The translations under genes were made by a program, and so were the position numbers. From contig JABLXB010000002.1 in NCBI GenBank assembly GCA_013178305.1, positions 372,001 through 436,000 on the forward strand: a stretch of DNA of 64,000 nucleotides, in the 5' to 3' direction. The notes beneath the pieces are model-generated. The model was not told the origin of the DNA. It did no database searches and saw only the letters and a list, made by a program, of their open reading frames with translations. Positions 1 through 64,000 of this stretch are shown here, piece after piece (position 1 is the stretch's first letter; each line of letters begins with the position of its first letter). The DNA comes from Bacillota bacterium (lineage in GTDB: Bacteria > Bacillota > Sulfobacillia > JABLXB01).

Positions 1-1552
1 AGGTAGACGTTGTTGTGAAGCTGCAAAAACCGAGTGAATCCGTAACGGCGAAGACATCCTCGTGCCATCTAACGATCTCCGCCCTTTTCTCAACCAGGAG
101 CGGGTTAGCGTATTTGGCGTCTCCAGTTATCCTGGTGATCAGGTCTTTCGCGCGGGGGTTCATCCCGAATTCCGCAATCGGTTGCGCGTGAAGATGATCA
201 GGTCCGCGTGGGTTAACCGCGAAAGCAAGCGCGTAGGAGTTGGCAGACCTCGTCTCAACCCTCGATTGCTCCAAACCTCTGGCCTCGACGGCCCATTTCC
301 AGGACTCCCGTCCGATAGCCCTGGCAGCCGAACGTACTCCCTCACCCAACACCCTGCCGAGTCCCTCGCGTCTGGCAATCCGGTGGATCATTTCGATAAC
401 AGCTTCCGCGTTGCCGAACCGAAGGTCCAGGCTGTCGGTGTCCTTAACACTTAGCAACTCCTTTTCGAAGCACTCCATAGCAAACTGGATGACTGATCCA
501 GTCGAAATTGAATCCAGCCCGTAGTCATTACATAGCTCGTTAGCTTTCAGAACAGCCTCAGGGTCGACTACGCCGCACCCTGGGCCCAGGGCAGCGATCG
601 TCTCATACTCTGGTCCGCCCGCTTGCCCGGCGTAGGGCCCGTTTGGCACCACGGAATATTTGTGGCAGCAAAGTACACAACTGAAGCACGCGCGCCTGCG
701 CCTGATATAGCCCTTTTGAATCATGTGCTGACCGCTAACCCTGAACGCGTCGGGAGTGTATCCATGTTGAAAATTCCGGGCCGGTAGGCCTCTGGACTCG
801 TTCACGGGCATAATGCTTCCGGGCGTACCCGTTATGTAATACTTGGGAGCGCCTGGGTCTCCGTACAGATTCTCTGTCGCGATCCTTACCAGCTTCGAGA
901 AACGGGCCGGGTCGGCTACCGATAGACTACCGGAGCCTTTGACTACAATGCCCTTCAGATTCTTCGAGGCCATAACCAATCCGACACCACAACGAGCGGC
1001 GGCGCTGTAAGCGTCAAACATTATCCCTGCGAACTTTACCCCCTTCTCAGCCGCAGCTCCGATGCACGCGACGGACGCCGTTCCTCGGCCAGCTCGCCTT
1101 CTTAGCCACGCTGTAGCCTCACGGACATTCTTCCCCCATATAGGCCCGGCATCTTCAAATGAGACTCTACCATCTTCGATAACCAGATACGCAGGAACCT
1201 GGCTCTTCCCCGTAATTACCAGAAGAGAAACGCCCGCCGCCTTCATCATCACGCCGAACGCTGCTCCTGCTGTACTCTTCGCGTACAGCCCCGTGGCAGG
1301 GCTTTTCGTAACTACGCTAATACGTCCTGACGAAGGAGCGTTTGTGCCAGTAAGTGTTCCTGCACCAATAATGAGTGGGACCTCAGGTGAAAGAGGGTCG
1401 ACATGGGGTTGGGTGGTCTCGAACAAAATCTTGGCCCCCAAACCTCGGCTCCCCGCGTACTTGTACACCTCTTCCAACCCAATAGGTACGGCGGCAAATT
1501 GCCGACTGGAAAGGTCTATCCTGAGTTCCTTCATAGCGAGACCCTCACTCAC
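1..1552 (-). CDS. aldehyde ferredoxin oxidoreductase (tungsten type), C-terminus cut off
   Basis: Oxidises aldehydes to carboxylic acids with ferredoxin as acceptor, using a tungsto-bispterin and one 4Fe-4S cluster in the cytoplasm. About 517 residues are visible; the family is usually 600 or more, and the reading frame runs off the window edge. The cluster motif C-x2-C-x3-C is present in RACFSCVLCCHK, and the fourth ligand is probably the Cys of TDSLGFCSF close to the edge. N-terminal IDLSS and GAGTLTGTNAPSSGR stretches fit the AOR N-domain. An ATG lies directly against the strong AAGGAGGT site; an in-frame GTG 6 nt later has better spacing and was chosen as start. It is the last visible gene of the operon led by the IclR regulator. 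The substrate cannot be told from sequence. Confidence 0.92.
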   Translation of the reverse strand, partial: MSEGLAMKELRIDLSSRQFAAVPIGLEEVYKYAGSRGLGAKILFETTQPHVDPLSPEVPLIIGAGTLTGTNAPSSGRISVVTKSPATGLYAKSTAGAAFGVMMKAAGVSLLVITGKSQVPAYLVIEDGRVSFEDAGPIWGKNVREATAWLRRRAGRGTASVACIGAAAEKGVKFAGIMFDAYSAAARCGVGLVMASKNLKGIVVKGSGSLSVADPARFSKLVRIATENLYGDPGAPKYYITGTPGSIMPVNESRGLPARNFQHGYTPDAFRVSGQHMIQKGYIRRRRACFSCVLCCHKYSVVPNGPYAGQAGGPEYETIAALGPGCGVVDPEAVLKANELCNDYGLDSISTGSVIQFAMECFEKELLSVKDTDSLDLRFGNAEAVIEMIHRIARREGLGRVLGEGVRSAARAIGRESWKWAVEARGLEQSRVETRSANSYALAFAVNPRGPDHLHAQPIAEFGMNPRAKDLITRITGDAKYANPLLVEKRAEIVRWHEDVFAVTDSLGFCSFTTTST

Positions 1553-1566
1553 TGCCATACCTCCTT

Positions 1567-1830
1567 TCAACCGCCACCTAGCATAGGGACTATCGAAACC
1601 TCATCGCCATCATGCAGCAGAGTTCGCTCGGCGGATGGTACCGGAATAATAGTACCGTTTACGACAAAGAAATACTGCGAGAGAGGCTCCCCTTCCATTC
1701 CCAGCCGGGAGGTCTTCAGTCGTTCAAGCAGTTCGCGTATGTCAGCGCCCTTCGGGAGGTGAAAGTCGCAAATCACCGTCTTCCCGATAATCGGGAACGC
1801 TCTAACCTTTATCGTGATTTGCTCCTCCAT
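1567..1830 (-). CDS. MoaD/ThiS-like beta-grasp sulfur carrier
   Basis: Small 87-residue protein ending in MLGGG. A C-terminal Gly-Gly is the adenylation/thiocarboxylation tail of MoaD and ThiS proteins, which donate sulfur for the pterin dithiolene or thiazole. The motifs GADIRELLERL and LLHDGDEVSIVPMLGGG match the MoaD fold. It starts at an ATG inside the end of the flavoprotein gene (29-nt overlap) and ends 9 nt upstream of the oxidoreductase. MoaD-like genes are commonly linked to AOR genes, so a role in tungstopterin assembly is inferred. A longer in-frame reading upstream has no coding support. Confidence 0.8.
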   Translation of the reverse strand: MEEQITIKVRAFPIIGKTVICDFHLPKGADIRELLERLKTSRLGMEGEPLSQYFFVVNGTIIPVPSAERTLLHDGDEVSIVPMLGGG

Positions 1831-2533
1831 CGGTGCTACCCCCAAGCTCAGACAGCTTCCACTCTCCGAGAGCCAGCAGCGCCGCAGTTCTCCCGACGTT
1901 CTCACCGAGTATCCGGACCGAATTGAGGCCGAAGTCGTCATGACGGACGACATCGTTACCCCTCTCGTGAGCCCAGCCAACACCGCCAATGTACCCGACA
2001 GGTCCCTGGGCCAAGGAGAAACCGCCAACCGTCACGAATCCAGAGATAAGCAGAAATCTCAGTATGTCAGCGACCACATGCTCTTGACCGCCGTTACGAT
2101 GAAACCCGACGGCGAGAGCACCCGCAGCCGTTTTACTCCAGTCAGGAACGGCTACCCCGTGATCAGGAATCCACACCTTCTTCACCAAGCAGGTGAACCG
2201 CTCTATGAACGCCCTCAACTTTGAGTTCGTACTAAAAAAATAAACCGGCGAACCGATAATCAACCCATTGGGAACGGGGTCTGTAAGCCGCTTCACTGTC
2301 TCCAGCCAGTCGTCTTTTAAGATGCAATATGACCGGGAACGCACGCAACCGCCGCAATCCAAACAGGGTTGAATCTTCTTGCCGTGAAGAGATATGTATT
2401 CCGTTTCAGCGGTCATCCCCGGAACAAGTCCTTCCACGGTCTCTCTTGCGCTTGTTAAGGACTCCTGAACCAGAATCTCGGTGTTTGCGTGTCTGGGACT
2501 GGAGGACAGGCCCACAATTCGGACTCTTTTCAC
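1802..2533 (-). CDS. NADPH-dependent FMN reductase / iron-sulfur flavoprotein family
   Basis: A flavodoxin-fold protein of 243 residues. The N-terminal GLSSSPRHANTEILV is the FMN phosphate-binding loop of this family, and the Cys-rich CLDCGGCVRSRSYC stretch resembles the compact cysteine cluster of archaeal/clostridial iron-sulfur flavoproteins (Isf). GSPVYFFSTNSKLRAFIERF is the second flavin-binding segment. The GTG start overlaps the ferredoxin stop in a GTGA arrangement, so translation is probably coupled. In this operon it may pass electrons between the ferredoxin and another carrier; the partner is not shown. Confidence 0.82.
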   Translation of the reverse strand: MKRVRIVGLSSSPRHANTEILVQESLTSARETVEGLVPGMTAETEYISLHGKKIQPCLDCGGCVRSRSYCILKDDWLETVKRLTDPVPNGLIIGSPVYFFSTNSKLRAFIERFTCLVKKVWIPDHGVAVPDWSKTAAGALAVGFHRNGGQEHVVADILRFLLISGFVTVGGFSLAQGPVGYIGGVGWAHERGNDVVRHDDFGLNSVRILGENVGRTAALLALGEWKLSELGGSTDGGANHDKG

Positions 2534-3003
2534 TCCGCTTCTCCCCCCCTTGCCAACCACTCCCTAATGCGTTCCAGATAGTGGCGAAGATGGTAGATCG
2601 TCGACAGGTTGTTACCTACCAGTTTCAGTGCATTACTTGGGCAGGCCCGCACGCACTCAGGCTCACCCCCGCAGAGGTCGCACTTGAGTACCTCTCCGGC
2701 GCCCGCATGATACGAGATCCCGCCGTTCGGACAGGCACTAACACAGGCCAAACACCCCGTGCACAGTTCCTTATCTATGGACGTCCCTTCTTTGTCCAGC
2801 GCACCGGTCGGGCAAGCCGATACACACGGTTTTGCTTCGCACTGGCAGCACACGATCGGTAGCGATTCACCGCCGATTTCGTCATTCGATATTTTGATCC
2901 GCGATAGGGTCAGGTCATATATGCCGTAGTGTTTGAAACTGCACGCAGTCTGGCACAGGCGGCACCCCGTGCACAACTCGGGCTCTACAATTAACCTATT
3001 CAC
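2530..3003 (-). CDS. polyferredoxin with four 4Fe-4S motifs, AOR partner
   Basis: About 157 residues with four cysteine groups: CTGCRLCQTAC, CCQCEAKPCVSACP, CTGCLACVSACP and CDLCGGEPECVRACP. This is the HycB/DmsB-like electron-transfer subunit often encoded beside aldehyde ferredoxin oxidoreductases. A GTG at 3003 (product beginning VNRLIVEPEL) was chosen because the GGGAGGT site lies about 9 nt upstream; the earlier in-frame GTG sits on the ribosome binding site itself. It overlaps the IclR stop by 8 nt and the flavoprotein start by 4 nt. It probably takes electrons from the oxidoreductase. Confidence 0.88.
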   Translation of the reverse strand: MNRLIVEPELCTGCRLCQTACSFKHYGIYDLTLSRIKISNDEIGGESLPIVCCQCEAKPCVSACPTGALDKEGTSIDKELCTGCLACVSACPNGGISYHAGAGEVLKCDLCGGEPECVRACPSNALKLVGNNLSTIYHLRHYLERIREWLARGGEAE

Positions 3004-3820
3004 TGGGTATGTCACCTCCCTGGAATCCGTTTTCGGTCGTGAGCTGCAAAGCTGAGGAAATCTTCCTGGCAGCTTCTTGTTGCAAACATATCAGCCGATC
3101 GAGCCCTGATTGGTCTAACCTGCTGTCCGGCCCGGCGATGCTAAGGCTGGCGACCGCGCGGTCGGCACGATATCCCAGAATTGGCACAGCAATTGCGTAA
3201 ATCCCTTCATCTAATTCCCCAACGCTGAAAGCCCATCCCCTTTGGCGTATCAAGTCCAGTTCTTTCTGGAGCTCGTCGGGATCCGTTATGGTGCGATGGG
3301 TAAACTTGGTCAACGGCCTGTTCAAAGCGCGTAAACGCGCCTTTTCTGGAAGGTACGCCATCAAGACCTTCGCCGAGGCTCCTGCATGTAAAGGGCTGAC
3401 TGAACCGGGCTTAAAGGTGACCCTTATCGGACGCGTCGATTCAACTTTCTCGATGCAGACTGCTTTCTCATCATCTCCCAGGACGGTAAGAAAGACAGAT
3501 TCACCTGTATCCGCAGCGAGCTGGCGCATAACCGGCAGAGCAACATCCCTAATCTGTATGTCACCGTCCATAATACTGGCAAGCTCCACGATGGCAAATC
3601 CTAGGGAGTACTGCCTGGTCGTCCGATCATACCTTACGAACCCGTGCCGCTCGAGGGTGCAAAGCAAACGATAGACTATGCTTTTGTGGAGGCCTGTCGC
3701 AACGCACAAATTCGCCAGGCTCCTTCGCGGAGTCTGCGGGGTAAACTGTTTGAGGAGGGTTAATGCTCTATCCACTGTTTGGCAAGTAGCTGTAGACTTC
3801 ACGCGACACACCCTATACAA
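2996..3820 (-). CDS. IclR-family transcriptional regulator
   Basis: Winged-helix N-terminus (about residues 10-75: TVDRALTLLKQF, LANLCVATGLHKSIVYRLL, RHGFVRYDRTTRQYSLGF) followed by the IclR effector domain (LTVLGDDEKAVCIEKVE, HAGASAKVLMAYLP, RGWAFSVGELDEGIYAIAVP). It is first in the aldehyde-oxidoreductase operon and divergent from the DUF917 gene, so it probably controls both directions and itself. The start is uncertain: the frame opens with TTG at 3820, a GTG at 3802 is an alternative, and no clear ribosome binding site is seen. The effector is unknown. Confidence 0.9.
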   Translation of the reverse strand: MYRVCRVKSTATCQTVDRALTLLKQFTPQTPRRSLANLCVATGLHKSIVYRLLCTLERHGFVRYDRTTRQYSLGFAIVELASIMDGDIQIRDVALPVMRQLAADTGESVFLTVLGDDEKAVCIEKVESTRPIRVTFKPGSVSPLHAGASAKVLMAYLPEKARLRALNRPLTKFTHRTITDPDELQKELDLIRQRGWAFSVGELDEGIYAIAVPILGYRADRAVASLSIAGPDSRLDQSGLDRLICLQQEAARKISSALQLTTENGFQGGDIPSE

Positions 3821-3956
3821 TAACTATAGAAATGTAAGTTTCGCTATTTGCTATTTCTACTATACTACGCTGACCTTCAAAGTCCTGCTTCGTCTGCCTT
3901 AAAGTTGCTAATACTTTGGGGATAAACTCGTATTCTGAACGCAGGGAGGGTAATCG
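3821..3956. promoter_or_regulatory. divergent IclR / DUF917 promoter region
   Basis: AT-rich 136-bp gap between two divergent genes, unlike the GC-rich surroundings. It should hold both promoters and the IclR operator. I see several TATACT/TATAGT-like hexamers but no pair with convincing -35 spacing. The only firm signal is the AGGGAGG ribosome binding site just before the ATG at 3957. Confidence 0.35.
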
Positions 3957-5033
3957 ATGAGTCCTGTACGCTTAGACAAAGACGTCCTGGATGCAATCAC
4001 GCTCGGCGGTGCGTTTTACGGGGGAGGGGGCGGGGGCCCAATAACTCAGGGGGTTGAATTGGGACAGCTGGCCCTTCAGTATGGGAACCCAACGATGATA
4101 AGCATCGATGAGATGCCTGGAGACGCTATCCTCCTGACAGTCTCCGCGGTAGGAGCTCCAGCTGCACAAGGACAGCATGCAAAGGCGTATCATTACGTCA
4201 GAGCGGTAGAACTGTTTATCAAATACTCCGGTATCGAAGTACACGGATTCATCAGCAATGAGTGTGGGGGGCTTGCTTCGGTTAACGGGTGGATTCAGTC
4301 AGCGGCCTTTGGTTTACCGGTGGTCGACGCCCCGTGCGACGGGAGGGCTCATCCTACAGGTATAATGGGATCTATGGGGCTTCGTTGGCCGGAATATACC
4401 TCCTTACAGGCAGCATGTGGCGGGAGCAGATCCGAGGGCACCTACGTCGAAATCTTCACGACCGGCTCCCCTGAGAAGACAGCTGCACTTGTACGGCAGG
4501 CAGCGGTCCAGGCGGGTGGTCTTGTCGCGGTGGCGAGGAACCCGGTTGAGGCTTCATATGTCAGGTCTCACGGTGCGCCAGGATCTCTTGAGAAGTGTAT
4601 TAAGGTAGGGCGAGCGATGCTGGACGCGAAGACCCGGGGGCCGTTGGAAATGGCACAGGCCGCCGCGGCGACCGCGGACGGGAAGGTAATGTTCACCGCC
4701 AGAGTCAGCAAAAAAGATCTGGAGACCGTGGGCGGGTTTGATGTTGGTCAGATTACCTTTGATAACGGCGCCCAGGTAGTCTTCTGGAACGAGTACATAA
4801 CGCTGGACATGGGTGCTGAGCGACTAGCCACTTTTCCGGATCTAATAGCAACAATCAGTACTGAGTCGGGAGTACCCCTATCCAGTACGGATATCGTACC
4901 CGACAGTGAAGTGGCGGTAGTGGTGGTTCCGAAAGGCCATCTGATCCTAGGCGCAGGAGTGAAGGACAAATCGCTGTTTTACGCAGTTGAAGAGGCTACT
5001 GGACAGAGGATAATCGAGTACGTGTTCAAATGA
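3957..5033 (+). CDS. DUF917 (S-methyl-thiohydantoin desulfurase-like) family protein
   Basis: A 358-residue protein of the DUF917 family (Pfam renamed its domains S-Me-THD). The Gly-rich GGAFYGGGGGGP near the N-terminus, NECGGLASVNGWIQSA in the middle and the long beta-rich C-terminal part ending KGHLILGAGVKD are typical. Members sit near hydantoinase and amino-acid catabolic genes; only a few have a known reaction, so the substrate here is open. A strong AGGGAGG site precedes the ATG. It is divergent from the IclR operon. A second family member is encoded at 23456-24589. Confidence 0.82.
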   Translation: MSPVRLDKDVLDAITLGGAFYGGGGGGPITQGVELGQLALQYGNPTMISIDEMPGDAILLTVSAVGAPAAQGQHAKAYHYVRAVELFIKYSGIEVHGFISNECGGLASVNGWIQSAAFGLPVVDAPCDGRAHPTGIMGSMGLRWPEYTSLQAACGGSRSEGTYVEIFTTGSPEKTAALVRQAAVQAGGLVAVARNPVEASYVRSHGAPGSLEKCIKVGRAMLDAKTRGPLEMAQAAAATADGKVMFTARVSKKDLETVGGFDVGQITFDNGAQVVFWNEYITLDMGAERLATFPDLIATISTESGVPLSSTDIVPDSEVAVVVVPKGHLILGAGVKDKSLFYAVEEATGQRIIEYVFK

Positions 5034-5521
5034 TGACGGCGGTGGATCAGGCAAGGATTGCAACCAGTATTTGGGATAAGCTCCTGCGGCAGACCCGGTT
5101 CCTCAGTACTTCTTCACCACCTCGAGGTGGGCGTACTCGCTTTTTCTTTCAGAGTCGGATCAGTAGAGTCTCAAGTAGTCGTGTTGGCATGATGGATTTG
5201 GAGACAAGCGCGACTGAGAGACAGGCAGGTACGCGCGAGAATACGAACTGCCAATGACAAATGAGATGGAAGTGACCCATCTTTGTGCAAGGGAATTCTC
5301 CGCCAGTAGTGGGCGGAGGCTGGCGCTGAGCGCGGGCGGAGGGTGCGCCGGTATTTTACATGGGCAAAAGCTCGCAGTTGGTGTTTGGTCGGCCCCCTCC
5401 CGCGTACCGCCCACATGGGTCCGGCCACGGTGACCGGGAAGCCCGAACAGGTGTATGCAATTGCCTAGCTGAGGACACCACCGCGCTCGATCGAAAGAAT
5501 TACTGTTGCAGGATGTTGCCG
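5034..5521. other. gene-poor stretch
   Basis: No reading frame here shows recognisable protein similarity. It contains a perfect 14-bp palindrome (CCACCTCGAGGTGG, 5117-5130) about 85 bp after the DUF917 stop, possibly part of a terminator although no T-run follows. The rest is probably decayed mobile DNA like the segment to its right. Confidence 0.35.
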
Positions 5522-5524
5522 TCA

Positions 5525-5598
5525 ATGCCGCGCTACTTTGGACTTGACCTGCATAAGAACCACGTGCACGGTTTCGAGTGGATTCCGGAAGTCCGGCA
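5525..5598 (+). pseudogene. IS110-family transposase N-terminal fragment
   Basis: About 24 codons read MPRYFGLDLHKNHVHGFEW, which matches the start of IS110-family (DEDD) transposases, where the first Asp of the catalytic set lies in the GLDLHK motif. The frame loses similarity after IPEVRQ, where it runs into an oppositely oriented ATPase fragment. This is a remnant, not an active element. Confidence 0.55.
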
Positions 5599-5599
5599 A

Positions 5600-5864
5600 G
5601 CATCGAGGCCGAGAACAGGTGGGCCTCGTCTATGACGAGGACGGGCTGTTTGCCCTGGTTCTCGTAGGCATCGAGGAAGGCGTGGTCGAACTGGCAGCGG
5701 GCATCCCTCTGGTGAAACGCGGGTGTGATACCGAACTGAGCCAGGACTTCTCTATAGAAGCCCCGTGGTTCAAGAGCGGAATCGGCGATGTAATGGACTC
5801 CATCCTGGCTATCGCAAACAAGAAACGCCGGTGAACCACTCCCAAGGCTACCGGCGTCCCGCAA
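5600..5864 (-). pseudogene. ExeA/TniB-like AAA ATPase fragment
   Basis: The minus frame encodes SALEPRGFYREVLAQFG and KQPVLVIDEAHLFSASML, matching the middle of ExeA-like ATPases that accompany transposases, including the Walker B motif (VLVIDEAH). The Walker A part is missing upstream and similarity stops right after SASML. Frame-open sequence continues to 5160 but without recognisable content. Remnant of a mobile element abutting the IS110 fragment. Confidence 0.6.
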
Positions 5865-5954
5865 ACCAGGCAGGCTAAATGCCTGCCTCTTTTCGTTTTC
5901 CTGTCATTTTCCTGTCAAACTGAGTTTTCCGCTTTTCGGATTTGGGCCTTACAC

Positions 5955-6030
5955 TGGTGGGCGGTACAGGACTTGAACCTGTGACCTCGTGAATGTGAGT
6001 CACGCGCTCTAACCACTGAGCTAACCGCCC
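5955..6030 (-). tRNA. tRNA-Val (CAC)
   Basis: A 76-nt cloverleaf on the minus strand with encoded CCA. Acceptor arms GGGCGGT / ACCGCCC pair fully; the anticodon stem CGTGA / TCACG holds the loop CTCACAT with anticodon CAC; the T-arm reads ACAGG-TTCAAGT-CCTGT. Confidence 0.95.
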
Positions 6031-6094
6031 GCTAATGCCTCGTTCAGACGCAGAAAGAGTATACCATGCGCGCGAACGAACTTCAACAATGCGC

Positions 6095-6150
6095 ATTCAC
6101 TCATGTAAAATGTAACCGAGCAGGGATCACTCAGATTAAAATGTAACCGA
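6095..6150. repeat. tandem direct repeat, probable transposon-end binding sites
   Basis: TAAAATGTAACCGA occurs at 6106-6119 and again at 6137-6150, each preceded by CACTCA, giving a 31-bp period (three helical turns). They lie just before a transposase-like gene fragment, as expected for transposase-binding repeats of an IS end. Confidence 0.5.
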
Positions 6151-6158
6151 AGGGATCG

Positions 6159-6407
6159 ATGTTGAATGACAGATGCTGTAAGAGGATGTCCCCGATGGCC
6201 CGCCCCGAGTATCTCTCATCCATGAGGGCGAGATACGTCGACGCCAAGACCCGCTCCCAGCGCTCCAGGATCCTTGACGAGGTTATCAAGGTCACCGGCT
6301 ACAACCGTAAGTACGCCGAGCCCTCCGCCCATCTGCCACCACCGCCCCCTGGTCTTACTCTACCAACCTCGGTGCATATTGTCCAAATCAGTTACGGGGC
6401 TAAATAG
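6159..6407 (+). pseudogene. integrase-type transposase N-terminal fragment
   Basis: The frame begins with a segment (MARPEYLSSMRARYVDA, then RILDEVIKVTGYNRKYA) that resembles the N-terminus of DDE integrase-type transposases of the ISNCY/IS481-like group. After YNRKYA it becomes unrelated proline-rich sequence, and the catalytic domain is absent. With the repeats just upstream it is the left end of a deleted insertion sequence. Confidence 0.5.
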
Positions 6408-6563
6408 CGGCTCGACCCCCGGCTCGTGTACTCACGTTCTGTGGTACCGTCATGCCCGATCGTTCTGCAATTCTGTCACCGTGCAGCCTCCTGCCCAACG
6501 GATTCCGTGGACTTACCCCAAAACGGGGTTGACGGAATAGTCTGGCCGTGGGAGGTGAGTATT

Positions 6564-6893
6564 GTGTACGGCTATGGTGACTACACGGGCTGGGACTACA
6601 TTCCGGGAGTAGCGCAGCAACCTGGGTTTCCCCAGTATCCCGGATATCCGGGCTATCCAGGGGTACCTCCGGCATACCCGGGTTTCCCGCCGACGTTCCC
6701 GGCGCCGTTCCCGGGAAACCTGCAGCAACGCGTTGTGAGGCTGGAGAGGGCTGTTGCGCTCATGGAAGCGGAGATCGACCGGCTGGCGCGCAGGGTTGCG
6801 GACCTCGATAGGAGGGTCGCGCGGCTCGAAGGCAGGCCTGGTGGTAGTGAACTCGGCCCTGGAGCCGGAGAGGCTGGCAAACCCGGAGGCTGA
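6564..6893 (+). CDS. Pro/Gly/Tyr-rich protein with C-terminal coiled coil
   Basis: A 109-residue protein. Residues 1-50 are made of PGY/PGV/PGF-type units (FPQYPGYPGYPG), like spore-coat or surface proteins; residues about 55-90 form a heptad-rich helix (VVRLERAVALMEAEIDRLA, then ADLDRRVARLEGR). No signal peptide. A GTG start was chosen because GGGAGGTG lies 6 nt upstream. It is followed by a strong hairpin terminator. A coat or spore-surface role is only a guess from composition. Confidence 0.65.
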   Translation: MYGYGDYTGWDYIPGVAQQPGFPQYPGYPGYPGVPPAYPGFPPTFPAPFPGNLQQRVVRLERAVALMEAEIDRLARRVADLDRRVARLEGRPGGSELGPGAGEAGKPGG

Positions 6894-6954
6894 TAGAGCC
6901 GGCAGCCGATCTGCAGATTAGCCAGGACTTGACCTGGAGTACCGGAGCAGAAGA

Positions 6955-6983
6955 GATAAACGCCCTGCCATCGGGCGTTTATC
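6955..6983. terminator. hairpin terminator between convergent genes
   Basis: An 11-bp perfect stem GATAAACGCCC / GGGCGTTTATC with a short loop lies between the Pro/Gly/Tyr-rich gene (+) and hgcB (-). It has no long T-tract but could serve both strands. Confidence 0.55.
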
Positions 6984-7023
6984 CGCTTTCGTAAACGAGT
7001 TGTGCGTAGTAGCGCCGGCGCCG

Positions 7024-7332
7024 CTAGCAGCACCCCTTTGAACCGGAGCAGCCACACCCGGGTCCGCCGCAATCCGGCTCTCCGCCGGTTAGCAGGCCAC
7101 GGATGATGGCCACAGCGCAGCCGACTCCCGACTTCACCGTGATAGCGCCGGCCGGGCAGTTCCGCGAGCACGCGCCGCACTCCATACAGTCATCCTTGCA
7201 GATAACTCTTGCTGTGGTGCCCTCCATCTCGAGCACTCGATGGGGGCACACCGATACACACATCCCGCAGCCCGTGCACAGGTCGCGGTCCAGCTCGAGA
7301 GTCGCGACGTCCTTCAAGTACTGCAACGTCAT
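7024..7332 (-). CDS. hgcB: HgcB, ferredoxin of mercury methylation
   Basis: A 102-residue ferredoxin with two 4Fe-4S motifs (CTGCGMCVSVCP and CMECGACSRNCP) and a Cys-rich tail ending in a vicinal CC. The two-cluster fold plus the terminal Cys pair is diagnostic for HgcB, which reduces the corrinoid of HgcA and binds Hg(II) for methyl transfer. It starts 18 nt after the hgcA stop, the usual gene order. ATG at 7332 was preferred; the frame is open to a TTG at 7344, which would sit on the AGGAGAGG ribosome binding site. Confidence 0.9.
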   Translation of the reverse strand: MTLQYLKDVATLELDRDLCTGCGMCVSVCPHRVLEMEGTTARVICKDDCMECGACSRNCPAGAITVKSGVGCAVAIIRGLLTGGEPDCGGPGCGCSGSKGCC

Positions 7333-7350
7333 GACACGCACCAACCTCTC

Positions 7351-8430
7351 CTAGAGCAGGAACCAAAATGCCAGGCCGGCCACAACCGAACACGCCAGCG
7401 TGGGGAGGGCTATCCTCATCTCCCGCTTCACCCCCGAGAACGAGGTGACCGGCGTGGCCCCCGTGAAATTCAGGGCAATGTATGCGGAGGCCGCGGGCCA
7501 TATCAGCAGAGTCGCCGCTACGGTCCCTGCGCCGGTCGCGCCGTGCCGGGTCACCCAGGTCGCGCAGAGTCCAGCCGACACCAGCAGGCCCGCAATCCAG
7601 CCTTTCAGCGAGAACGCCCGTCCAGGTATCCACGGCAGCGCGATAGGTACCGCAACCGAACCGGCCACGACCGCGCTCGCAGCGGCCAGCATGAGGTCCC
7701 TTATGCCCGGCCTGAAAGCACCGGCGGGGACATGCCCGCCGCCGAACCGCCTCATGATGAAGGCCAGGAGCACGCCAGCGGCGAGTACCGTCCACGACCC
7801 CAACAGCTCAACCGGGACAAGCACGAGTCGGTCGAGGAAGCCGAACCGTACGCGCCGCATCCCGGGGTCAGCCTTCATGTCCCGTTCGAGGAATCTTCCC
7901 AGGTCGGCTGCACGCACCGGGCCGTACACCACTTCAAAGCCCGATCGTCGCCGGACTTCGTGAGCCGCGACGCCAGGAGCCCCGAGTTGAGGCAGGATGA
8001 TAGTCCTGTGGTCTACGACCTCCGGCAGCCGTACTGCTGCCAGGCGCCGGACCACCTCTGCGGTCCCGAATGTTCCCTTCCCCGCAGCGCACCAGACGTT
8101 TATGCCGTATGTATCCAGTACCACGACCCAGGTGTCCCTACCGTCAATCTGCCGACGGAGCAGGTCGAACGTCATCTTGTAGTTAGCAGTGATCACCACG
8201 GGGGACGACCGCCCGGGCGAGCCGACTGCGTAAAGCCCAGGCGGAACGCGGTAGGTGAACCTACCGATCCCGAGGCGAACGCCCACCATGCCGAGCGTGT
8301 CCTCGAGCGACAGCCTTGTTGAGACACGGGGCACAAGCCCCGCCCCTGACTCCACCCATCCGGTGATCCATTCGGGGTCGCGCTTCCCGGGGTTCTCCCG
8401 CCTATCCTGGCAGCTCGGCTGCCTACTCAT
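7351..8430 (-). CDS. hgcA: HgcA, corrinoid methyltransferase of mercury methylation
   Basis: A 359-residue membrane protein that transfers a methyl group from its cobamide to Hg(II). The N-terminal corrinoid domain carries the invariant cap-helix motif NVWCAAGK (residues 111-118, Cys114 being the expected lower cobalt ligand). The C-terminal half has about five transmembrane helices, and FTGATPVTSFSGV is the conserved segment before the last helix. Length, topology and the adjacent hgcB fit the family. An ATG with GGAGGT 6 nt upstream fixes the start. The source of the methyl group (folate/CFeSP route) is not in this window. Confidence 0.95.
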   Translation of the reverse strand: MSRQPSCQDRRENPGKRDPEWITGWVESGAGLVPRVSTRLSLEDTLGMVGVRLGIGRFTYRVPPGLYAVGSPGRSSPVVITANYKMTFDLLRRQIDGRDTWVVVLDTYGINVWCAAGKGTFGTAEVVRRLAAVRLPEVVDHRTIILPQLGAPGVAAHEVRRRSGFEVVYGPVRAADLGRFLERDMKADPGMRRVRFGFLDRLVLVPVELLGSWTVLAAGVLLAFIMRRFGGGHVPAGAFRPGIRDLMLAAASAVVAGSVAVPIALPWIPGRAFSLKGWIAGLLVSAGLCATWVTRHGATGAGTVAATLLIWPAASAYIALNFTGATPVTSFSGVKREMRIALPTLACSVVAGLAFWFLL

Positions 8431-8471
8431 GCAATTACCTCCACGAATCCATCATAGCAGACCGGTGGGGC

Positions 8472-8868
8472 TTAGTCCTCGATCTTCTGTATGTAGTCGA
8501 GGTTGCCCTCCGAGGGTTCGAATGGTCGTAGCGGAAGAGGCGGGAAGCGTTCAGCCACTCGAAGACTCGGTCGTACCGTGCGAGTAGCAGTCCCAACCTG
8601 ACGGGGTCACTTGACGCAAGTCCCCGCACGTCGGAGCCAGGCGCGGCGTCTGGGTGCGTACGCGTGCAGTACACGATGAGGGTGCCAGAAGCGTGGCGCA
8701 GTAGTCGGGTATCCTCGCGCGATCCTCGGGATAACGGAAGGCCGGAGAGATCTGGAGAGCAGGATGCGCCTCCGCCAGCTGGCGCACGAGAATTGCGTTG
8801 TCCGCGAAGTAGCAGCCCTCGATGATGATCACCAGTATCCTGACCGCCTTTCGTCGACCGCACCACCG
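8472..8868 (-). pseudogene. frameshifted small gene upstream of hgcA
   Basis: Coding-like sequence jumps between three minus frames: ILVIIIEGCYFADNAILV with RYPEDRARIPDYCAT, then GTLIVYCTRTHPDAAP and LLLARYDRVFEWLNASR, and finally EPSEGNLDYIQKIED followed by a stop. Each part looks protein-like and they are collinear, suggesting one gene of about 130 codons with two frameshifts. I do not recognise the family. Either a decayed gene or sequencing errors. Confidence 0.4.
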
Positions 8869-8986
8869 GTCGGACCGCAGCTCAGCGGTGTCCTTTTTCA
8901 AGTTATGTAAAACTTCGGCCGGTTGTTCAACGGCCTCCCGTGGGACAGAATATGGGTGAATCCGTTCGCTTTATGGAGGGGATCCA

Positions 8987-9223
8987 ATGCCAGAAGCCGG
9001 TTCAAAGCGAGTGACGTTCCACGTGCCCGGCATGTCGTGTTCACACTGCCGGACCGCCATCTCCAAAGTCCTCGGGGAATCCAGGGGAGTTATAAAGGCC
9101 GACGTGGATCTGCCCGCCAAAACGGTGATTGTCGACTACGACCCGGAACGCGCAAGCCTGGACGATCTGAAGCGGGTGCTTACGCAGGCGGGATATACGC
9201 CGCAGGGGGGTTCGCAAGGGTAA
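8987..9223 (+). CDS. heavy-metal-associated (HMA) domain protein, CopZ/MerP-like
   Basis: A 78-residue single HMA domain with the metal-binding motif GMSCSHC and the usual beta-alpha-beta-beta-alpha-beta pattern (KADVDLPAKTVIVDYDPE, LKRVLTQAGYTPQ). Such proteins carry Cu(I) or, in MerP, Hg(II). No signal peptide, so cytosolic like CopZ. GGAGGGG lies 5 nt before the ATG. It lies about 560 bp from hgcA on the opposite strand; a role in delivering mercury is possible but not shown. Confidence 0.85.
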   Translation: MPEAGSKRVTFHVPGMSCSHCRTAISKVLGESRGVIKADVDLPAKTVIVDYDPERASLDDLKRVLTQAGYTPQGGSQG

Positions 9224-9296
9224 GCGCCCGGTACATGAAGGGATGGGGCGAGTACCGAACCTCATTAGCCGCTAACCACGAGGCTCCACTAAGCAG

Positions 9297-9324
9297 CAAC
9301 GCCCGCCCAATGGGCAGGCCGTTG
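9297..9324 (-). terminator. hairpin downstream of the displaced tRNA-Glu 3' end
   Basis: CAACG-CC-CGCCC / GGGC-A-GG-CCGTTG forms a stable hairpin just past the partial tRNA-Glu copy on the minus strand. It is probably the original terminator of tRNA-Glu, now about 8.3 kb from the functional tRNA because of the insertion. Confidence 0.45.
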
Positions 9325-9332
9325 TGGTCATC

Positions 9333-9404
9333 TTATGGTGGCCCCAACGGGAATCGAACCCGTGTTACCGCCTTGAAAGAGCGGTGTCTTGACCTCTTGA
9401 CCAT
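9333..9404. repeat. attachment-site copy (distal end)
   Basis: 72 bp identical to 17599-17670, covering the CCA end through the D-arm of tRNA-Glu. The bases beyond (TTCCCCTG instead of GGGGCCAC) destroy the acceptor stem, so this copy cannot give a tRNA. It marks the far end of the integrated element. Confidence 0.92.
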
Positions 9405-9491
9405 TCCCCTGTTAAAACTGCGTTTCTGGCCCCATTCCCTCGCCAGGGTAACCGCTTTTCATTTTGAGCCTTATTTACTGCTCCTTCGCCG

Positions 9492-10505
9492 TCACTGGTC
9501 AGAATCCTGCTCAGGTTGGGAGGTTTTTGAAGGAGCGGCCTTCGTACGGATAACGCCTACCGGCGTACGACGGCCCTGTCTTTGTCTTCGCTTTTTCTCT
9601 CTCTGACGGCACCTTTCGGAGCAAAACTTCTCCCGAGGTGGCAGTACTAAGTTGCCGCAATCGGCTGCTGAACACCTGGTTACGTTGAGGTATCCCAATT
9701 CCTGAAAGAACCATTGTAGGAACGCCGCGAGGATAGCACCACTGGCTCCGAACACCCAAGTGTACAGCGGGAATCTTGGGTCATCCTCGCGGCTAAGCAT
9801 CGGAATGAGAACAAACACCGGCAGTACTCTCGACACACAATCCACAATCGCCTCCCAGGTGTCTCTGAGAAGCTGATCGTCATTCTGAGGTCCCATCCAG
9901 ATGGTTTCATACGCCGCTGTGCCCCCGCGTCCGGTCTTCTTGCGGAATATGGGCGGCCACGGCAGGTAGCGAACGTACGGCCAAGAGCCATCCCCGACAA
10001 GATAGACCGCACTGAGTTCTTCCTTGATGACCATTGCCTTTTCGAAGGGCCGATCCCCCGCGTTGTTCCTGCCCTGGCGGAAGAGGTCCCAGAGCGGCCC
10101 CACTTTGCCGTTCTTGACCCATTCGACCATCAGAGTTAACCCGCGAAACCAGTCAAGCCATTTCATGCATACTCCCCATGACTCGGAGACCGGCTTGCAC
10201 GGATTGACCCCGGGCATTGTCTCGTTCCGTCCCCACCCGAGGCATGGTCCGTGCGGCAGAAGATGACCGTATTTCCCATAGAAGTCCTCAATCTGTCTCC
10301 AATCGTTTTTCTCAAAGGCGAAGTATAGCTGTCGCACTGTTCTCCAGAAGCGAGGGTCGGTTTCGGTCGGATTGAACATGCCACGCAGGTTGTCTTCGAT
10401 GCACCGTATCCACCGTTCGCCCCTTTCGTCCTGCGTCAGGGCAACCTTGACCCAGGGAATGCTCGCATAAGCAGTCTCGGCGGCTATCGTCTCCAGTCTG
10501 TGCAT
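9492..10505 (-). CDS. unknown protein with C-terminal zinc-finger motif
   Basis: A 337-residue protein. The C-terminal region RCSAADCGNLVLPPREKFC followed by SERCRQREKKRRQRQGRR carries a C-x4-C...C-x3-C metal site and a basic tail, resembling CGNR-type zinc fingers and suggesting nucleic-acid binding. The rest has many Trp and aromatic residues and one hydrophobic stretch (VFGASGAILAAFLQWFFQ); no enzyme motif recognised. It is the only leftward gene at this end of the element, divergent from the XRE gene, with its own sigma-A promoter. Candidate accessory or defence gene, by position only. Confidence 0.75.
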   Translation of the reverse strand: MHRLETIAAETAYASIPWVKVALTQDERGERWIRCIEDNLRGMFNPTETDPRFWRTVRQLYFAFEKNDWRQIEDFYGKYGHLLPHGPCLGWGRNETMPGVNPCKPVSESWGVCMKWLDWFRGLTLMVEWVKNGKVGPLWDLFRQGRNNAGDRPFEKAMVIKEELSAVYLVGDGSWPYVRYLPWPPIFRKKTGRGGTAAYETIWMGPQNDDQLLRDTWEAIVDCVSRVLPVFVLIPMLSREDDPRFPLYTWVFGASGAILAAFLQWFFQELGYLNVTRCSAADCGNLVLPPREKFCSERCRQREKKRRQRQGRRTPVGVIRTKAAPSKTSQPEQDSDQ

Positions 10506-10535
10506 CTGTGTCCCCCCTAAGTCCCCCCTTCCTAT

Positions 10536-10565
10536 ATTATAGACACAGAATCCTGCTCAGGTCAA
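10536..10565 (-). promoter_or_regulatory. sigma-A promoter of the Zn-finger gene
   Basis: TTGACC and TATAAT are separated by 18 bp on the minus strand, about 30 bp before the ATG at 10505. The site lies between this gene and the divergent XRE regulator, a natural place for XRE control. Confidence 0.65.
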
Positions 10566-10583
10566 TCAGAAGGGGTGTGAAGC

Positions 10584-10799
10584 ATGGTTACGCAGGTCGC
10601 ATTGCTTCGGTTCAAGACGGGCGTAACTGCTCGTGAATTCGCCAAGGCTGTCGGAATCCCAGAGGTTACCATGTACCGCATTGAGCGGGGAAGGCAGTAC
10701 GTCCCTCCAAAATGGCGTCGTCCCCTGGCGGAGGCTCTAGGGGTCTCCGAGGAGGAAATCTGCGACCCCAAGACGGGCTGGCCCAGGTTGGTGGCTTAG
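10584..10799 (+). CDS. XRE-family HTH regulator
   Basis: A 71-residue protein almost entirely composed of a Cro/CI-type helix-turn-helix (VTAREFAKAVGIPEVTMYRI, then LAEALGVSEEEICDP). The ATG follows an AGAAGGGG site. It is divergent from the Zn-finger gene and precedes the replication genes of the element, as expected for a repressor of the element. Confidence 0.85.
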   Translation: MVTQVALLRFKTGVTAREFAKAVGIPEVTMYRIERGRQYVPPKWRRPLAEALGVSEEEICDPKTGWPRLVA

Positions 10800-10893
10800 C
10801 CCAACGGCAATGGAATAACCCTCTCGACGTGGCGACGGCCGAAGGGAGGGACAATCCCAATGCAGCGTTACCCGAAGGAGGCGATCATTTCGA

Positions 10894-11070
10894 TTGACCC
10901 CTGAAGCGAAGGCTCGACGGCGGGCGAACGCCAGGCGAGGAAAGAGCGAGCGGCGTCTTTTACGTGAAGCCCGAGCCGTCCTCCTCAAAGAAGCAGAAGC
11001 GAGGCGAGCGGAAGGCGTTATCGACGCCGTGATCTGGGGGGTGATTCGCAACCTGAGAGATGCAATCTGA
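10894..11070 (+). CDS. small basic protein (putative)
   Basis: A 58-codon frame starting TTG, very rich in Arg, Ala and Glu (EAKARRRANARRGKSERR), ending before a gap of about 130 bp. An AGGAGG site lies 12 nt upstream, and a 14-codon frame beginning at an ATG at 10860 ends over its start. The composition suggests a nucleic-acid-binding helix, but without homology it could be a chance frame. Confidence 0.4.
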   Translation: MTPEAKARRRANARRGKSERRLLREARAVLLKEAEARRAEGVIDAVIWGVIRNLRDAI

Positions 11071-11200
11071 CTTCGCTTGACACGTCCTCAACTGAGTCCC
11101 ACTAGTCCCACGCGGGTGCTAAGACAACCCGCATTTTTGTTCCCCAAAAAACAACCGGGCCGGGGTGCGAACCCGGCCCAATTCATTGGAGGCATAGCCT

Positions 11201-11569
11201 ATGTCAAAGGGTATTCCGATCAAAGCTCCCGTCAACGGTCTCTGGCGTGTTTGCGGGACCCTCTGCCCAGGGAACCCGCCAGTCTTCGTTCAGCGTATCA
11301 AGCCCCAGGACGTTCTGCGGATACGGGGAGCCGCAGGGGTTGACCTGGCTTACGACCCACCGCTACCGCCAAACACGATCCTCCGCCACGAAATCATGGG
11401 ACAGGATACCTACGAAATCCCGCTAGCCGTCCTGCTGAACCACTTGAAGGCCGAACGCCTGCAAGTCGGCCCCAAGCACCCCCGCCGGATTTACCTCGCC
11501 TACAAGTACTGGCGGAACGTCATGCGAGAATCGGCCCAACTGCCGCTCTTCGGCGGTGAGGCTGTATGA
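11201..11569 (+). CDS. unknown protein coupled to the primase-like gene
   Basis: A 122-residue protein with a TTGGAGG site upstream. Its stop overlaps the next gene's start (ATGA), so the two are translated together. No family recognised; the C-terminal end SAQLPLFGGEAV contains QLPLF, which fits the QLxLF pattern of a beta-clamp-binding peptide (inference). A replication accessory role is plausible from position. Confidence 0.7.
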   Translation: MSKGIPIKAPVNGLWRVCGTLCPGNPPVFVQRIKPQDVLRIRGAAGVDLAYDPPLPPNTILRHEIMGQDTYEIPLAVLLNHLKAERLQVGPKHPRRIYLAYKYWRNVMRESAQLPLFGGEAV

Positions 11570-13329
11570 GTCTTGCGGTCAGCGTACTCGAACCGGCCCG
11601 GGCAACCGTCCCGGGCCGCAGTACTTGGTGGTCCCCCGCCAGGGTCGCCATCCACGAAGGCCACTGGAAAACCGTCCACTACCCGAAGTATACCGCAGTG
11701 GTCAGGAAAGGTCAAACGCTGGCTGTTTCCCCGGTCGGGATTGACGGCATGGCTCACTTCGTGGCCTTCGACATAGATAGCGGCGATGAGGGAGACGTTC
11801 AGGCCGTCCTGAAGGCGTTACCTCAAGGGACGGTCCCCCTCGTGAGTCATTCCGGGAAGAAGGGGTGGCATGTCTGGCTGTTCCCCTCCGCTCCCATCCC
11901 TGTAAAGACCGCCCTAGCGTTCGGAAGGTGGGTCCTCGAAAGGTCTGCTGTCTCCTGCGAGGTGTTTCCCACGGGGAAGAACAGTCGCTGCCTCAAGTGG
12001 CCCGGGAGCCCCCATCCTGAGACGAAGAAGCCGGAGGTATTCGTCCCTATCGAGAACGTGGCCGGCACACCGGACACTGACGCCACCCTTCAGGCCCTGG
12101 CGGATGGGCTTTACAGAACCCCCGCCGACCTGTTCGAGCGAAGGCAGTCATGCTCACGGCAGGATAGGGGGTTCCCCGAAGGGGTCTCATATACCCATAT
12201 GGGGTATAATGATCCAATCGCTGAGAACAACACAAGAACAGCGACCGCAAAAGGGAGGAGCCTCGCCATGCTGCCTGAGCTGGCCTTCGGGCTTGCTGAA
12301 CTTGCAGGAAGGCGGGTGACGAAGATGGGCAAGCCCTTCCGGTGCATCCTCCCAGGCCACGAGGAACGCAAACCTTCGGCAGAGTTTTACGTGGGAGACA
12401 ACGGCACAGTCGTTTACCATGATTGGCACGCTTCAAAGCACGGCACGCCTGAGTTTCTAACCCTTGGGGAAATGTATCACGCTATTGCAACGGGAAGGAT
12501 AGCCAAACTGAGACCTGTCGATTCTGCAAGGTGGCTCGCTAGGCTCGCCCTACGCCTCGGCATACACAACGAGCAAACAAAACAAGTCCGCTCCTCACTT
12601 GATCGCCTATCTCAGATCTTACTCCAATCATCAGTATTATCTTCACCAGTTGGTTGTAAAACGAGAGGGGCAGATGTGTCCATGGCGAAAGGCGAAATAA
12701 TTTCGTCTTTCGTCCTCTTACCGCCACCAGCCCTGCCAGAGGAGAAGAACCGCGGCAAGGGTAATGAATTGACAAGAGTGTGGCAGGCGTTTTGCGATGA
12801 AGCGATGGTTTCGGCAATGAACGGATTCAACGAGGTGAAGCTGTCTAAGCGGTTCCTGGCTCGAATTGCTGATGTGCCGGACGACGTTGCTAACAGGGCG
12901 ATGAATCTCCTGTCCGTTCTCGGCGTTTTGGAGAAGGCCCCTGGCAGCGGAGGCGAACGCGGGGACAGGTTCGTGCTGGGTGACCCTTCCGCTCGGAAAT
13001 CATTTCCGTTCTTTTCCGAAGAGGTCCAAAGGCGTTGGGAGGCGTTGGGCAAACCTTCCTTGAGGCAGTTCAAGAAGACCCTCGTGGAGGAACGCCTGGG
13101 TCCGGAGATAGCCAACGCAGTCTTCAGACGGTCCCAAAAGGAGAACGAATTACCTTCGGCTGCAGAGAAGACGGTCCAAGTCACGGACGAGGCATCAGTC
13201 ATCCGGGACAATGGCTCCACAAAGCCCTACAATGCCCCAGGAGACGTTTTCTTGGGCGAAGAGTACCTGAGATATGGACAAGCGTCACAAGCCGTCTCCT
13301 GGGGCTTCCTAGAAGGTTCTGCCTGCTAG
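11566..13329 (+). CDS. primase-like replication protein of the element
   Basis: A 587-residue protein. Residues about 60-175 look like an archaeo-eukaryotic-type primase core: FVAFDID (acidic metal ligands), SHSGKKGWHVWLFP (conserved His region) and CEVFPTGKN...LKWPGSPHP. Around residues 240-310, FRCILPGHEERKPSAEFY and VYHDWHASKHG resemble a CHC2-like zinc module that presents template. The C-terminal third (SAMNGFNEVKLSKRFLARIA) may be a winged helix. It probably starts replication of the excised element; catalytic activity is inferred from motifs. Confidence 0.75.
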   Translation: MSLAVSVLEPARATVPGRSTWWSPARVAIHEGHWKTVHYPKYTAVVRKGQTLAVSPVGIDGMAHFVAFDIDSGDEGDVQAVLKALPQGTVPLVSHSGKKGWHVWLFPSAPIPVKTALAFGRWVLERSAVSCEVFPTGKNSRCLKWPGSPHPETKKPEVFVPIENVAGTPDTDATLQALADGLYRTPADLFERRQSCSRQDRGFPEGVSYTHMGYNDPIAENNTRTATAKGRSLAMLPELAFGLAELAGRRVTKMGKPFRCILPGHEERKPSAEFYVGDNGTVVYHDWHASKHGTPEFLTLGEMYHAIATGRIAKLRPVDSARWLARLALRLGIHNEQTKQVRSSLDRLSQILLQSSVLSSPVGCKTRGADVSMAKGEIISSFVLLPPPALPEEKNRGKGNELTRVWQAFCDEAMVSAMNGFNEVKLSKRFLARIADVPDDVANRAMNLLSVLGVLEKAPGSGGERGDRFVLGDPSARKSFPFFSEEVQRRWEALGKPSLRQFKKTLVEERLGPEIANAVFRRSQKENELPSAAEKTVQVTDEASVIRDNGSTKPYNAPGDVFLGEEYLRYGQASQAVSWGFLEGSAC

Positions 13330-13398
13330 AATGCGGTCAAAATGCGGTAGCATGTGCGTGCTCACGACAACATGTGAGCCAGAAAGGGGTGTCCTTTG

Positions 13399-13680
13399 GT
13401 GGGTAGAGCAGGGAGCACGTTCATTCAGTGGGACGATTACGAGGGGCATGTTTACCTCCAGACCACGAGCGGCAAACTCGTCGAAACCCTCACTGCCGTG
13501 GGGGTTGTGTGGGAAGCGAAGGACGATGCGGGAACCTACTCCTACAGGATACCCACTGCCTGGCTCAGGCTCAGGATACCCAGGGGGGGTATACTGAAAT
13601 TCGGGTGGTACCCCACGAAGAAGCAGAAGGGGGTGCTCGCTATCATGGAAGAGCGGCCCAAACTAGTCGTGGTCAAGTAA
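13399..13680 (+). CDS. unknown small protein of the element
   Basis: A 93-residue, beta-rich protein (GSTFIQWDDYEGHVYLQTT, then PRGGILKFGWYPTKKQKG). GTG start with GAAAGGGG upstream; the frame also opens at TTG one codon earlier. It ends 24 nt before the next likely start. No family recognised. Confidence 0.6.
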   Translation: MGRAGSTFIQWDDYEGHVYLQTTSGKLVETLTAVGVVWEAKDDAGTYSYRIPTAWLRLRIPRGGILKFGWYPTKKQKGVLAIMEERPKLVVVK

Positions 13681-13703
13681 GTTCCTCGGAGAAGTTCGCG
13701 TAC

Positions 13704-14045
13704 ATGATCGGGAAGCTGTACGAGGAGAGAAAGCGGGACAAAGAGGACAATTTGAGGCAGAACAGAGAGCCGAACCATCAAAATGATGCTTCGGGGAATA
13801 CCTCCGAAGCCATTGCCGAAGAATACAAAGTCGGCAAGGCCACTGTTGAACGTGCTGCCAGCACTCATCAGTTTGCCGGAGCCGTGATCAAGAAAGAACT
13901 GGCTCGCCTGATGTATGTGTCTAAGCCGGGATTAGAGACTGCAGTAAGCCTGCTAAAGTATGCTCCAGATTTCGTGGTCTTCTTTGAAGAGAGTAAGCCA
14001 GGGGGCTTCTTTACCAGATACCTAAACGCAGTGGACCGACCTTGA
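13704..14045 (+). CDS. ParB/KorB-like DNA-binding protein
   Basis: About 113 residues. A basic, Asn/Gln-rich stretch (RQNREPNHQNDASGNTSEAI) leads into the helix-turn-helix AEEYKVGKATVERAAS, the arrangement seen in ParB-like proteins of plasmids, phages and integrative elements. ATG at 13704 was chosen; the frame is open upstream but overlaps the previous gene out of frame. The C-terminal part differs from usual relatives, so partner specificity is unknown. Confidence 0.6.
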   Translation: MIGKLYEERKRDKEDNLRQNREPNHQNDASGNTSEAIAEEYKVGKATVERAASTHQFAGAVIKKELARLMYVSKPGLETAVSLLKYAPDFVVFFEESKPGGFFTRYLNAVDRP

Positions 14046-14095
14046 GTTGTCGATAGCGAGAATGCCATGCCTGCGATAACCGGGAGGGATGTTCG

Positions 14096-14674
14096 GTGTC
14101 CTATTTCTTGGTTGCCGGCCAACCTGTGTTCCTCTCAACCAGTCGGTACGGAGCTCTTCTCACCGAAGCTTTATCGGATGAGACTTCCAAGAATCGCGTC
14201 CGTGCTTCTATCGCAGGAACTGCAGAGCACCGCCGATCTGTGCTTCGCATGCAAAACCTCCTCAAATCGAAATACAGTACAGACCCAGTGCGTTTTTACA
14301 GTGAATGGGTGGATTTCGACTTTGCGGATGCTGAGGCTCGTGATAACGTCTCTGACCTACTGTACGACTACTGCGACTTACACGGATGCGGGCGGCTGAT
14401 AGACTTCCGGGATTCTACCCAACGGTTACTAGACGCTTACGAATGCGAAAACCTTTCGTATCCGTTCGGAATGGTCTTCGGCTTGGAGTTCGACGTTGGG
14501 CTGAGACCGCTATGGCTGCGAACGTTCCTTAGGAGCAAGAATCTAAGAGTCATTATTGCAACCCAGCTGGTCAGTCGTCTCAAAGGCACTCTCAGTGACT
14601 TTACCATGTACTCTCTCTGCACAACCATTCGTTTCAACAGCAACGGTGTTGTTCTCCAGCCGTCTAACCTGTAA
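14096..14674 (+). CDS. unknown protein, possible cargo gene
   Basis: A 192-residue protein with GTG start behind GGGAGG. Composition is less GC-biased than the chromosome. No domain recognised: FYSEWVDFDFADAEARDNV, then LLYDYCDLHGCGRLIDFRD, are notable acidic/aromatic segments. It is last in the rightward gene series of the element, a position often used for cargo such as defence genes. Confidence 0.6.
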   Translation: MSYFLVAGQPVFLSTSRYGALLTEALSDETSKNRVRASIAGTAEHRRSVLRMQNLLKSKYSTDPVRFYSEWVDFDFADAEARDNVSDLLYDYCDLHGCGRLIDFRDSTQRLLDAYECENLSYPFGMVFGLEFDVGLRPLWLRTFLRSKNLRVIIATQLVSRLKGTLSDFTMYSLCTTIRFNSNGVVLQPSNL

Positions 14675-15391
14675 TCGCGGTTGTATTTGACAAATTCGTG
14701 TTGTTAACCGAGGTTTCATTGTCTCGGTACTTGAGCTTGTGCATCGACGGGAAGCCAGTCCACGGTCGCTAGCAGAAGCATGGTGGTTTTCTCACCTCTT
14801 CCGAAAGGCTACTGCAGTCAAAGAATTCCACTGGGCCACAAGTAAAGGTGAGCAGGCTGCAGTCGATCACGTCGCAGGTGTCCGTAAAACGGAGACAAAC
14901 GGGACCGATAAAACGGACGAAAAGCGATTCTCGTTGCTAACAAGGCGAAAACAACGGCGTCCAGCGGATGTCCGCGTGGATGGCGGGCGTACGTCCGATA
15001 TTGAGAACAGACCGAAAACACTAGTCCTGAGAACAGGGAAGAACAGGAAACCCGCCTGAACGGTTCGCCTCGAAACCGGATAGCGGCGGCCGCACAAAGA
15101 TACCGGCATATTTCACAGAAGACAGCCTCAAATGTAATTGCGGACATTAGTAAAAACGGCAGACTTGCCGAAATTACTATCCTGTAGAATGTCCCAGGAC
15201 GGACGTTTCGAGGGCGGGTAAGGGTGTAGGTATCCCCCGGCCCCTGGAGGGCTTCCATCAGTATAGGGTTAAGGAAATGTTTCCTGAAGCCATAAAGGGC
15301 CAAAAAAGAACGGAAATGATTTCCCTTCTTTATGCTGAGAAGATCGGCTTAGTACGGGAGGCGGTCAAGTCTTTGGCACGCTGGCCCCTGG
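14675..15391. other. non-coding stretch of the element, possible origin or control region
   Basis: No reading frame here looks protein-coding. The sequence after 14880 is purine-rich with recurring AAAACGGA/GGACGAAAA-type words and an ACCGAG...CTCGGT hairpin near 14708. Such content could be an origin or transfer region, but I find no clear iteron set. Confidence 0.35.
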
Positions 15392-15489
15392 GTTTCAATC
15401 CACGCCCCCGCACGGGGGGCGACCGGATATCGTGCTCGAACTCAGCCGCCGCAATTGGTTTCAATCCACGCCCCCCTGCGGGGGCGAAC
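15392..15489. CRISPR. two-repeat CRISPR-like array, type I-C-like repeats, no cas genes
   Basis: Two 32-nt units (15392-15423 and 15458-15489) both begin GTTTCAATCCACGCCCCC and close with the complementary GGGGGCG, flanking one 34-nt spacer. The repeat length, the palindrome and the GTTTCAATCCACGC edge match type I-C repeats (read on the minus strand, ending GTGGATTGAAAC). The two hairpins keep a 7-bp stem but differ in the loop, and the unit at 15458 is degenerate at its outer end. No cas gene lies in the window. Confidence 0.6.
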
Positions 15490-15513
15490 CCTGTGGTAAT
15501 GTTGCCACAGGGT
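15488..15513. terminator. hairpin abutting the CRISPR-like repeat
   Basis: ACCCTGTGG / CCACAGGGT form a perfect 9-bp stem around an 8-nt loop directly after the second repeat. There is no T-tract, so it may be a structural RNA element rather than a terminator. Confidence 0.4.
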
Positions 15514-15873
15514 GAAGCGGGCAAGACGTGCGATGTTGAGCACCTGGACAAGGGGCAAACCACTATGCCCCGGGGACGTAAAATCGCGGCAGCGTTGCTC
15601 CTTGAGACCGTAGGTAGGTCTCGCGTGAGCTGCCGCGAATTGAAGTGACTTCTTGTCTACGCCCGATTCTCACTATATGCGATTGATAGGCTGAGCAGGG
15701 GGGGGACGTGCGTTCTTGACAGAAAGTTCCCCTGAGACCGTGGGCAGGGTTTGCTTTCGTAAAATTCTCTTTTTCGCCCAACTCGTTCCCGCAAACCCAT
15801 AACGAGGCAAGAGAGGAGGCGGATCGCCTGCTCGCCGACGCTGCCCGCCTCCGTGACCGCCACAGTCTTTGAT
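15514..15873. other. no supported gene
   Basis: Intergenic sequence of the element. A few words recur (CTTGAGACCGT near 15601, CTGAGACCGTGGGCAGG near 15733) but I see no coding frame and no complete hairpin terminator. Confidence 0.35.
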
Positions 15874-16176
15874 TCAGGCGTCTTCAACCTTGATAGCAGG
15901 GAACGCCTCCTCGAACGGGACTTCCTTTTCGGGCAGCTGCTCGTAAAGGAGCACTGCGTCGTCCAGGGAGAGGGGTTCCAGGCGGTCCCTCTCCCCTTCC
16001 CAGCAAGTGCGATACTGGGCGAAGTAGTTCCCACTCGGGGTGCGGTAGAGGAACGTGTTCCTGCCGTGCCTCTCCCAGTTGTGCCCGTCCCAGTAGGCGT
16101 TTGAAGCAATGAGGGTCGCCGTCTCCGTGGAATACCTCTTCCGACCGATTACCGCAGTCATCTCCGCAGGTTTCAT
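15874..16176 (-). CDS. unknown small protein of the element
   Basis: A 100-residue protein starting at an ATG with CGGAGG upstream. IGRKRYSTETATLIASNAYW followed by NTFLYRTPSGNYFAQY suggests a compact alpha/beta fold of a kind seen in other Firmicute mobile elements, but I cannot name a family. The frame continues upstream without coding character. Confidence 0.6.
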   Translation of the reverse strand: MKPAEMTAVIGRKRYSTETATLIASNAYWDGHNWERHGRNTFLYRTPSGNYFAQYRTCWEGERDRLEPLSLDDAVLLYEQLPEKEVPFEEAFPAIKVEDA

Positions 16177-16237
16177 GATGCATGCCTCCGGGGACTGTGC
16201 CCCAATCTGGCGGTCCGGTCCATGCCGGCCGCCGTTC

Positions 16238-16438
16238 TCACCGCATTTTCGACAGGCACCCCACCGATACCAACGCCTCCCGCAGGTGGTAGTGAGCGTC
16301 ATCAAGGTGCTTTGCCGCAACGTTCTTGACCGGATAGTCCTCGGGCCGGAGCCCGTTCAAGAGACCTATCGCCTGCACGATGAGCCGCAGGGCCTCGGGG
16401 TCTTGCGACCTGCGTTCTGCGTTCGCCGCTTCACACAT
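16238..16438 (-). CDS. small helical protein coupled to the integrase
   Basis: A 66-residue, mostly helical protein whose ATG overlaps the integrase stop (ATGTGA) and has GGTGAGGAG just upstream. The position after int and the size would suit an excisionase or regulator, but no helix-turn-helix is evident. Confidence 0.55.
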   Translation of the reverse strand: MCEAANAERRSQDPEALRLIVQAIGLLNGLRPEDYPVKNVAAKHLDDAHYHLREALVSVGCLSKMR

Positions 16439-17387
16439 CGCTCCTCACCTTCCTGACGCGGTTTCTCCTGGGAAGCAGCGTGTTGAGCGGGGAAGCGATG
16501 GCGTGCTGCTCGCGGAGGTCCTGCTGGGTAAGTGCGACGTAGCGTTTCGTCATGGTCATGCTTGCGTGCCCGAGGGTCTTTTGCAGTGAGAAGGCATTGC
16601 CCCCATTTCGCAAGAACATCAAGGCGAACGAGTGCCGGAGGTCGTAGGGGCGGACCTTCACTCCGGCGGCCTTGCTGTAAAGCTGGAGCCTCCTGTCCCA
16701 GGCGTTGTGAGTCATGAACCGCCCATCCTCGGTGCAGAACACCGGTATCCTTTCGTCCCAGGACGGGTGTCTCGCCGCAATGAGCTTCTTCACCGCCTCA
16801 GCAGTCACAAGGGAGATCGGCAGGGTCCTGGACACCCTGGTCTTCGCCGCCTCCCTGGGAACGGTCGCCTCCAATCCGCGGAGGTTGAAGTGGTGGATTT
16901 TGAGGCTGCAAGCCTCCTTTGGGCGGATTCCAGTGTCCAGGGCGAGCAGGAGAAGGGCGTAGTCACGCAGGCCGGTGAACGTTGCCCTGTCGGGAACGGA
17001 AAGGAGCCGTCTCAGTGCGTCCTCGCCGGCGGCCCTCGGCGTTTCGCCCTCCCTCCTACGCTTGACCCCGTGAATCGGGTCGGCGGGAAGATAGCCTTCC
17101 GAGACGCACCACGAGAAGAATGTCTTCAGCACCTGGAGCCTTTTGTTGTAAGTCGATGGGGCCAGGGAAGAGCTTTTGGCGAGGTATTCGAGCACGGCCC
17201 TGCGGAAGCACTCGTAGTCCTCGGTCCCGGCAATCCCCGCGGCCTTCAGGAATAGCCCAGTGTGGTAGCGTAGGTCCTCAAGGGTCCTCTCCGCCAGCCC
17301 CTGCGAACGCTTGAACAGGAGAAAGCCCTCCGCCACCTCTTCCCATGCCAGTGAGCGTTTCGGCGAGACCCTCACCAAACGGCCCAT
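16431..17387 (-). CDS. int: tyrosine recombinase / site-specific integrase
   Basis: A 318-residue phage-type integrase. The N-terminal SAM-like core-binding domain covers about residues 15-110; the catalytic domain shows Arg in TGIRPKEA, H-x-x-R in YDLRHSFALMF, His in LGHASMTMT and the Tyr nucleophile in KRYVALT. It lies about 210 bp from the tRNA-Glu attachment site and points away from it. It catalyses insertion at and excision from the 72-bp repeat. Confidence 0.93.
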   Translation of the reverse strand: MGRLVRVSPKRSLAWEEVAEGFLLFKRSQGLAERTLEDLRYHTGLFLKAAGIAGTEDYECFRRAVLEYLAKSSSLAPSTYNKRLQVLKTFFSWCVSEGYLPADPIHGVKRRREGETPRAAGEDALRRLLSVPDRATFTGLRDYALLLLALDTGIRPKEACSLKIHHFNLRGLEATVPREAAKTRVSRTLPISLVTAEAVKKLIAARHPSWDERIPVFCTEDGRFMTHNAWDRRLQLYSKAAGVKVRPYDLRHSFALMFLRNGGNAFSLQKTLGHASMTMTKRYVALTQQDLREQHAIASPLNTLLPRRNRVRKVRSDV

Positions 17388-17598
17388 AAACAGAACCCCC
17401 CTCGCGGCCCTGGCGAAGGGGGCGGACGAACGATTTCCAGTTGGGGCAACGGGGAGGGTTTTGTGTTACCGCTTTTGCGGTTTTCGATAGGACGGCGTAC
17501 TCAAAACCCCATTCCAAGGACACCGCTCTATCGCTTTTCGGGAGGATTTCCAGGGGCTTTCCGGCAGAGAGGTTACTGCAAAATGCCTGCTACAAATA

Positions 17599-17670
17599 TT
17601 ATGGTGGCCCCAACGGGAATCGAACCCGTGTTACCGCCTTGAAAGAGCGGTGTCTTGACCTCTTGACCAT
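17599..17670. repeat. attachment-site copy inside functional tRNA-Glu
   Basis: 72 bp identical to 9333-9404. Here the following bases (GGGGCC) complete the acceptor stem, so the element restored the tRNA when it inserted. Confidence 0.92.
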
Positions 17671-17676
17671 GGGGCC
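17602..17676 (-). tRNA. tRNA-Glu (UUC)
   Basis: A 75-nt tRNA with encoded CCA. GGCCCCA / TGGGGCC form the acceptor stem; the loop CTTTCAA carries anticodon TTC; the T-arm is ACGGG-TTCGATT-CCCGT. Its 3' part is contributed by the integrated element. Confidence 0.95.
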
Positions 17677-17721
17677 ACTGATGTTGTTCCAACGCTGTTG
17701 ACGCGCTGCTGTAACATAATA

Positions 17722-17799
17722 TGGTGCGCCCGGGAGGACTTGAACCTCCAAACCTTGCGGTTATGAGCCGCCTGCTCTAACCGGTTGAGCTACGGGCGC
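17722..17799 (-). tRNA. tRNA with CAU anticodon (Ile2 or elongator Met)
   Basis: A 78-nt tRNA with CCA; acceptor GCGCCCG / CGGGCGC, loop CTCATAA with anticodon CAT. The GGCGG-CTCATAA-CCGC arm resembles Firmicute tRNA-Ile2, whose C34 is changed to lysidine, but elongator Met cannot be excluded by eye. Confidence 0.9.
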
Positions 17800-17951
17800 A
17801 CGCGCCCGGCGAACGGACGGCGCCGACGACTGCACGTCGCCGACCTGCCGCCTGAGCAGTAATCATTATACCACACAAAGCTCGGTTTGCAAGGTAGGCT
17901 GGCTATATGTTGCCTCGCTTGAGCCGCGTACCGCCTCCAGCGCAACATGAC

Positions 17952-17987
17952 GCCGCCTGCTCACACGCGGACAGCGAGGCAGGCGGC
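17952..17987 (-). terminator. hairpin after the glutamine synthetase gene
   Basis: GCCGCCTGC / GCAGGCGGC, 9 bp around an 18-nt loop, 22 nt past the stop codon. No T-run follows on the minus strand, so function as a terminator is uncertain. Confidence 0.35.
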
Positions 17988-18008
17988 GCCGGCTGAGAAG
18001 ACCCCCTT

Positions 18009-19961
18009 TTACAGGAGGTTCTTCACGTACGTGACGTACGACGACCTGAGATCCTTCATCCTGGCCGCCATCTCGAGCTGCAGTTTCGAGACTTTCGGGT
18101 AATCCCGGTTCTCGGCTGCTTCCCTCAGGCGCGTGAAGAGGCACTTCCTGTCTTCGGAGTCCTTGGCGAGGTACTGCCGCAGTTCCTGTATCTTCCCCCA
18201 CCTGTCCTCGTCCAGTCCGTTGGCCCCGTCGGCCGAATCGTGCGCCTTCTTGCAGGCCCTCACGACGCCCGCGTTGTCGGGGATGATCCTGTCCTTTATC
18301 TCCAGCAGCCACTGGTTGGTCATCGCGATCTTGAACGAATGTATGGTCTTCTCGTTGAACACGCCCCCGGCCATGAGCACGGCCGTCTTCTCCGGGTATT
18401 TGTCAAGGTTTTCGAGGCCTTCCCACACGTTGGCCGGCGGCTTGCCAAACAGTTCGTCGCGCTGCTCCTGCGTGAAGTGTTCGAACACGTCTTCCTCGCT
18501 GCGGTACTGCCTGGCCGCGTCGAGGTACTCGGCCGGATCGCCGGGCCTCTTGGAGAGCTCCTTGAGGAGGTCCTCAGCAGTCCTCTTGCTACGCACCGCA
18601 TACCCGATGCCGTCCAGCATCGCCTGGTAGATGGCGGCGAGCGCCAGGTACTCGTTAGACCTGGGATTGGGCGACCTGACCTCAAACCTGGTGGCGAGCG
18701 GGTTATTCAAGTCACGCACAAGGCCGGCGAGGACCGAGCGGTTCCGCGACGGCACCCCGACGGAGTGGCCGATGGACGTGCATATGCAGACCGGCGCCTC
18801 AAACCCGGGCTTCAGCCTGTTGTATGCGTCGTTAGTCGAGGCGATCATTGAGCCGACGACCTCATAGTTCTTGAGGAGGCCCATGACAGCGCCGAGGCCG
18901 ATCGGATTGAGGAAGTCGGCGAGCGGGTCTACGGGCCAGAACAGGTTCTTAATGCTGCCATCTTTCATCCTGGCCGAGATTCCAGCGTGGGTGTGCATCC
19001 CGTTGCCGGCCACGCCCTCCATGGGCTTGGCCTTGAAGGTCACGTCCAGTCCGTGGTGCCTGAACGTCTCCTTGATCACGTTCCTCGCGAGGATCACGTT
19101 GTCGGCAGCCTGGAGCGCGGGGGCATACGACCAGTCGATTTCCATCTGCTCCATGACGTGCGCGAACTGGCCGCTCGGGTCCACCTCGGACTGGATCCCG
19201 CCTACTTCCTTGTGGCCCATTTCAGGCTTCAGCCCGTACCTCTCGAGCATCATGATGGACTCCTCGAGGGCGGTCCTCACGGCGCCCTTGGTCCTCTTCC
19301 AGTAAGACTCCTGGAGCACTTGCGAGGTGTAGAGCTCTTCAATGTCGGCCTTCTCGCCCGGGGTCTTCACCCAGAACTCCAGCTCGGTGCCCGCCGTGGC
19401 GACGATGTGGACGATGTCTGTGCCCTTGAATCCGAACGCCATGGCGCCGTCCTTGCGTTCCTTCAGGATCGCTATGATTTCATCGTTCAGTCTCTTCAGG
19501 GCGCGCGCGAGGACAGAGCGCGAGTCAACCGCCTCGCCCGCGTGAATCAGAAACGACGGAATGCGGAGCGTCCCCACGGGCCTGCCGGTAGCCAGGTGAA
19601 TGTGCTCCCAGTTGTAGTCGACTATCCAATTGCAGCCAGGGTCCGCGATAAGATCTACCTTCGCGTCGTTCAGAGTGGCGATCCCTGGAAGCACGACGCT
19701 CGAACCGTCTGTCTGGACACCACCGGCGAGGATCTGATCAACGTCACCGAGGAACGTGGAGACGGGGATCCTCTCGTCGGTGTCGTTCCCCCTGAGGTCC
19801 ACGCCTACCATCGATACGAACAGTATCTCGGGGTGGTCTGCCAGGACCTTCTTGAGGCCGGCGGCGTTCTTGGCCTCTTCCGGCATGACGTATAGCAGCT
19901 CTCCATACAGGCTAGGGTTGATCTGGACATCCATCGTGGGGACAACCCCGTGTTTAGGCAT
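18009..19961 (-). CDS. large glutamine synthetase family protein
   Basis: A 650-residue protein with the glutamine synthetase catalytic core: GTELEFWV (metal-binding Glu), AGNGMHTHAGIS (NGxGxH-type ATP/glutamate site), SRNRSVLAGL and RFEVRSPNPRSNEYLALAA. It is longer than GSI (about 450-470 residues) because of a C-terminal helical extension of about 150 residues. It would make glutamine from glutamate and ammonia; since it is not the canonical GlnA length, a related gamma-glutamyl ligase activity is also possible. GGAGGTG precedes the ATG. No neighbouring nitrogen-regulation gene. Confidence 0.85.
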   Translation of the reverse strand: MPKHGVVPTMDVQINPSLYGELLYVMPEEAKNAAGLKKVLADHPEILFVSMVGVDLRGNDTDERIPVSTFLGDVDQILAGGVQTDGSSVVLPGIATLNDAKVDLIADPGCNWIVDYNWEHIHLATGRPVGTLRIPSFLIHAGEAVDSRSVLARALKRLNDEIIAILKERKDGAMAFGFKGTDIVHIVATAGTELEFWVKTPGEKADIEELYTSQVLQESYWKRTKGAVRTALEESIMMLERYGLKPEMGHKEVGGIQSEVDPSGQFAHVMEQMEIDWSYAPALQAADNVILARNVIKETFRHHGLDVTFKAKPMEGVAGNGMHTHAGISARMKDGSIKNLFWPVDPLADFLNPIGLGAVMGLLKNYEVVGSMIASTNDAYNRLKPGFEAPVCICTSIGHSVGVPSRNRSVLAGLVRDLNNPLATRFEVRSPNPRSNEYLALAAIYQAMLDGIGYAVRSKRTAEDLLKELSKRPGDPAEYLDAARQYRSEEDVFEHFTQEQRDELFGKPPANVWEGLENLDKYPEKTAVLMAGGVFNEKTIHSFKIAMTNQWLLEIKDRIIPDNAGVVRACKKAHDSADGANGLDEDRWGKIQELRQYLAKDSEDRKCLFTRLREAAENRDYPKVSKLQLEMAARMKDLRSSYVTYVKNLL

Positions 19962-20060
19962 TCACTCACACCTCCACCCAGGTATGTCCATATTATCACT
20001 TAGGGACAGCCTACTAGTAAAGGGCATGTGTCAGGTTTTCTAACATTGCAATAACAAGAA

Positions 20061-20085
20061 CGGCGGCGCCGATTACGCCGCCGCC
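20061..20085 (-). terminator. hairpin terminator of the ferredoxin gene
   Basis: GGCGGCG / CGCCGCC stem followed on the minus strand by GTTCTTGTTATTG, a T-rich tail, about 45 nt after the stop of the upstream minus-strand gene. Confidence 0.55.
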
Positions 20086-20130
20086 AGCAGGTTGTCAGCT
20101 TTCCTGTGGCCCTGCCCTGGGCGGCCCACC

Positions 20131-20949
20131 TCAACCTGCCATGGGGTTCACGATCTCTTCCCTCTCGATCGCGCCTTCCGCGCCCACGGTCACGTCGAGG
20201 ACCGGTACGGCCACGCCTGACCTCCGGACGGCCCCGGTAACAATGCGCGAGAGGCCGAAGCAGCACGGCACCTCCATGTGCACCACTGTGAGCGCACGCG
20301 GTACGGCCCTGGCTATTATCTCAGCCAGTTTGGCCACGTACGCTTCCGCGTCATCCAGTTTCGGGCAGCCTACCAGCACGGCGCGTCCCTTCAGGAACCT
20401 GCGGTGGAAGCCGGGGAACGCAAACGGCACGCAGTCGGCGGCCACGAGGATGTCGGCCCCCTTCAGGTACGGCGCCCCGGGCGGGACCAGCGCCAGCTGC
20501 ACCGGCCACTGCCGGAGTTCGGATACCTCCGGCGCCCCTGAGCCCCCACCGGTGGAGCGGTTCGCGTCGCCGGTGGTGCGCTCGATTACGCGAACGCTGG
20601 TGCCGGGACAGCCGCAAGGTAGTTCTGCGCCGGCCTGCGCTGCACTGCCGGGGCAGGATGCCTGACCCCCCGGCGAACGACCGCCGGTTACCTGGGTGCC
20701 CGGCCCGCGGGTGGCGGTGTGAAGTTCGTCAACGGCCTTCCCATCGAACTCCTCGGCCTCCCGCTCCTCGATCGTGATCGCCCCGCGAGGGCATTCGCCC
20801 AGGCATGCCCCGAGACCGTCACAGTACCTGTCACCCACGAGCCTCGCCTTGCCGTCGATTATCCGTAGGGCGCCCTCCGCACAGGAGGGCTCGCACAGCC
20901 CACAACCGTCGCACTTCTCCTCGTCGATCCTGACTATCTTGCGCTTCAT
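20131..20949 (-). CDS. 4Fe-4S ferredoxin with C-terminal domain of unknown function
   Basis: A 272-residue protein. The N-terminus holds two cluster motifs (CDGCGLCEPSCAEGAL and CDGLGACLGECPRGAI); a Gly/Pro/Ser-rich linker follows (about residues 75-130) and then a conserved domain with LVAADCVPFAFPGFHRRFL and VLVGCPKLDD...VPCCFGL. Proteins of this kind are found in anaerobes beside Crp/Fnr-type regulators; the redox partner is unknown. ATG at 20949 with GGAGGGAG upstream was chosen; the open frame continues far upstream but without coding character. Confidence 0.8.
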   Translation of the reverse strand: MKRKIVRIDEEKCDGCGLCEPSCAEGALRIIDGKARLVGDRYCDGLGACLGECPRGAITIEEREAEEFDGKAVDELHTATRGPGTQVTGGRSPGGQASCPGSAAQAGAELPCGCPGTSVRVIERTTGDANRSTGGGSGAPEVSELRQWPVQLALVPPGAPYLKGADILVAADCVPFAFPGFHRRFLKGRAVLVGCPKLDDAEAYVAKLAEIIARAVPRALTVVHMEVPCCFGLSRIVTGAVRRSGVAVPVLDVTVGAEGAIEREEIVNPMAG

Positions 20950-21108
20950 GGCTCTCCCTCCCAGCCCGTTGTACTTGTTATGGTCCGTCTCTCCAGTTAC
21001 AGAATACCGCCTGGCGATACCGGTGTCTTTGACGTATGTCAAGTCGTGGACTGTCTTGAAACCTGCGGGAAGATGCTCTATGGTGGAAGCGGGAAGGGGA
21101 GATTTCCT

Positions 21109-21531
21109 ATGACCTGGTTCACATTCGCCCTCGCCACGGCGTTCTTCTGGGGTACGGCCCCTATCCTGGCGAAACTGGGACTGGCGCGGGTCGAGCCGCT
21201 GACTGCGCTGAGCATCCGGACGTTCGGGGTCGCGGTCGCGCTGGCGGCAATCAACCTCCTGGGGGGCACACTGCCCAAAATCCGCGCGGTGGAGCCAAGG
21301 GCGTGGGCGTTCCTGCTGGCTGAGGGGGCCATGGCCTCGCTGCTGGGTCATTACGCGTACTTCTACGCCCTGAAATTCGGGAAGGCCTCGAGCGTGGTGC
21401 CCGTGACCGCAGCGTATCCGCTGGTCGCGGCGCTCGTTGGTTGGATGGTGTTGCACGAACACCTGAGCCCGGGCAAGATAGCGGGCGGGCTACTTGTCGC
21501 GCTGGGGGTAATCCTTATCAAGCAGTTTTGA
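21109..21531 (+). CDS. half-size EamA (DMT) transporter
   Basis: A 140-residue protein with about five hydrophobic helices and the EamA pattern (FALATAFFWGTAPILAKLGL, VPVTAAYPLVAALVGWMVL, GGLLVALGVILIKQF). It has one EamA unit rather than the usual two, so it must work as a dimer, like short DMT proteins. AAGGGGAG precedes the ATG. Its 3' end overlaps the convergent Crp/Fnr gene by 42 bp. Substrate unknown. Confidence 0.82.
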   Translation: MTWFTFALATAFFWGTAPILAKLGLARVEPLTALSIRTFGVAVALAAINLLGGTLPKIRAVEPRAWAFLLAEGAMASLLGHYAYFYALKFGKASSVVPVTAAYPLVAALVGWMVLHEHLSPGKIAGGLLVALGVILIKQF

Positions 21532-22221
21532 TACCTCAACCTTGAAGCCCGCGGCCAGTCTCTCGAGATTTCCCCTGTCGAGCACTCGCACGCGGTCCCT
21601 GTTCACAGCGATGATCCCGTCTTGCCTCATCCGCGCCAGGGTCCTCGACAGCGTCTCGGCGACCGTGCCGAGGCTGCTGGCAAGGTCGGACTTGGGCATG
21701 TCCAGCACGAACTCGGCCGGTCGGGCCGGTCCGGCGAGCGACAGGAAGTACCTCGCCAGCCTCGCCGACACCTCGCGGAGCGAGAGGTCCTCGATCACGT
21801 CGGCGAACCACCTGAGCCGCTCGGACAGCGTGGCCACCATGTTCAGGGCGATCTCGGGCCGGTCCTGGATAAGCCGGAGGAACTCCTTCCTCGGAACGAA
21901 CAACGCGGTGGATTCCACCAGCGTTTCAGCGTTGGCGGGGAACCTCCCGCCGGTGAACACCGCCACCTCGCCCACCGGCTCCGCCCTACCGAAAACGCGG
22001 AGGATGTGCTCCTTTCCGTCGCCCGACATCTTGAACACCTTCACTTTCCCGGACGCCACGACGTAGAAACCCTTCGCCTCGTCGCCTTCCGAGAAGATGG
22101 TTTCGCCCGCCGGATACGAAGTGGGCCTGGTGACTGACGCCAGCCGGCTCAGATCCGGATCGTCGAGCCCGGAGAAGAGAGGCGCCTGTTTAAGGCATGC
22201 CGCTATCTGTTCGGTATTCAC
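21490..22221 (-). CDS. Crp/Fnr-family transcriptional regulator
   Basis: About 243 residues: a cyclic-nucleotide-binding-like beta roll (ETIFSEGDEAKGFYVVASG, then EPVGEVAVFTGGRFPANAET), a dimer helix and a C-terminal HTH_Crp (SDLASSLGTVAETLSRTLA, RMRQDGIIAV). No N-terminal Cys cluster typical of Fnr is present, so oxygen sensing by 4Fe-4S is unlikely. The GTG before NTEQIAACLKQ was taken as start; the frame is open to 22278. Its neighbours suggest redox or nitrosative control, as in HcpR-like regulators, but this is inference. Confidence 0.87.
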   Translation of the reverse strand: MNTEQIAACLKQAPLFSGLDDPDLSRLASVTRPTSYPAGETIFSEGDEAKGFYVVASGKVKVFKMSGDGKEHILRVFGRAEPVGEVAVFTGGRFPANAETLVESTALFVPRKEFLRLIQDRPEIALNMVATLSERLRWFADVIEDLSLREVSARLARYFLSLAGPARPAEFVLDMPKSDLASSLGTVAETLSRTLARMRQDGIIAVNRDRVRVLDRGNLERLAAGFKVEVSKLLDKDYPQRDK

Positions 22222-22352
22222 ATTTCTCGCCACCACGTTTTTCTCGCCACCACGCTCGCCACCCGCGCACGCACGCACACAGGTTGCTTGCCGCGCGGTT
22301 TGTGCGGAGGGTTCTCCTTAGTGTACTATTCTATATATGAGAGGTGATGCCG

Positions 22353-23384
22353 GTGCCGGCCAACCTGACCCCGGACTACATGGCGGCGGAAGAACGTTTC
22401 CGCGCAGCCACAACGCCCGAGGAGAAGCTCGAGGCGCTCGAGGAGATGCTGGCCACGATCCCCAAGCACAAGGGGACCGAGAAGATGCAAGCCGACATCA
22501 AACGGCGCATCGCCAGGATTCGAGACGAAAGCCAGCGCCGGTCGGGCTCCAGGAAGCGCCCGTTCTACATACTCGACAGGCAGGGCGCGGGCCAGGTTGT
22601 CCTCACGGGGCCGCCCAACAGCGGCAAGTCACAGATCCTCGCGTCGCTCAGCAACGCCCAGCCGGACGTGGCTCCGTACCCATTCACGACCAGGGCGCCG
22701 CTGGCCGGCATGGTGCAGTACGAGAACGTACAGGTCCAGCTAATCGACCTTCCGCCTCTCGCGCCCGAGGGTTCTCCACCGTGGCTCGGGCAGGTCATCC
22801 GTTCGGCCGACGCCGTCCTCCTCGTGCTCGACGTCGGGGACGACGACGTCCTCGACCATCTCGAAACCACGCTGGTCTTGCTCGAGAGATCCCGCATCAC
22901 ACTCTGCGTCGACCCCGGCCAGGGTGGCCAGGGCGGCGCTACACTCGCGGCGGGCGGCTCCGGGTTGACCGGTCCCACGATTGCCCGCAAGCGCGCCATA
23001 CTCGTGGCCAACAAGCTCGATGCGCCCGGAGCGGCCGACCGGCTGGAGCTGCTCATGGAGGCGACCGGCTCAACGTGCCCGATACCGGTACAACCTGTCT
23101 CCGCGCTCATGGGTACGGGCCTTGAGACGCTGAGAAAGCACCTCTTCGATCTCCTCGACGTGATCCGCGTGTATACGAAGGCCCCCGGAAAGACGGCCGA
23201 CTTCTCCGCCCCGTTCGTGCTGAAGAGGGGCACCACGGTCGTGGGAGCGGCGGCCGCCGTCCACAAAGACATCGCCAGGAACCTGAAGTATGCCCGCGTG
23301 TGGGGCAAGCGCACGTTCGAGGGCCAGATGGTCCAGCGCGACTACGTCCTGGAAGAGGGCGACGTCATCGAGTTCCATACCTGA
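22353..23384 (+). CDS. Obg/DRG-like GTPase with TGS domain
   Basis: About 343 residues. The N-terminal helical region (residues 1-70) is followed by the GTPase: P-loop GPPNSGKS, the G2/G3 area around YPFTTRAP and IDLPPL, and NKLD (G4). The C-terminal TGS domain ends DYVLEEGDVIEFHT. DRG/Obg GTPases act at the ribosome. A Gly-rich insertion (GGQGGATLAAGGSG) interrupts the domain before NKLD. A GTG 6 nt after GAGAGGTG was preferred over the ATG that touches the ribosome binding site. Confidence 0.85.
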   Translation: MPANLTPDYMAAEERFRAATTPEEKLEALEEMLATIPKHKGTEKMQADIKRRIARIRDESQRRSGSRKRPFYILDRQGAGQVVLTGPPNSGKSQILASLSNAQPDVAPYPFTTRAPLAGMVQYENVQVQLIDLPPLAPEGSPPWLGQVIRSADAVLLVLDVGDDDVLDHLETTLVLLERSRITLCVDPGQGGQGGATLAAGGSGLTGPTIARKRAILVANKLDAPGAADRLELLMEATGSTCPIPVQPVSALMGTGLETLRKHLFDLLDVIRVYTKAPGKTADFSAPFVLKRGTTVVGAAAAVHKDIARNLKYARVWGKRTFEGQMVQRDYVLEEGDVIEFHT

Positions 23385-23455
23385 CCCACGGCCGCAGCCA
23401 CGCCGGCGCGCCCGCCGGCTCACATCCGCAGTGCCGCCCTCCGGCGCCTCTCGCC

Positions 23456-24589
23456 TCATACACCGATGAGATTCTCCACAGGGATGTACTTCTCTCCCAG
23501 GCCGAAGTGCGCGGGTCCGAGCACTGCAAGCGCCGCCTCCGTCCTGAACGCCTGGTTCGGCGAGGCCACGACGCCCACGCGCTGGCCTTCCTTCAAGGTT
23601 GAATTGTTGGTCGGCAGGCCGTCTTCGTACAGGATCGTAATGATGTCAGGGCTCGTGGCGAGCAGCCTGTCGTCGACCCAGAGGCCGTGGTTCTCGTTCT
23701 TGTACCACACCCTGCAGCGCTTGCCGATGTAACGACCGGTCCCCTCGATGTGGGTTTCCCCGTACATGTAGCCATCCCGGCTCTCCCAGGTCATCGACTT
23801 GACGACCCCGGCGAAAACCGCCCAGCCGCCCAGGAATGAAGCGGCCGCTTCCACCGGGTCCTTGCCGGCGTTCCGCGCCTCACGGATAGACTTCCCCAAC
23901 CGCCCTGCGCGCGTAAACGTGCCAGGTGCAAGGCTCTTCCTGGAGTCGGCCTTCGTGAGCAGCACCCCGGCGTGGCCGCACAGCGTAGTGCTCTCAGGCG
24001 CCTTGGTGACGGTGCTGACCATCTTGCCCAGCGCCTCGGCGCCTTCGACCGTGGGGCTGTCCACTATGTATACCTTGTTCCCCCACTGGTCGCACACGGC
24101 GATGGGAACAAGGCGCGCGCCGTCAATCGCCGGTTTTATCTGCACGATCTCTGGTACAGCCCTTCCGGCGTAATCACCGTCAACGCAGGTCACGCCGAGC
24201 CTTGCCGCGGCGTCAACGACGGCGGTGCTGTTCGACCCACCCATTTCGAGCGCCACCACCCCGTCGATTTTCGTCCCGGTGAGCTCCTCGAGCATTCTGG
24301 CCGCCTGCACGAGCGGGGTCGGAAACACCTTGTCCCTGAACTTGAGGAACTCGCCCGCCCGCGACTTACCGACCGGCGCGATCGACCCCATGTACCAGAT
24401 GCACGCCGTGTGGCTGTCCTCGGGAAGAGAGTCCACGTCATCCCATCCCAGGGTGAGGCCGTCGTCCAGGGACTTCCTCAATATCGACAACCCGAGTTCG
24501 GGCCGCCCGCCGCCGCCGGTGCCGAGGATGCTCACGCCGTAGACGAAGTCCTCGACGTCTTCCCACGTCCTGAGCTGTACTCTGGCCAA
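23456..24589 (-). CDS. second DUF917 family protein
   Basis: A 377-residue DUF917 protein: GVSILGTGGGGRPELG near the N-terminus, LEMGGSNSTAVVDAAARLG and GDYAGRAVPEIVQI in the N-domain, and the beta-rich C-domain. It is more complete at the N-terminus than the protein encoded at 3957-5033. Start is TTG with AGGAGGG 7 nt upstream. It lies beside plsY without an evident functional link. Likely an amidohydrolase-associated or thiohydantoin-type enzyme; substrate unknown. Confidence 0.82.
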   Translation of the reverse strand: MARVQLRTWEDVEDFVYGVSILGTGGGGRPELGLSILRKSLDDGLTLGWDDVDSLPEDSHTACIWYMGSIAPVGKSRAGEFLKFRDKVFPTPLVQAARMLEELTGTKIDGVVALEMGGSNSTAVVDAAARLGVTCVDGDYAGRAVPEIVQIKPAIDGARLVPIAVCDQWGNKVYIVDSPTVEGAEALGKMVSTVTKAPESTTLCGHAGVLLTKADSRKSLAPGTFTRAGRLGKSIREARNAGKDPVEAAASFLGGWAVFAGVVKSMTWESRDGYMYGETHIEGTGRYIGKRCRVWYKNENHGLWVDDRLLATSPDIITILYEDGLPTNNSTLKEGQRVGVVASPNQAFRTEAALAVLGPAHFGLGEKYIPVENLIGV

Positions 24590-24607
24590 ATCTATTCCCT
24601 CCTGAAT

Positions 24608-25267
24608 TTAACCGCGCGTTTGCCTTGTGCGCCACCACGGTTTGCAATCCGGAGCGAACTTCGCCGTGACCAGCGCCGCCACGGCCGCTGCGTACACGGT
24701 GGGGGTCCATCCCGCGACCGGACCGCTGGATACCGCAAGACCCAGCACTGCACGCACCGCCGGGAACGCCATCATTGCAGCCAGTAACCAGTATCCGCCG
24801 ACAGTGCCCGAGTATACGTCCCACGCTGCCAGGGACGCGCCCCCAACCAGCGCGGCCAGCACGGTGAGCGCCGGCAGCGACATGGATAAATACGCCCCGG
24901 CGCTGGTGGCAATACCCTTCCCACCTCGCCACCGGCCGAACAGCGGCCAGTTGTGCCCCGCGACGGCCATGACTCCCGCCAGGTATTGTCCGGAGGGCGC
25001 CGCTGCCACCGGCGTCTCCACGAGCGTGGTCCAAAACCACGCTCCCAGCCTCACAGCCAGGTATCCCTTAAGGACGTCGGCCGCGGCGGTCAGCACACCC
25101 GCGACAACGCCCACATTGCGCAGGACGTTCATGGCCCCCGGGTTACCGCTGCCCACCGAGCGGGGGTCGGATCGTCCAACTACGGCGGAGACGATGAGCG
25201 CCGAAGGGACCGATCCGATTGCGTATCCGGTAACCGCGACCAGTAGAGCCCCGGCAACTCCGTCCAC
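24608..25267 (-). CDS. plsY: glycerol-3-phosphate acyltransferase PlsY
   Basis: A 219-residue integral membrane enzyme that acylates glycerol-3-phosphate from acyl-phosphate, the first step of phospholipid synthesis. Family motifs are present: GSVPSALIVS, VGSGNPGAMNVLRNVG and AGHNWPLFGRWRGGKGIAT. About six transmembrane helices. It stands alone between the DUF917 gene and the DUF948-like gene, a common situation for plsY. Confidence 0.92.
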   Translation of the reverse strand: MDGVAGALLVAVTGYAIGSVPSALIVSAVVGRSDPRSVGSGNPGAMNVLRNVGVVAGVLTAAADVLKGYLAVRLGAWFWTTLVETPVAAAPSGQYLAGVMAVAGHNWPLFGRWRGGKGIATSAGAYLSMSLPALTVLAALVGGASLAAWDVYSGTVGGYWLLAAMMAFPAVRAVLGLAVSSGPVAGWTPTVYAAAVAALVTAKFAPDCKPWWRTRQTRG

Positions 25268-25368
25268 GGTTACTCCTCCGAGCTTTGCCGTTTCCGAACC
25301 AGCCTCTCCAGCGAACGCTGTTCCCGCGGGAAAAGGGAGAGCCAGAGGGACTCGACCCCGGACTCTCC

Positions 25369-25776
25369 CTACTTCGCGACTGCCTGGCCTTCACCCCGTG
25401 TTGCGCCCTGTTTCGATCGCCCCGAGAACGGCTTGAGTATCGACTGCGCCAGGTTCAACCCCATCACGATACTCGAGACCATACTCGACAACCTGCTGCG
25501 GCCAGACAGCCTCCCCAGGATCGACGCGAACGCCATCTTCTCAACCACCTGCGCGCCGGTGTGGATCATCCCGCGCGCTTCCGAGGCGACCCCGCGGAAT
25601 TCCCTGAGGGTCGACAGCACCTCGTCTTCCGCCCGCGCCGCCAGGGTCGAGAGTCGGGCTTCCATTCGCTGGATCGACTGCCTCATTCCCGACAGCATCA
25701 CAAGGATCAGGATGAGGGTCAGCGTGTTCAAGGCGATGCAGATCGCAGCCATCAGCACCATTGAATCCGCGGACAT
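25369..25776 (-). CDS. DUF948-like membrane protein
   Basis: A 135-residue protein with one N-terminal transmembrane helix (LMAAICIALNTLTLILILVM) and a long amphipathic helix, as in the DUF948 proteins of Firmicutes. Its ATG overlaps the stop of the YtxH gene (TGATG), so the pair is co-translated. Function unknown; envelope or general-stress associated in Bacillus. Confidence 0.7.
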   Translation of the reverse strand: MSADSMVLMAAICIALNTLTLILILVMLSGMRQSIQRMEARLSTLAARAEDEVLSTLREFRGVASEARGMIHTGAQVVEKMAFASILGRLSGRSRLSSMVSSIVMGLNLAQSILKPFSGRSKQGATRGEGQAVAK

Positions 25777-26063
25777 CAGCCTACACCCGGAGATTCCCTC
25801 TCTACCTGGTCAAGGGCGTCGCAGACTTCCTTGGTCATTGGCAGGCGCTCCCTGAGCCTGGTGAATATCTCCCTGGTCTTGCCGCGGACTGCCTCGGTCA
25901 CCTCATCCTTGCGTTCCCTGATGTCACCCGCGAGTTCCTTGCCCTTCTTCACTATGCTCTCACGGGTCTCCTGGCCCGACGCCGGCGCGAAAAGCACTCC
26001 GGCGGCGAAGCCGATGATGCCGCCAAGCAACATCCCTACGAGGAAATCCCCTCTGTCGTCCAT
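25776..26063 (-). CDS. YtxH-like protein
   Basis: A 95-residue protein with the YtxH signature: an N-terminal Gly-rich membrane helix (FLVGMLLGGIIGFAAGVLFA) ending in APASGQETRE, then a charged helix. AGGAGGGAG precedes the ATG. YtxH proteins are general-stress membrane proteins of Firmicutes. Confidence 0.82.
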   Translation of the reverse strand: MDDRGDFLVGMLLGGIIGFAAGVLFAPASGQETRESIVKKGKELAGDIRERKDEVTEAVRGKTREIFTRLRERLPMTKEVCDALDQVERESPGVG

Positions 26064-26238
26064 GGTCTCCCTCCTCTTTTGGTTATTAGTGGCCCTGCAC
26101 TATCATTTCACCCCGATTACGGCAAATCCTACCGCCCACAAGGTCAAGCACTCCTTTACTACTACCCGACGCGCAGTTCATATACCTCTGGTAGGCTGAT
26201 TAGTAGTAACCGACTCCGGAGGTGACTCTTTCATCACT

Positions 26239-27465
26239 ATGCATACCTGCGACGTCCTCATTCTCTCGGCCAGCTACGGCGCCGGTCATAACCAGGTCTC
26301 CGCGGCCCTGAAGACTGCGCTGACCGGCCGGAGACCGGAGCTCAGGGTCGAGATACGGGATTTCATGGACATAACGCTCCCACGCGCCAATCGCATAACG
26401 CAGGTAGGTTACGTCCAGATGGTCCGGCGGTTTCCTGCAGGTTACAGGTGGTTTTACGAATCGACCAGCTCCATCCACCCCGGTTCAGGCGCGCAGATGA
26501 TACTCAACAGGCTCGGGCGTGACCGATTCCTCGGATTCATCCGGAGGACCTCGCCCGGGCTTATCGTGTGCACGTTCCCCATCCCCGCGGGGATGCTATC
26601 CTCGCTGAGGCTACAGGGAGTGCATCTCCCGCCGTGGGTGACGGTTGTCACCGACGTTGTCGTGCACAGCCAGTGGCTCAACCCGGGCACCGAGGCATAC
26701 GTCGTCCCCGACGAGTCACTCGTCGCGGCCCTGGCGGCCCGCGGAATCCCCGCGCACCGCATACACCCGTTCGGGATCCCATTGAGGCCCGGGTTCGCCG
26801 GCCTGCCCGGGTGGCGTGGAGATTCCCAGGCAGGCGATGACGCTCCTCCGGAACAGCCCCGCTTCACCGCGCTCGTCATGGGTGGCGCCCTGGGCGTGCT
26901 TGACGCAGCCCCATCCATATGCGATGCCCTGCTCGACCTCGGGTCCGACATCAAGGTCATCGCCGTGGCGGGACGCAACCAGATTTTGCGGAGGCGTCTC
27001 GCGCACCTGAGCGAACGATCTCGCGGGGCGCTGGAGGTACACGGATACGTGGAGAACGTCCCCGACCTGATGAGGTCCTCGCACGTGCTCATATCGAAAG
27101 CGGGCGGCGTCACTGTGTACGAGGCGCTCGCAATGGGGCTCCCGATGCTGATATTCCGCCCGATACCCGGGCAGGAAGAGGGGAACACCCGGTTCCTCTC
27201 GAGGACCGGCGCAGGTCAGGCGTTCACGCGGATAAGCGACCTCGTCCATGCCGTGCGTGGACTCATGGTGAATCCGGCGCGCCGCCAATCGATGCGCGCC
27301 GCCGCCCTGGCCTACGGCAGGCCGCACGCCGCCGAACGCACCGCCGAGTTGCTGCTCAGCCTGGTGAAGGACGGTGGCGCGCGATCCACGAGGCCGGCTG
27401 CGGCGTCCTCCTCGTATGCTGCGTTGGACGCCCCTGGTGAAGCGCGATGGAACCAGTCACTGTAG
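26239..27465 (+). CDS. MGDG-synthase-type glycosyltransferase (UgtP-like)
   Basis: A 408-residue GT28/MGDG-synthase-family enzyme that adds sugars to diacylglycerol at the inner membrane face. N-terminal LSASYGAGHNQVSAAL is the glycine loop of the family; HPFGIPLRPGF and SKAGGVTVYEALAMGLPML form the donor nucleotide-sugar site; GQEEGNTRFL follows. A GGAGGTG site lies about 13 nt from the ATG. It overlaps the following deacetylase gene by 19 nt, forming an envelope operon. Confidence 0.87.
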   Translation: MHTCDVLILSASYGAGHNQVSAALKTALTGRRPELRVEIRDFMDITLPRANRITQVGYVQMVRRFPAGYRWFYESTSSIHPGSGAQMILNRLGRDRFLGFIRRTSPGLIVCTFPIPAGMLSSLRLQGVHLPPWVTVVTDVVVHSQWLNPGTEAYVVPDESLVAALAARGIPAHRIHPFGIPLRPGFAGLPGWRGDSQAGDDAPPEQPRFTALVMGGALGVLDAAPSICDALLDLGSDIKVIAVAGRNQILRRRLAHLSERSRGALEVHGYVENVPDLMRSSHVLISKAGGVTVYEALAMGLPMLIFRPIPGQEEGNTRFLSRTGAGQAFTRISDLVHAVRGLMVNPARRQSMRAAALAYGRPHAAERTAELLLSLVKDGGARSTRPAAASSSYAALDAPGEARWNQSL

Positions 27466-28178
27466 AAGCGCAGGCCGCGCTGGTAGCTGCGATGGCGGCC
27501 ACGACCGTAGCGTACGCCGCCTACACAGTCGCGGCCGACGCGTGGGGGCGGCGCGGCGCTACCGGCGTAGTGCGCTGCGGACCCGCGGTCCCGAAGGTGG
27601 CGATCACATTCGACGACGGCCCGAGCCCGCACTACACGCCCGCGCTCCTCGAGTTGCTCGACCAAACCGGAGCCAAAGCCTCGTTCTTCCTCACCGGTCG
27701 CGCCGCCGCTGCACATCCCTCGATCGTGCGACGGATCGCCGCCTCCGGCCACACCGTTGGCGTGCACACGTGGCGCCACAGACACGCGTGGCTGACCGCC
27801 CCCTGGGAGGTAGGCCGTGACCTGACGCGTTGCGCGGCTGTCGTCGGAAGCCTTACCGGGCAGGTACCCCGCTGGTTCAGGCCGCCGTGGGGTACGTTCA
27901 ACCTGGCGACGCTGACCTGCCCAGGCCGGCTGGGACAGCGTATCGTGTTGTGGTCGGTGAACTCCGAAGACTGGCGGTATGACGCGACACCCGGCCATAT
28001 TTGCGAGCAGGTCGGCGCCGGCCTTGGACAGGGGGCCATCGTGCTCATGCATGACGGCTGCCCCAGGCCCGGGGCAGGTGACCGCATGCTTGCGGCGCTC
28101 CCGAGGGTAATCGAACAGTGTTCACGGGCTGGTCTGCAGCCTGTCACCCTGGACGAGATGTTCGAGGGGGAAGCCTGA
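27447..28178 (+). CDS. polysaccharide deacetylase (NodB-type)
   Basis: A 243-residue carbohydrate esterase 4 protein with an N-terminal membrane anchor (VAAMAATTVAYAAYTVAA). Motifs: AITFDDGPSP (catalytic Asp and metal Asp), HTVGVHTWRHRH (metal His pair), RWFRPPWGTFN and VLMHDGCP. It would de-N-acetylate peptidoglycan or another surface glycan outside the membrane. Overlaps its upstream neighbour and is followed after one base by the YkoP-like gene. Confidence 0.92.
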   Translation: MEPVTVEAQAALVAAMAATTVAYAAYTVAADAWGRRGATGVVRCGPAVPKVAITFDDGPSPHYTPALLELLDQTGAKASFFLTGRAAAAHPSIVRRIAASGHTVGVHTWRHRHAWLTAPWEVGRDLTRCAAVVGSLTGQVPRWFRPPWGTFNLATLTCPGRLGQRIVLWSVNSEDWRYDATPGHICEQVGAGLGQGAIVLMHDGCPRPGAGDRMLAALPRVIEQCSRAGLQPVTLDEMFEGEA

Positions 28179-28179
28179 C

Positions 28180-28788
28180 GTGACGCGCCTGTCCGCCGTA
28201 ATCGTGCAACTCGTTGACGCCCTCTTCACACTCGTCAGCCGCTGCCGGCTCGTGGACCCGTCGGGCGCGGGGCTGCTACTCGTGAGCTATCACTCGTACA
28301 ATGGGCCTTCGTTCGTGATCCCCGACGGCACGGCAGTCGCGCGCGGGGCGCTCGTCGGCGAGTTGCACCTGGCCAGCCGCCGGATCGCGCGCTCTGCGAC
28401 GGCCGGGCTCCGGTCGGAGTGGGACCTTCTCCTCACGCTGCGCCGGGAGATCTGCGTCCTCGCCGGCCGCGCCGCGGCGGGGGACCCCTTACACCCCCCG
28501 GTTGTCGCGTTTTACGGAGTGACCACGCTGGGTGCGGGAGCGCAAAGGCTTGGTTTCCACTGCAGGCCAGTGCCCGCGAGCATGCGCAGCACGCTGATAC
28601 GCTGGTGGGAGACCAGGCTCGCCCGCGCGTATGCCGCGCCGTTTGCCCGTCCGCGGCGGGGACGCCCTCTCACAGAAGTCTGGCTCTCCGCGCGGGCTCT
28701 GGTGGGCCTGGCCGTAAGCCGGAGCGGCGCTCAGAAGACGAGCCCCGAGAACATGCCGAACGCCACTCCTATAAGCCTGTTGCATTGA
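28180..28788 (+). CDS. YkoP-like domain protein
   Basis: A 202-residue protein matching the YkoP domain that in Bacillus is found with polysaccharide deacetylases: GELHLASRRIARSA, LRREICVLAGR, and VVAFYGVTTLGAGAQRLGF. A GTG start follows the deacetylase stop directly. No catalytic residues are obvious; function presumably in the same glycan pathway. Confidence 0.72.
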   Translation: MTRLSAVIVQLVDALFTLVSRCRLVDPSGAGLLLVSYHSYNGPSFVIPDGTAVARGALVGELHLASRRIARSATAGLRSEWDLLLTLRREICVLAGRAAAGDPLHPPVVAFYGVTTLGAGAQRLGFHCRPVPASMRSTLIRWWETRLARAYAAPFARPRRGRPLTEVWLSARALVGLAVSRSGAQKTSPENMPNATPISLLH

Positions 28789-28794
28789 GGTCCT

Positions 28795-28810
28795 GGGCAC
28801 GTATCTTGCT
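28795..28810 (+). promoter_or_regulatory. sigma-54 promoter of the ornithine-cyclodeaminase-like gene
   Basis: GGGCACGTATCTTGCT: GG and GC dinucleotides are exactly 10 bp apart, matching the -24/-12 consensus TGGCAC-N5-TTGCT except for the first base. It lies about 135 bp before the ATG and closely resembles the site at 30275. Confidence 0.75.
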
Positions 28811-28944
28811 AAGTCTCAGGTCAGGAACGTACAACACTGGGAAGCCGCCCGCAGCCCGCTACGGCGTGCCCGGCGCTGTCACTCGCAGAGATGGCACGTG
28901 CTCCGCGTGCGGGCTTGAAGTGGCGTCCGCCGGAGGAATGGTGA

Positions 28945-29979
28945 ATGAAACCCGCAGAGGTACTGTTTCTATCGCAGGAGGACGTGATCGCCTCAGGGGC
29001 GCTGGACATGGGGCTGGCTATCCCCACGATGGAAGAGGTCTTCAGGCTACACCACGCGCGGGACTACGTCTTGCCACCCAAATGTGTTCTACGCTGGGGC
29101 GGGCACGAGAGCGAGATATCGCGCGGGCGCATAAACGCAATGCCTGGATGGATAGGCGGCGGCATCGCAGCGGTAGGCATCAAGTGGATAGCCAGCTCTC
29201 CAACGAACCCGTTCAAGCATCGCCTTCCCAGAGCTTCAGCCGTCATAGCCCTCAATGATCCGGAGACCCTGGTGCCCATCGCGATCATGGATGGCACGGT
29301 CATCAGCGCGTCGCGGACGGGCGCGAACACGGGCGTGGCCGCGAAATACCTGGCAAAGCCAGGATCAAGGGCACTCGGCTTGATAGGAGCTGGCGTGCAG
29401 AACAGGACGCAGCTCCTTGCTCTCAAACACGTGCTATGCTCCCTCAGGGATATCCGCGTCTACGATGTCGACCCGGCCAGGGCGTGGGCATTTGCCCGGG
29501 AAATGGGACCGGGGATCGAGGAGGAGATACGGGTTGTGCAGTCCGCTGGCGAGGCGGTGGCCGGAGCCGACGTGTGGGTGACGGCCACCGTTACGCACGA
29601 GCCGGTAATCAAGGCGGACTGGTTGGAACCCGGGGTGTTCTATTCCCACGTAGGTAGCCATGAGTGCGAGTTCGCCGCCATTACGAGGTTTGACAAGCGC
29701 GTTGTCGATGATTGGGGGGAGATAAAGCACAGGGGTGTGGAAAGCCTGGCCATCATGTATCACGACGGCGTAATAGGCGACGACGCTATCCATGCCGAGC
29801 TGGGGCAAATCGTATCGGGAGAAAAGCCGGGAAGGGAGAGCCCCGGCGAGACCATATACTTCAACACCGTGGGCATGGGAATAGAAGACATCGCCCTGGC
29901 CGATGCCGTTTATAAGCGCGCGTTGCAGATGGGGCTCGGGCAGAAGCTCAGGCTGTGGGAGAAGCCTTTCGCACTGTAG
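28945..29979 (+). CDS. ornithine cyclodeaminase / mu-crystallin family enzyme
   Basis: A 344-residue NAD(P)-dependent enzyme of the OCD/mu-crystallin family, which includes ornithine cyclodeaminase, alanine dehydrogenase and imine reductases. SRTGANTGVAAKYLA is the substrate-binding signature, LGLIGAGVQNRTQLLAL the Rossmann loop; Lys in VGIKWI may bind substrate carboxylate. GGAGGAA precedes the ATG. It begins the sigma-54 island with the TAXI transporter and the opine-dehydrogenase-like enzyme, so it probably degrades an imported amino-acid derivative; the exact substrate is unknown. Confidence 0.88.
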   Translation: MKPAEVLFLSQEDVIASGALDMGLAIPTMEEVFRLHHARDYVLPPKCVLRWGGHESEISRGRINAMPGWIGGGIAAVGIKWIASSPTNPFKHRLPRASAVIALNDPETLVPIAIMDGTVISASRTGANTGVAAKYLAKPGSRALGLIGAGVQNRTQLLALKHVLCSLRDIRVYDVDPARAWAFAREMGPGIEEEIRVVQSAGEAVAGADVWVTATVTHEPVIKADWLEPGVFYSHVGSHECEFAAITRFDKRVVDDWGEIKHRGVESLAIMYHDGVIGDDAIHAELGQIVSGEKPGRESPGETIYFNTVGMGIEDIALADAVYKRALQMGLGQKLRLWEKPFAL

Positions 29980-30012
29980 TAGTCGCCTTCGACCTCTCCA
30001 CAAGCGTTCGAA

Positions 30013-30158
30013 AGAACGGCACAGTTTGCCGGACCGGCACATTGTGCCGTTCTGTGCGTGAGTACAGGGGAAATGCCACGTTACGCTGCGCTTGTCCCGT
30101 CCCGGCTGCGGGACGGCCCCCTGGCGGTTCTCAGTGCGCCGGCACTACATGCCGGTGC
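30013..30158. promoter_or_regulatory. nested inverted repeats, candidate upstream activator sites
   Basis: AGAACGGCACA (30013-30023) pairs with TGTGCCGTTCT (30043-30053), and between them lies TGCCGG-A-CCGGCA (30027-30039). A second palindrome, GCGCCGGCA-N5-TGCCGGTGC, occupies 30136-30158. Both contain TGCCGG half-sites and sit about 120-260 bp upstream of the sigma-54 promoter, where activator proteins usually bind. The first could also act as the terminator of the preceding gene. Confidence 0.5.
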
Positions 30159-30274
30159 GAGCAGTGGCCCCGTCGGGCCGTGTCCCCCCCGAAAGCGCCG
30201 CGCAACGCTGTGGATAGCCTGGCCAAACCGGCCATCCCGGCGCCGACGACCCCGCAGCCCGCCCTGCCTGCTCA

Positions 30275-30290
30275 TGGCACGTTTCTTGCT
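30275..30290 (+). promoter_or_regulatory. sigma-54 promoter of the TAXI-TRAP operon
   Basis: TGGCACGTTTCTTGCT is a perfect -24/-12 element (GG-N10-GC), 50 bp before the GTG of the TAXI gene. A sigma-54 activator with the GAFTGA motif is encoded 7 kb downstream in the same island. Confidence 0.85.
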
Positions 30291-30339
30291 CAGGTCCTCG
30301 GAAAGCAGCACTACAACCATCGGTTCAGGAGGGGTCAAA

Positions 30340-31395
30340 GTGAAGCGCGTGAGAATCGGCATGAAGCGCCTGAGAAAGGTGGCCTGCACGCTCGCCGTGT
30401 TCGTTCTGGCAGTAGCCGTGCTGGCCGGCTGCACGACGGGAGGCTCCACGGGTGGTGGCGCGGCGAAGCCCCCCGCCGGCGGGGAGCAGCCCAAGCCCGC
30501 GCCGGAGGCAGGGAAGAAGAAGCTGTCCATGGCCACCGGCGGCGTAACCGGAACGTACTACCCGATCGGCGCCGCCATCGCCAAAGTCATCTCCACCAAG
30601 GTCCCCGGTTTGGAAGTCACAGCGGAAGCGACTGGCGCCTCGGTCGCGAACCTCAAGATGATGAGGTCCGGTGACGTGGACCTGATTCTGTCGGCCTCCA
30701 ACACGGCGTTCGGCGCGTTCAAGGGCGAGAAGCCCTTCGATGACGGAGCAGTCAAGAACATGCGCGCGATCATGGCGCTGTACCCTGAGGTTTTCCAGTT
30801 CGTCACCAGGAAAGACTCGGGTATCAAGTCTATCGCTGACCTCAAGGGCAAGAAGATCGTCGTCGGCGCGCCCGGCAGTGGCACCGAGCGAACCGCGCAG
30901 ATGATCCTGGCGGCCTACGGGCTCAGCTATAACGATATCAAGCCCGAGTTCCTCAGCTTCGGAGAGGGCATAACCGCGATGAAAGACAAACTCGCCGACG
31001 TTGTGGTCATCGGGGCCGGCATCCCGACGTCTGCCGTAGTGGACGCGTCGAGCTCACTCCCGATCAACCTGATCGAACTCGACCAGGCGAAGCTGGCCGA
31101 TCTGTTCAAGAAGGAAGTGTACCTGACGGGAGTGACGATACCGGCGGGCACCTACAAGGGCATTGACAGGGACGTCTTCTCCGCCGCGAGCCCCGCGCTC
31201 CTGCTGGTCCGCGAGAACATGGATGAGGAAACGGTTTACAGGATCACGAAGGCCATCTTCGAGAACATCCAGGCAATCGCCGAGGCCCACGTCCAGGGCA
31301 AGACCATAACCCTGGAGAACGCCGTCAAGGGCGTCTCGATCGAGTTCCACCCGGGGGCGAGGAAGTATCTGCAAGAAAAGGGCGTGCTCAAGTAG
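30340..31395 (+). CDS. TAXI-family TRAP solute-binding lipoprotein
   Basis: A 351-residue protein. Signal peptide with lipobox VAVLAGC, a Gly/Pro linker, then the TAXI domain: SMATGGVTGTYYPIGAAIAK, ATGASVANLKMMRSGDVDLIL, ALYPEVFQFVTRK and VVIGAGIPTSAV. It captures substrate (often glutamate-like or other carboxylates) outside the membrane for the TRAP permease encoded downstream. A GTG start with AGGAGGGG 5 nt upstream was chosen; open frame extends upstream without coding character. Confidence 0.92.
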   Translation: MKRVRIGMKRLRKVACTLAVFVLAVAVLAGCTTGGSTGGGAAKPPAGGEQPKPAPEAGKKKLSMATGGVTGTYYPIGAAIAKVISTKVPGLEVTAEATGASVANLKMMRSGDVDLILSASNTAFGAFKGEKPFDDGAVKNMRAIMALYPEVFQFVTRKDSGIKSIADLKGKKIVVGAPGSGTERTAQMILAAYGLSYNDIKPEFLSFGEGITAMKDKLADVVVIGAGIPTSAVVDASSSLPINLIELDQAKLADLFKKEVYLTGVTIPAGTYKGIDRDVFSAASPALLLVRENMDEETVYRITKAIFENIQAIAEAHVQGKTITLENAVKGVSIEFHPGARKYLQEKGVLK

Positions 31396-31456
31396 GCAAC
31401 TCCATCGAGAAGGAGCGGCGCCGGCTCCGGGACACCGGCCGGCGCCGGCCCGGCGA

Positions 31457-31999
31457 ATGCGGACCTGCGTGCTGGCGCTGGTAGTGATGCTCGTCCTGGC
31501 CGCCTGCCTGTTTCTGTGCTGGCGTACGCCGTTTCTCTGCGTGGTGAACGCCGGTTCCGGCGAGACGCTGTTTCAGGGACCCGTGACCCCCGGGTATAAG
31601 CTATCCACCCACATCATTCATTCGGTCCAACTGACTCCCGTCACGGAGTATTTCGAGGTCGATCCGGACGGGTGGATCGTGGCGACCGGTATGGACCACG
31701 CCGACCTTGGATGGGGGTTGCCGTCAACGGTGGAAGGGAGCGTGGAGATACGTGGCGGTACAGTACGGGTTCGCGGCCAGGTGGTGCGCCTCCGCGAACT
31801 CCGGTTCAGGGTCAGCTACATCAACCGGCCCAGGCTGATCCTCGTAACCGACCGGCGATACATCCTGCTGGCGAATCTCGTTCCCGACGGGGCGGCTGTG
31901 ATCGTCCGCGTCGAGAACAGGCCTCGCTACGCACGCTATTTTGGAGGTGCGAACGGTGTTACGATTCCTGCGGAAGACGGAGCCCCGTCAGGGAGATGA
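31457..31999 (+). CDS. DUF1850 protein of the TAXI-TRAP operon
   Basis: A 180-residue protein with an N-terminal membrane helix or signal anchor (ALVVMLVLAACLFLCW), then a beta-rich domain with FLCVVNAGSGETLFQGPVTP and IIHSVQLTPVTEYFEV typical of DUF1850, a family found almost only between TAXI and fused TRAP permease genes. Overlaps the permease gene by 44 nt. Probable transporter accessory subunit. Confidence 0.85.
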   Translation: MRTCVLALVVMLVLAACLFLCWRTPFLCVVNAGSGETLFQGPVTPGYKLSTHIIHSVQLTPVTEYFEVDPDGWIVATGMDHADLGWGLPSTVEGSVEIRGGTVRVRGQVVRLRELRFRVSYINRPRLILVTDRRYILLANLVPDGAAVIVRVENRPRYARYFGGANGVTIPAEDGAPSGR

Positions 32000-33929
32000 G
32001 CGTCACCGCGAGCAAACAGCGGAAGAGCGGCTCAAGCGGATGGGAGAAGTCATGGAGAAGGAGCGCGCGCTCAACGGACCGGCGGCAAGGCTCGCGGCGC
32101 TGGTAGCCATCGCGTTTTCCCTGTACCAGCTATCCTCGGTTGCCTACAAGATGCTTCCGGCCATGCAGCATCGCGCCATCCACGTCTCGTTTGCGCTGGC
32201 GCTGGCCTTCCTGCTCTATCCCGCCTCGAAGAAGACGCGCGGGTTCATCAGCCCGGCGGACGTGGTGTTCGCGCTGCTGGGTGTGGCAGTGGGCGCCTAC
32301 ATTGTCGTGGACTACCACAATATCATCTACCGTATAGGCGCGCCGACCACGATGGACGTCGTAATGGGCGCCATCGCCATCGCGGTCATGATGGAAGCCT
32401 GTCGTCGCAGCATGGGACCGGCGCTGGTATTAGTCGCGGGGGTGTTCATGGCATATGCGCTGTTCGGGCACTTCCTGCCGGGACCGCTCTCGCACAAGGC
32501 CTACAGTCTCTCGCGGGTCATCGAGCATATGTACCTCACCTCGGAGGGCATCTACGGGGTGGCTATATATGTGACGGCCACGTTTGTGTTCACGTTTTTC
32601 CTGTTCGGCTCTTTCCTCAACCAGTCCGGCGGGGCCAGGGCGTTTATCGACATTGCTTTCGCGATCGCGGGGCGGTTTCGGGGAGGCCCGGCGAAAGCCG
32701 CGGTGGTCGCCAGCGGCCTGATGGGCATGATTTCGGGGAGCTCGTTCGCCAACGTCGTGGGCACGGGCACGTTTACGATCCCCCTGATGAAAAAAGTCGG
32801 CTACCGGCCGGAATTCGCGGGCGGTGTGGAGGCGGCGGCGTCGTCCGGCGGGCAGATCATGCCCCCCGTCATGGGGGCGGCCGCGTTCATAATGGCCGAG
32901 ATGACGGGGATAAAGTACAAGGATATCGTGATCTACGCGGCGATTCCGGCCATCCTGTACTACCTCGCGGTCTTCATGATGGTCGATCTCGAGGCAGCGC
33001 GCACCAACCTCAGGGGACTAAAGCCGCACGAAATGCCAGATCTGCGACAGGCTTTGAGCAGGGGTTTTCTCCTCCTGGTTCCGCCGGCAGGCATAGTCTA
33101 CTTCCTCATGGCGGGATACACCGAGATCAAGGCTTCGTACTACGCGATAATACTGGTGATTCTCGTCAGCATGCTTCGCAGGGACACGAGGCTCGACTGG
33201 AAGAAGGCGCTGGCCGCCCTCGAGAGCGCCGCGAAAGGCGCCGTAAGCCTCGTCGCGGCCTGTGCCGTTGCGGGCCTCATAGTGGGCACAGTCACCCTGA
33301 CCGGCCTCGGGCTCAAGTTCGCCGATCTGGTTGTGGCCGTATCGGGGAACAACCTCTATCTCGCTCTATTCATGACCATGGTGGCCTCCATCGTGATGGG
33401 AATGGGCATGCCGACGGCCGCGCTGTACATCATCCTCGCCGCCATGGTGGCGCCCGCCCTCGAAAGGCTCGGAGTGCCGGTCGTCGCGGCGCACCTGTTC
33501 ATCTTCTACTACGGCTGCTTTGCGGCGGTCACGCCACCGGTGGCGCTCAGCTCCTACGTGGCGGCCGCCATAGCCAGGGCTGACCCGTTCAGGACGGCGT
33601 TCGCCGGGTGGAAGCTCGCGTCGAGTGCCTTCATAATGCCCTTCATTTTTGCCGTATATCCTGAGATGCTCCTGCTGAATGGCTGGACCGCCAACACGAT
33701 GTTGGTCCTTGGCCTCACAGTCCTCGCGGTTGTCGCGGCGTCGGCAGGGCTGGAGGGGTATCTGCTGCTGCCAATGACCATACCGGAGCGTGCGGCGATC
33801 CTCGGGGCGGCGCTGGTGCTCATGCGGCCCAGCCTTCTGACCGGCCTCGTGGGGGTGTTGGTGTCCGCGGGCGTGGTCGCCTGGCAGGTGAGGCGCGCCA
33901 GGCGGCAGTCGCAACCGGCGTGCCTGTAG
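31956..33929 (+). CDS. TRAP transporter permease, fused 4TM/12TM type
   Basis: About 657 residues with the small (DctQ-like) and large (DctM-like) membrane domains fused, the usual form for TAXI systems. Motifs of the M domain: GLMGMISGSSFANVVGTGTF, AAASSGGQIMPPVMGAAAF, MGMGMPTAALYIILAAMVAP and YGCFAAVTPPVALSSY. The GTG at 31956, 8 nt after a GGAGG site, was taken as start. Drives uptake of the TAXI ligand with a sodium or proton gradient. Confidence 0.93.
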   Translation: MLRFLRKTEPRQGDERHREQTAEERLKRMGEVMEKERALNGPAARLAALVAIAFSLYQLSSVAYKMLPAMQHRAIHVSFALALAFLLYPASKKTRGFISPADVVFALLGVAVGAYIVVDYHNIIYRIGAPTTMDVVMGAIAIAVMMEACRRSMGPALVLVAGVFMAYALFGHFLPGPLSHKAYSLSRVIEHMYLTSEGIYGVAIYVTATFVFTFFLFGSFLNQSGGARAFIDIAFAIAGRFRGGPAKAAVVASGLMGMISGSSFANVVGTGTFTIPLMKKVGYRPEFAGGVEAAASSGGQIMPPVMGAAAFIMAEMTGIKYKDIVIYAAIPAILYYLAVFMMVDLEAARTNLRGLKPHEMPDLRQALSRGFLLLVPPAGIVYFLMAGYTEIKASYYAIILVILVSMLRRDTRLDWKKALAALESAAKGAVSLVAACAVAGLIVGTVTLTGLGLKFADLVVAVSGNNLYLALFMTMVASIVMGMGMPTAALYIILAAMVAPALERLGVPVVAAHLFIFYYGCFAAVTPPVALSSYVAAAIARADPFRTAFAGWKLASSAFIMPFIFAVYPEMLLLNGWTANTMLVLGLTVLAVVAASAGLEGYLLLPMTIPERAAILGAALVLMRPSLLTGLVGVLVSAGVVAWQVRRARRQSQPACL

Positions 33930-33959
33930 GCAGGGCGCTCGAGGGAGAGGTGTTCTGTG

Positions 33960-35051
33960 ATGAACGTGGCGATACTGGGCGCCGGTCACGGCGGGACGGC
34001 GATGGCCGCTCATCTCATGCTCAACGGCCATTCCGTCAGATTGTACGATAAGTACCCCGATGTCCTCCGGCCGATTCGCGAAGCGGGCTTCATCAGGGTG
34101 ACGGGGGTCATTGGCGAGGGTGAATACCGGCCGGATCTCGTGTCCGACTCGCTGGAGGACGCAGTGACGGGCGCGGAAGCGGTCATGGTTGTGACCCCCG
34201 CCTTCGCGCACGGTGAAATTGCGGAGAACGTCGCCCCCCATCTCGAGGATGACCAGGTGATAGTGCTTCACCCCGGACGGACGGGTGGGGCCCTGGAATT
34301 CCGGCGGATCATCCGTGAGATGGGGTGCGCGAGGCGGGTGTACGTTGCCGAGGCGGGCACGCTCCTCTATGCGTGCAGGAAGATGGGGCCCACTGAAGTG
34401 AGGGTGATGGGGGTGAAGCAGAAAGTCAGGCTCGCGGCCCTGCCTTCGACGGATACTGCTCACGTGCTCGGGGTTATCGGCCGGCTCTTCCCACAATTCG
34501 CCGGGGCCAGGAATGTCCTGGAGACCAGCCTCATGAACATCGGCGCCGTGTTCCACCCCGCGCCGACCCTTCTGAACATGGGAAGGATAGAGGAGACACT
34601 GGGGGATTTCCTCTACTACCATCAGGGGATCACCAGGGGGGTGGCCCGCATCGTAGAGCGGGTCGACGGGGAGAGGGTTGACGTGGCCCGGGCGCTCGGG
34701 GTCGAGGTCGTCCCCGCGCGTGAGTGGCTTGCCGAGGCCTACGGGGTCGGCGGCGACACCCTGTACGAACGCATCCAGAACAACGCGGCCTACTCCGGTG
34801 TAAAGGCCCCCGGCAACATGAATGTCAGGTATATCACCGAGGATGTGCCAACGGGCCTGGTGCCCCTATCTTCGCTGGGACGCGTTGCCGGCGTGAAGAC
34901 GCCGGTCATGGACGCGCTGATCGACCTGGCGTCGGCACTTCACGACAGGGACTACAGAGCCACCGGTCGAAATGAAACCACACTGGGCATTAGAGGGCTG
35001 ACGCCGGCGGGTCTACAGAGGTTCGTCGACGAGACCGCGGTGTGGATCTGA
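33960..35051 (+). CDS. octopine/nopaline (opine) dehydrogenase family protein
   Basis: A 363-residue NAD(P)-dependent enzyme: N-terminal Rossmann loop ILGAGHGGTAMAAHL and the C-terminal opine-dehydrogenase domain (NIGAVFHPAPTLLNMG, FLYYHQGITRGVARI, Asn/His residues as in octopine dehydrogenase). Such enzymes make or split N-carboxyalkyl amino acids. ATG after GGGAGAGG was chosen; a GTG lies one codon earlier. In the same island as an OCD-family enzyme and a carboxylate transporter, suggesting opine-like or imino-diacid breakdown. Confidence 0.87.
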   Translation: MNVAILGAGHGGTAMAAHLMLNGHSVRLYDKYPDVLRPIREAGFIRVTGVIGEGEYRPDLVSDSLEDAVTGAEAVMVVTPAFAHGEIAENVAPHLEDDQVIVLHPGRTGGALEFRRIIREMGCARRVYVAEAGTLLYACRKMGPTEVRVMGVKQKVRLAALPSTDTAHVLGVIGRLFPQFAGARNVLETSLMNIGAVFHPAPTLLNMGRIEETLGDFLYYHQGITRGVARIVERVDGERVDVARALGVEVVPAREWLAEAYGVGGDTLYERIQNNAAYSGVKAPGNMNVRYITEDVPTGLVPLSSLGRVAGVKTPVMDALIDLASALHDRDYRATGRNETTLGIRGLTPAGLQRFVDETAVWI

Positions 35052-35089
35052 GTGGCGCGGATCGCTCGCGACCGTAAGGGTGTGCCACC

Positions 35090-37168
35090 ATGCGTTGTGC
35101 TGGACTGCGGTTGATATGCGGCAAGAAAGGCGGCGGCCGGGTGGCGACCAGGGCTGCTCGCTGGTTCGCCGCGACGGCTCTGGCTCTACTGCTGACACTG
35201 GTCTGCCCCCACGGGGCCAGCGCCGCTCCACCGGTTCCCGGGCGTACCGTCAAACTGGGTGCGAACAAGCACCTGCCACCGTACGAATTCCTCAACGAGT
35301 ACGACATGTTCAAAGGCTTCAACGTGGACCTCATCAACGCCCTCGCCATAGAGACAAACCAGGACATCGAGGTGTACCCGATGTCCTGGGCGCTGGCACG
35401 GATATCCCTGAACAGAGGGTACGTGGACGGCTTGCAGGGGCTGGCGCGAACGCCTGCAGAAGCGAGCCTGTTCGACTTCACTGACCCGTACCTTACGGTC
35501 CAGGGCAGGATCGTCGTCCGGCGGGAATCGTCGAACATCGTCGACGTGGAGGATCTGAAGAGCCGGAGGGTGGCCGTAGAAAAGGACAGCGCCGCCCATG
35601 AGGCGCTGAGCAGGTATAACGCTATTGAACTCGTGCTATTGAACAGCCAGGTGGAAGCGGTAGAAGCGCTGCTCAGCGGCGAAGTAGACGCCGCCGTAGC
35701 GTATGACGTCGCGGCCCGGTACGTTGCGGAGAAATGGCGAAAGGCCGATGAAATCAAGATAACGGGTGAGCCGGTGTTCGATCTGCCGTATTGCATAGCC
35801 CTGGTGAAGGGGAACTCTCATCTCGTCGACTCCCTTAATCGCGGTCTCCGTTCGTTGAAAAGGAAGGGGATCTACGACCGGATATACGAAAAATGGTTTG
35901 GGCGCCCCGTGGACGTCAGCGGGTACTGGTCGCGGCGGTACCTGTACCCTGCCGTTTATGCGCTTGGGGCCCTTGCTCTGGTAGCCCTCGGTTCGCTCAG
36001 CTGGAACTACGTGCTGAACCGCGAAGTCAGGAACCGTACTCTCAAATTGAAAGAGATCAACACCCAGCTGGAGGAGCAGCGCAAGGCTGTCGCGGAAAGC
36101 GATGCTTTCAAGGAACAGATCCTCAACAGCGTGGGCAGCGGTATAGTCACCCTCGACAGAGCCGGGCGGATCGTGGCGATGAACGAGGCGGCCGCATGCT
36201 ACCTCTTCCCGTTGAATGGAGGGAAGGCGCCCGATGGAGTTCCGGGATCCCGCTACGATGAGACCCCTCTGGCCACGTTCGTGGAACGCGCATCCATCGA
36301 TGATTGTATGAATATTTCGCGCGCCATATCCGGGGTGGACAGGGAGATCACGCTGCCCGACGGGCGACGGTTGTTTTTCAGTATCAACGCCTATCCACTC
36401 GTCAATGTCGACGGAGAAGCGGACGGAGCGATCGTTGTCTTCACCGACGACACCGAGAGAAGACGACTCCAGGAACAGGTACACAGGCAGAACAAGCTGC
36501 AAGCCCTCGGCCAGATGCTGGCAGGGGCTGCGCATGAAATAAAGAACCCCTTGAGCTGCATCAAGAATTTCACGGACCTTCTTCCCAGGAAATTCGATGT
36601 GCCGTCATTCCGCGATGAATTCCTGCACCACGTCCCCGCAGAAGTGGCCAGGCTGGATCGCATTGTCTGTGACCTCCTCGATTTCGCGCGGCCCAGGGCG
36701 CCCGCACCGGAGATATTCCGCGTCCGGTCGCTGGTGGAATCGGTCCTGGCGTCGTGCCGCAAGGCGCTCGAACGGAGGGACGCGCGGGTCGACGTGACCG
36801 TGGGGGAGGAAACGGTGTTTGCAGACCTTGACCAGATGAAGCAGGTAATGATCAACGTGCTCCTCAACTCCGCGGAGTGGATCCGGGAGCGGGGGAGGGT
36901 TGTAATCACCTCCTGGGTGGAGGACGATGTCACCGTCATCAAGGTAACCGATGATGGAAGGGGAATACCGGAAGAAGCCCTGCGGGACGTGTTTAACCCG
37001 TTTTTTACGCTCCGGCAGGGGGGGACAGGCCTCGGCCTCACCCTAAGCCACCAGTACGTCAGCGACAACGGTGGCTCCATAGACATCGAGAGCATTCGCG
37101 GGAGTGGAACCAGCGTGGTGCTGCGACTACCATCCACCCCGGGACCGCAGGGAGGATCGACCGCATGA
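35090..37168 (+). CDS. histidine kinase with periplasmic amino-acid-binding domain
   Basis: A 692-residue sensor. Signal peptide (about 1-46), family-3 solute-binding domain (about 52-275; LGANKHLPPYEFLNEY, LARTPAEASLFDFTDPY), one transmembrane helix (about 283-305), a coiled linker, PAS domain (about 345-455), HisKA with phospho-acceptor His482 in AGAAHEIKNPLS, and HATPase (NVLLNSAEW, DDGRGIPEE, GGTGLGLTLSH). The built-in binding domain should sense an amino acid or related solute directly. Its stop overlaps the response-regulator start (ATGA). Confidence 0.92.
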   Translation: MRCAGLRLICGKKGGGRVATRAARWFAATALALLLTLVCPHGASAAPPVPGRTVKLGANKHLPPYEFLNEYDMFKGFNVDLINALAIETNQDIEVYPMSWALARISLNRGYVDGLQGLARTPAEASLFDFTDPYLTVQGRIVVRRESSNIVDVEDLKSRRVAVEKDSAAHEALSRYNAIELVLLNSQVEAVEALLSGEVDAAVAYDVAARYVAEKWRKADEIKITGEPVFDLPYCIALVKGNSHLVDSLNRGLRSLKRKGIYDRIYEKWFGRPVDVSGYWSRRYLYPAVYALGALALVALGSLSWNYVLNREVRNRTLKLKEINTQLEEQRKAVAESDAFKEQILNSVGSGIVTLDRAGRIVAMNEAAACYLFPLNGGKAPDGVPGSRYDETPLATFVERASIDDCMNISRAISGVDREITLPDGRRLFFSINAYPLVNVDGEADGAIVVFTDDTERRRLQEQVHRQNKLQALGQMLAGAAHEIKNPLSCIKNFTDLLPRKFDVPSFRDEFLHHVPAEVARLDRIVCDLLDFARPRAPAPEIFRVRSLVESVLASCRKALERRDARVDVTVGEETVFADLDQMKQVMINVLLNSAEWIRERGRVVITSWVEDDVTVIKVTDDGRGIPEEALRDVFNPFFTLRQGGTGLGLTLSHQYVSDNGGSIDIESIRGSGTSVVLRLPSTPGPQGGSTA

Positions 37169-38631
37169 ACCGGAGGAAAATCCTCATCCTCGACGATGAA
37201 CCGGGCATCTGTTCTTCCTTGAAGTTCCATTTCGAAGACGAATACACCGTCTTCCAGACGCAGGACCCGGCGGAGTGCCTCGATATCCTGCGAGAGCATG
37301 AGATCGATGTGCTGCTCCTCGACCTCATGCTCGGTGATACGCACGGTCACCAGGTACTGCGGGAAGCCAGGCGTATGTTCCCCGACCTGATAGTGATAAT
37401 CATGACCGCATACGGCACCATTCCATCCACAGTGGAGAGCATGAAGGCAGGGGCGTTTTCGTACCTGACGAAGCCCGTGGACCTGGATGAGCTGGGCGTT
37501 CTGGTGAAGAAGGGCCTCGAGTACGCCGACCTCCACAGGAGCATCAAATCCATCGGCGACGACCTGTATGCGAAATATGCGCAAATGGGGATCGTGGGAA
37601 GGAGCCGCGCCATGGAGCAGGTCATGGCGCTCATAGAGAAAGTCAGAGACATCGATAGCAGCATCCTCGTTACCGGTGAGAGCGGCACCGGAAAGGAGCT
37701 CGTGGCGCGCGCGATCCACTACGGGGGCAAAAGGCGCGGCGGCAGGTTCGAAGCGGTCAACTGCGCCGCAATACCCAGGGACCTCATCGAAAGCGAGTTG
37801 TTCGGGTACGAAAAAGGCGCCTTCACGGGCGCCGTCCAGAGTAAACCGGGGCGCTTCATGCTGGCGAACGGCGGCACGCTTTTTCTCGATGAGATAAGCG
37901 AGCTCGACCTCCTGGTCCAGTCGAAACTGCTCCGGGCACTCCAGGAAAAGGAGATTTCACCCCTGGGATCCACGAGTACACACCGCGTGGACGTCAGGAT
38001 CATAGCCGCAACTAACAAGAAACTGGCAAGCCTGGTGAAGGCATCCCAGTTCAGGGACGACCTCTTTTACAGGCTGAATGTGATCAACATCGACCTGCCG
38101 CCATTGAGGGAGCGTTGTGACGACCTGCCCATTCTCGTGAGCCACTTTATCAGGAAGCAGGCCAGGCTTTTAGGGAAGCGCGTGACCGGAATCGAAGCCC
38201 AGGCCTACGCGATTCTGCAGGGGTATTCGTTCCCCGGGAACGTCAGGGAGCTCGAAAACATCATCGAGCGGGCTGTGGCCCTGGCGGAGAAGGATACAAT
38301 CCGCGTGCAGGACCTCCCGGATCACCTGTACGAGTACGACCGGCTCAGGTTCGGCAACCATCTTCTCAGGGTGTCGCTCGGTGAGCCACTGCACGAGGTA
38401 GAGCGAAGGGTCATCATGGCGACGCTCGAGAGACTGAACGGCAGCAGGAAGGAAGCATGTCGCATGCTTGGTATCAGTGAGAGGGGACTGCGGAACAAGC
38501 TGGCGAGGTACAGAGTGATGCGAGCGCTCGACGCCAGTGGAAACCGCGTACACCGGGCCCTCGTGGGTTGCGAGCCGGACGGCGTCGCAGGAAACCGGGG
38601 TGGAACCCGTGCGCCGGGAAAATATGAATGA
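37165..38631 (+). CDS. NtrC-family sigma-54 response regulator
   Basis: A 488-residue activator: receiver domain (phospho-acceptor Asp53 in LLLDLMLGD), AAA+ domain with Walker A GESGTGKE, the sigma-54 contact loop GAFTGA and GGTLFLDEIS, and a C-terminal Fis-type HTH (RKEACRMLGISERGLRNKLA). It would activate the sigma-54 promoters found at 28795 and 30275. Translationally coupled to the kinase gene; its end overlaps the second TAXI gene by 8 nt. Confidence 0.94.
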   Translation: MNRRKILILDDEPGICSSLKFHFEDEYTVFQTQDPAECLDILREHEIDVLLLDLMLGDTHGHQVLREARRMFPDLIVIIMTAYGTIPSTVESMKAGAFSYLTKPVDLDELGVLVKKGLEYADLHRSIKSIGDDLYAKYAQMGIVGRSRAMEQVMALIEKVRDIDSSILVTGESGTGKELVARAIHYGGKRRGGRFEAVNCAAIPRDLIESELFGYEKGAFTGAVQSKPGRFMLANGGTLFLDEISELDLLVQSKLLRALQEKEISPLGSTSTHRVDVRIIAATNKKLASLVKASQFRDDLFYRLNVINIDLPPLRERCDDLPILVSHFIRKQARLLGKRVTGIEAQAYAILQGYSFPGNVRELENIIERAVALAEKDTIRVQDLPDHLYEYDRLRFGNHLLRVSLGEPLHEVERRVIMATLERLNGSRKEACRMLGISERGLRNKLARYRVMRALDASGNRVHRALVGCEPDGVAGNRGGTRAPGKYE

Positions 38632-39682
38632 TATGTCGTCCCGCGGGCGGCGGTTCGTGTCGGTGGTCATGCTCGTCGCGATCGCCACAGGCTACTCCGT
38701 GTTCGGGTCCGGGTGCGTACCGAATGACTGGCGCCCCGCCCGGAGCGCTGTCACCGGCGACGATGATACCCATGTCGATACGCCCGCAAGCCGCGTGCTG
38801 GTGTTCGCAACCGGCGAGATCTCTGGAGCGTACAACAGGGTGGGGAGCGTACTGGCGTCTCTCTGGTCCCGTAACGTGGAATCGCTCAGGGTCGTGACCC
38901 GGTCCACTGGTGGTTCCATGGCAAACCTCACCATGTTGTCGCGGGGCGAGGTCGATGTCGCGTTTGCCGCGTCCAATTCAGCCTACAGGGCGTTCGCGGG
39001 TCAGGCGCCGTTCAAGGAGCCGGTCCGGGGGCTCAGGGCAGTCGCCGCGCTGTACCCCGAGGTGTTTCAGTTCATAGCGAGGAAGGAATCCACGGCCAGG
39101 TCCATCTCCGACCTGAAAGGCCTTCGCGTGGCAGTGGGCAGCAGATCGGGCGGCACACACCTGACCTTCCTTGAATTATTGAAAGCCCACCACCTCGATC
39201 CGGAGGATATGCAGCTCGAGTATCTATCCTTCTCAGAAGCGGTGTTTGCGATGCAGGCAAACATGATAGACGTGGCCGTTGTTGGAGCCGGCATCCCCAC
39301 GCCCGCAATCGAGGATATGGCTGCCATGTTCGACATTAAGCTCCTGGAGGTGGACCCTGACAGGACCCGCGGGTTCATCAAGACCCAGCCATACCTGACC
39401 CAGTACAGGATCCCCGCTGGAACGTACCGTGGAGTGGACCACGACATTCTTACGATAGCATCGCCGGCCCTGCTCGTCACGACGGACCGGCTCCCGGACG
39501 GGGTTGTCTACGCGCTGGCTGAATCCATGTTCGGAAACGTGGAGCTCCTGAGGAGCCAACCTCATTGCAAGAACATCCAGATTGAAGCGGCTACCAGGGG
39601 GCTATCGATTCCGCTTCACCCGGGGGCTGAGCGCTACTACCGTGGCGCGCTCGTGAATACCTCGACGACGATGAGGCCGTAG
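38624..39682 (+). CDS. second TAXI-family lipoprotein, no permease of its own
   Basis: About 352 residues. The lipobox-like TGYSVFGSGC follows a hydrophobic segment; the TAXI core matches the transporter-linked protein closely (VFATGEISGAYNRVGSVLA, ASNSAYRAFAGQ, ALYPEVFQFIARK, VVGAGIPTPAIED). It overlaps the sigma-54 activator gene and no TRAP permease follows. It may serve the upstream permease or deliver ligand to the kinase. The start is uncertain between ATGs at 38624 and 38633, both with weak ribosome binding sites. Confidence 0.87.
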   Translation: MNDMSSRGRRFVSVVMLVAIATGYSVFGSGCVPNDWRPARSAVTGDDDTHVDTPASRVLVFATGEISGAYNRVGSVLASLWSRNVESLRVVTRSTGGSMANLTMLSRGEVDVAFAASNSAYRAFAGQAPFKEPVRGLRAVAALYPEVFQFIARKESTARSISDLKGLRVAVGSRSGGTHLTFLELLKAHHLDPEDMQLEYLSFSEAVFAMQANMIDVAVVGAGIPTPAIEDMAAMFDIKLLEVDPDRTRGFIKTQPYLTQYRIPAGTYRGVDHDILTIASPALLVTTDRLPDGVVYALAESMFGNVELLRSQPHCKNIQIEAATRGLSIPLHPGAERYYRGALVNTSTTMRP

Positions 39683-39787
39683 CTAACCGTAAACTGCGCC
39701 AGCGCGGTGAGTCTGTCGCAGCGCCACGTCCAGTCTCTTCACCCACTGGCCTGGCGGTACCTATCCCCGCCGGGTTGAAACCAAAGC

Positions 39788-41056
39788 CTAGCGGTGTCCA
39801 GTAGACCGGGGCAACTCCAGATCGCACATGACGAGACCAGCCGGCACCTTGGGATAGAAATAGGTAGTCTTGCGCGGGAATCGATAACCCTGGCAGGCTT
39901 TCCGGAAAACCTCATCCACCGAGACAGATGGCACGAGAAACGCGATCTCAGCCCGCCCAGAAAGGACCTCCTGCACCGCCGACGTGGCATCCCGCGTATA
40001 CTCGACCACCGGGCTTCCTCCTGGCGCGCCCTCCACCCCGAGGACGCCGTCCACAACACGATCCACCAACTCCAGGACTCCGGCAGTGTCGCGATCGCTG
40101 GAAATGGCCCACGCGCGGTCCCTGCTCGCCGCTACCAGCGTTGTCTTCGAGCCACCCGATTCGGCCAGCGATTCCAGGAAAGCCGCCCCCTTGGCTGGCC
40201 ATCGTTTGTCGCCAGCGGGAGCAGCCATAGGGGCAACCTCTCCCGCGCTACCGAAGACGCCGGACACAGCATCGATAAGCCGCTGGGCAGTCCCCGCAGA
40301 GCGCACCAGACGATGTGTGGGCAGAACCACCAGCCCGGGGTCGCCCGTGGAAACCAGCGCAGCAAGGACGGCCGCGCGGCCGTCACGGCCCGTCCTCTCC
40401 CATGCAAACCGCCCCACTGATTCATAGCGATGGTGGCCATCTGCAATCACGGCCCGCAGCGGGGCGAGGGCTGCCACCACGCTGTTAACCAGCGCCCGAT
40501 CGTCCAGGCGCCAGACCCGCAACTCCTCGCCCCCGAGCTGCGCCACCAGGTCGGGGGATCGCCCACTCAACACGGCCTCCACCTGGGACGCCACCCGTCC
40601 ACGAGGGTCCTCGTACAGCGCAAGGATGGGACTGAACTGCGCCCTGCAGGCACGCAAGAGGTGCAGGCGATCCTCCCTGGGGGCGGTCATAGTCTCCTCG
40701 TGCGGCATTACCCCTCCTCCAAGGCGACCCACCAGGGCCGTCCTCACAAGACGGCAGCCGCCATGCAGGAACGAGTGCCGGTACACGTACAGGGACGGCA
40801 CTGGGTCACGCACGAGGATGCCCTCATGGCGCCACGATGACCACCTTGCGGCGGCTTCATTGTACCTCGCCGGAGGAGGGTCCGCCGGAGGAATGCACAA
40901 TTCCAGGCGAACGCAGTTGTACGGGTGCTGCGCCTCCAGGCGCCGGGCGTCCTCTTCGCCAACCACGTCGTACGGCGGGGAGAGAACCGGACCGAGGTCC
41001 CCGCCCACCCGGTCAGGATTGAAATGAACCCCTTCAAATGGAAGCAACTCCGGCAC
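39788..41056 (-). CDS. DUF1015 family protein
   Basis: A 422-residue DUF1015 protein: PFEGVHFNPDRVGGDLGPVL and SPPYDVVGEEDAR at the N-terminus, EETMTAPREDRLHLLRACRA, VIADGHHRYESV in the middle. Members are regularly placed with serA and serine-aminotransferase genes in anaerobes, as here, but no reaction is established. A GTG start follows GGAGGGAG. Last gene of the T-box controlled operon. Confidence 0.85.
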   Translation of the reverse strand: MPELLPFEGVHFNPDRVGGDLGPVLSPPYDVVGEEDARRLEAQHPYNCVRLELCIPPADPPPARYNEAAARWSSWRHEGILVRDPVPSLYVYRHSFLHGGCRLVRTALVGRLGGGVMPHEETMTAPREDRLHLLRACRAQFSPILALYEDPRGRVASQVEAVLSGRSPDLVAQLGGEELRVWRLDDRALVNSVVAALAPLRAVIADGHHRYESVGRFAWERTGRDGRAAVLAALVSTGDPGLVVLPTHRLVRSAGTAQRLIDAVSGVFGSAGEVAPMAAPAGDKRWPAKGAAFLESLAESGGSKTTLVAASRDRAWAISSDRDTAGVLELVDRVVDGVLGVEGAPGGSPVVEYTRDATSAVQEVLSGRAEIAFLVPSVSVDEVFRKACQGYRFPRKTTYFYPKVPAGLVMCDLELPRSTGHR

Positions 41057-41071
41057 GACAGCGCTCCCTCC

Positions 41072-42664
41072 TCAGCGTTCCAGGTACACAGGGCGGGCCG
41101 AGAGCACGCCCTTCACCTTGACCACGCGGGCCACGGCGTCAGGAGGTGCCGGCGAGTCCATGCCCAGCACCATGATTGCCTCTCCTCCCCTGGTCAACCT
41201 GGCCACCTGCATCCCGGAAATGTTCACCCCGGCTTCGCCAAGAATGGTGCCCACCTGGCCGATGATCCCGGGCTGGTCCACGTGCGGGCAGACGAGCATG
41301 AATTCGGCCAGCTGAGTGTCCACACGGTGCCCGTCTATTCGTATGAGGCGGGGATCCCCCAATGCCGAGAGGCTTCCCGCCACACTGCGCTCGCCTCTGC
41401 TCGTGACGGTCCCGATATCTATCGAACCCGGGTACCCGTCCCCCGCTTCGGTCCTGACCTCGCTAATCTTGATGCCGCGTTCGCGTGCCAGCAACGGTGC
41501 GTTGACAGCATTGACATGCTCCTGGAGGAGTGGGCGGAGAAGACCTTTCAGCACCGCGGACAGCAGGGGGCGGGTATCCATGTGGGAGACCTCGCCCGAC
41601 CAGGTCACCCTGACTGAAGAAATCATCCCTTCTGACCATTGGGCTGCAAAAGAACCCAGGGCGCCGGCGAGGGGCAGGATAGGGGCCAACCGCTGCCCAT
41701 CCTCGGGTGCTGGCGCGGGGATATTAACTGCTGCAGAAACAAGTTCTCCCCGAAGCACCGCCAGAACCGTCCGCGCCGTCTCCACCGCCACGCTCACCTG
41801 GGCTTCCCTGGTAGATGCACCCAGGTGGGGCGTGATTACCACGTTATCGAGGTCGAGGAGCGGGTGGCCGGCATGGGGCGGCTCCGAACACAGGACGTCA
41901 AGGGCCGCTCCGGCCAGCCTGCCATCCCTGAGGGCACGGGCCAGCGCATCCTCGTCAACCACCCCTCCGCGCGCGCAGTTTATGATGCAGGCACCCTTCT
42001 TCATTCGTGCAATGGCTTCGTCGCCGATAAGACCCTCCGTGTCATGCGTGAGGGGAACGTGTACACTCAGAAAATCGGCCGCCGGGAGGATCGCGGACAA
42101 TTCGCCTGGAACGACCCCCATGCTCTCCATCCTCTCAGGAGAGACAGCAGGGTCATAGGCCATTACCTTCATCCCAAGGGCCAGGGCCCGCCTTGCCACT
42201 TCCGAGCCGACCCTGCCGAGACCGAGAAGACCCAGTGTCTTGCCCCGCAGTTCTGTGCCCATAAAGCGGTTGCGCTCCCACTTGCCCGATGTCACGTGCA
42301 TGTGGGCCTGCGGTATCCTGCGGGCAAGGCACAGCATCAGCCCTATCGTATGCTCGGCCACCGCCACCGAGTTGCCACCGGCGGCGTTCACCACCACAAC
42401 TCCCGCCCGGGTGGCTGCCTCCACGTCGATGTTGTCGACTCCGGCCCCCGCCCGCCCGATCACGCGCAGCCGCGGAGCCGCCGCAATCGCCCGTGCGCCG
42501 ATGCGGGTGGAGCTTCTCACGAGGATGGCGTCATACCCCCCAAGGCGCTCGACAAGCTGGTCCTCCTTCTGGGGCCCGCATACATCCACCTCAGCCTCAT
42601 GCCTGAGGATGCCGACCCCTTCCTCCGCTATTCCGTCCGTTACCATGATTCGCAATTGTGTCAC
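41072..42664 (-). CDS. serA: D-3-phosphoglycerate dehydrogenase
   Basis: A 530-residue SerA of the long type: substrate domain and NAD domain (LGLLGLGRVGSEVARRALAL, GRAGAGVDNIDV, catalytic His in NVVITPHLGAST), an intervening domain, and a C-terminal ACT domain (VDQPGIIGQVGTILGEAGVN) for serine feedback. It makes phosphohydroxypyruvate from 3-phosphoglycerate. GTG start overlaps the aminotransferase stop by 4 nt; an ATG six codons later is the alternative. Confidence 0.95.
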   Translation of the reverse strand: MTQLRIMVTDGIAEEGVGILRHEAEVDVCGPQKEDQLVERLGGYDAILVRSSTRIGARAIAAAPRLRVIGRAGAGVDNIDVEAATRAGVVVVNAAGGNSVAVAEHTIGLMLCLARRIPQAHMHVTSGKWERNRFMGTELRGKTLGLLGLGRVGSEVARRALALGMKVMAYDPAVSPERMESMGVVPGELSAILPAADFLSVHVPLTHDTEGLIGDEAIARMKKGACIINCARGGVVDEDALARALRDGRLAGAALDVLCSEPPHAGHPLLDLDNVVITPHLGASTREAQVSVAVETARTVLAVLRGELVSAAVNIPAPAPEDGQRLAPILPLAGALGSFAAQWSEGMISSVRVTWSGEVSHMDTRPLLSAVLKGLLRPLLQEHVNAVNAPLLARERGIKISEVRTEAGDGYPGSIDIGTVTSRGERSVAGSLSALGDPRLIRIDGHRVDTQLAEFMLVCPHVDQPGIIGQVGTILGEAGVNISGMQVARLTRGGEAIMVLGMDSPAPPDAVARVVKVKGVLSARPVYLER

Positions 42665-43815
42665 CCCCCGGCGGTGAATACTTCTTCAGCAGCAGCTACA
42701 GCGCGGCCGCGTTCGACAGGACGCCCGAGATCCGCGCACGCCATCTCCAGGGCGGCCAGGGTAACGATCACTTCCTGCCAGCTGACATTGCCCACGTGTC
42801 CGACCCGGAAGATCCGCCCCGACAAGGGCCCTTGACCGCCCGCCAGGACCACCCCGTACTTCCGCCCGAGGGTCGACAGTAGTTTCTGCCCGTCGAGCCC
42901 CTCAGGCAGCACCACGGCGGTCACCGTGTTTGAGGCGCAGTCGTCGGAGGCCAGGGTCTGCATTCCCATGGCCCGTACCCCGGCGCGCACGGCCCTGGCC
43001 ACGGTCGCGTGGCGGCGGAATACGTTCTCGAGGCCCTCGGTTTCCAGCATTCGCAGGGACTCGCGCATCGTGAAGAGTAGCGAGACTGCGGGGGTATACG
43101 GAGTCTGGGGGTCCGGCCGCTCGAGAAATTTGCGCGCCGCCTTGAAGTCCCAGTATACGCTCCGGGACACCGTCCGCTCCACCTTCCCCCAGGCCTTTTG
43201 GCTCAACGATATCGCGGCAAGGCCGGGCGGGGTCATGAGGCCTTTCTGGGAACCCACGACGACCGCATCGATTCCCCAGTCGTCCTGCCTGAGTTCGATA
43301 GCGCCCGTCGAGCTTATGGCATCGACCACGAAGAGAACGTCGTCCCTCGGAATGGCCTTTCTGATTGCCGCAAGGTCCATGGTGACACCCGTGGAGGTCT
43401 CGTTATGGGTGACCACGACTACTCCAATCGACGGATCCCGCTCCAGCGCCGCCCCCACTTCCGCCGGGTCGACCGCTGTCCCCCACTTCGATTCGATGAC
43501 CTGCACATCAGCGCCGGTCACCCGCAGGATCTCGGCAAACCGCGCGCCGAACTCCCCGGCCACGGCCACCAGCACCTTCTCCCCGGGGGATACCAGGTTG
43601 ACCGCCGCCGCCTCCATACCCCCGGTCCCGGCGGCTGGGAACAGCAGCACGGTACCAGCGGTCATCAAGACCCGCTTCAATCCCCCGGTTACTTCATGGA
43701 GAAGAGCGCCAAATTCCGGACCTCTGTGATTGATCATCGGCTGCGCTCCGGCTAACGCCGCGCCGACCGGCACGGGCGTAGGGCCGGGAATCATGAGACA
43801 CTGTCGCTCCACCAT
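42661..43815 (-). CDS. class V aminotransferase (serine-pyruvate / phosphoserine-type)
   Basis: A 384-residue PLP enzyme of the AGXT/SerC-like class V group: MIPGPTPVPVGAALAGAQPM, NHRGPEFGALL, DAISSTGAIELRQD and the PLP lysine in VVGSQKGLMTPPGL. In an operon with serA it probably supplies the amino-transfer step of serine synthesis, as in anaerobes without a classical SerC. The ATG after GAGGAGGAA was chosen; the open frame runs upstream into the T-box terminator and is not coding there. Confidence 0.92.
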   Translation of the reverse strand: MVERQCLMIPGPTPVPVGAALAGAQPMINHRGPEFGALLHEVTGGLKRVLMTAGTVLLFPAAGTGGMEAAAVNLVSPGEKVLVAVAGEFGARFAEILRVTGADVQVIESKWGTAVDPAEVGAALERDPSIGVVVVTHNETSTGVTMDLAAIRKAIPRDDVLFVVDAISSTGAIELRQDDWGIDAVVVGSQKGLMTPPGLAAISLSQKAWGKVERTVSRSVYWDFKAARKFLERPDPQTPYTPAVSLLFTMRESLRMLETEGLENVFRRHATVARAVRAGVRAMGMQTLASDDCASNTVTAVVLPEGLDGQKLLSTLGRKYGVVLAGGQGPLSGRIFRVGHVGNVSWQEVIVTLAALEMACADLGRPVERGRAVAAAEEVFTAGG

Positions 43816-43848
43816 CCATTCCTCCTCTCGTTTTGTACCCCATAAAGA

Positions 43849-43886
43849 GTAAAGAACCCCTCGTCCCCGGTAATCGGGGACGAGAG
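43849..43886 (-). terminator. T-box terminator hairpin
   Basis: CCTCTCGTCCCCG / CGGGGACGAGGGG stem followed by TTCTTTACTC on the minus strand; its 5' arm starts right after the T-box sequence, as needed for the terminator/antiterminator switch. Confidence 0.85.
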
Positions 43887-44110
43887 GCTCCTCTCGCGGT
43901 GCCACCCCGCTTGTCGCGCCGCTGTCTGGTTTACACCGCGGCCCGACCGCTCAACGGGCTGTAACGGATCCCACCGTCAGGCTTCCGGTTTAGCCGTGCC
44001 TGCCCTCCAGGCCGGAATTTCCCATGATGGGAGGCCGGCTCGCACCAACCGCCGGCTCTCTTGACCTCCCGATCAGGTACTCAACCCTTCATTGGGGTAA
44101 CATATTTAGC
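43849..44110 (-). promoter_or_regulatory. T-box riboswitch, probable serine specifier
   Basis: Minus-strand leader with the invariant T-box GGGTGGCACCGCG (43893-43910 region), an AGTA loop element, a GGTTGGTGCGAG distal loop, and a specifier loop GGGAAATTCCGG in which UCC (44014-44016), followed by a purine, reads as Ser. Uncharged tRNA-Ser would stabilise the antiterminator and allow expression of the serine operon directly downstream. Confidence 0.9.
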
Positions 44111-44114
44111 GCTT

Positions 44115-44143
44115 AGTCTATCCGGTGGTCCGTGTGTTGTCAA
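44115..44143 (-). promoter_or_regulatory. sigma-A promoter of the serine operon
   Basis: TTGACA and TAGACT separated by exactly 17 bp on the minus strand, a few bases upstream of the T-box stem I. Confidence 0.8.
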
Positions 44144-44349
44144 TAGGCTAGTTGAGGCGTGTTATCAGTTCTTCTCTGCGCCACAGCAGCGGTCGCGTGT
44201 ACACCTGTGCCCTGCAGCAGCAGTCACGCCGGGAAGTGTGCTCCACAGCAGAGATCGCGCCGAAATCCCTGCTGTACAGCAGACATCAGTGGCAGCCATA
44301 TCCCAAAACGCGCCGTGGTCAACGCAGGCTGACCTTTCTTTCTGCTTTG

Positions 44350-45426
44350 CTAGATATGTCGTCCAGCACCACAAACGTCCTGACCTCTTCGTTCCGGTAT
44401 GACACCGACAGAATCGCAACCTCGACGCCAAAAAAGTCCCTTGCGTTCTCCTCGGTAACGATCGAGCCTGTTGGCCCCATGGTAAAGATCTCTTACGATA
44501 AAGTCGCGGTCAACGATGAGGCTCAGAGCCTTGTGCATGCGTACATCGTTAAACGGCGGCCTGGTGCCGTTCGTCATGATGTAATGGGTTATTGTTGAAG
44601 GAGCAGAGGAAAACGCAAACCGGCCCTCTCTTGACAATTCCCTCGTGTGTGCAGGCTGAATGGCCCCGAGGTCCATCACGCCCATGATTTCCCCGGCACG
44701 CAGTGCCGCCAGTCGTGTTTCTGGGTCCGGTATCACTTTGACCCGGATGCGTTTTGTCTTGCCTGGCTTGCCCCAGTAGCTGCCATTGGCTTCCAACAAG
44801 GCATACTGATCTCTCTTGTGCTCCACGAGTCTGAATGGACCAGTCCCCATCGGTAGGCCATTAAAATCGCCGTTCTCCTCAAAGCATTTGGGACTGAACA
44901 TGGCGCTGTAGAAGCTGACCATCCTGTGAAGCAACGTAGGTTGGGGTTTATTGAAAACGAGCCTCACGGTGCTGCTATCAGCTTTTTCAACCTGCTTCAG
45001 TGCTGGGTACGCTTCTTCGATATTGAATGAGTAAAAGGAAGATGGTCGGGGGCTGATCCTCTGGTAACGTTTGAAGTTCGCAATCACGGCATCAGCGTCA
45101 AGAGCGACCCCGTCATGAAACCGTACGCCTTGCCGAATCTTGAATGTCCATTCCCTGCCGTCGCGCGACATTTCCCAGCTTTCAGCCAAACATCCCTTTG
45201 GTTCGCCCCGGCTATCGAGGTCAATAAGCGGCTCCCAGACATAGAGGATGGAGCTGCAGTAGTATGGGTCCTTCACCCCGGGAACCAGGTCTCGCGGGGC
45301 GGCAAGGACGACCTCTGCGGATACCGCCCGTCTGTTGCTCGAGCACCCAGTGACTGAAACTGCGAGTACAACGCCCAGCAAACACAGCAGAGACGAACGC
45401 AAGAACAGTCCAATCCGGTTGAGCAT
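44350..45426 (-). pseudogene. family-5 (NikA/oligopeptide-type) solute-binding lipoprotein, truncated
   Basis: Signal peptide with lipobox (VLAVSVTGC), then a family-5 ABC binding domain: VWEPLIDLDSRGEPKGCLAE, WTFKIRQGVRFHDGVALDAD, LPMGTGPFRLVEHKRDQYAL. Normal members are about 500 residues; here similarity stops at DRDFIVRDLYHGAN (about residue 325), followed by about 35 unrelated codons. Another frame across the break reads IVTEENARDFFGVEVAILSV and belongs to something else, so a deletion fused two genes. A GGGG-rich site precedes the ATG at 45426. It lies under a cobalamin-riboswitch remnant, pointing to Ni/Co or corrinoid-linked uptake. Confidence 0.7.
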
Positions 45427-45579
45427 AAGAAGACCCCTTTTCGACGATAGTTGTTGTTCGATGTCGGGACACCGCGTCACACTTGACCATCCATCCCGCA
45501 ACGGCTTCATGTCGTCCGACGTTCGAACATGGGAAGGCGCGCAAGGCCACGAGCCAAGACTGTCGAACACTACCCAACA

Positions 45580-45804
45580 GAAAACCCTCCGCTCCTACAC
45601 GAAGCAGAGGGCTTAACCTGCCATTGCTGGCCGATCCACCCCCTATCCGGCGTAGGGGACGACCTCGATTGCCAGGCAACCGGTCTCCTGACTAAGGTTC
45701 ATCGCTCTGGCGCCGCCTTCCCAGGTATTGCCCAGTGGCCTTATGGCGCCTTGCTTCCCCTCACAGTGGCGGGACCGTGTCAGACTTGCACTGACAGCTG
45801 CCCA
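45580..45804 (-). promoter_or_regulatory. cobalamin riboswitch, 5'-truncated, with terminator
   Basis: On the minus strand AGTGCAAGTCTGACACGG, then TCCCGCCACTGTGA and later AGTCAGGAGACC are the conserved B12-box segments. The region upstream of the first box is replaced by coding sequence of a MerR fragment, so P1 and part of P2 are missing. CCCTCTGCTTC / GGAGCGGAGGG followed by TTTTC (45580-45611) is its expression-platform terminator. It would have controlled the solute-binding gene. Confidence 0.75.
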
Positions 45805-46390
45805 GGTTGCACCGGATCCTGGTCTTGAAGGACCTGGGATTGACGTTGGATCAGATCGCGACGCTGCTCCGCCAGGAGCTGTCGGCCGAACAGATCCGGG
45901 GCATACTCCAGCTGAAGAAAGCAGAGGCTGAGCGCACTTGTCTGAGGAGCGGGCACGGCTGGCAAGGGTCGAGGCGATGCTGGCGCAAATCGAAAAAGAA
46001 GGGAAGATGCCCATGTACGAAGTAGTGCTGAAAAAGATTCCCGCCCAAAATGTGGCAAGCGTCCGTAGGATTTTGCCCAGAGCAGCTGCACTGTTGGCAG
46101 CATGTTTCAAAGGCATGCTATGTTCATGTCGCTTTATCTCTCGGATTACCTCGAGGAATAACCTCGTCTGTCGAGCCGCTTTCTCTTTTTCCAATTCGTC
46201 TGCGCAGGCAAAAACTGAACGTAGCCTTTAAGTCAGGGGATCGCTTTCAACCTGTGCATTTTGAAAGCATTCCACTATCCGTTCCGGAAAGCGGACATCG
46301 AGTTAGATGATTCCCGTTCACCTGTTCCATCAAAGGGAGCTGCTGAAACAATACTCCGTTACTTGATGAGACATGACCGATGCAGCTGAC
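45798..46390 (+). pseudogene. MerR-family regulator, truncated and frameshifted
   Basis: LHRILVLKDLGLTLDQIATL then LRQELSAEQIRGILQLKKAE matches the MerR dimerisation region; after a one-base shift the text continues SEERARLARVEAMLAQIEKE and MYEVVLKKIPAQNVASVR, the start of a GyrI-like effector domain; a further frame gives FHYPFRKADIELDDS. The DNA-binding N-terminus is missing, replaced by the riboswitch remnant. Confidence 0.6.
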
Positions 46391-46420
46391 TGCTAGCAAG
46401 GAACTTTCCTTGAATCTGAT

Positions 46421-47719
46421 TCACGGTATCCAGACACACCCGTCCGCTGACACAAATGTGCCGAACGCCCGCGAAAGTGCGGCTATCCGCTGTATGATGC
46501 GGGTGGCGTTCTCGCCGCTGGCCGCGACGGGCGAGCATCCATCGATCACCACGGGGATCACCTCCGCCCCCAACAGGCCGGTGCTCTCGTTTTCCGCACC
46601 ATCCGTGCGCCTGGTCGCGGGCCCGCCCACGTTGAGACAGCCCACTTCGATCTTCAGCACGAAGGTCTCGCTGGTAGATGCGACGTCGATCACGCCCGCG
46701 CGAACGCCCCCCTGGTCAAAGACGAAATTGCCCAGGCTGTACGCTATCAGCGAGGTGCTGCCCGGCGGCCCCCCGTTAGGGTGGTAGACCTCGATGCCCT
46801 GCACCACGTGGGGGTGGTGCCCTAACACCACGTTCGCACCCCAGTCGCAAGCGAGGTGCGCGAGGTCCACCTGCGCAGGGCCTGGCACGCTGGAGAACTC
46901 CTTCCCCCAGTGGAACGAGACCACCACAACTCCGGCGGCCCGGCGGGCGGTCTCGATTTCGTCCCTGATTGTTTCCGGGTCGAAGAAACACACCCACGGG
47001 CGCTGAGGGTCGAACACGACCCCTTCCTGAGGAAAGAGGTTGTACGCTAGGAGGGCTACTGTGAGTTCCGGCTCCCCGGGCCCCAGGTCGAAACGGCGAA
47101 TCTGCGGGAGTCTGGCCGCCGCAGGGGTATGTCCCGCACCCACGACGCGAAGGCCTGCCTGGAGCGCAGCGTCGATCGTATCGCCGAGGCCGCCCGGCCC
47201 CTGGTCAAGGGCATGGTTGTTCGCCAGGCACAGGTCGGTGATTCCAGTCTCTCTCAGAGAATGCAGCCACTCTGGCTCGGCCCTGAACACGAATCGCTTG
47301 GCCGCCGGGGCGGCCACGGTCGTAGCTGGACACTCGAGGTTGACCAGTCCGATGTCAGCGCCGCCGAACAGTTGCCTGGCACCGGAGAGCAGCGCCCGGA
47401 GTCCGTCCCTGCCGCCCGCCCCGCCGCCTGTGTCGCTTGCGCCGTTCGAGGCTCTCGCGCCGCTCCCCGCAATGGCTTTTCGCACTCCGCGATCGAGCAG
47501 GACGTCCCCCGCCGCCACGATGGTCACAGTTTCGCGCGCACTGCGCGCCGCGCGCAGATTACGCACCGCCCCCACATCACGGCCGACCACCGGCCGCGCG
47601 ACGACAATCCCAATACCAACACCCAGCGTTACGATCGCGGCCATCATGCTGGTTCGCAGACCACGACCTGCCGGTGAACCCGAGCCCCGGGCCAACGCCC
47701 TTGTCAGCGCGCCGGTCAA
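46421..47719 (-). CDS. CapA-family metallophosphatase-like protein
   Basis: A CapA/PGA_cap protein of about 432 residues: a membrane helix (MAAIVTLGVGIGIVVA), TIVAAGDVLLDRGVRKAI, VNLECPATT, CLANNHALDQGPGGLGDTID, VVSFHWGKEF and VLGHHPHVVQGIEVY. These calcineurin-like folds take part in poly-gamma-glutamate or related envelope polymer metabolism. A Gly/Ser-rich insertion lies after residue 95. The start is uncertain; a TTG overlapping the DUF3160 stop (TTGA) was chosen and an internal ATG is an alternative. Confidence 0.82.
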   Translation of the reverse strand: MTGALTRALARGSGSPAGRGLRTSMMAAIVTLGVGIGIVVARPVVGRDVGAVRNLRAARSARETVTIVAAGDVLLDRGVRKAIAGSGARASNGASDTGGGAGGRDGLRALLSGARQLFGGADIGLVNLECPATTVAAPAAKRFVFRAEPEWLHSLRETGITDLCLANNHALDQGPGGLGDTIDAALQAGLRVVGAGHTPAAARLPQIRRFDLGPGEPELTVALLAYNLFPQEGVVFDPQRPWVCFFDPETIRDEIETARRAAGVVVVSFHWGKEFSSVPGPAQVDLAHLACDWGANVVLGHHPHVVQGIEVYHPNGGPPGSTSLIAYSLGNFVFDQGGVRAGVIDVASTSETFVLKIEVGCLNVGGPATRRTDGAENESTGLLGAEVIPVVIDGCSPVAASGENATRIIQRIAALSRAFGTFVSADGCVWIP

Positions 47720-49944
47720 CAACCCGAGTTGTACGGCGTGGCCGGGACGGGCAGTTTCGCTTTTACCGGAGCCAGGAACGTCCCGGTCCATGGCGGGATG
47801 CCCGGCGCCTCCCCTTTGTCGAGCATGCTGCGCCATTCTTCGTCGGTGAGTCTCCGGTCGCTCACGAACTCGTGGTATGAGAAGACAGCACCCCTCGTCA
47901 GGTATAGCTTCCCTTCTATCGGAACGACCACGAATATCTCGTTCGCCCTGCCCACGCCCTCCTCAAGGCACGAAGACTGGGATGTGTGCACGTCGGCGAT
48001 GACCGCCATGTCCTTGTCACCCTCGTCGGTCACCTCGAACCATCTCATGCGCATCGTCTCATCCTGGCCCTCGACCAGGGATGCCGTCAACTCCTCGAGG
48101 AAAGCACCATACATCCTGATCTGGGTGTACTCTTCCCTGGTCAGCGGCTGCCCCTCCAACTCCTTGATTGACATACGCTCCAGGAACCCGAGGAGCTGCT
48201 CGAAGGTCGATAGCCGCTGAGACATGGACTCGGTTAGTACGCCGCGCACCCCCAGCCCGTTCCAGGCCTTCGTCACCAGCCAGCGAAGCCTTGAGTAGAA
48301 CTCGGGCTGCGGCTCGACATATCCCCTGATGAGAGGGGGCGGCTCATCCCCCCCGCACTCCGCGCCACTCTGCTTGCCATAAAGGATCGTGTCGTGCCTG
48401 AGCTCCGCCCACCCCGCGAGGGCTGTGTTGAGGCTCTTATCTTCCCACGCCGTGTTTCTCATGAATGAGGGATACCCGGTGTCCCGGGACTCGAGCAGGG
48501 GGCGAACCGCCCACAGCCATCCCCAGTAGAGGTCGGATTGCCAAGTGGATTCCGGCTCCCGCGCGAGGCGGGCGGTCTCCTTTTCCAGCAGGCCAGCGTA
48601 GTCCGGCCACTTGATAGGCTCCTTGTACATCTGGAACAGGATCGTCCTGGCCTCCGTGGACCCCATCGCCGCCATCACGTCGAGACCCTTCGGGAACGGG
48701 CGCTCCGGCCACTTCGACAGGTTCTGCAGCACTTCCGAATCGGCGATGTACCTCTGTCCCATGAACCTGAACTGCAGCCCCCCGGGGATTCCCGCAAGCT
48801 TCACCTTGATCCTCGAACCGGGCAGCTTCCGTGCCTCCTCAACCAGCGACTCGACGGCGCGCTTCTCGCTCACCGTGTCAGGGTCCAGGCCCTTGCCGGA
48901 CGCCTTCTCCGCCGCACCCAAGAGGGCGACCGGGGTCAGGTCGTCGGCCTTGCCGGCGAAAAACGAGGTCGGCTCGTATACCCTGTTCCACAATTCCAGC
49001 AGGCGCGGGTCCACCCTCAGGGCCAGGCAGATCAGTGCGGCCACGCGAGCGAGCTCGAGATCGGGCTTGCCTTCGGCCGTCTCCAGCGCAACCGGCACGT
49101 TACCGTACCACATCATCCCGCGGAAATATGCCTTGAGGTCGTCACTCCGGGTGTAGTGGCCTCTGGCCTTACACTGGGAGTAGTCGACCATGTAGGGGAA
49201 CAGGTTGGATTGCGCCCTGCCCTGGGCCTCGAGCGCGAGCGTCGTTTCCCTGGCAACCAGGGATTCCATCTCCGCCGGCAGCGAGAACTTGGGATTCCGC
49301 TGCATCCCCAGAAGGCGGGCGGCCGTTTCGAAGTAGGCCGCAGCCTTGAGCGCGGCCGCTTTCGCTTTGGGGGTCTTCGAGTCGTGATAAAACTCGAGCA
49401 TCACGCCGTACATGCGGTCCGTGAGTTCCTTCACCGCCGGGTACAGCCTCCTGGCTTCCATGTTCCTCAGGGTCGAATCGTATATAACGTGGTAGACCTG
49501 GAGCACAGAGTCCACGGAAATGAAGCTGGGTATCAGCAGGTACTCGTTGTTTTCGTAGATGTAGAACAGCTGCTTCTCCATCGTCGGGCTCACGAAGAAC
49601 CCGTTCTTCGCGAGGAGGGACTTCTGGTCCGCGGTGAATGACCCGAACTGCGCCAGGTTCTCCACGTTCGACAGGTCAGACTTTACAGTGTAGGGTGCAA
49701 CGACCGGCTTCACCGCGGGTGCAGGCCACGCGGGCACCTTCTTGGGGAATTGCACGTCGCCGGTCTCCACGGGTTCACCCGGTTGCCCGGGTTCGGCCGG
49801 AGCCTGCTCCTGGGGCTCCTGCCCGGCTGGCTTGCCGGGAGCCCCAGCCTGGGGCCGCGTACACCCGGCAGCCACCCCGCCGAGAATCGCCAAAACCACC
49901 GTGATCGCCATTATCCGCGCAATCACTCGCGACCCTGCTCCCAT
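47716..49944 (-). CDS. DUF3160 lipoprotein
   Basis: A 742-residue exported protein: lipobox ILGGVAAGC, a Pro/Gly/Glu linker, then a long DUF3160 domain (LLIPSFISVDSVLQVYHVIY, MFGNVPV-like segments, LRHDTILYGKQSGAECGGDE, VADVHTSQSS). The family is found in anaerobes and has no assigned function. ATG overlaps the upstream FG-GAP gene stop (TGATG) with GGGAGGG before it; its own stop overlaps the CapA start. Surface location is clear from the lipobox. Confidence 0.85.
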   Translation of the reverse strand: MGAGSRVIARIMAITVVLAILGGVAAGCTRPQAGAPGKPAGQEPQEQAPAEPGQPGEPVETGDVQFPKKVPAWPAPAVKPVVAPYTVKSDLSNVENLAQFGSFTADQKSLLAKNGFFVSPTMEKQLFYIYENNEYLLIPSFISVDSVLQVYHVIYDSTLRNMEARRLYPAVKELTDRMYGVMLEFYHDSKTPKAKAAALKAAAYFETAARLLGMQRNPKFSLPAEMESLVARETTLALEAQGRAQSNLFPYMVDYSQCKARGHYTRSDDLKAYFRGMMWYGNVPVALETAEGKPDLELARVAALICLALRVDPRLLELWNRVYEPTSFFAGKADDLTPVALLGAAEKASGKGLDPDTVSEKRAVESLVEEARKLPGSRIKVKLAGIPGGLQFRFMGQRYIADSEVLQNLSKWPERPFPKGLDVMAAMGSTEARTILFQMYKEPIKWPDYAGLLEKETARLAREPESTWQSDLYWGWLWAVRPLLESRDTGYPSFMRNTAWEDKSLNTALAGWAELRHDTILYGKQSGAECGGDEPPPLIRGYVEPQPEFYSRLRWLVTKAWNGLGVRGVLTESMSQRLSTFEQLLGFLERMSIKELEGQPLTREEYTQIRMYGAFLEELTASLVEGQDETMRMRWFEVTDEGDKDMAVIADVHTSQSSCLEEGVGRANEIFVVVPIEGKLYLTRGAVFSYHEFVSDRRLTDEEWRSMLDKGEAPGIPPWTGTFLAPVKAKLPVPATPYNSGC

Positions 49945-50585
49945 CACGGAACCCTCCCTGCCAGCCCATCGCCGGGCTGTCCTTCGGTACCGTCCACTGC
50001 CTCGAACCCAAATCCACTCCACTTGTATGCCCTGGTCGAGAACGCCCCCGATCGCTCGAGCTCCACAGCCACCAGCTCGAGACCGCCGTCACCGTCGGCG
50101 TCCTCCACGCCAAAATCCACAAACGGCCTGGACAGCCGCGATCCCAGCCACCGCGGGACCGGCCCCTGCTCCGACCAGGCGTACACGAACAACCGCCTGT
50201 CAAAGACCGGGTCCAGGCGGGTCGTCTTCCAGACGCCCACCAGAATCTCGGATCGCCCATCGCCGTCCACGTCGCCAGAGGCCACTTTCCAGGGGTTGAG
50301 GCCCCGCAGGCCGGTCCACGACTTGCGGTCGACAAGGAAAACCGTCATCTGCCTGCCGAATTGCTCCAGGGGATTACCGGTCACCATGAGCAGTTCGCGC
50401 ACGCCATCACCGTCGACATCGCCCAGGCAGGCCGACCTGGGGAAGGTCCCGGTTGCCACGGCCACGACCGCGACGGCAGCCAACAGCACGGCAAGGGTCC
50501 CTGCAACGCGGGCCGTAATCGGGGAACGGGAGATCGGGAAACGGGAGATCCGTCCTAGCATGTGCACAAGCCGCCTGTCCAGCAT
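49944..50585 (-). CDS. membrane-anchored FG-GAP/VCBS repeat protein
   Basis: About 213 residues with one N-terminal membrane helix (VAGTLAVLLAAVAVVAVATG) and two to three FG-GAP-like repeats with Ca-binding DVDGDG motifs (LGDVDGDGVRELLMV, SGDVDGDGRSEILVG, EDADGDGGLELVAVE). It is an extracytoplasmic repeat domain, co-translated with DUF3160. ATG at 50585 or 50561 may be the start; upstream open frame lacks coding character. Confidence 0.72.
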   Translation of the reverse strand: MLDRRLVHMLGRISRFPISRSPITARVAGTLAVLLAAVAVVAVATGTFPRSACLGDVDGDGVRELLMVTGNPLEQFGRQMTVFLVDRKSWTGLRGLNPWKVASGDVDGDGRSEILVGVWKTTRLDPVFDRRLFVYAWSEQGPVPRWLGSRLSRPFVDFGVEDADGDGGLELVAVELERSGAFSTRAYKWSGFGFEAVDGTEGQPGDGLAGRVP

Positions 50586-50843
50586 CCAGCCATTCGCCCC
50601 CCAAAAGCGCCGCGGAACACCTGGAGCGATCCATTGGCGCAAGACCCTACCGTCTCCTATGACGGTCGGGTTTCCCGCGTGGTTCCTCGCGGGACGACGC
50701 TGCGCGGCGATTCGCCCCAGGCAATTCACGGGGCTCCTCCCGGGGCGGAACGCCACCCGGGAAAAAATACGATCACGTGGACTGCAAATGATCACGCTTA
50801 CCGCCCACATGATCGTGTTTGGTAGCCCTGAGCGCGAGTTCTC

Positions 50844-51401
50844 TCACGTGCGCCAGTAGACTCCGTCGGCGCGGTCCATGAGGCCGGCGTCGATCATGTA
50901 CCTCCGCAGTGTGGCGTAGTCCGGATGGTACTGCTTGATGATCTCGTTCAGTTCCTTCTCGGGATACTTCCGGTTGCGGTCGAATTTCTCGACCAGCCAG
51001 TTCAGTATGACCTGTCGCTTCTTCGGGCTGGCCGGCAGCTCCTTGATCTTTCCGTCAGGGACGAAGACTCGCATCACTTTTCGCTCGTAAGCATCCCCGC
51101 TCTCATCCGCGGCGATGGCCACCGCCTTGTCGCCCTCGAGGAACCGCCTGGTGAGGGCGCGGAGAGATTCCATGTCGAGCCTGTAATAGTGCACGTTGCC
51201 TTCGCGCCTCATGCTCACGAGGCTCAGGCTCTTCAACTTGTTGAGGTGGTGCGAGACAGTCGGCGCCTGCAGGTCGAGTGCTATGGCTATCTCGTCGACG
51301 CTGCACTCGCGGTTGGCCAACACGCCCACAATGCGGAGGCGGCTTTCATCTGCCAGCGCCTTGAAGAACCTGAGCAACGCCTCAAAGTTCTCTCCATCCA
51401 T
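50844..51401 (-). CDS. ArsR-type HTH regulator with DUF2087 domain
   Basis: A 185-residue protein. The N-terminus is an ArsR winged helix (LADESRLRIVGVLANRECSV, APTVSHHLNKLKSLSLVSMR) without the usual CxC metal site; the C-terminal part (KKRQVILNWLVEKFDRNRKY, HPDYATLRRYMIDAGLMDR) is DUF2087. GGAGATG precedes the ATG. Probably autoregulatory; the signal is unknown. Confidence 0.87.
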   Translation of the reverse strand: MDGENFEALLRFFKALADESRLRIVGVLANRECSVDEIAIALDLQAPTVSHHLNKLKSLSLVSMRREGNVHYYRLDMESLRALTRRFLEGDKAVAIAADESGDAYERKVMRVFVPDGKIKELPASPKKRQVILNWLVEKFDRNRKYPEKELNEIIKQYHPDYATLRRYMIDAGLMDRADGVYWRT

Positions 51402-51731
51402 TTGGCTATCATCTCCGTGCTGGTTGCCGACTCCCTTCACAGCCGCGACCGTATCGGGGGCGGCGACTGTCGTCCCAGGGGCCTGGGAACATCTCCGTAG
51501 ATATGCGTCTAATTAGAAGTATATCGAAGCACCTGGCCCGCGTCAAGCGTTTCGGCAAACGCCCTGCTCAGAGGGGGTGTATAGGGAAATCATCTCCGGC
51601 GCCACTCGAGCGATCCTGTTCACCCTTCATCGAGAGAGCCATATCGCACCGGTTTCGCACCGATCCACTAGACAATGGGAATTCCCTTGACTCGTCCGAT
51701 CCCGTAACCCATTGACGCTCTAGAAAAGATT

Positions 51732-51806
51732 TGGCTCCTCGAGCAGGATTCGAACCTGCAACCCTCCGGTTAACAGCCGGATGCTCTACCGTTGAGCTAT
51801 CGAGGA
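51732..51806 (-). tRNA. tRNA-Asn (GUU)
   Basis: A 75-nt tRNA with CCA. Acceptor TCCTCGA / TCGAGGA, discriminator G, anticodon loop CTGTTAA with GTT, T-arm GCAGG-TTCGAAT-CCTGC. Confidence 0.95.
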
Positions 51807-51865
51807 GCGCAATCAGCGATACTTATTATACTCGACGGCCTGACCAGAGTCAATCCAGGTCAACA

Positions 51866-53905
51866 TTAACGGCCGGCGCTGGTAGAACGCTGTTTCGGCT
51901 CCCACCGCACCCATCCTTTGAGCGTCAGGACCGCACGCCCGGGGCCGAGATCGTTGGTGACCTGCCTCTCAGACCCGGCCACACGGAGCACCACTCCGGA
52001 ACGTACACCGCCTGACACGTGTATCGCGCAGTTCTCGGCGGCGGCCATGCCGGCAACGGCGCTGCCGGTGAGCGATCTCATGCGCCCCCGCAGGCCCGCC
52101 GCTTCGAGAGCGGCGCGCGCCGTCTCGGCCATCGCCAGCAAGTCTTCGTAGAGCACGGAACGCTCACCGGCGCTCAGGGCCGTTTTCGTACCCAGTTCGG
52201 TCCCGGCCCGCCCCACGTGCACGTCGCCCGCAGAAACGACCGCTCCCCCGCACACCCACGCATTCTCGGCATGCACACCGCGGCACGCTTCGATTCTCGA
52301 CCGCAACGTACGTTCACCGATGAACACCCGGCCCACGGCCTGGACCGTTGATATCTCCACGAACCTTGCCCGGAGGTCGCCACCCGCAAGGATGCCGCGT
52401 CCCGTGCACCCGGTTATGCCGCCGCCCACCACGACGTCGCCGCCGGCGCTCACCTCGGAGCACTCGATCCGTCCGGCGACCACGTCCCACGCGGCCATGA
52501 CGCAGGAACGCGGCCCTATCGCCCCGCTTACCACCACCGTCCCGGGGAACTGCAGCGTCCGCCCCTCCTCGATCGATTCAGCCCTCAACACGGGCACCAG
52601 TGCCAGGAACGACCCACCTACGAGCCAGGCCTGGCCGTCGATGGATGCGACTATGTCAGCACCGTCAGGGGAATCCTCGACGTTGGGTCCCCGCTCGACG
52701 GTGACACTCGATCCGTGCCTGGCCTTCAGCCGGACTCCGGTTACGTCGATCCCATCCACGCCCTGCGTGGGCGGTTCCACCCTGACGAGCGCCTGGCCCT
52801 TCGAGACCCATCCCTTTACCACAGCTGGCTCAGCTACGGCGCCTGTTCCATCGCCCGCTCCGGTGCCCGCCCCAGAGCACGCGTCCGCGTCGAAAAGGCG
52901 AATGGCCCGGCCATCCCGCCCATTCCTCGCAGGAGTGGCCCAGGCCACAACGGCCTCCTTCCCCGGCCACGGAGACTCCACGAGCTCCGCCACGGCCTCT
53001 TCGGCGATGCCGTGAACCACGCCCGCCGTGTGGACCTCGGCGCACACCACCACGAGGTCAGGAAACGCGCCGGCCCCCGGGCCGTCGGCCCACGGCCATA
53101 TCCGGGCGGAGGCGTCCATCCTGTTCGGGGACAGCGTCGTCAGCACGCGGTTAACCTGCCCCAGTACGTGCAGGGAGGCCAGGGCGAACAAGGCGCCCGC
53201 GGAGCGCTGTGTGCACTTCAACACGCGCGCTACCTCCGTTATGGTGAGCCCCTCGAAATGGTACAGCGTGAGGGCCAGCCGTTCGTTCCCTGGAAGCCTC
53301 GCGATCGCCCCCGCCAGCGCGCCTGTGACCACCTGCCAACGCTTCGCCACTTCCGTCTCATCGTTCTCACCGAAAGCGCCCCCGCCTCCGGTCGTTTCGC
53401 ACATCAGGCTCCCGCAGGTGTGAATGAGGACGGCGAGGCTGACTCCCGAAAGGAGGCCCTCCTGCTCTTCGCGGGACAGGCAGGGCCGTCCCAGGACAAC
53501 GTCGGCGGGAGGCAACACGCCACCCTCCCTGAATCCTACCGTGCAGTTGTGCAGCAGAGGGGAAATAACCCTGTGTACGGCCGCGTCGGACCCCATCGAG
53601 CGGCGGAGACCGTCCAGCACGGCTGTGCGGGTCCTCGAAAGGAGGTGTGTGTCGTACTTGACGTCGCCTGCAGGCGGCGCCTCGTCCAGCAGGTTCTGGA
53701 GTTCAGCCGCCGCGTAGTCGGTAAGCAGTTCCATGGGCACGCCCGGAGGAAGGTCAAGGGCCAACCGTTCCACGGCCCACTTGAGGAGTTCGGCGCTTTC
53801 AATAATGAGGCGCGACCTGACCGCCTGGTCGCGAGTAACAAGGTATTCGCACCACAACCTGTGCCGCCTTGCGGATCGTTCCTCCACGGCTAACACCCCG
53901 GGCAC
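51866..53905 (-). CDS. fusion of FliA-like sigma-factor regions with a FapA/DUF342 domain
   Basis: A 679-residue protein. Residues about 15-105 resemble sigma-28 region 2 ([44 protein letters not shown]); residues about 205-260 resemble region 4 ([40 protein letters not shown]). After a Gly/Ala linker, residues about 360-645 form the FapA/DUF342 beta-helix ([40 protein letters not shown]). The sigma part is degenerate, so it may not be an active sigma factor. It stands alone beside tRNA-Asn. GTG start at 53905 or 53887. Confidence 0.75.
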
Positions 53906-54025
53906 GGGCTGCCGGCGGGGTCCGGCCGGCGGGTTCCCCCCGCCATCCCACCGTCAGACCACGATTTCCGAATAATTTCTATGCGATCCGCCTTTATCCT
54001 TCGACACTACCGGTGTTTGTTCGAC

Positions 54026-54063
54026 AAGAGGCCGGGCGGGCTATTCGGCCCGTCCGGCCTCTT
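54026..54063 (-). terminator. terminator of rpoD
   Basis: AGAGGCCGG-ACGGGCC / GGC...CCGGCCTCT makes a long GC-rich stem about 40 nt after the rpoD stop, followed by TTGTCG on the minus strand. Similar stability on the plus strand. Confidence 0.6.
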
Positions 54064-54104
54064 CAACGTTTAGCCGTCTCCGCGCGTCCCGCGCGGGATC
54101 GATC

Positions 54105-55205
54105 TTACTCCAGGAAGTCTTTCAGCTTCTTGCTCCTCGAAGGATGGCGCAGCTTGCGCAGCGCCTTCGCTTCGATCTGCCTGATACGCTCCCTCGTCAC
54201 CCCGAACACCTGGCCGACCTCTTCGAGCGTCCGCGCCCTGCCGTCGTCCAGCCCGAACCTCAGGCGCAGCACTCGCTGCTCCCTCTCGGTGAGCGTGTCC
54301 AGGACCTCCTCAAGCTGCTCCTTCAGCAGCTGGAACGAGGCGGCGTCGGCCGGCGCGGGGACGTCGGCGTCCTCGATGAAGTCCCCGAGGTGGCTGTCTT
54401 CCTCCTCACCTATAGGAGTCTCCAGCGAGACCGGCTCCTGCGCTATCTTCATGATCTCGCGCACCCGCTCGACGGGGATACCCATCTCGTCCGCTATCTC
54501 CTCGGCGAGCGGCTCACGCCCGAGCTCCTGCAATAGCTGGCGCGACACGCGGATCAGCTTGTTTATCGTCTCGACCATGTGTACCGGGATCCTGATGGTG
54601 CGAGCCTGGTCGGCGATGGCGCGGGTTATCGCCTGCCTGATCCACCAGGTGGCGTACGTACTGAACTTGTAGCCCTTCCGGTAGTCGAACTTCTCGACAG
54701 CCTTGATGAGGCCCAGGTTCCCTTCCTGTATGAGATCGAGGAACAACATCCCGCGACCGACGTATTTCTTGGCGATACTGACGACTAGCCTGAGGTTGGC
54801 CTCGATGAGCTTCCTCTTGGCCTCTTCGTCGCCCGCCTCCATGCGCCTCGCCAGGTCGATCTCGTCCCCGGCGGTAAGCAATGGCACACGCCCGATTTCC
54901 TTCAGGTACATCCTGACGGGGTCGTCGATCGCGATCCCCTCAGGGACCTGGATGTCCGCCTCGGGTTCCACGTCTCCCGCGGTTACATGAGCGTCGCCGG
55001 GCTCGAGCGGCTCGAGTACCTTGCCGCCGTCCAGGACCTCGATCCCCAGGTCGGACAGCGCTTCGTATACCTCGTCTATCTGCTCCGGAGTGAGGTCCAC
55101 TCCCTGCAACGAGTCCATTACCTCGGCGTAAGTGAGCACGCCCCGCTCCTTGCCGAGCTTGATCAGGTCCTGGACCCCTTCGATTGTGATCTCCCTTTTG
55201 CTCAA
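54105..55205 (-). CDS. rpoD: primary sigma factor RpoD (SigA)
   Basis: A 366-residue housekeeping sigma factor: region 1.1 at the N-terminus, [17 protein letters not shown] (1.2), [20 protein letters not shown] and [20 protein letters not shown] (2.1-2.4), [11 protein letters not shown] (3.0), and [20 protein letters not shown] (4.2). Length is typical for Firmicutes. It follows dnaG, the conserved macromolecular-synthesis operon order. Confidence 0.98.
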
Positions 55206-55236
55206 CTACTTTACCTCCGCGATCCGCGGGCTACGG

Positions 55237-57087
55237 TCAGGCTGAACCTTTAACCTCGCTTAATAGCGACTGCATCTCTCTCATAAGGCTGATGCGCTGT
55301 TCGGAGTTACCCGCATCGCAACGTGCGATTAATTCGGTGAGAGCCGCGAGTCTCCTCTTCTTGAGAAAGAAAACACAGTCACGGAATATTCTCTCGTCAA
55401 AAACGGCGTCTCCGGAGACCGCCAGCGACGCGGCGGCGCTCACGAGGTCCTCATCGTCCAGCCGGTTAATCAGGAGACCGAGGTCCACCGCCCCGCCCTC
55501 CGCAATAAGGGCCAGAGCGTGCCTCGCCAGTCTCCCGAATCGCGACCCCGTGAAGCACTCCTGGCTGATCTGCCGAAGCCTGTCGTCCGGGATGCCCGCG
55601 AGCATCATCCTGACGAGGTTCTCCTCGGCCTTTTGGACCGCCGGTGTCGAACCATCCTGAACCAGATTTTCTACAGATTTCTTACCGTCTATAGTATGGA
55701 GTCCGAGAGCGTTTTTATGCCGTACTACCTCTTCCTGGCTCGTTCTTGCTCGTTTTCTCACCACTGCCCAAACGGACTCGCTCGAGACCCTCAATTCCTC
55801 CGATATCCTGGACACGTACGCGGCCTGTTCGACCTCGTTTGATATGCTCCAGAGGAACGGCGCTATCTTTTCGACGACCGCGCCTTTCGCGACCGGATCC
55901 GCCGCGCCGTGTTCCTCGACTGCCTTCCTGAATATGTAATCGACGACGGGGAGCGCGGCGTCAACCACCTGGAGGAACTTCTCTCCACCCGCTGCGCGAA
56001 CGAACTCGTCCGGGTCCTTGCCCTCGGGGACCTGCGCCACCCTCACGCGGCAGCCCGCACCCTTCAGGAGCTCGAGGCTCCTCAGTGTGGCGGCGGTTCC
56101 CGCCGAGTCGCTGTCGAAACTCACCACGACCTCGCAGCCGAGGGGCACAATCGCCTGGATCTGCTCCTGCGTTAGCGCCGTGCCGCACGACGCCACCACG
56201 TTGTCGATACCCGCCCCGTGGCAGGCGATGGCGTCCATGTATCCCTCGACCACGATCGCCTGGTTCTTGCGCCTTACGGCGTCTTTCGCAAGGTACAGCG
56301 CGTACCACACGCGGCCCTTGACGTACACGTCGGTCTCGGGGGAGTTCACGTACTTCGGCGCCGGTTGCGCCGGCCCTGACCCCGCCTGCACGCCGCCGGT
56401 CCCGCCGCCGGTCTCCAGAAGCCTGCCGCCGAACCCGAGCACGCGGCCCCTGTGGTCCGAAACCGGGTACATGACCCTGTTGCGAAAACGGCTGTAGTAC
56501 CCGGTGCCCTGCTCGCGGGGTGAAACCAGGCCCGCCGCCAGCAGGTCTTCGACGGCTATCCCCTCCGCGCGCGCGGCCGCGATCAGCGCGTCCCAGGATT
56601 CGGTGGCGTACCCCAGCCTGAACTTCCGCGCCAGTTCCCGCGATACCCCGCGCCGCTCGAGATACTCCCTGGCCTCGCGGCCCGCGTCCGAGCCGAGCAC
56701 GCGCTCGTAGTACGCGGTCGCCCACTCGAGCGCCCTGAGGATCGCTTCCCGCCTGCTCCGTTTCCTGGACTCCTCGGCGCTCTCCCTCGGGTCGGGGATC
56801 CTTATCCCCGCCCTCTCGGCGAGATCCTTCACCGCTTCGGGAAACGAGACGTTCTCCCTCTTCATGAGGAACGCGAACACGTCGCCGCCGGCCTGGCACC
56901 CAAAACAGTGGAATACCTGTCTCTCCGGCGATACGGCGAACGAAGGCGTCTTCTCTATGTGAAAGGGGCAGAGCCCCATGTAGTACTTGCCCGTTTTCCG
57001 CAGGTTGACGTACCTCGAGATAACCTCGACGATATCGGTGTGGGCCCGAACGTCCTCTATAAGCAGCTGGTCAAATCCGCCCCTCAC
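55237..57087 (-). CDS. dnaG: DNA primase DnaG
   Basis: About 616 residues. The zinc ribbon CPFHIEKTPSFAV...FHCFGCQAGGD is at residues 35-65; the TOPRIM core shows VVEGYMDAIACHGAG and VVSFDSDSAGTAA; the C-terminal helical part binds DnaB. A Gly-rich insertion (ETGGGTGGVQAGSG) lies between the zinc and catalytic parts. A GTG 7 nt after GTGAGG was chosen; the frame opens at TTG 57102. Confidence 0.96.
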   Translation of the reverse strand: MRGGFDQLLIEDVRAHTDIVEVISRYVNLRKTGKYYMGLCPFHIEKTPSFAVSPERQVFHCFGCQAGGDVFAFLMKRENVSFPEAVKDLAERAGIRIPDPRESAEESRKRSRREAILRALEWATAYYERVLGSDAGREAREYLERRGVSRELARKFRLGYATESWDALIAAARAEGIAVEDLLAAGLVSPREQGTGYYSRFRNRVMYPVSDHRGRVLGFGGRLLETGGGTGGVQAGSGPAQPAPKYVNSPETDVYVKGRVWYALYLAKDAVRRKNQAIVVEGYMDAIACHGAGIDNVVASCGTALTQEQIQAIVPLGCEVVVSFDSDSAGTAATLRSLELLKGAGCRVRVAQVPEGKDPDEFVRAAGGEKFLQVVDAALPVVDYIFRKAVEEHGAADPVAKGAVVEKIAPFLWSISNEVEQAAYVSRISEELRVSSESVWAVVRKRARTSQEEVVRHKNALGLHTIDGKKSVENLVQDGSTPAVQKAEENLVRMMLAGIPDDRLRQISQECFTGSRFGRLARHALALIAEGGAVDLGLLINRLDDEDLVSAAASLAVSGDAVFDERIFRDCVFFLKKRRLAALTELIARCDAGNSEQRISLMREMQSLLSEVKGSA

Positions 57088-57110
57088 ACACGTCACCCTC
57101 ACTTGGACTC

Positions 57111-57144
57111 AAAAAGCCCCATCCCTTTCGGAAGGATGAGGCTT
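57111..57144 (-). terminator. terminator between dgt and dnaG
   Basis: AGCCTCATCC / GGATGGGGCT (one G-T pair) followed by TTTTTG on the minus strand. It would end transcripts from dgt before dnaG, or lower dnaG expression. Confidence 0.75.
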
Positions 57145-57236
57145 ACCGGTCACTACCAGTCTAAGGGAGTACCTCTTCCCCCCTTTTCGCTTGTACCAGC
57201 AATGGCCTTATTCGGCAGACCGGCCCTATTTCCTTC

Positions 57237-58238
57237 TCATATTTCCAGCGGCCACGGCTCGGGCAGGAAGAACTTGCGGTACTGCGCGACCGCGAACCGG
57301 TCGGTCATACCCGCGATGTAGTCGCAAACGGCCCGCTCGGGCACCTCGCCCGCGGGCGGCCCCTGCCCCTCGTAAAGGTCGGATGGGTGTTCGAGGTAGT
57401 ACCCGTAGAGCTGCTCGACGAGATTCCTCGCTTTGGCCTCCTCTTTCTTGGCCTTCGAGCCTACGTACACCCTCTCGAACAGGAAATCGCGGAGTCCGTT
57501 TACGGCGGCCGCGATCGCGTCGCTCATCCTTATCTCCGGACGGCCGTCGCTCGAGACGATAACATCGTACACCATGGAGTGAATCCGGGCCGAATGGCGG
57601 CGGCCTACCTGGTCGAGGAGCCCCTCGGGGAAATCCGATTCGTCGAGCACCCCGCCGCGCATGGCGTCGTCTATGTCGTGGTTTATGTACGCTATGCGGT
57701 CGGAGGCGTGCACGACCTGGCCCTCGAGGGTCGATGGCTTGAGGCCGCCGCAGTGGTTCAGTATCCCGTCCCTGACCTCCCAGGTCAGGTTGAGGCCGTC
57801 GCCCCTTTCGAGGACGTCAACCACCCTCAGGCTCTGCTCGTTGTGGCGAAATCCGCCGGGATGTATGGAGTCCAACACCTCCTCGCCGGCATGGCCGAAA
57901 GGGGTGTGGCCGAGGTCGTGCCCGAGCGCGATCGCCTCCGCGAGATCCTCGTTCAGGCGCAGCGCCCGCGCAATGGTGCGCGCGATCTGGGCAACCTCCA
58001 GCGTGTGCGTGAGCCTCGTCCGGAAATGATCGCCCTCGGGGATGATGAACACCTGCGTCTTGTGCTTGAGCCGGCGGAACGCCTTGGAGTGGATTATCCG
58101 GTCGCGGTCACGCTGGAAGCAGGTCCGGACAGGACACGGCTCCTCGGGCCGCGCCCTGCCGCGCGATTGTGAGCTCTTGCAGGCATACGAGGACAGCCGC
58201 TCGTTTTCGAAAGCCTCGGCCCTCTTCCTGAACTCCAC
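57237..58238 (-). CDS. dgt: dGTP triphosphohydrolase-like HD protein
   Basis: About 333 residues. HD-domain metal site: RTRLTHTLEVAQIAR (His) and IALGHDLGHTPFGH (HD), with SDRIAYINHDIDDAMRGG downstream; FRRLKHKTQVF is the N-terminal family motif. It hydrolyses dGTP to deoxyguanosine and triphosphate. A GTG six nt after GGGGAGGG was chosen over the ATG touching the site. Operon partner of ppdK and dnaG. Confidence 0.93.
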   Translation of the reverse strand: MEFRKRAEAFENERLSSYACKSSQSRGRARPEEPCPVRTCFQRDRDRIIHSKAFRRLKHKTQVFIIPEGDHFRTRLTHTLEVAQIARTIARALRLNEDLAEAIALGHDLGHTPFGHAGEEVLDSIHPGGFRHNEQSLRVVDVLERGDGLNLTWEVRDGILNHCGGLKPSTLEGQVVHASDRIAYINHDIDDAMRGGVLDESDFPEGLLDQVGRRHSARIHSMVYDVIVSSDGRPEIRMSDAIAAAVNGLRDFLFERVYVGSKAKKEEAKARNLVEQLYGYYLEHPSDLYEGQGPPAGEVPERAVCDYIAGMTDRFAVAQYRKFFLPEPWPLEI

Positions 58239-58316
58239 GGGCATCCCTCCCCTTAGGCCCGGCGCGGACGTCCCCCCGGCAGGCGGTCGCTCGCCGCCCG
58301 GCGCGGCCGGCCGGCA

Positions 58317-60968
58317 CTAGGCAGTCTTGTTCCTTATCGCGGCCTGCGCGGCAGCGAGCCTCGCCACCGGCACCCTGAACGGCGAGCAACTCACGTAGTC
58401 CAGGCACGCGATGTGGCAGAACTCGATCGAGCGCGGCTCGCCGCCGTGCTCACCGCAAATCCCGATGTGCAACTCCGGCCTGGTGGACCTGCCGAGTCTC
58501 ACGGCCGTCTCCACGAGATTCCCTACCCCGTCCCGGTCCAGAACGGCGAACGGATTGTCGGGAAGGATCTTCTTCTGTACGTAGGTGTGGAGGAACTTGG
58601 CTTCGGCGTCGTCCCTGCTGAAGCCGAACGTCATCTGGGTGAGGTCGTTGGTCCCGAACGAGAAGAACTCGGCGTATTCCGCAATACGATCGGCGGTGAG
58701 CGCCGCACGAGGCACCTCGATCATCGTGCCCACAATGCACGGGATGTCGACGCTGGTAGCGGCCCTCACCTCGGCTGCCACCTTCTCGACGAGCTCCTTC
58801 ATGAGGCGGAGTTCTTCGTAATGACCGACCAGCGGGATCATGACCTCCGGCATGGCGTCGGTGATCCCTTCGCGATAAAGCTCGGCGGTCGCCTCGAATA
58901 TCGCACGCGCCTGCATTTCATATATCTCCGGATACACTACGCCGAGACGGCAGCCCCTGAAACCGAGCATGGGGTTGGTTTCGGCGAGGGCACGCGCCTT
59001 CCGGAGGATCTCCTCTTTGCGCTCGACTTCCTCGCCCGCCAGGCCGCGGCTCTTGGCCTCTGCGATCTGCACCACCAGTTCTTCGACGTTCGGGAGGAAC
59101 TCGTGGAGCGGTGGGTCGAGCAGCCTTATCGTGACGGGGAGCCCCCTCATCGCCTTCAGGATCGCCTTGAAATCGCCCTGCTGGATCGGGAGGAGCCTGT
59201 CGAGCGCGCGGCGGCGTTCCTCCTCGGTCTGCGCCAGGATCACCTCCTGCACGATCGGGAGACGGTCCGCCTGCATGAACATGTGCTCGGTGCGGCACAG
59301 GCCGATACCCTGCGCCCCGAATTCGCGCGCTTTCCGGGCGTCCTCGGGGGTATCCGCATTCGCCTGCACGCCGAGACGCCTTACCTCGTCCGCCCACGCG
59401 AGGAGGTTCTTGAACTCTGCGCTGAGTTCGGGGTCAACCACCTTCACTGCGCCGAGGATGACCTGCCCCGTTGCGCCGTCTATGGAGATGATATCGCCCT
59501 CGTTCACGACCCTGTCGCCGGCCGCGAACAGCCGGCGGTCGAGGTCGATCTTAATCGCGTCACACCCGACGATACACGGTTTGCCCATGCCGCGCGCAAC
59601 AATAGCCGCGTGGCAGGTCATTCCGCCGCGGCTCGTGAGTATCCCCTGCGAGTAGACGACGCCGGGCATGTCGTCCGGCGTGGTCTCCGGCCTGACGAGG
59701 ATGATCTTTTCACCGTCCTGGCCGAGCGCCTCCGCGCGGTCGGCGTCGAACACCACCCTGCCGGTTGCAGCTCCCGGGGATGCGGGGAGCCCGACCGCGA
59801 TAACGTCCAGCTTCGTCTTTGGGTCGATCCCGCGGTGCAGCATCCTCACGACCTGCTCGGGTTCGACGCGCAGCAGCGCTTCTTGTTTATTGATCTTGCC
59901 CTCGCCTACCATGTCGACGGCCACGCGCACCGCGGCCGAGGCGGTCCTTTTCGCCGAGCGGGTCTGAAGCATGAACAGCCGGCCTTTCTCGACGGTGAAT
60001 TCGATGTCCTGCATGTCGCGGTAGTGAGACTCCAACATCGTACAGATGCGCTGCAGTTCGGCATACGTAGCGGGCATTTGCACGGCCAATTCCGCGATCG
60101 GTCTGGGTGTGCGGATGCCCGCCACGACGTCCTCGCCCTGTGCGTTGGTGAGGTATTCTCCGTACAGCTCGGGGACGCCCGAGGACGGGTTCCTCGTAAA
60201 CAGGACCCCGGTGGCCGAGTCGTCGCCCATGTTGCCGAACACCATCGACTGGACGGTGACCGCCGTCCCGAGGTCGTCGGGTATCTTGTTGATGCGGCGG
60301 TACACGATTGCCCGCTGGTTATTCCACGACTCGAACACCGCGCGTATCGCCATCCTGAGCTGCAAGCGCGGGTCCCGGGGGAACTCCATGTTGGACAGTT
60401 CCAGCACGAGGCGCTTATAGTCGTCTATCACTCCGGCGAGCGCCGCCGCGGTGAGGTCCTGGTCGTGCACGGCCCCCGCGAGTTCCTTATGATTGTGGAG
60501 GACGCGTTCGAACTGGCTATGGTCCAGCTTGAGAACCACGTTTCCGAACATCTGGATGAACCGCCGGTAGCAGTCCAGGGCGAAGCGCCTGTCGCCTGTC
60601 TGTCTCGCCAGCGCCTCCGTAGTCCGTTCGTTCAGGCCAAGGTTGAGCACCGTATCCATCATCCCCGGCATCGATATCGCCGCCCCCGAACGCACCGAAA
60701 CGAGCAGCGGGCTACGGTCGTCGCCGAGCGCCTTGCCGGTTTCCTGCTCGAGCGCCGAGAGCGCGGCGGCGACCTGTTCCTCGAGTCCGTCAGGGAGCTT
60801 CCCGCCCGAGCGGTAGTACTCGACGCACGCCTCGGTGGATATAGTAAACCCCGGTGGCACCGGAAGCCCCAGCCCCCGCATCTCGGCCAGGTTCGCGCCC
60901 TTCCCGCCCAGGAGGGCAACCATCCCCTTGTTACCCTCCTGGAAACAGTACACGTACCTCTTAGACAT
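58317..60968 (-). CDS. ppdK: pyruvate, phosphate dikinase
   Basis: An 883-residue PPDK, normal length. N-terminal ATP-grasp part (LLGGKGANLAEMRGLGLPVP), swivelling phospho-His domain with the catalytic His in SRGGMTCHAAIVARGMGKPC, and the C-terminal PEP/pyruvate barrel (GFRGCRLGVVYPEI, FSFGTNDLTQMTFGFSRDDA, GICGEHGGEP). Interconverts pyruvate + ATP + Pi with PEP + AMP + PPi. The ATG at 60968 overlaps the end of its regulator gene by 8 nt. Confidence 0.98.
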   Translation of the reverse strand: MSKRYVYCFQEGNKGMVALLGGKGANLAEMRGLGLPVPPGFTISTEACVEYYRSGGKLPDGLEEQVAAALSALEQETGKALGDDRSPLLVSVRSGAAISMPGMMDTVLNLGLNERTTEALARQTGDRRFALDCYRRFIQMFGNVVLKLDHSQFERVLHNHKELAGAVHDQDLTAAALAGVIDDYKRLVLELSNMEFPRDPRLQLRMAIRAVFESWNNQRAIVYRRINKIPDDLGTAVTVQSMVFGNMGDDSATGVLFTRNPSSGVPELYGEYLTNAQGEDVVAGIRTPRPIAELAVQMPATYAELQRICTMLESHYRDMQDIEFTVEKGRLFMLQTRSAKRTASAAVRVAVDMVGEGKINKQEALLRVEPEQVVRMLHRGIDPKTKLDVIAVGLPASPGAATGRVVFDADRAEALGQDGEKIILVRPETTPDDMPGVVYSQGILTSRGGMTCHAAIVARGMGKPCIVGCDAIKIDLDRRLFAAGDRVVNEGDIISIDGATGQVILGAVKVVDPELSAEFKNLLAWADEVRRLGVQANADTPEDARKAREFGAQGIGLCRTEHMFMQADRLPIVQEVILAQTEEERRRALDRLLPIQQGDFKAILKAMRGLPVTIRLLDPPLHEFLPNVEELVVQIAEAKSRGLAGEEVERKEEILRKARALAETNPMLGFRGCRLGVVYPEIYEMQARAIFEATAELYREGITDAMPEVMIPLVGHYEELRLMKELVEKVAAEVRAATSVDIPCIVGTMIEVPRAALTADRIAEYAEFFSFGTNDLTQMTFGFSRDDAEAKFLHTYVQKKILPDNPFAVLDRDGVGNLVETAVRLGRSTRPELHIGICGEHGGEPRSIEFCHIACLDYVSCSPFRVPVARLAAAQAAIRNKTA

Positions 60969-61794
60969 GGGCCCCACCCCTCGTAACGTACTCGATGACG
61001 TTGTTGGCGGTTTCCTCCACGGCCTTGTTGGAAACGTCGACCACTGGGCACTCGAGCGTCTTGAAAACCTCGTTGGCGTAAGCGATCTCCCTGCTTATCC
61101 GTTCGAGGTCGGCGTAGTCGGCTTCAGATGGGAGTCCCATAGCCCTCAGGCGCTCTACCCGGATGCGCCGGAGCTGCTGCTCGTTGATTGTCAGCCCGAC
61201 GATCTTCCACTTGGGTACGAGGAACAACTCCTCCGGCAGCTTGACTTCGGGGACCAGTGGGATGTTCGCAACCTTCCACTTGCGATTGGCAAGGTACAGG
61301 CTGACGGGTGTCTTGGATGTGCGGGAAACACCAACGATGACCACGTCGGCGTTGAGGAAGCCCCGTGGGTCTTTCCCGTCGTCGTACTTCACGGCGAACT
61401 CGACCGCTTCAACCCGTTTGAAATAGTCCTCGTCGAGCTTCCTCACGAGGCCGGGCTTCATCTTGGGCCGGAGGTCGGTGGTTTCCCCGAGCGCCTCCAG
61501 CACGGGCCCCATGATGTCCACAGCGGGAATGCCGTAGCGCTCGGCCTCCTTCCTCACGGCCTCGCGCAGTTCGGGGACGATGAGCGTATAGACTATGACG
61601 CTCTTGCCCGACTTTGCCTGGGCGATGATGTCGTGGATTAGCGCCGCGTTTTCGACGTGAGGAATGCGCACGATGTCAAAGGCTTTCGAGTTGAACTGGG
61701 ACGCTGCCGCCCGTGCGACGAGCTCCGCTGTCTCACCGACCGAGTCCGAAACGACGAAGATCGTTGGAAGAGCCTCCGCGGCGTCGATGTCGAG
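60961..61794 (-). CDS. PPDK regulatory protein (DUF299 kinase/phosphorylase)
   Basis: The bifunctional kinase/pyrophosphorylase that switches PPDK off and on by threonine phosphorylation. The P-loop-like GVSRTSKTPVSLYLANR and NIPLVPEVKLPEELF are typical. The conserved N-terminal text IFVVSDSVGETAELVARAA lies upstream of the first usual start codon (GTG at 61671), so the gene truly begins further up; the frame is open to 61794 but has no ATG, GTG or TTG there. Either a rare start codon or a frameshift with the ATG at 61798. Coupled to ppdK. Confidence 0.87.
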   Translation of the reverse strand, partial: LDIDAAEALPTIFVVSDSVGETAELVARAAASQFNSKAFDIVRIPHVENAALIHDIIAQAKSGKSVIVYTLIVPELREAVRKEAERYGIPAVDIMGPVLEALGETTDLRPKMKPGLVRKLDEDYFKRVEAVEFAVKYDDGKDPRGFLNADVVIVGVSRTSKTPVSLYLANRKWKVANIPLVPEVKLPEELFLVPKWKIVGLTINEQQLRRIRVERLRAMGLPSEADYADLERISREIAYANEVFKTLECPVVDVSNKAVEETANNVIEYVTRGGAHV

Positions 61795-61879
61795 TCATCC
61801 CCCTCCGGCACGTCATCCGGGGAATTGCCCCCGAGAGGATTATATACTCCCCCGGGCGATCACTTCCTCCCACGAACGG

Positions 61880-62622
61880 CTACAGCCCGCCACCCTGGAT
61901 GAGGTCGAGAAGATCGGCCAGCGAGCCCTCATAATCCGCGACGTACTGGACGCTGTTGCGGTTCCTGACGGCGGTGTTCACGAGGAATGTCTTCATGCCG
62001 GCGCCGGCGGCGACCAGGTCCTCATCCACGTCGTTCCCCACCATCAGGCACTCGTGTGGCTCGCAACCTATGATGGAGCAGATCTCGCGGTAATACTCGG
62101 GGCGAGGCTTGCAGAAGTGCATGTGCTCGTATGTTGTGATGAGGTCGAACAGGTCCGGCGATATCCCGGCCCATTCGAGCCTCTCAACGATCGCAGCGCG
62201 CGGGTATAGGGGGTTCGTTGCCAGTACGGTGCGCATGCCCGCGTCCACGGCCGCCTGCACCACGCGGGCGGCGAGAGGGTCGGGGTTCGAGTGCCGGCGC
62301 AACCTGGGGAAGTCGGCGGCGTAGAACTCCTGGAAGACCGGCATCCAATCCTCCGCGGTCACGCCGAATTTCGGGAAAAAGTCCTCGCAGAAAACCTCCA
62401 TGTTCGTCTGCTCGCGTCGGTGTTGTCGACCATCGCGGCCACCGACGCCATCAGTTCCTTGACGAATCTCTGCGGGGCGCATGCGTGAGCGAACCTCGGG
62501 GCGAGGAGCGATAAGTAGTCGTTCATGAACGCCTCGAACTCTATACGAATCAAGGTGTCATCCAGGTCAAACAGGATCGCTCGTATGGCCGGACTCAGCG
62601 GCACGCCCAAAACACCTCGCAC
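61880..62622 (-). pseudogene. HAD-family hydrolase, one frameshift
   Basis: The first frame (62622 to about 62405) gives ILFDLDDTLIRIEFEAFMND, motif I of HAD phosphatases; the second frame continues EVFCEDFFPKFGVTAEDWMP, TVLATNPLYPRAAIVERLEW (motif II), CKPRPEYYREICSIIG (motif III) and LMVGNDVDEDLVAAGAGMK (motif IV). All motifs are intact and a single base change near 62405 would restore a protein of about 247 residues, so a sequencing error is as likely as decay. Confidence 0.75.
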
Positions 62623-62647
62623 CCGCGCCGTGCGCGTTCGCGCGGCG

Positions 62648-64000
62648 CTACGATACGACCACCCTCGACAGGTCGGCCGCTCTCCCGAACAGCCCCGTGA
62701 TGTTGGACAACAGGGCCAGGCGGTTCCGCCTCACCGCGGGGTCCTCGGCCATTACAAGTACCTGGTCGAGAAACCGGTCAACGGGCTCCCTGAGGCCGGC
62801 CATGTGTTTGAAGAAACTGGCGTAATCCTCGGACCGGAGCATCTGCTCGGCCGAGCCCTTCGTGGAGAGGAAGCTATCATACAGCGCCTTCTCCTCGGGC
62901 TGGGCGAAAAGCCGCACGTCCACCTCGGCCGGAGCCACCTCACGCGCGAGGTTCGCCACCCGCTTAAACCCTACCATCATGCGTGCGAACTCCTCCTCCT
63001 GGAGGAACGCCTGCAAGGCCCTGGCCCTCGCAACGGTTGAGGGGACGTCGTCGAACCCCGCCTCGAGCACCGCGTCGAGTACGTCGTACCTTATCCCATC
63101 GTCCTCCAGGAACGCCCTGACGCGCCCCTTGAGGAACTCCAGCACTCGAGACTGTTCCTGGAGCACGCGGTCCTCGCCGGCGCCCATGGACGGCGCCAAC
63201 AGATCGAGGGCTGATCTAACCATCAGGCTCAGGGGCGCGCGCACGCCTCCACCCACGCCGCTCGCGCCCGCCGCCAGGATCGAAACGATACCGGCGCCCT
63301 GCCTGCGCAGGGCGTACGGGTCCTGCGACCCTGTCGGGGTTATCCCCGCCAGGAAGCAACCGCAGATGGTGTCCACCTTATCGGCGAGTGACAGCACCGC
63401 GCCCGTCCTCGTCGCAGGGAGATCCCCCCCGGCGTGCCTGGGTAGGTACTGCTCGGCCAGAGCCGCGCACACCTCTTCGTCTTCTCCCTGCCTCCGGCCG
63501 TACTCGCGTCCCATCGTCCCCTGCAGCTCGGGGAACTCGCGCACCATGTTCGTGGTCAGGTCGGTCTTCGAGAGCACCGCCGCGCGGTCGACGAGTTCCA
63601 GCGCGGCGCCGCTTATTCCCGCAGCCGCCGCGATCTTGCGCGCAGCCTGCCTTACTCGCTCCGTCTTATCGAAGTACGTGCCCATTTTCTCCTGGAACAG
63701 AACCCGCTTGAGCAGGTCGACGCGCTCCCCAAGCGGTGTTTTCTGGTCCTCCGCGAAAAAGAACGCGGCGTCGGCCAGTCTGGCGCGGATGACCCTTTCG
63801 TTGCCGGTACGCACGATGTCGAGCCCTTCGGATCCGCCGTTCCTCACGGCGATGAAGCAGTTCTTGAGCTTCCGCCCGGAGCACGGCACGCCCGCCGCCC
63901 CACCACCTGCGAAGGCGCCACCACTGGCAGATGCGCCTCCGCCCGCGGGTGGGCCACCCGCGTCGTAAACGGGGAAATAGCGCTGGTGGTGCTGCATCGT
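62648..64000 (-). CDS. glyS: glycyl-tRNA synthetase beta subunit, N-terminus cut off
   Basis: The C-terminal 450 residues of GlyS: MQHHQRYFPV at the window edge is an internal conserved motif, followed by FIAVRNGG, VIRARLADAAFFFAEDQKTP, KVDTICGCFLAGITPTGSQDPYALRR and the anticodon-binding-like helical end. A run of Gly/Ala/Ser/Pro (about 25 residues, 63880-63965) replaces a short loop after YFPVYD. The gene continues beyond 64000; glyQ is expected there. Confidence 0.93.
   Translation of the reverse strand, partial: TMQHHQRYFPVYDAGGPPAGGGASASGGAFAGGGAAGVPCSGRKLKNCFIAVRNGGSEGLDIVRTGNERVIRARLADAAFFFAEDQKTPLGERVDLLKRVLFQEKMGTYFDKTERVRQAARKIAAAAGISGAALELVDRAAVLSKTDLTTNMVREFPELQGTMGREYGRRQGEDEEVCAALAEQYLPRHAGGDLPATRTGAVLSLADKVDTICGCFLAGITPTGSQDPYALRRQGAGIVSILAAGASGVGGGVRAPLSLMVRSALDLLAPSMGAGEDRVLQEQSRVLEFLKGRVRAFLEDDGIRYDVLDAVLEAGFDDVPSTVARARALQAFLQEEEFARMMVGFKRVANLAREVAPAEVDVRLFAQPEEKALYDSFLSTKGSAEQMLRSEDYASFFKHMAGLREPVDRFLDQVLVMAEDPAVRRNRLALLSNITGLFGRAADLSRVVVS

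Follow-up and report, generated by a model that had tools for sequence, protein, structure and literature searches.

A predicted hgcAB mercury-methylation operon on a divergent HgcA branch beside a tRNA-Glu insertion site in a Sulfobacillia bacterium

Introduction

Two adjacent genes in a 64,000-nucleotide stretch of DNA from a Bacillota bacterium of the class Sulfobacillia (hereafter the window) raise the question of whether they form a genuine mercury-methylation pair, hgcA and hgcB, and by what route such a pair came to lie in this genome. Possession of hgcAB is an accepted predictor and marker of mercury methylation, not a proof of it. The original prediction that the organism is a methylator is fair as the accepted reading of an hgcAB pair, but its description of the pair as sufficient is stronger than sequence can support. 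The analysis adds a predicted methylator to a class in which hgcAB is rare, and places it on a divergent HgcA branch.

Gene integrity and family identity

The hgcA gene occupies positions 7351 to 8430 on the minus strand and encodes a corrinoid protein of 359 amino acids. Its open reading frame is intact, with an ATG start at 8430 and an upstream GGAGGT ribosome-binding site at a spacing of 6 nt that is rated good. The hgcB gene (7024 to 7332, minus strand) lies directly downstream on the same strand, as in an operon, and encodes a dicluster ferredoxin of 102 amino acids from ATG 7332, which is the most likely start, with GTG 7341 and TTG 7344 as in-frame alternatives. If hgcB starts at ATG 7332 the two genes are 18 nt apart, and the full-length hgcA-hgcB order and spacing originally described are borne out by two intact reading frames. 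HgcA scores 421.3 bits against the NCBIfam equivalog model NF040863 (E = 2.4e-126; cut-off 275 bits) and HgcB scores 117.4 bits against NF040864 (E = 1.8e-34; cut-off 99 bits), and these E values exclude chance matches.

HgcA consists of a corrinoid domain at about residues 33-183, which includes the cap helix at 111-118, followed by five transmembrane helices at 205-358. The predicted cap motif NVWCAAGK is present at residues 111-118 and conforms to the HgcA pattern N(V/I)WCA(A/G)GK with its cobalt-ligand cysteine; the N, V, W and C and one G of the cap helix are invariant in an alignment of 48 homologues. Five hydrophobic segments were found by hydropathy (207-225, 245-270, 272-290, 302-322 and 338-359), and they match the five long C-terminal helices of an AlphaFold2 model built with the 48 homologues as input (mean pLDDT 90.5), as expected for the five-helix membrane domain that had been proposed. 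In the same model, residues 112-118 of the cap form a helix. In HgcB, an alignment across 57 loci shows both CxxCxxCxxxCP motifs with all eight Fe-S cluster cysteines, the equivalent of Cys73 as the conserved cysteine in GVGCA, and a terminal Cys-Cys, so that the two 4Fe-4S motifs and cysteine pair claimed for this protein are both seen.

A different identity, that of an HgcA-related corrinoid protein of other function, either of the fused HgcAB-like type or a large subunit of the corrinoid iron-sulfur protein (CFeSP), draws on the fact that Pfam alone labels HgcA as CdhD (PF03599) and on the resemblance of the corrinoid domain to CFeSP gamma: CFeSP large subunits are the sole matches of HgcA in the PDB sequence set (E = 1.8e-11, 27% identity over the corrinoid domain). 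The C-terminal corrinoid domain of the CFeSP large (gamma) subunit AcsC/CdhE has a fold like that of HgcA, but this subunit lacks the cap-helix cysteine and the membrane domain and forms a separate clade. Against the CFeSP gamma model the window HgcA reaches 66 bits, far below the cut-off of 306. HgcAB-like fusions possess homologous corrinoid and ferredoxin parts, whereas the window has two separate genes, and HgcA scores 192 bits against the fusion model NF043039, below its cut-off of 285. In an HgcA tree rooted with five CFeSP sequences as outgroup, all HgcA sequences, including that of the window, separate from CFeSP with 100% SH-aLRT support. By Foldseek, the published HgcAB model 9a0b ranks first among the PDB matches of the HgcA model (E = 2.3e-19, only 43% identity), ahead of CFeSP chains (E of about 1e-8). 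A CFeSP identity is rejected by model score, tree split and the cap-helix cysteine, and a fused HgcAB-like identity by model scores, tree and the unfused genes, which leaves a protein of other function extremely unlikely. The pair is an ordinary, well-supported HgcAB pair of known kind in an under-sampled lineage.

Phylogenetic position of HgcA

Within the HgcA tree, the window HgcA forms a deep branch with no supported partner and has a long end branch (0.94-1.16). Its closest identity, 52-54%, is to a delta-proteobacterial sequence, and the sequences nearest to it by tree path are mostly from Bacillota. It sits outside the main Bacillota HgcA clade, which includes Desulfosporosinus, although its placement within HgcA is uncertain because the trees are of a quick type. 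HgcAB from Desulfosporosinus (L019) and Pseudobacteroides (L021) share gene order and motifs with the window pair at 48-49% identity, yet the window HgcA falls outside their clade. It is a deep, unplaced HgcA lineage, and none of the relatives found exceeds about 54% identity to it. The principal sigma factor of the host is closest over its full length to three SigA-named chains of similar length, which fits Bacillota.

Predicted activity and methyl donor

The present analysis shows that the genes are intact, belong to the HgcA and HgcB families, keep the catalytic residues and the fold, and share their genome with C1-folate enzymes; the reaction and residue roles are drawn from the literature on Desulfovibrio ND132. 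Desulfovibrio desulfuricans ND132 is a proven mercury methylator, and its HgcAB shares with the window pair the domain order, the cap-helix cysteine, five transmembrane helices, two 4Fe-4S motifs, the Cys73 equivalent and the terminal cysteine pair of HgcB; a difference from ND132 is that no ArsR-type gene was found beside hgcA at the window locus. In ND132, methylation is abolished by the HgcA substitutions Cys93Ala and Cys93Thr and by HgcB Cys73Ala, and it falls by 95% when both terminal cysteines of HgcB are lost (PMC7305189). All residues required according to these mutants are kept in the window pair, which supports predicted activity. In the proposed reaction, HgcA would hold a corrinoid with Cys114 of the cap helix as lower ligand, its cobalt would be reduced to Co(I) by the two 4Fe-4S clusters of HgcB, a pterin-dependent methyltransferase would load a methyl group from methyl-tetrahydrofolate onto the HgcA corrinoid, and the C-terminal cysteines of HgcB would deliver Hg(II), onto which methyl transfer would yield methylmercury.

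The genome encodes formyl-THF synthetase (FTHFS), MTHFR, a pterin-domain homocysteine methyltransferase and, as a distinct protein, a pterin-binding methyltransferase. There is no match in the genome to acetyl-CoA synthase, nor to CFeSP with the HgcA model, which detects CFeSP in many members of the class. Absence of both is likely rather than certain, as the genome is 97.7% complete, and the missing CFeSP match is not unusual, since several other hgcA-positive genomes also lack one. Given the C1-folate enzymes and the absent acetyl-CoA synthase and CFeSP matches, the methyl donor is probably methyl-folate (methyl-THF). This would be a further case of folate chemistry supplying the methyl group in a genome that lacks a complete Wood-Ljungdahl pathway. 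Elsewhere in the window, a cobalamin riboswitch (Rfam RF00174, 76 bits) lies at 45658-45852 on the minus strand, upstream of a solute-binding-protein-like open reading frame (44350-45570), and may serve corrinoid or metal uptake relevant to the HgcA cofactor.

Taken from sequence, the locus very probably represents a genuine, intact hgcAB operon that would make methylmercury by the HgcA/HgcB route with methyl groups from methyl-tetrahydrofolate. Among hgcAB-positive methanogens, eight of the nine tested produced methylmercury above controls, and one did not (PMC5893877). That single exception, together with the deep, isolated HgcA branch and a broken small open reading frame upstream of hgcA, would fit an HgcAB that is intact by descent in an organism that makes no methylmercury in nature, either because the genes are unexpressed or because the native substrate is not mercury. 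Such an outcome is unlikely, as the functional residues are all kept, codon usage is native and the ribosome-binding site is good, a combination that suggests purifying selection. The long end branch means that the window HgcA may have altered specificity.

Genomic neighbourhood

Upstream of hgcA, a decayed or frameshifted small open reading frame (8475 to 8901, minus strand) has readable pieces in three frames, no family match and no convincing counterpart at other hgcAB loci. Beyond it, and divergent from hgcA, lies a gene for a stand-alone HMA-domain metallochaperone of CopZ/MerP-like type (8987 to 9223, plus strand; PF00403, E = 9.6e-17), which carries the motif MSCSHC and scores below both the CopZ and MerP cut-offs. 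The genome contains only one further HMA match, within a 789-amino-acid frame. No HMA partner gene turned up at any other hgcAB locus examined, and related genomes have similar domains in other places, so that a conserved HMA partner of hgcAB is rejected; a role of this metallochaperone in mercury handling is speculative.

An integrative element of about 8.3 kb (about 9404-17670) is flanked on each side by the 3' part of a tRNA-Glu gene. The intact tRNA-Glu(TTC), identified by ARAGORN at 17602 to 17676 on the minus strand, is the integration site, and the distal att site, 8.27 kb away, is a direct repeat at 9330 to 9404 (74/75 identical; partial RF00005 match), an arrangement typical of integrated elements. 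The element encodes a tyrosine integrase (16431 to 17387, minus strand; PF00589, E = 2.5e-28), an XRE-type regulator and a primase-like (AEP-TOTE) protein. At 15391-15484 within the element, a 28-nt repeat (GGTTTCAATCCACGCCCCC...) occurs twice, 66 nt apart, resembling a one-spacer CRISPR array. A tRNA-Met gene (17722-17799) and a glutamine synthetase gene adjoin the tRNA-Glu gene, and the order of the tRNA pair and glutamine synthetase is identical in both same-family genomes (G001 and G002).

On the other side of hgcAB, a gene for a small YPG-repeat/coiled-coil protein (6555 to 6893, plus strand) has a counterpart in G002, from a sister genus, where it lies 93 nt from the tRNA-Glu gene with tRNA-Met and glutamine synthetase behind. 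The left boundary of the inserted DNA is accordingly placed at this gene: in the window, hgcAB, the HMA gene and a separate integrase element lie between the YPG-repeat gene and tRNA-Glu. G001 possesses other genes at the corresponding place. As both relatives differ there, hgcAB, the broken small frame and the HMA gene occupy a variable site. Further left, positions 1-6000 have a GC content of about 55% and atypical codon usage, against 60-66% GC in the core, and hold genes for an IclR regulator, a DUF917-type protein, a ferredoxin and an FMN reductase-like protein, and a broken AAA open reading frame; the IclR and DUF917 genes are clearly atypical in codon usage.

Distribution and origin of hgcAB

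A profile search found one HgcA match in the window's genome. Within the class, 5 genomes out of 154, this one included, encode a full-length HgcA and one more a fragment, the six being from different families; HgcA is absent from both other genomes of the window's own family. In an even sample of the phylum, HgcA scores above cut-off in 30 of 398 genomes. No hgcA relatives were found in IMG/VR, among PLSDB plasmids or among INPHARED phages. A single clade of the five full-length class HgcAs is rejected (AU p = 3.9e-160), and with it vertical inheritance across the class, and support for joining the window HgcA to its class members L060 and L062 is 0, which speaks neither for nor against that grouping. 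Given this non-clade pattern, the rarity of HgcA in the class, its absence from both family genomes and the tRNA-Glu position, the most likely history of hgcAB in this lineage is an older horizontal acquisition at a tRNA-Glu insertion hot spot, a conclusion less certain than the identity of the pair. Loss of hgcAB in both sister genomes is possible, but the sparse distribution in the class makes gain in the window's lineage the more parsimonious reading.

The start of hgcA lies 0.9 kb past the distal att copy, a proximity that could point to hgcAB as freshly acquired cargo of the adjacent element. The pair, however, is beyond both att copies, and the tRNA-Glu 3' part has only these two copies in the window, with no third att copy. 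Codon usage scores of -0.055 and -0.057 for hgcA and hgcB fall within the core range (-0.10 to +0.10) and give no positive sign of recent transfer, whereas codon usage in the non-integrase genes of the element is foreign (-0.27 to -0.45), which argues against a recent arrival of hgcAB with the element. Att positions and codon usage together lead to rejection of the cargo reading, which is very unlikely; hgcAB is most likely an older resident of the tRNA-Glu insertion hot spot. An assembly or binning artefact that brought in a locus from another organism might be suspected from an assembly of 22 contigs with 3.86% contamination, yet the locus sits well inside a 496-kb contig, at about 380 kb, its codon usage is native and the flanking gene order is partly as in the same-family genomes, making such an artefact scarcely credible.

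McDaniel et al. (2020) reported that no hgcA lay close to a known insertion sequence or transposase (PMC7438021). With hgcAB at the tRNA hot spot in the window and the corresponding site of a sister genus empty, travel of hgcAB between phyla becomes testable in this family. It is conceivable, though rather doubtful, that hgcA-hgcB and the HMA metallochaperone moved in as a compact cassette at the tRNA-Glu 3' end, in which case the metallochaperone may hand Hg(II) to HgcB, and the locus would show a specific site at which mercury-methylation genes integrate as they spread horizontally. A general link between hgcAB and tRNA genes is rejected, as a tRNA lies within 3 kb at 6 of 57 other loci, about as tRNA density predicts. 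In the wider survey, the UBA4049 metagenome-assembled genome carries two different hgcA genes (L042 and L050).

Follow-up and report, generated by a model that had tools for sequence, protein, structure and literature searches.

An intact-looking integrative element at a tRNA-Glu gene of an uncultured Bacillota bacterium, with a one-spacer mini-CRISPR

Within a window of 64 kb (the whole stretch of DNA that was analysed) from an uncultured bacterium, an 8.3-kb unit is bounded by two copies of a 72-bp direct repeat. Judged from the sequence, this unit is an integrative element that looks intact and belongs to a small family, one that apparently has no name yet, and it is reasonably probable that it follows the life cycle of a minimal satellite carrying a mini-CRISPR as cargo, as proposed here. 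The repeat is exact over 72 bp when the match is extended outward, its copies lie 8,266 bp apart from start to start, and no other direct repeat of 32 bp or longer was found in the window. The ends of the unit are defined to the base, as the original prediction had held. The attachment repeats and the recombinase gene lie as follows:

9333..9404: attL, the left 72-bp repeat copy, a 5'-less tRNA-Glu fragment
17599..17670: attR, the right 72-bp repeat copy, within the intact tRNA-Glu(ttc) 17602-17676(-)
16431..17387, minus strand: tyrosine integrase, 318 aa (PF00589, 2.5e-28; PHROG integrase, 2e-45)

The tRNA-Glu at the right copy is called intact by ARAGORN, which calls no tRNA at the left copy; there, Rfam recovers part of a tRNA (positions 7-64 of the 71 in the model) and, since the sequence beyond the left copy differs from the tRNA-Glu 5' end, this copy is read as a fragment devoid of that end. 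Both the pairing of one whole and one 5'-less copy and the presence of a tyrosine integrase beside the tRNA had been predicted, and both are borne out. The unit combines the features of a tyrosine-integrase element at a tRNA gene, namely direct repeats, one of them in an intact tRNA, and an integrase that lies inside the unit and beside an attachment site.

In a genome from the same taxonomic family as the host (G001), the same tRNA locus is unoccupied. The order glnA, tRNA-Met, tRNA-Glu is kept, the att bases are identical at all 69 of the 69 positions compared, and the element proteins have no match in the 4.0 kb beyond the tRNA-Glu. Because the left flank of the window is not conserved (not syntenic) there, this locus represents the state before insertion only imperfectly. 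The arrangement that had been named as speaking against an insertion, with the chromosomal order shared and the 8 kb fixed and free of repeats, is not the one seen in G001, where the tRNA-Glu stands without the element proteins.

Besides the integrase, the element encompasses these genes, open frames and motif:

9492..10505, minus strand: gene A, 337 aa, a variable att-proximal gene with a weak C-terminal treble-clef/CGNR-like zinc finger
9499..9515, plus strand: 17-bp motif at the gene A 3' end
10584..10799, plus strand: XRE-type regulator, 71 aa (PF13560, 3.9e-11)
11201..11569, plus strand: ORF C, 122 aa, a conserved core gene that overlaps the primase start
11566..13329, plus strand: AEP-type primase, 587 aa (PF22548, 7.3e-8)
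13396..13680, plus strand: open frame E, 94 aa (from the ORF list)
13428..14045, plus strand: open frame E2, 205 aa as listed (from the ORF list)
14096..14674, plus strand: open frame F, 192 aa (from the ORF list)
15874..16320, minus strand: ORF G, 148 aa, conserved in the relatives L012 (69%) and L013 (63%)
16238..16438, minus strand: ORF H, 66 aa (from the ORF list)

The integrase shares 47-72% identity with the integrases of related elements, and the XRE regulator 47-63% with theirs. The primase has its DxD motif and histidine (D69, D71 and H102) conserved in three homologues, and a profile search of the PDB with it reaches 7nqd/7nqf at 1e-5. ORF C is 51-56% identical in an alignment of four sequences; it has no match in Pfam, and its predicted fold (pLDDT 81) finds no clear counterpart in the PDB (best E 0.59). 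Gene A has a homologue in the relative L032 at 31% identity; its own Pfam values (DUF2116, 0.0011; zf-CGNR, 0.038) lie short of the curated cut-offs, and the best zf-CGNR value among three homologues is 2.2e-6. The predicted fold of gene A (pLDDT 45) was unusable. The 17-bp motif has a second copy, with one mismatch, on the opposite side of the gene (10545-10561). Open frame E2 probably starts near 13704.

That replication genes would be accompanied by neither transfer nor capsid genes had also been foreseen, and the AEP primase indeed stands in an element where none of the ten predicted proteins matches a relaxase, conjugation, capsid, portal or terminase family (E <= 0.1; Pfam, PHROGs, PADLOC and NCBIfam). 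Likewise, neither an excision factor nor an origin or packaging signal could be recognised in the element. L012 has two DnaA boxes, against zero in the window, in L013 and in L032, and with boxes restricted to L012 no common origin is claimed. Short tandem repeats 3' of the primase stand out clearly in L032 and L012 and not in the window.

Three more copies with both ends are found in other genomes (L032, L013 and L046), inserted in three different tRNA-Leu genes and all having the integrase in common, and a further copy (G053) lies in a tRNA-Glu, divided between two contigs. The original prediction had suggested a search of other genomes for the set of integrase, primase and XRE regulator: the full set recurs, in the same gene order, in L032 and L013, but L046 pairs a homologous integrase with a different replication protein. 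The family extends over several taxonomic families and more than one class. Membership was counted strictly. The primase search matched 11 of the 154 genomes of the class, seven of which have partial matches only and are not counted as members (G005, G018, G068, G074, G075, G078 and G099), and the ORF C search matched five of 398 genomes of the phylum. G163 and G333, with weak matches to both ORF C and the integrase, were left aside as well; G310 has the XRE regulator and ORF C on two contigs, with no integrase on the stretches examined. A candidate locus in G075 (L034) was rejected, as its 77-bp tRNA-Lys repeats lie 14 kb apart and its integrase is 28% identical.

The earlier reading of this DNA made no mention of related elements or of a mini-CRISPR. 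Small hitch-hiking elements of this type, lacking recognisable transfer genes, are easy to overlook, and the present family can be sought through its integrase clade, ORF C and, for most members, the AEP primase, a signature missing from the sets of phages, plasmids and IMG/VR sequences that were searched.

Regarding its mode of life, the integrase, to judge from its family, would join an 8,266-bp circle to the tRNA-Glu gene, leaving the tRNA whole, and would reverse this integration together with an additional factor. The XRE protein may hold the element silent and, after release, the primase and ORF C would copy the circle. A helper would then bring the element to new cells, most likely a phage, as for the phage-inducible chromosomal minimalist islands (PICMI; PMC10803314). 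The mini-CRISPR would travel as cargo: where type I-C Cas proteins are available, its transcript could be cut into a single guide RNA directed against a competing element. As for the helper, the host genome has one portal gene (PF04860); that none was found in three of the five hosts searched speaks against this model. A packaging signal in common with the host prophage region was considered and discarded: the element and that region have 24 13-mers in common where a control stretch gives 18, which represents no sharing beyond the control.

The same genes could belong to an integrated cryptic plasmid, which would integrate, excise and copy itself, passing from cell to cell only by chance (transformation or generalised transduction) and with no dedicated helper. 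An integrase, a regulator and a primase with no recognised packaging or mobilisation gene are what such a plasmid would hold, and the replication protein is exchanged among relatives, as in L046; however, 72,556 plasmid records contain nothing that matches the primase, and the occurrence across several families and across more than one class suggests regular transfer. We regard this plasmid as rather unlikely. More improbable is a conjugatively mobilised element with an origin of transfer only, which would borrow its relaxase: even though integrative elements without a relaxase are an acknowledged class (PMC11389934), a relaxase or conjugation match is found in none of the ten proteins. A decayed prophage remnant is very improbable. 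The integrase and the regulator are phage-like in PHROGs, but structural phage genes are not matched there, the primase finds no relative in 50,697 phage records, and relatives of 5.6-6.5 kb retain the same core in full and clean att ends. In IMG/VR, no relative was confirmed among the 18 candidate stretches obtained with the primase or the 29 obtained with ORF C.

Returning to the element and its putative cargo, the mini-CRISPR lies inside the element at 15392-15489 on the minus strand, is type I-C-like, and reads in transcription order:

15458..15489, minus strand: repeat 1, hairpin intact
15424..15457, minus strand: spacer of 34 nt, a standard length
15392..15423, minus strand: repeat 2, which shares 30 of its 32 bases with two genuine arrays in the class

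The repeats differ at 6 of 32 bases, yet both retain the hairpin, and they lie 66 bp apart, which is array spacing rather than a solitary repeat. With one spacer between CRISPR repeats and no cas genes nearby, the locus corresponds to a mini-array (one or two spacers); searches for Cas families in the ten element proteins gave nothing beyond weak PrimPol matches (PADLOC and NCBIfam). The host shows neither an I-C array nor a Cas7 of the I-B/I-C family, only a different CRISPR-Cas being found, and no second copy of the repeat end occurs in the host when up to one mismatch is allowed. The mini-CRISPR appears idle in its present host. The spacer has no exact match in IMG/VR, nor any with every third base left free in the three registers; phages and plasmids give weak partial matches only (best E 1 and 3), and 154 genomes of the class give, at up to three mismatches, the spacer itself alone. 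The converse relation was also considered. The 65 host spacers, each flanked by exact copies of the host's repeat in L017 (66 copies in all), include none that targets the element, as the best ungapped match has 12 mismatches in 37; and the spacers of the two arrays of the class that share the repeat end, 31 in one and 22 in the other, compared with six element sequences, come no closer than 10 mismatches in 33.

That the mini-CRISPR is a relic, acquired by recombination and now without function, is a real possibility: the host misses the matching Cas7, a simple sigma-70 scan gives no promoter-like site, and the relatives L012, L013 and L032 have no mini-CRISPR. Against a relic speaks the hairpin, kept despite the divergence of the repeats. 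We find it doubtful that the locus acts instead as a decoy, that is, an RNA anti-CRISPR occupying type I-C Cas proteins rather than a guide against a rival. Repeat-mimicking RNA anti-CRISPRs exist, with a type I-C example tested (PMC10651486), and no spacer target was found in the collections above; nevertheless, the two repeats, the array spacing and the standard spacer length depart from a decoy, the survey of such decoys excluded mini-arrays (PMC10651486), and the present host has no I-B/I-C Cas7 to be occupied. If the mini-CRISPR is a guide, the broadest picture would be that of a minimal tRNA-inserted satellite family in more than one class of the phylum, in which the integrase stays constant while modules for replication and cargo are swapped, and of which one member holds a Cas-less, one-spacer I-C guide that excludes a rival only in I-C hosts; we put this forward tentatively. 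With a mini-CRISPR carried by an element whose present host has no Cas7 to match, the idea of 'borrowed immunity' among mobile elements can be put to the test using a type I-C system in the laboratory.

PICI and P4-like satellites are marked by a small terminase, a capsid-redirecting gene or AlpA. The element resembles them as a small chromosomal island with integrase, regulator and primase; however, TerS, a capsid-redirecting gene and AlpA are not recognised among its ten proteins (E <= 0.1). Tycheposons insert at tRNA genes, and they share with the element the small size, the tyrosine recombinase and the exchanged cargo; they belong to another host group, and the comparison is one of descriptions. 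All three types of element are named in PMC11389934. Integrative mobilisable elements with a relaxase differ as well, a relaxase being found in 0 of the 10 proteins at E <= 0.1. Measured against these families and PICMI, the earlier impression stands that the element does not obviously belong to a known one.

The mini-CRISPR also has known counterparts. Virus-borne mini-CRISPR arrays likewise have one or two spacers and no cas genes and lie on a mobile element, but they match host repeats and target relatives (PMC6858448), whereas here no host array matches and the spacer target was not found. RNA anti-CRISPRs (Racrs) similarly consist of a hairpin resembling a repeat, carried by a mobile element that lacks cas genes, and a type I-C case exists; contrary to the two repeats and spacer described here, they are solitary repeats (PMC10651486). 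For the element as a whole, PICMI and comparable minimal phage satellites are the nearest working model, and a transfer route like theirs is what we predict. According to PMC10803314, PICMI have AlpA and a DUF3987/DUF5906 primase and sit beside fis, whereas AlpA and DUF3987/DUF5906 are unmatched in the ten proteins here (E <= 0.1), the regulator is of the XRE type, the primase AEP-TOTE-like and the site a tRNA-Glu; the two are alike in small size (about 6 kb for PICMI), the set of integrase, regulator and primase, the absence of capsid and packaging genes, and direct repeats at one chromosomal site.

The 8.3-kb element is delimited by an exact 72-bp direct repeat and measures 8,266 bp when one attachment (att) copy is counted; no other direct repeat of 32 bp or longer was found in the 64-kb window. 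The right copy lies within an intact tRNA gene and the left one lacks the tRNA 5' end. This arrangement, with a tyrosine integrase next to the tRNA, was the core of the original prediction, and is borne out at the following positions, to which a mini-CRISPR is now added:

9333-9404 and 17599-17670: left and right copies of the exact 72-bp att repeat
17602-17676, minus strand: intact tRNA-Glu(ttc), containing the right copy
16431-17387, minus strand: tyrosine integrase, adjoining the intact tRNA-Glu
15489-15392, minus strand: mini-CRISPR (repeat, 34-nt spacer, repeat), its repeats resembling that of an array in genome G093

From left to right, the element encodes gene A (minus), an XRE regulator, ORF C and an AEP-type primase (plus), three uncharacterised open frames, the mini-CRISPR (minus), ORFs G and H (minus), and the integrase (minus). 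The primase matches PF22548 (7.3e-8) and the XRE regulator PF13560 (3.9e-11) in Pfam, and the integrase matches a PHROG integrase family (2e-45). No relaxase, capsid, portal or terminase family was matched by ten element proteins at E <= 0.1 in Pfam, PHROGs, PADLOC or NCBIfam. The further claim of replication genes unaccompanied by recognisable transfer or capsid genes also holds; the original finding is both correct and conservative. A profile built from three primases matched the sequences of PDB 7nqd and 7nqf at 1e-5, which we take to be CRISPR-associated prim-pols. Residues D69, D71 and H102, presumably the catalytic positions of AEP primases, are invariant across the three aligned sequences.

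The unexpected component of this element is the one-spacer mini-CRISPR, which is type I-C-like. Its two repeats match the G093 array repeat at 28 and 30 of 32 bases, a level to which no other stretch of the window comes closer than 21, and differ from each other at 6 of 32 bases. Both are predicted to fold into a 7-bp hairpin followed by an identical stretch of 11 bases, and their period of 66 bp is in the range (63-68 bp) shown by two genuine arrays of the class. One of these two, in genome G012, stands after genes that we interpret as a type I-C cas operon, with a Cas7 match among them. Cas7 (PF05107) was matched in both control genomes, G012 and G093, and not in the host genome, where the repeat end has no second copy at up to one mismatch either. 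The host genome has one Cas1 match, located next to an array whose repeat is a different one, of 36 bases; this locus (L017, G000:C9:85000-104000) comprises 66 exact copies of that repeat together with a large cas operon that includes a Cas4-Cas1 fusion, and to judge by its gene content is presumably of type I-G. A 9-bp perfect inverted repeat (15490-15513) was also seen in the fold of 15385-15520, directly adjoining the first CRISPR repeat on its leader side; it may be a terminator or a leader element.

The 14-base repeat end is present in 12 of 154 class genomes, mostly as a single copy. Single copies of this type I-C repeat end, GCGTGGATTGAAAC, were observed in G013, G068, G074, G114, G130, G135 and G040; some may be solitary repeat units and others may be due to chance.

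An unoccupied counterpart of the site is found in G001, from the same taxonomic family as the host, which has glnA, tRNA-Met and tRNA-Glu in the same order and is identical to the window's att at all 69 compared bases. No match to any of the eleven element proteins searched was found in the 4.0 kb past its tRNA-Glu. G002 has the same tRNA pair, with its contig stopping 0.77 kb past it. The window's left flank is conserved in neither genome, and its hgcA/hgcB side is absent next to tRNA-Glu in G001. This flank carries, roughly 0.9 kb to the left of the element, the mercury-methylation pair hgcA and hgcB (7024-8430, minus strand; NCBIfam HgcA 421 bits, cut-off 275; HgcB 117 bits, cut-off 99), followed by a heavy-metal-binding CopZ/MerP-like protein (8987-9223).

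The primase profile matches 11 of the 154 class genomes at E <= 0.001, and both its N- and C-terminal parts are matched in four: G000, which is the genome of the window itself, and G011, G053 and G062. In G062, an 80-bp exact repeat at tRNA-Leu(taa) encloses 5.6 kb (L032) with the same gene order as the element (integrase 52% identical, XRE 47%, ORF C 57%, primase 43%, gene A 31%). In G011, a 73-bp repeat at tRNA-Leu(gag), 92% alike and with 60 bp exact, encloses 6.45 kb (L013), where a HicA/HicB pair occupies the cargo place and the primase reading frame is broken. One contig of G053 carries a homologue of gene A, past which lies a tRNA-Glu fragment, together with XRE, ORF C, primase and part of G; on a second contig a 72% identical integrase adjoins an intact tRNA-Glu, and we infer that both belong to one and the same element. 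In the wider phylum, ORF C was matched in 5 of 398 sampled genomes. Among these, the 6.47-kb element of G464 (L046), at tRNA-Leu(tag), has an integrase 53% and an ORF C 32% identical, and a Prim-Pol plus AAA protein where others have the primase; in G310, two contigs bear XRE and ORF C, and each also matches the primase, one of these matches being truncated by the contig end. Across the family, then, the integrase is retained, and mostly also XRE and ORF C, and the replication and cargo genes are exchanged. The mini-CRISPR repeat was not found in the relatives L012, L013 and L032. A separate locus in G075 (L034:1-14096, G075:C50) is a further, larger tRNA-inserted element: tRNA-Lys(ctt) is present there in two complete copies, exact over 77 bp and separated by 14 kb, along with a distant integrase (28%).

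Gene A is flanked by a 17-bp direct repeat with one mismatch (9499-9515 and 10545-10561), whose 16-mer has no further occurrence in the host genome at up to one mismatch. Near their left ends, L012 has one related copy (2 mismatches) and L013 has two (2 and 3 mismatches), on either side of the hicAB pair, and in L032 none is clear. On one reading of these two examples, the motif may be a site of cargo exchange.

How the element integrates chemically follows from its integrase family together with its att structure; its release, replication and use of a helper we infer. The host portal gene lies on the same contig, in a prophage region some 110 kb to the left of the window (L073/L074, G000:C2:242000-281999) that we take to be Mu-like. 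With 24 shared 13-mers, versus 18 in a control stretch, the element and this region show no sharing above the control level. All in all, this is a small integrative element of an already known kind, and probably a helper-dependent one. The closest working model is that of the phage-inducible chromosomal minimalist islands (PICMI; PMC10803314), whose set of defining genes was not found among the element's proteins. The one-spacer type I-C-like mini-CRISPR is an unexpected component; full-text literature searches for such arrays in satellites or integrative elements do not prove that they are absent from print. Published parallels are the virus-borne mini-CRISPR arrays (PMC6858448) and the RNA anti-CRISPRs (PMC10651486).

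Follow-up and report, generated by a model that had tools for sequence, protein, structure and literature searches.

A candidate one-spacer type I-C CRISPR mini-array with a phage-derived spacer in a small satellite-like integrative element of a type I-G Bacillota host

Mini-arrays have been described in viruses, where they use host Cas proteins against related viruses and carry repeats identical to those of the host (PMC6858448, PMC11656645). Those of SPV1 and SPV2 of Sulfolobales and of phages and prophages hold one or two spacers between cellular-type repeats, come without cas genes, and have a spacer aimed at another mobile element (PMC6858448, PMC11656645). The unit reported here, at positions 15392-15489 of the window (the whole stretch of 64,000 nucleotides analysed), is alike in each of these features, being a one-spacer unit on a mobile element without cas genes. 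In contrast to the viral examples, it is carried by an integrative element that is satellite-like and not a virus; the CRISPR type to which it corresponds is missing from its present host, and no leader is seen; and the target of its spacer is a gene found across many phages, not a close relation of the element that carries it. Racr and other solitary repeat units (PMC10651486) likewise place an I-C repeat on a cas-less mobile element, but the present unit has two repeats and a phage-derived spacer and is not a solitary repeat. Relative to the cellular I-C arrays of four genomes compared here (G036, G012, G001, and G261), it shares the 32-nt repeats, the 7-bp stem, the TGGATTGAAAC end, and the 34-nt spacer, whereas it has a single spacer, no leader, and no cas operon, and is located in a mobile element. 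With moderate confidence, we read it as a genuine one-spacer I-C mini-array, carried as cargo of the element, that would supply a guide against phage ibrB to I-C proteins acting in trans.

The unit comprises a repeat (15392-15423), a spacer (15424-15457), and a second repeat (15458-15489) of 32, 34, and 32 nt, exactly where the earlier note had placed two 32-nt I-C-like repeats around a 34-nt spacer. Because I-C repeats in standard orientation end in GTGGATTGAAAC, it is the minus strand that has the crRNA sense. In that sense, the 5’ repeat (15458..15489, minus strand) is GTTCGCCCCCGCAGGGGGGCGTGGATTGAAAC, composed of GTT, the 7-bp stem, a 4-nt loop, and TGGATTGAAAC; the spacer (15424..15457, minus strand) reads CAATTGCGGCGGCTGAGTTCGAGCACGATATCCG; and the 3’ repeat (15392..15423, minus strand) is GTCGCCCCCCGTGCGGGGGCGTGGATTGAAAC, composed of GT, the 7-bp stem, a 5-nt loop, and TGGATTGAAAC. 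A direct-repeat search matched the two copies over 28 nt, at 89% identity and with a spacing of 66 nt. The full 32-mers agree at 26 of 32 positions, and they differ only in the loop and in a few bases at the start. Each repeat folds into the 7-bp stem, under a loop of 4 nt in the 5’ repeat and 5 nt in the 3’ repeat; both the stem (CGCCCCC/GGGGGCG) and the 11-nt 3’ part, which is the usual I-C 5’ handle, are the same in the two copies. The unit thus has the repeats of about 32 nt, the stem-loop, the (T)GGATTGAAAC 3’ end, and the spacer length (about 34-36 nt) of I-C arrays; the CRISPR-DR matches returned by an Rfam scan were all sub-threshold. The earlier note had also taken the kept stem and differing loops as a sign of selection on structure. 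The observation is correct, but the deduction does not follow from it, the two stems being identical and free of compensatory change. A stronger structural argument is provided by the repeats of other genomes, in which the stems covary (G012 and G261).

The 3’ repeat is identical at 30 of 32 positions to array repeats of G036 and G025, from which it differs in the loop, and at 30 of 32 to those of G012, where the difference is one compensatory stem pair. All three genomes belong to the same class as the host, and cas3-cas5-cas8c is present in G036. The 5’ repeat has the architecture of a 120-copy array in G261, whose stem differs by a compensated pair and which adjoins a complete I-C operon (cas3, cas5, cas8c, cas7, cas4, and cas1-like genes, as assigned from a reading of the translations); it is also identical at 31 of 32 positions to a solitary repeat in G040. 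These closest I-C repeats belong to genomes of other genera. Within the host family, G001 possesses an I-C system with a different repeat, GTCGCCTCCCGCGCGGAGGTGTGGATTGAAAC, and is included among the 14 of 101 genomes searched that gave Cas8c matches (13 over the cut-off). Since near-identical repeats form arrays in other genomes, and since the core pattern occurs nowhere else in the host genome, both repeats are natural I-C types and not products of chance.

These comparisons also bear on the very improbable reading that the unit is no CRISPR at all but two palindromes to which a protein binds, a repeat that arose by chance, or a join made in assembly. A 26-nt inverted-repeat region does adjoin the unit (a 12-nt inverted repeat next to the 5’ repeat at 15488..15513, minus strand, from the repeat search), and the CRISPR-repeat joins in one viral contig, L064, resemble misassembly. 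Such readings must nevertheless contend with a 32-nt match to I-C array repeats combined with a 34-nt phage-derived spacer that is in frame with a conserved protein, and the absence of the same repeats elsewhere in the genome leaves no array to mis-join.

Related units were seen in other sequences. I-C two-repeat units occur in the interiors of IMG/VR contigs (e.g., L322, L331, and L337), and the kind of unit is therefore known, though uncommon. The contig L064 (IMG/VR 3300037424_000408) features two identical solitary I-C repeats, at 6788-6819 and 8662-8693, that lie 1.87 kb apart and each abruptly cut off a phage gene; it looks like phage sequence joined via CRISPR-array reads in assembly, with real insertions as the alternative. 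The solitary I-C-type repeat of G040 (L048:5611-5642) is chromosomal and intergenic, and adjoins panB/panC-like genes.

The carrier is an integrated mobile element of 8.3 kb (9330..17670) bounded by a 75-bp duplication (74/75 identical) of part of tRNA-Glu, with attL at 9330-9404 and attR at 17596-17670. It encodes an HTH regulator (10584..10799, plus strand), the conserved element protein c122 (11201..11569, plus), an AEP-type primase (AEP-TOTE; 11566..13329, plus), the small conserved protein c100 (15874..16173, minus), and a tyrosine integrase (16431..17387, minus). The integrase is upstream of the mini-array in the same orientation, and c100, which is 68-75% identical to its counterparts in sister elements, is the last gene before it. 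Neither cas genes nor structural genes were recognized among the main ORFs in a Pfam and PHROGs scan. The tRNA-Glu att duplication and the lack of a cas gene in that scan agree with the earlier description of a mobile element free of cas genes. At 8.3 kb, with att sites that duplicate part of a tRNA gene and with an integrase, a primase, and an HTH regulator but no detected structural genes, the element resembles PICI-like satellites (PMC13376191) in size, att sites, and gene content; these satellites are delimited by 7-20 kb, att repeats, an integrase, a replication gene, and no structural genes, and the element shows the same set.

Sister elements of the same class were identified in G011 (L063/L081), G101 (L080), and G053 (L079); they share some or all of the integrase, primase, HTH regulator, c122, and c100 at 42-76% identity, and two of them adjoin tRNA-Leu. 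None of the three carries an I-C repeat, which makes the mini-array an accessory found in a single element copy rather than a conserved part of the family. Three other genomes of the phylum that encode c100 (G154, G360, and G474) showed neither a clear sister element nor an I-C repeat, and no relatives of the primase were found in IMG/VR.

In the host assembly (G000; 97.7% complete), CRISPR is of type I-G only, with one cas1 and 67 repeats of GTATCCACGGCTGAAACGCCGTGGCTCAGTTGCAGG that are unrelated to the mini-array. The type I-G-like locus (L045:11031-15900, G000:C9) comprises cas3, csx17-like, csb1, csb2, and cas4-cas1 genes along with the 67 repeats. The earlier note had proposed looking for an I-C cas locus with the same repeat elsewhere in the genome; the search of G000 found neither such a locus nor a Cas8c, and no second site with an I-C repeat turned up within two mismatches of the core. 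The assembly accordingly lacks the combination of cas3-cas5-cas8c-cas7 and matching repeats that makes up a functional I-C system, and the unit does not share the host-identical repeats of viral mini-arrays (PMC11656645), those of the host being type I-G. With type I-G as the only system of the host, and with both Cas8c and further repeats of this kind missing, the unit is probably silent at present, although an I-C system may have been located on a plasmid lost from the assembly. The I-G spacers of the host gave only chance-level matches to the element, to a phage contig of G091 described below, and to the other loci fetched.

The mini-array is intergenic, in the same orientation as int-c66-c100 and downstream of these genes. 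No sigma-70-like promoter was found near it, and no I-C-like leader adjoins the first repeat, where the upstream sequence, compared by eye, is unlike the leaders of G012 or G261. Downstream, a hairpin with a T-run (15157..15170, minus strand) is terminator-like at the consensus level only and is not above chance; shuffled sequence gives 2.1 terminator-like sites on average in this region. It is at this point that the main rival explanation has to be weighed: the unit might be an inert relic. On this view, a piece of an earlier host's I-C array, with two repeats and a single spacer, would have been captured by recombination and would now drift without function, and its spacer would be an ordinary past memory of a phage and no asset of the element. 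This explanation accounts equally well for the missing leader, promoter, and effector, and is further favored by the different natural types of the two repeats and by sister elements that lack the unit. Drift, however, would be expected to erode some of the structure, whereas each repeat retains an intact stem and an intact 11-nt handle and the spacer length is canonical; we regard a relic as possible but doubtful. Between c100 and the mini-array, at 15576-15646 of the window, lies a large imperfect inverted repeat with 18-nt arms that encloses a second inverted repeat, GAGACC...GGTCTC; it may belong to a region for replication or control.

The gene from which the spacer came was revealed by reading it as a peptide, where nucleotide searches had given nothing significant. 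On the plus strand, read in the frame (T)CG GAT ATC GTG CTC GAA CTC AGC CGC CGC AAT TG(G), the spacer gives the peptide SDIVLELSRRNW, which is a block conserved in IbrB/ParB-like proteins of phages. The back-translated DIVLELSRRNW pattern, with an information content that we estimate at about 43 bits and a chance expectation well below one, matched seven IMG/VR contigs exactly, all in frame and all in one protein family, whereas a control frame of comparable specificity gave no IMG/VR matches. The family is phage IbrB/ParB-like (PHROG 2159, E 4e-72) and has members in 165 phage records and 648 plasmid records. Viral loci were selected for encoding the peptide or close variants, and their conservation is biased upwards as a result; over the 133 distinct loci obtained, the best DNA match to the spacer is 30/34, and at the 75 loci with at least 24/34, 455 of 623 mismatches fall at codon position 3. 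This wobble pattern points to an ibrB-like gene as the source. These comparisons indicate that the spacer derives from a mobile-element gene, assigned at the level of the gene family to IbrB-like phage genes.

At the nucleotide level, no perfect protospacer was found. Searches of phages and plasmids gave only matches with E of 1 or worse, IMG/VR contained no exact 20-mer of the spacer, and 101 related genomes searched at up to three mismatches returned only the spacer itself. The PAMs implied by the 133 ibrB homologs, among which the source phage is not included, are GAC (58), CTC (49), GTC (20), TTC (4), and GCC (2), and the best match (30/34) is flanked by a non-canonical GTC; a characterized I-C system uses TTC/TTT (PMC10865793). 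A temperate tailed-phage contig from the same class (G091:C54) encodes ibrA (DUF3440/PAPS reductase) and ibrB together with an integrase and tail genes, and at the motif its sequence is identical to that of IMG/VR L087. With a spacer match of only 21/34, this contig is ruled out as the target itself. Self-targeting within the window or element was likewise rejected, the best match (22/34) being no better than those of shuffled spacers, and a CreTA-like or promoter-regulating role is unsupported, the rest of the element being free of 8-nt seed matches.

We therefore return to the reading of the unit as a one-spacer guide. In an I-C-positive cell, a minus-strand transcript of the unit, either its own or read through from int-c66-c100, would be cut by Cas5d in both repeats, and the single crRNA would load into I-C Cascade. 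The loaded complex would destroy infecting phages with a matching ibrB, and the element and its cell would thereby be protected from a competing phage. The earlier note had envisaged that host Cas proteins are turned either against competing elements or against sister elements. The phage-gene spacer fits competing elements, but the Cas proteins of this host, type I-G only, do not suit the unit; exclusion of sisters finds no counterpart, ibrB being absent from the sister elements and the window. A more specific proposal, which we put forward as rather unlikely, is guide-only mobile immunity: the element would carry a guide for an effector missing in its present host, directed against a coding block that is highly conserved in a widespread phage gene, and would gain protection on entering an I-C-positive host.

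Transcribed repeats could instead act as a Racr-like RNA anti-CRISPR, a decoy that sequesters I-C Cas proteins and shields the element in new hosts. I-C repeats borne by cas-less mobile elements are known Racr sources (RacrIC1; PMC10651486), but Racrs are solitary repeats, and a full repeat-spacer-repeat with a phage-derived spacer would yield a functional crRNA; as both repeats also match ordinary array repeats and not altered mimics, we consider a decoy improbable. If the unit functions as a guide, a small non-viral element moves CRISPR guides apart from Cas proteins, with a spacer that is anti-phage rather than anti-sister. An array of one type in a host of another also offers a testable example of how orphan units persist from host to host.

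Finally, two further features of the window were observed. Two palindromic sites, GGAAATGTTTCC and GGAAATGATTTCC, are located at 15272-15325 and are possible operators of the element’s regulator. Elsewhere, a cobalamin riboswitch is present at 45658-45852 on the minus strand.

Follow-up and report, generated by a model that had tools for sequence, protein, structure and literature searches.

A sigma28-FapA fusion protein encoded downstream of rpoD in one family of Bacillota

One gene in a 64,000-nucleotide stretch of a Bacillota bacterium genome (hereafter the window) appears to encode a flagellar sigma factor and FapA in a single polypeptide, which raises the question of whether such a protein is real and, if so, whether its sigma part still directs transcription. 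FapA is a flagellar protein whose role outside Vibrio is little defined and whose gene often follows fliA, and a natural FliA-FapA fusion could be taken as evidence of the Rosetta-stone type for FapA and FliA acting together. Should the sigma half prove to be a mimic, sigma mimicry would reach beyond PhyR to flagellar regulation. The fusion gene is one intact frame without an internal stop; its parts and neighbors are as follows.

51866..53905, minus strand: sigma28-like/FapA fusion gene (open reading frame, 679 codons from the first GTG)
53594..53872, minus strand: part like sigma regions 1.2-2.4 (residues 12-104; residue comparison, profile match over 92 columns, model helices)
53396..53593, minus strand: part like sigma region 3 (residues 105-170; model, residue comparison, profile match; most diverged)
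53153..53359, minus strand: part like sigma region 4 (residues 183-251; Pfam region 4, residue comparison)
52622..53137, minus strand: FapA_N domain (residues 257-428; Pfam 75.5 bits, cut-off 27)
52160..52552, minus strand: FapA beta-solenoid (residues 452-582 by Pfam; 71.3 bits, cut-off 31; fold like the MinC C-domain)
51896..52159, minus strand: C-terminal helices and last strands (residues 583-670; alignment, model)
54105..55205, minus strand: rpoD, upstream neighbor (kept at all three fusion loci)
51732..51806, minus strand: tRNA-Asn, downstream neighbor (also at fusion locus L005, not found at L004)

Because the alignment with the fusion orthologs begins at residue 7, the GTG at 53887, which would give a protein of 673 amino acids, is a likelier start than the first GTG. 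The layout proposed in the original prediction, a sigma-like N-terminal half followed by a FapA-like C-terminal half, holds, but the FapA part covers about 420 residues (about 254-670) instead of 300. Of the sigma part, regions 2 and 4 had been named; the real span is from region 1.2 to region 4.2, with region 3 recognizable by profile alignment.

Distribution and locus of the fusion gene

A search for the same architecture and genomic context in 61 genomes (its own and 60 relatives) returned full-length fusion orthologs in both same-family genomes, which belong to two other genera (47% and 44% identity), and a scan of contigs found the same two orthologs in metagenome-assembled genomes of Bacillota bacterium (JANLGA010000013.1 and JAHDPS010000035.1). 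Both lie directly downstream of rpoD, so that the fusion follows rpoD on the same strand at all three loci. The concern that a sequencing error had joined two genes loses its force with a fusion that is kept in three genera: the orthologs in the two other genera make an assembly or frameshift artefact very unlikely. A tRNA-Asn gene comes after the fusion at two of the three loci (the window and L005); L004 and L033 showed none. Since rpoD is followed by tRNA-Asn after a gap of roughly 85 bp in a more distant relative (G006, locus L093), this one genome suggests that the fusion was inserted into an older rpoD-tRNA interval. The same order was seen in G014, with the two genes ~1.1 kb apart, and the rpoD loci of the remaining 10 of 12 relatives had other contexts or no tRNA within the stretch examined. 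No sigma70-type promoter was found directly upstream of the fusion at the three loci scanned. A terminator-like site follows rpoD at L005, but the scan showed no such site in the window or, on the coding strand after rpoD, at L004. Just upstream of tRNA-Asn, the window (51853-51825, minus strand) and L005 (3521-3549) both carry a promoter of strong consensus with the same hexamers, TTGACT-N17-TATAAT. Downstream of the tRNA in the window is a frame for a small ArsR-like winged-helix regulator (50844-51440, minus strand), and a different ArsR-like frame lies downstream of the fusion at L005; both were named by eye.

A single polypeptide with both parts had been considered unusual, and the wider searches agree. 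Among 154 genomes of the class, an uninterrupted full-length match was present in three alone, namely the genome of the window (G000) and the two same-family genomes (G001 and G002). In a sample of 398 genomes drawn evenly from the phylum and searched with an E cut-off of 1e-25, the only uninterrupted full-length fusion among the matches listed was that of the window's own genome, and each of the other listed matches that cover much of both halves holds a stop. When stop-to-stop frames were compared in 114 loci, the sigma and FapA parts shared a frame only in the loci of these three genomes. Candidate fusions in G143, G141, G140 and G068 and in 20 further regions with long open frames were rejected, as no frame held both parts; both genes were present in 18 of these 20 regions, which had been picked for long-looking frames, and in the other two (L103 and L109) a FliA frame was lacking. 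In 13 of the 18 loci (L095-L102, L105-L108 and L114), the fliA and fapA frames are in-frame with one stop between them. In the library of papers searched, which covers few subscription journals, no description of a FliA-FapA fusion was found. The fusion is real, conserved, and restricted to one family among the genomes searched. Its domains are known ones; what is new is their combination, which none of the other genomes searched showed, and a former sigma factor that has apparently become a protein of another kind.

Sigma and FapA homology of the two halves

The N-terminal half had been proposed to be homologous to sigma28, and family models, Pfam region 4 and profile-profile comparison all bear this out. 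NCBIfam FliA/WhiG models matched the window fusion from residue 11 onward (E down to 9.8e-18, at 64.7 bits where the cut-off is 343), and the curated FliA/WhiG model TIGR02479 gave 43 bits, under its cut-off of 189.6. Pfam Sigma70_r4_2 was above its cut-off of 25.7 in all three fusions, with 27.9 bits in the window (residues 196-237) and 30.0 and 35.5 bits in the other two. Pfam reported neither sigma-70 region 2 (PF04542) nor region 3 (PF04539) in any of the three, the E values of these regions being up to 1 in the window and up to 0.01 in the other two, and the FliAs of the same three genomes passed Pfam for all three sigma regions. With phmmer, residues 16-240 matched WhiG in the PDB (6pfv, 7.8e-13). 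In order to test the sigma homology independently, we used a profile to which the N-terminal halves of the three fusions were the only contributors, without FliA rows. Compared with a profile of 17 canonical FliAs, it matched over 222 columns, at an HH probability of 99.8 and E 1e-29, and its first 125 columns matched the FliA profile over 92 columns (probability 98.8); against the PDB it found WhiG at E 1.2e-24. Because the fusion-only profile matches canonical FliAs over this length, the N-terminal half is, on sequence grounds, a true FliA homolog from region 1.2 to region 4.2.

Given an alignment with FliA rows, the structure prediction that the original prediction had called for assigns a sigma fold to the N-terminal half, and to this extent the refuting condition that it lacks such a fold does not hold. 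The full-length model, made from a 31-row alignment that included FliA and FapA rows, had a mean pLDDT of 87.9 and a pTM of 0.60, with low confidence at residues 171-179 and 344-358, and its N-terminal helices correspond to those of sigma2, sigma3 and sigma4. With the last helix of sigma4 reaching residue 251 and the first FapA strand starting at 254, hardly any linker separates the two. Folded without an alignment, the N-terminal half gave a pLDDT of 41.9, which is poor and uninformative. The best Foldseek matches of the model were WhiG with RsiG and FliA with FlgM, i.e., forms bound to an anti-sigma factor. Of the solved sigma structures, FliA or WhiG with a bound anti-sigma factor fitted the model best, namely 9wsf by VIA-align (Z 14.7, rmsd 4.6, 214 residues aligned) and 6pfj (Z 13.6, rmsd 4.3, 214 aligned), whereas RNAP-bound FliA (9wsm) aligned only at an rmsd of 26.0 over 149 residues by VIA-align. 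This compact conformation, similar to the anti-sigma-bound forms, may reflect a preference of AlphaFold.

The sigma part had also been called degenerate, and it is. Of 60 positions conserved in at least 90% of a set of 35 canonical FliAs, 26, 24 and 26 are kept in the three fusions, and the FliAs of the same genomes keep 60 of 60. Signature residues of regions 2.2 and 2.4 are replaced and the recognition helix of region 4.2 is rewritten. The losses include D57, G62, G65 and A69 in region 2.2, E82, A85, G91, W102 and P104 in regions 2.3/2.4, and R239, Q242, H244, R250 and R252 in region 4.2, with residue roles and region borders following the usual picture of sigma factors. The identity of the fusion to FliA of the same genome is 35% in regions 1.2/2.1, 24% in 2.2, 31% in 2.3-2.4, 14% in region 3, 53% in region 4.1, the best-kept part, and 26% in region 4.2. 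Among the fusions themselves, region 2.2 is 44% identical, the lowest shared part next to region 3. At 19 of the replaced FliA positions, all three fusions carry an identical new residue, and the sigma part has 93 positions that are invariant among the fusions, 34 of which hold a residue seen in at most one of the 35 FliAs. The shared replacements suggest a protein that was probably reshaped and constrained instead of randomly decayed, which three related sequences cannot prove. Because the residues of region 2.2 (RNAP binding), of regions 2.3/2.4 (-10 recognition and melting) and of region 4.2 (-35 recognition) are replaced, many of them identically, it is strongly suggested that the sigma2-sigma3-sigma4 scaffold has been kept and that the promoter-recognition role is gone; most likely, the fusion is not a working promoter-specific sigma factor. 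The N-terminal half resembles FliA/sigma28/SigD/WhiG (group 3) in its homology over 222 columns, its Pfam region 4 and, as modelled with FliA rows in the alignment, its three-domain fold, but differs from them in lacking Pfam regions 2 and 3, in its replaced core- and DNA-contact residues, in the attached FapA, and in scores far under the curated FliA cut-offs.

The FapA homology proposed for the C-terminal half is confirmed by both Pfam domains, FapA_N and FapA, which are above cut-off in all three fusions. This half, too, is diverged from FapA. The solenoid profile is matched at positions 17-150 (window), 17-158 and 16-168 of 272 in the fusions and at 1-272, 1-272 and 1-267 of 272 in the FapAs of the same genomes, 27-28 of 39 conserved positions are kept, and the C-terminal part is ~35 residues shorter than that of FapA of the same genome over the same alignment columns. 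Thus, the fusion shares both domains with FapA (DUF342; PF20250 and PF03961) but differs in its partly matched solenoid profile, in its shorter C-terminal helical part, and in not being a separate gene beside fliA, since it sits beside rpoD. In the model, the end of the solenoid is folded like the MinC C-terminal domain (5xdm; Z 10.8, rmsd 1.8, 102 aligned), but Pfam finds no MinC domain in the fusion, and likeness of fold shows no function. A third DUF342 protein of the same genome is encoded by a 699-codon frame (L003:862-2958) with Jag_N, FapA_N and FapA domains and a sub-threshold match to MinC_C.

Paralogy and origin of the fusion

The genome of the window has a flagellar operon with FliM/FliY-, FliP-, FliR-, FlhB-, FlhA- and PilZ-like frames (named from their sequences), followed by separate fliA and fapA genes, and both same-family genomes also carry separate fliA-fapA pairs. 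Because the normal pair remains in all three genomes, the fusion is to be seen as a paralog and not as the flagellar sigma factor itself. Comparison of the sequences establishes that a fliA-fapA gene pair was evidently copied, joined end to end and kept as one protein downstream of rpoD, and we regard the architecture and paralogy of the fusion as nearly certain. The original prediction had stated that fapA is commonly found near flagellar sigma genes, and FapA was indeed encoded within 565 nt downstream of FliA in 25 of 35 FliA genomes, a count that is biased upward since the loci were picked by the search; 2 of the 10 genomes lacking it had <500 nt of sequence available. Since fapA commonly follows fliA, often in-frame past a single stop, we infer that loss of the stop in a copied pair would be an easy route to the fusion.

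Trees of both halves group the three fusions together at the end of a long branch, with 100/100 support. The trees do not single out the place where this clade attaches, nor thereby the fliA-fapA pair that was copied, and the FapA tree carries a long-branch warning. Between genera, identity is 44-55% for both halves of the fusion, 78-82% for FliA and 68-76% for FapA of the same genomes, and the RpoD of the family relatives is 88-92% identical to that of the window. In the sigma part, comparison between genera gives differences of 0.29-0.44 at first, 0.25-0.28 at second and 0.57-0.65 at third codon positions. The gene is conserved but fast-evolving.

FlgM was above cut-off in all three fusion genomes, a result to be read with the matches of the FlgM model to 11 of 14 control genomes, above cut-off in 3; flagellins were also found in all three. 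TAAA-N15/16-NNCGATAN sites, the form typical of sigma28 promoters, occur at the flagellin and flgM loci. No sigma28-type promoter sites were found in the stretches upstream of the fusions, nor in the stretch upstream of the separate fliA.

Possible roles of the fusion protein

The roles put forward in the original prediction, a sigma-like anchor, an anti-activator or a regulator that the beta-helix would release, stand as candidates only. The explanation that we tentatively prefer, while holding it to be well short of probable, is that the fusion is a sigma28 mimic or adaptor. The sigma28-like half would act by protein contacts, without directing transcription, and the FapA half would position the fusion at an assembly site or the pole, or make it multivalent, with the net effect that the amount of free FliA is tuned. 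Because region 4.1 is the best-kept module (53% against 14-35% elsewhere), it may be what touches a sigma28 partner, most plausibly the anti-sigma factor FlgM, though FlgM as the partner is itself doubtful. In a more specific and rather unlikely version, the FapA solenoid would fix a sigma28 look-alike that does not transcribe at the assembly site or pole, where it could draw FlgM away locally and so free the real FliA; if true, this would be a spatial form of sigma mimicry, not controlled by phosphorylation, and ordinary FapA would be expected to work physically with FliA. The FlgV paper (PMC11607428) notes that sigma28 and FapA genes make up a sub-module. In Vibrio, FapA is reported to be a flagellar assembly factor that HubP recruits to the pole and that is bound solely by dephosphorylated EIIA-Glc (PMC12918733 and PMC6877527). 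A parallel in manner of working only is PhyR, a sigma mimic in the general stress response of alphaproteobacteria (PMC4598750), in which a non-transcribing sigma-like part is likewise joined to a second domain, with the true sigma and anti-sigma factors in the same cell. FliA and FlgM likewise occur together in all three fusion genomes. However, the fusion is derived from sigma28 instead of an ECF sigma factor, Pfam finds no receiver domain in it, and the PhyR sigma-like model PF22233 gave 11.6 bits with the window fusion (cut-off 27). The main objection to the mimic is that FlgM binding could have been lost along with RNAP binding, because the two surfaces overlap: FlgM covers those parts of sigma2 and sigma4 that determine RNAP binding (PMC4598750), and the surface of region 2.2 is changed. 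Furthermore, the position of the gene outside the flagellar operon and without an upstream sigma28-type promoter counts against this explanation, and region 4.1 may have been retained merely as a hydrophobic core. The fast divergence of both halves, which would also suit relaxed constraint, the diverged FapA half and the poor N-terminal model obtained without an alignment weigh against it as well.

Nearly as likely as the mimic, and thus itself improbable when taken alone, is a purely structural or localization role, in which the sigma half has been turned into no more than a helical domain for interactions, and the protein serves positioning or assembly in the manner of FapA, with no part in transcription. 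This would agree with the disappearance of the residues for DNA and core contact, with the clear FapA_N domain and solenoid, with the occurrence of the MinC C-domain type, which the solenoid resembles, in MinCD filaments (6riq), and with the polar recruitment of Vibrio FapA; yet a plain helical domain does not readily explain why region 4.1 is far better kept than the other sigma parts, or why sigma2-3-4 was retained whole and not trimmed. The good retention of region 4.1 and the recognition of region 4 by Pfam in all three fusions could also fit a competitor, or anti-activator, of which region 4.1 would bind the beta-flap of RNAP or another surface of a FliA partner and block the real FliA. 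We consider this quite unlikely, since a contact through sigma4 alone is normally weak and the promoter-site scan gave no sign of co-regulation with flagellar genes. It is about as improbable that the fusion still functions as a sigma factor for a promoter class of its own, with the FapA half holding or positioning it. Such a factor would be expected to show the sub-family-specific conservation that we observed, and the full sigma2-3-4 length and the net positive charge of regions 2.3-2.4 (+2 to +4) and 4.2 (+3 to +5) would suit it, but Pfam does not report region 2, none of the three fusions retains the FliA positions W102, P104, H244 and R252, and little is shared among them in region 2.2, through which sigma mainly contacts core RNAP (PMC4598750). 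Least probable is a decaying duplicate under relaxed selection and without a specific function. Relaxed constraint would also fit both halves evolving much faster than FliA, FapA and RpoD (44-55% identity versus 78-82% for FliA), but the frame has stayed intact in three genera that differ by 8-12% in RpoD, the gene occupies the same genomic place in all three genomes, the codon-position pattern is typical of a translated gene, and the sigma part speaks for constraint with 19 derived replacements common to the three copies and 93 positions that are invariant.

Elsewhere in the window, a simple scan found sigma28-promoter-like sites on the plus strand at 2233 and 14885 (TAAA-N15-ACCGATAA, with one mismatch), which mark possible FliA-controlled genes.
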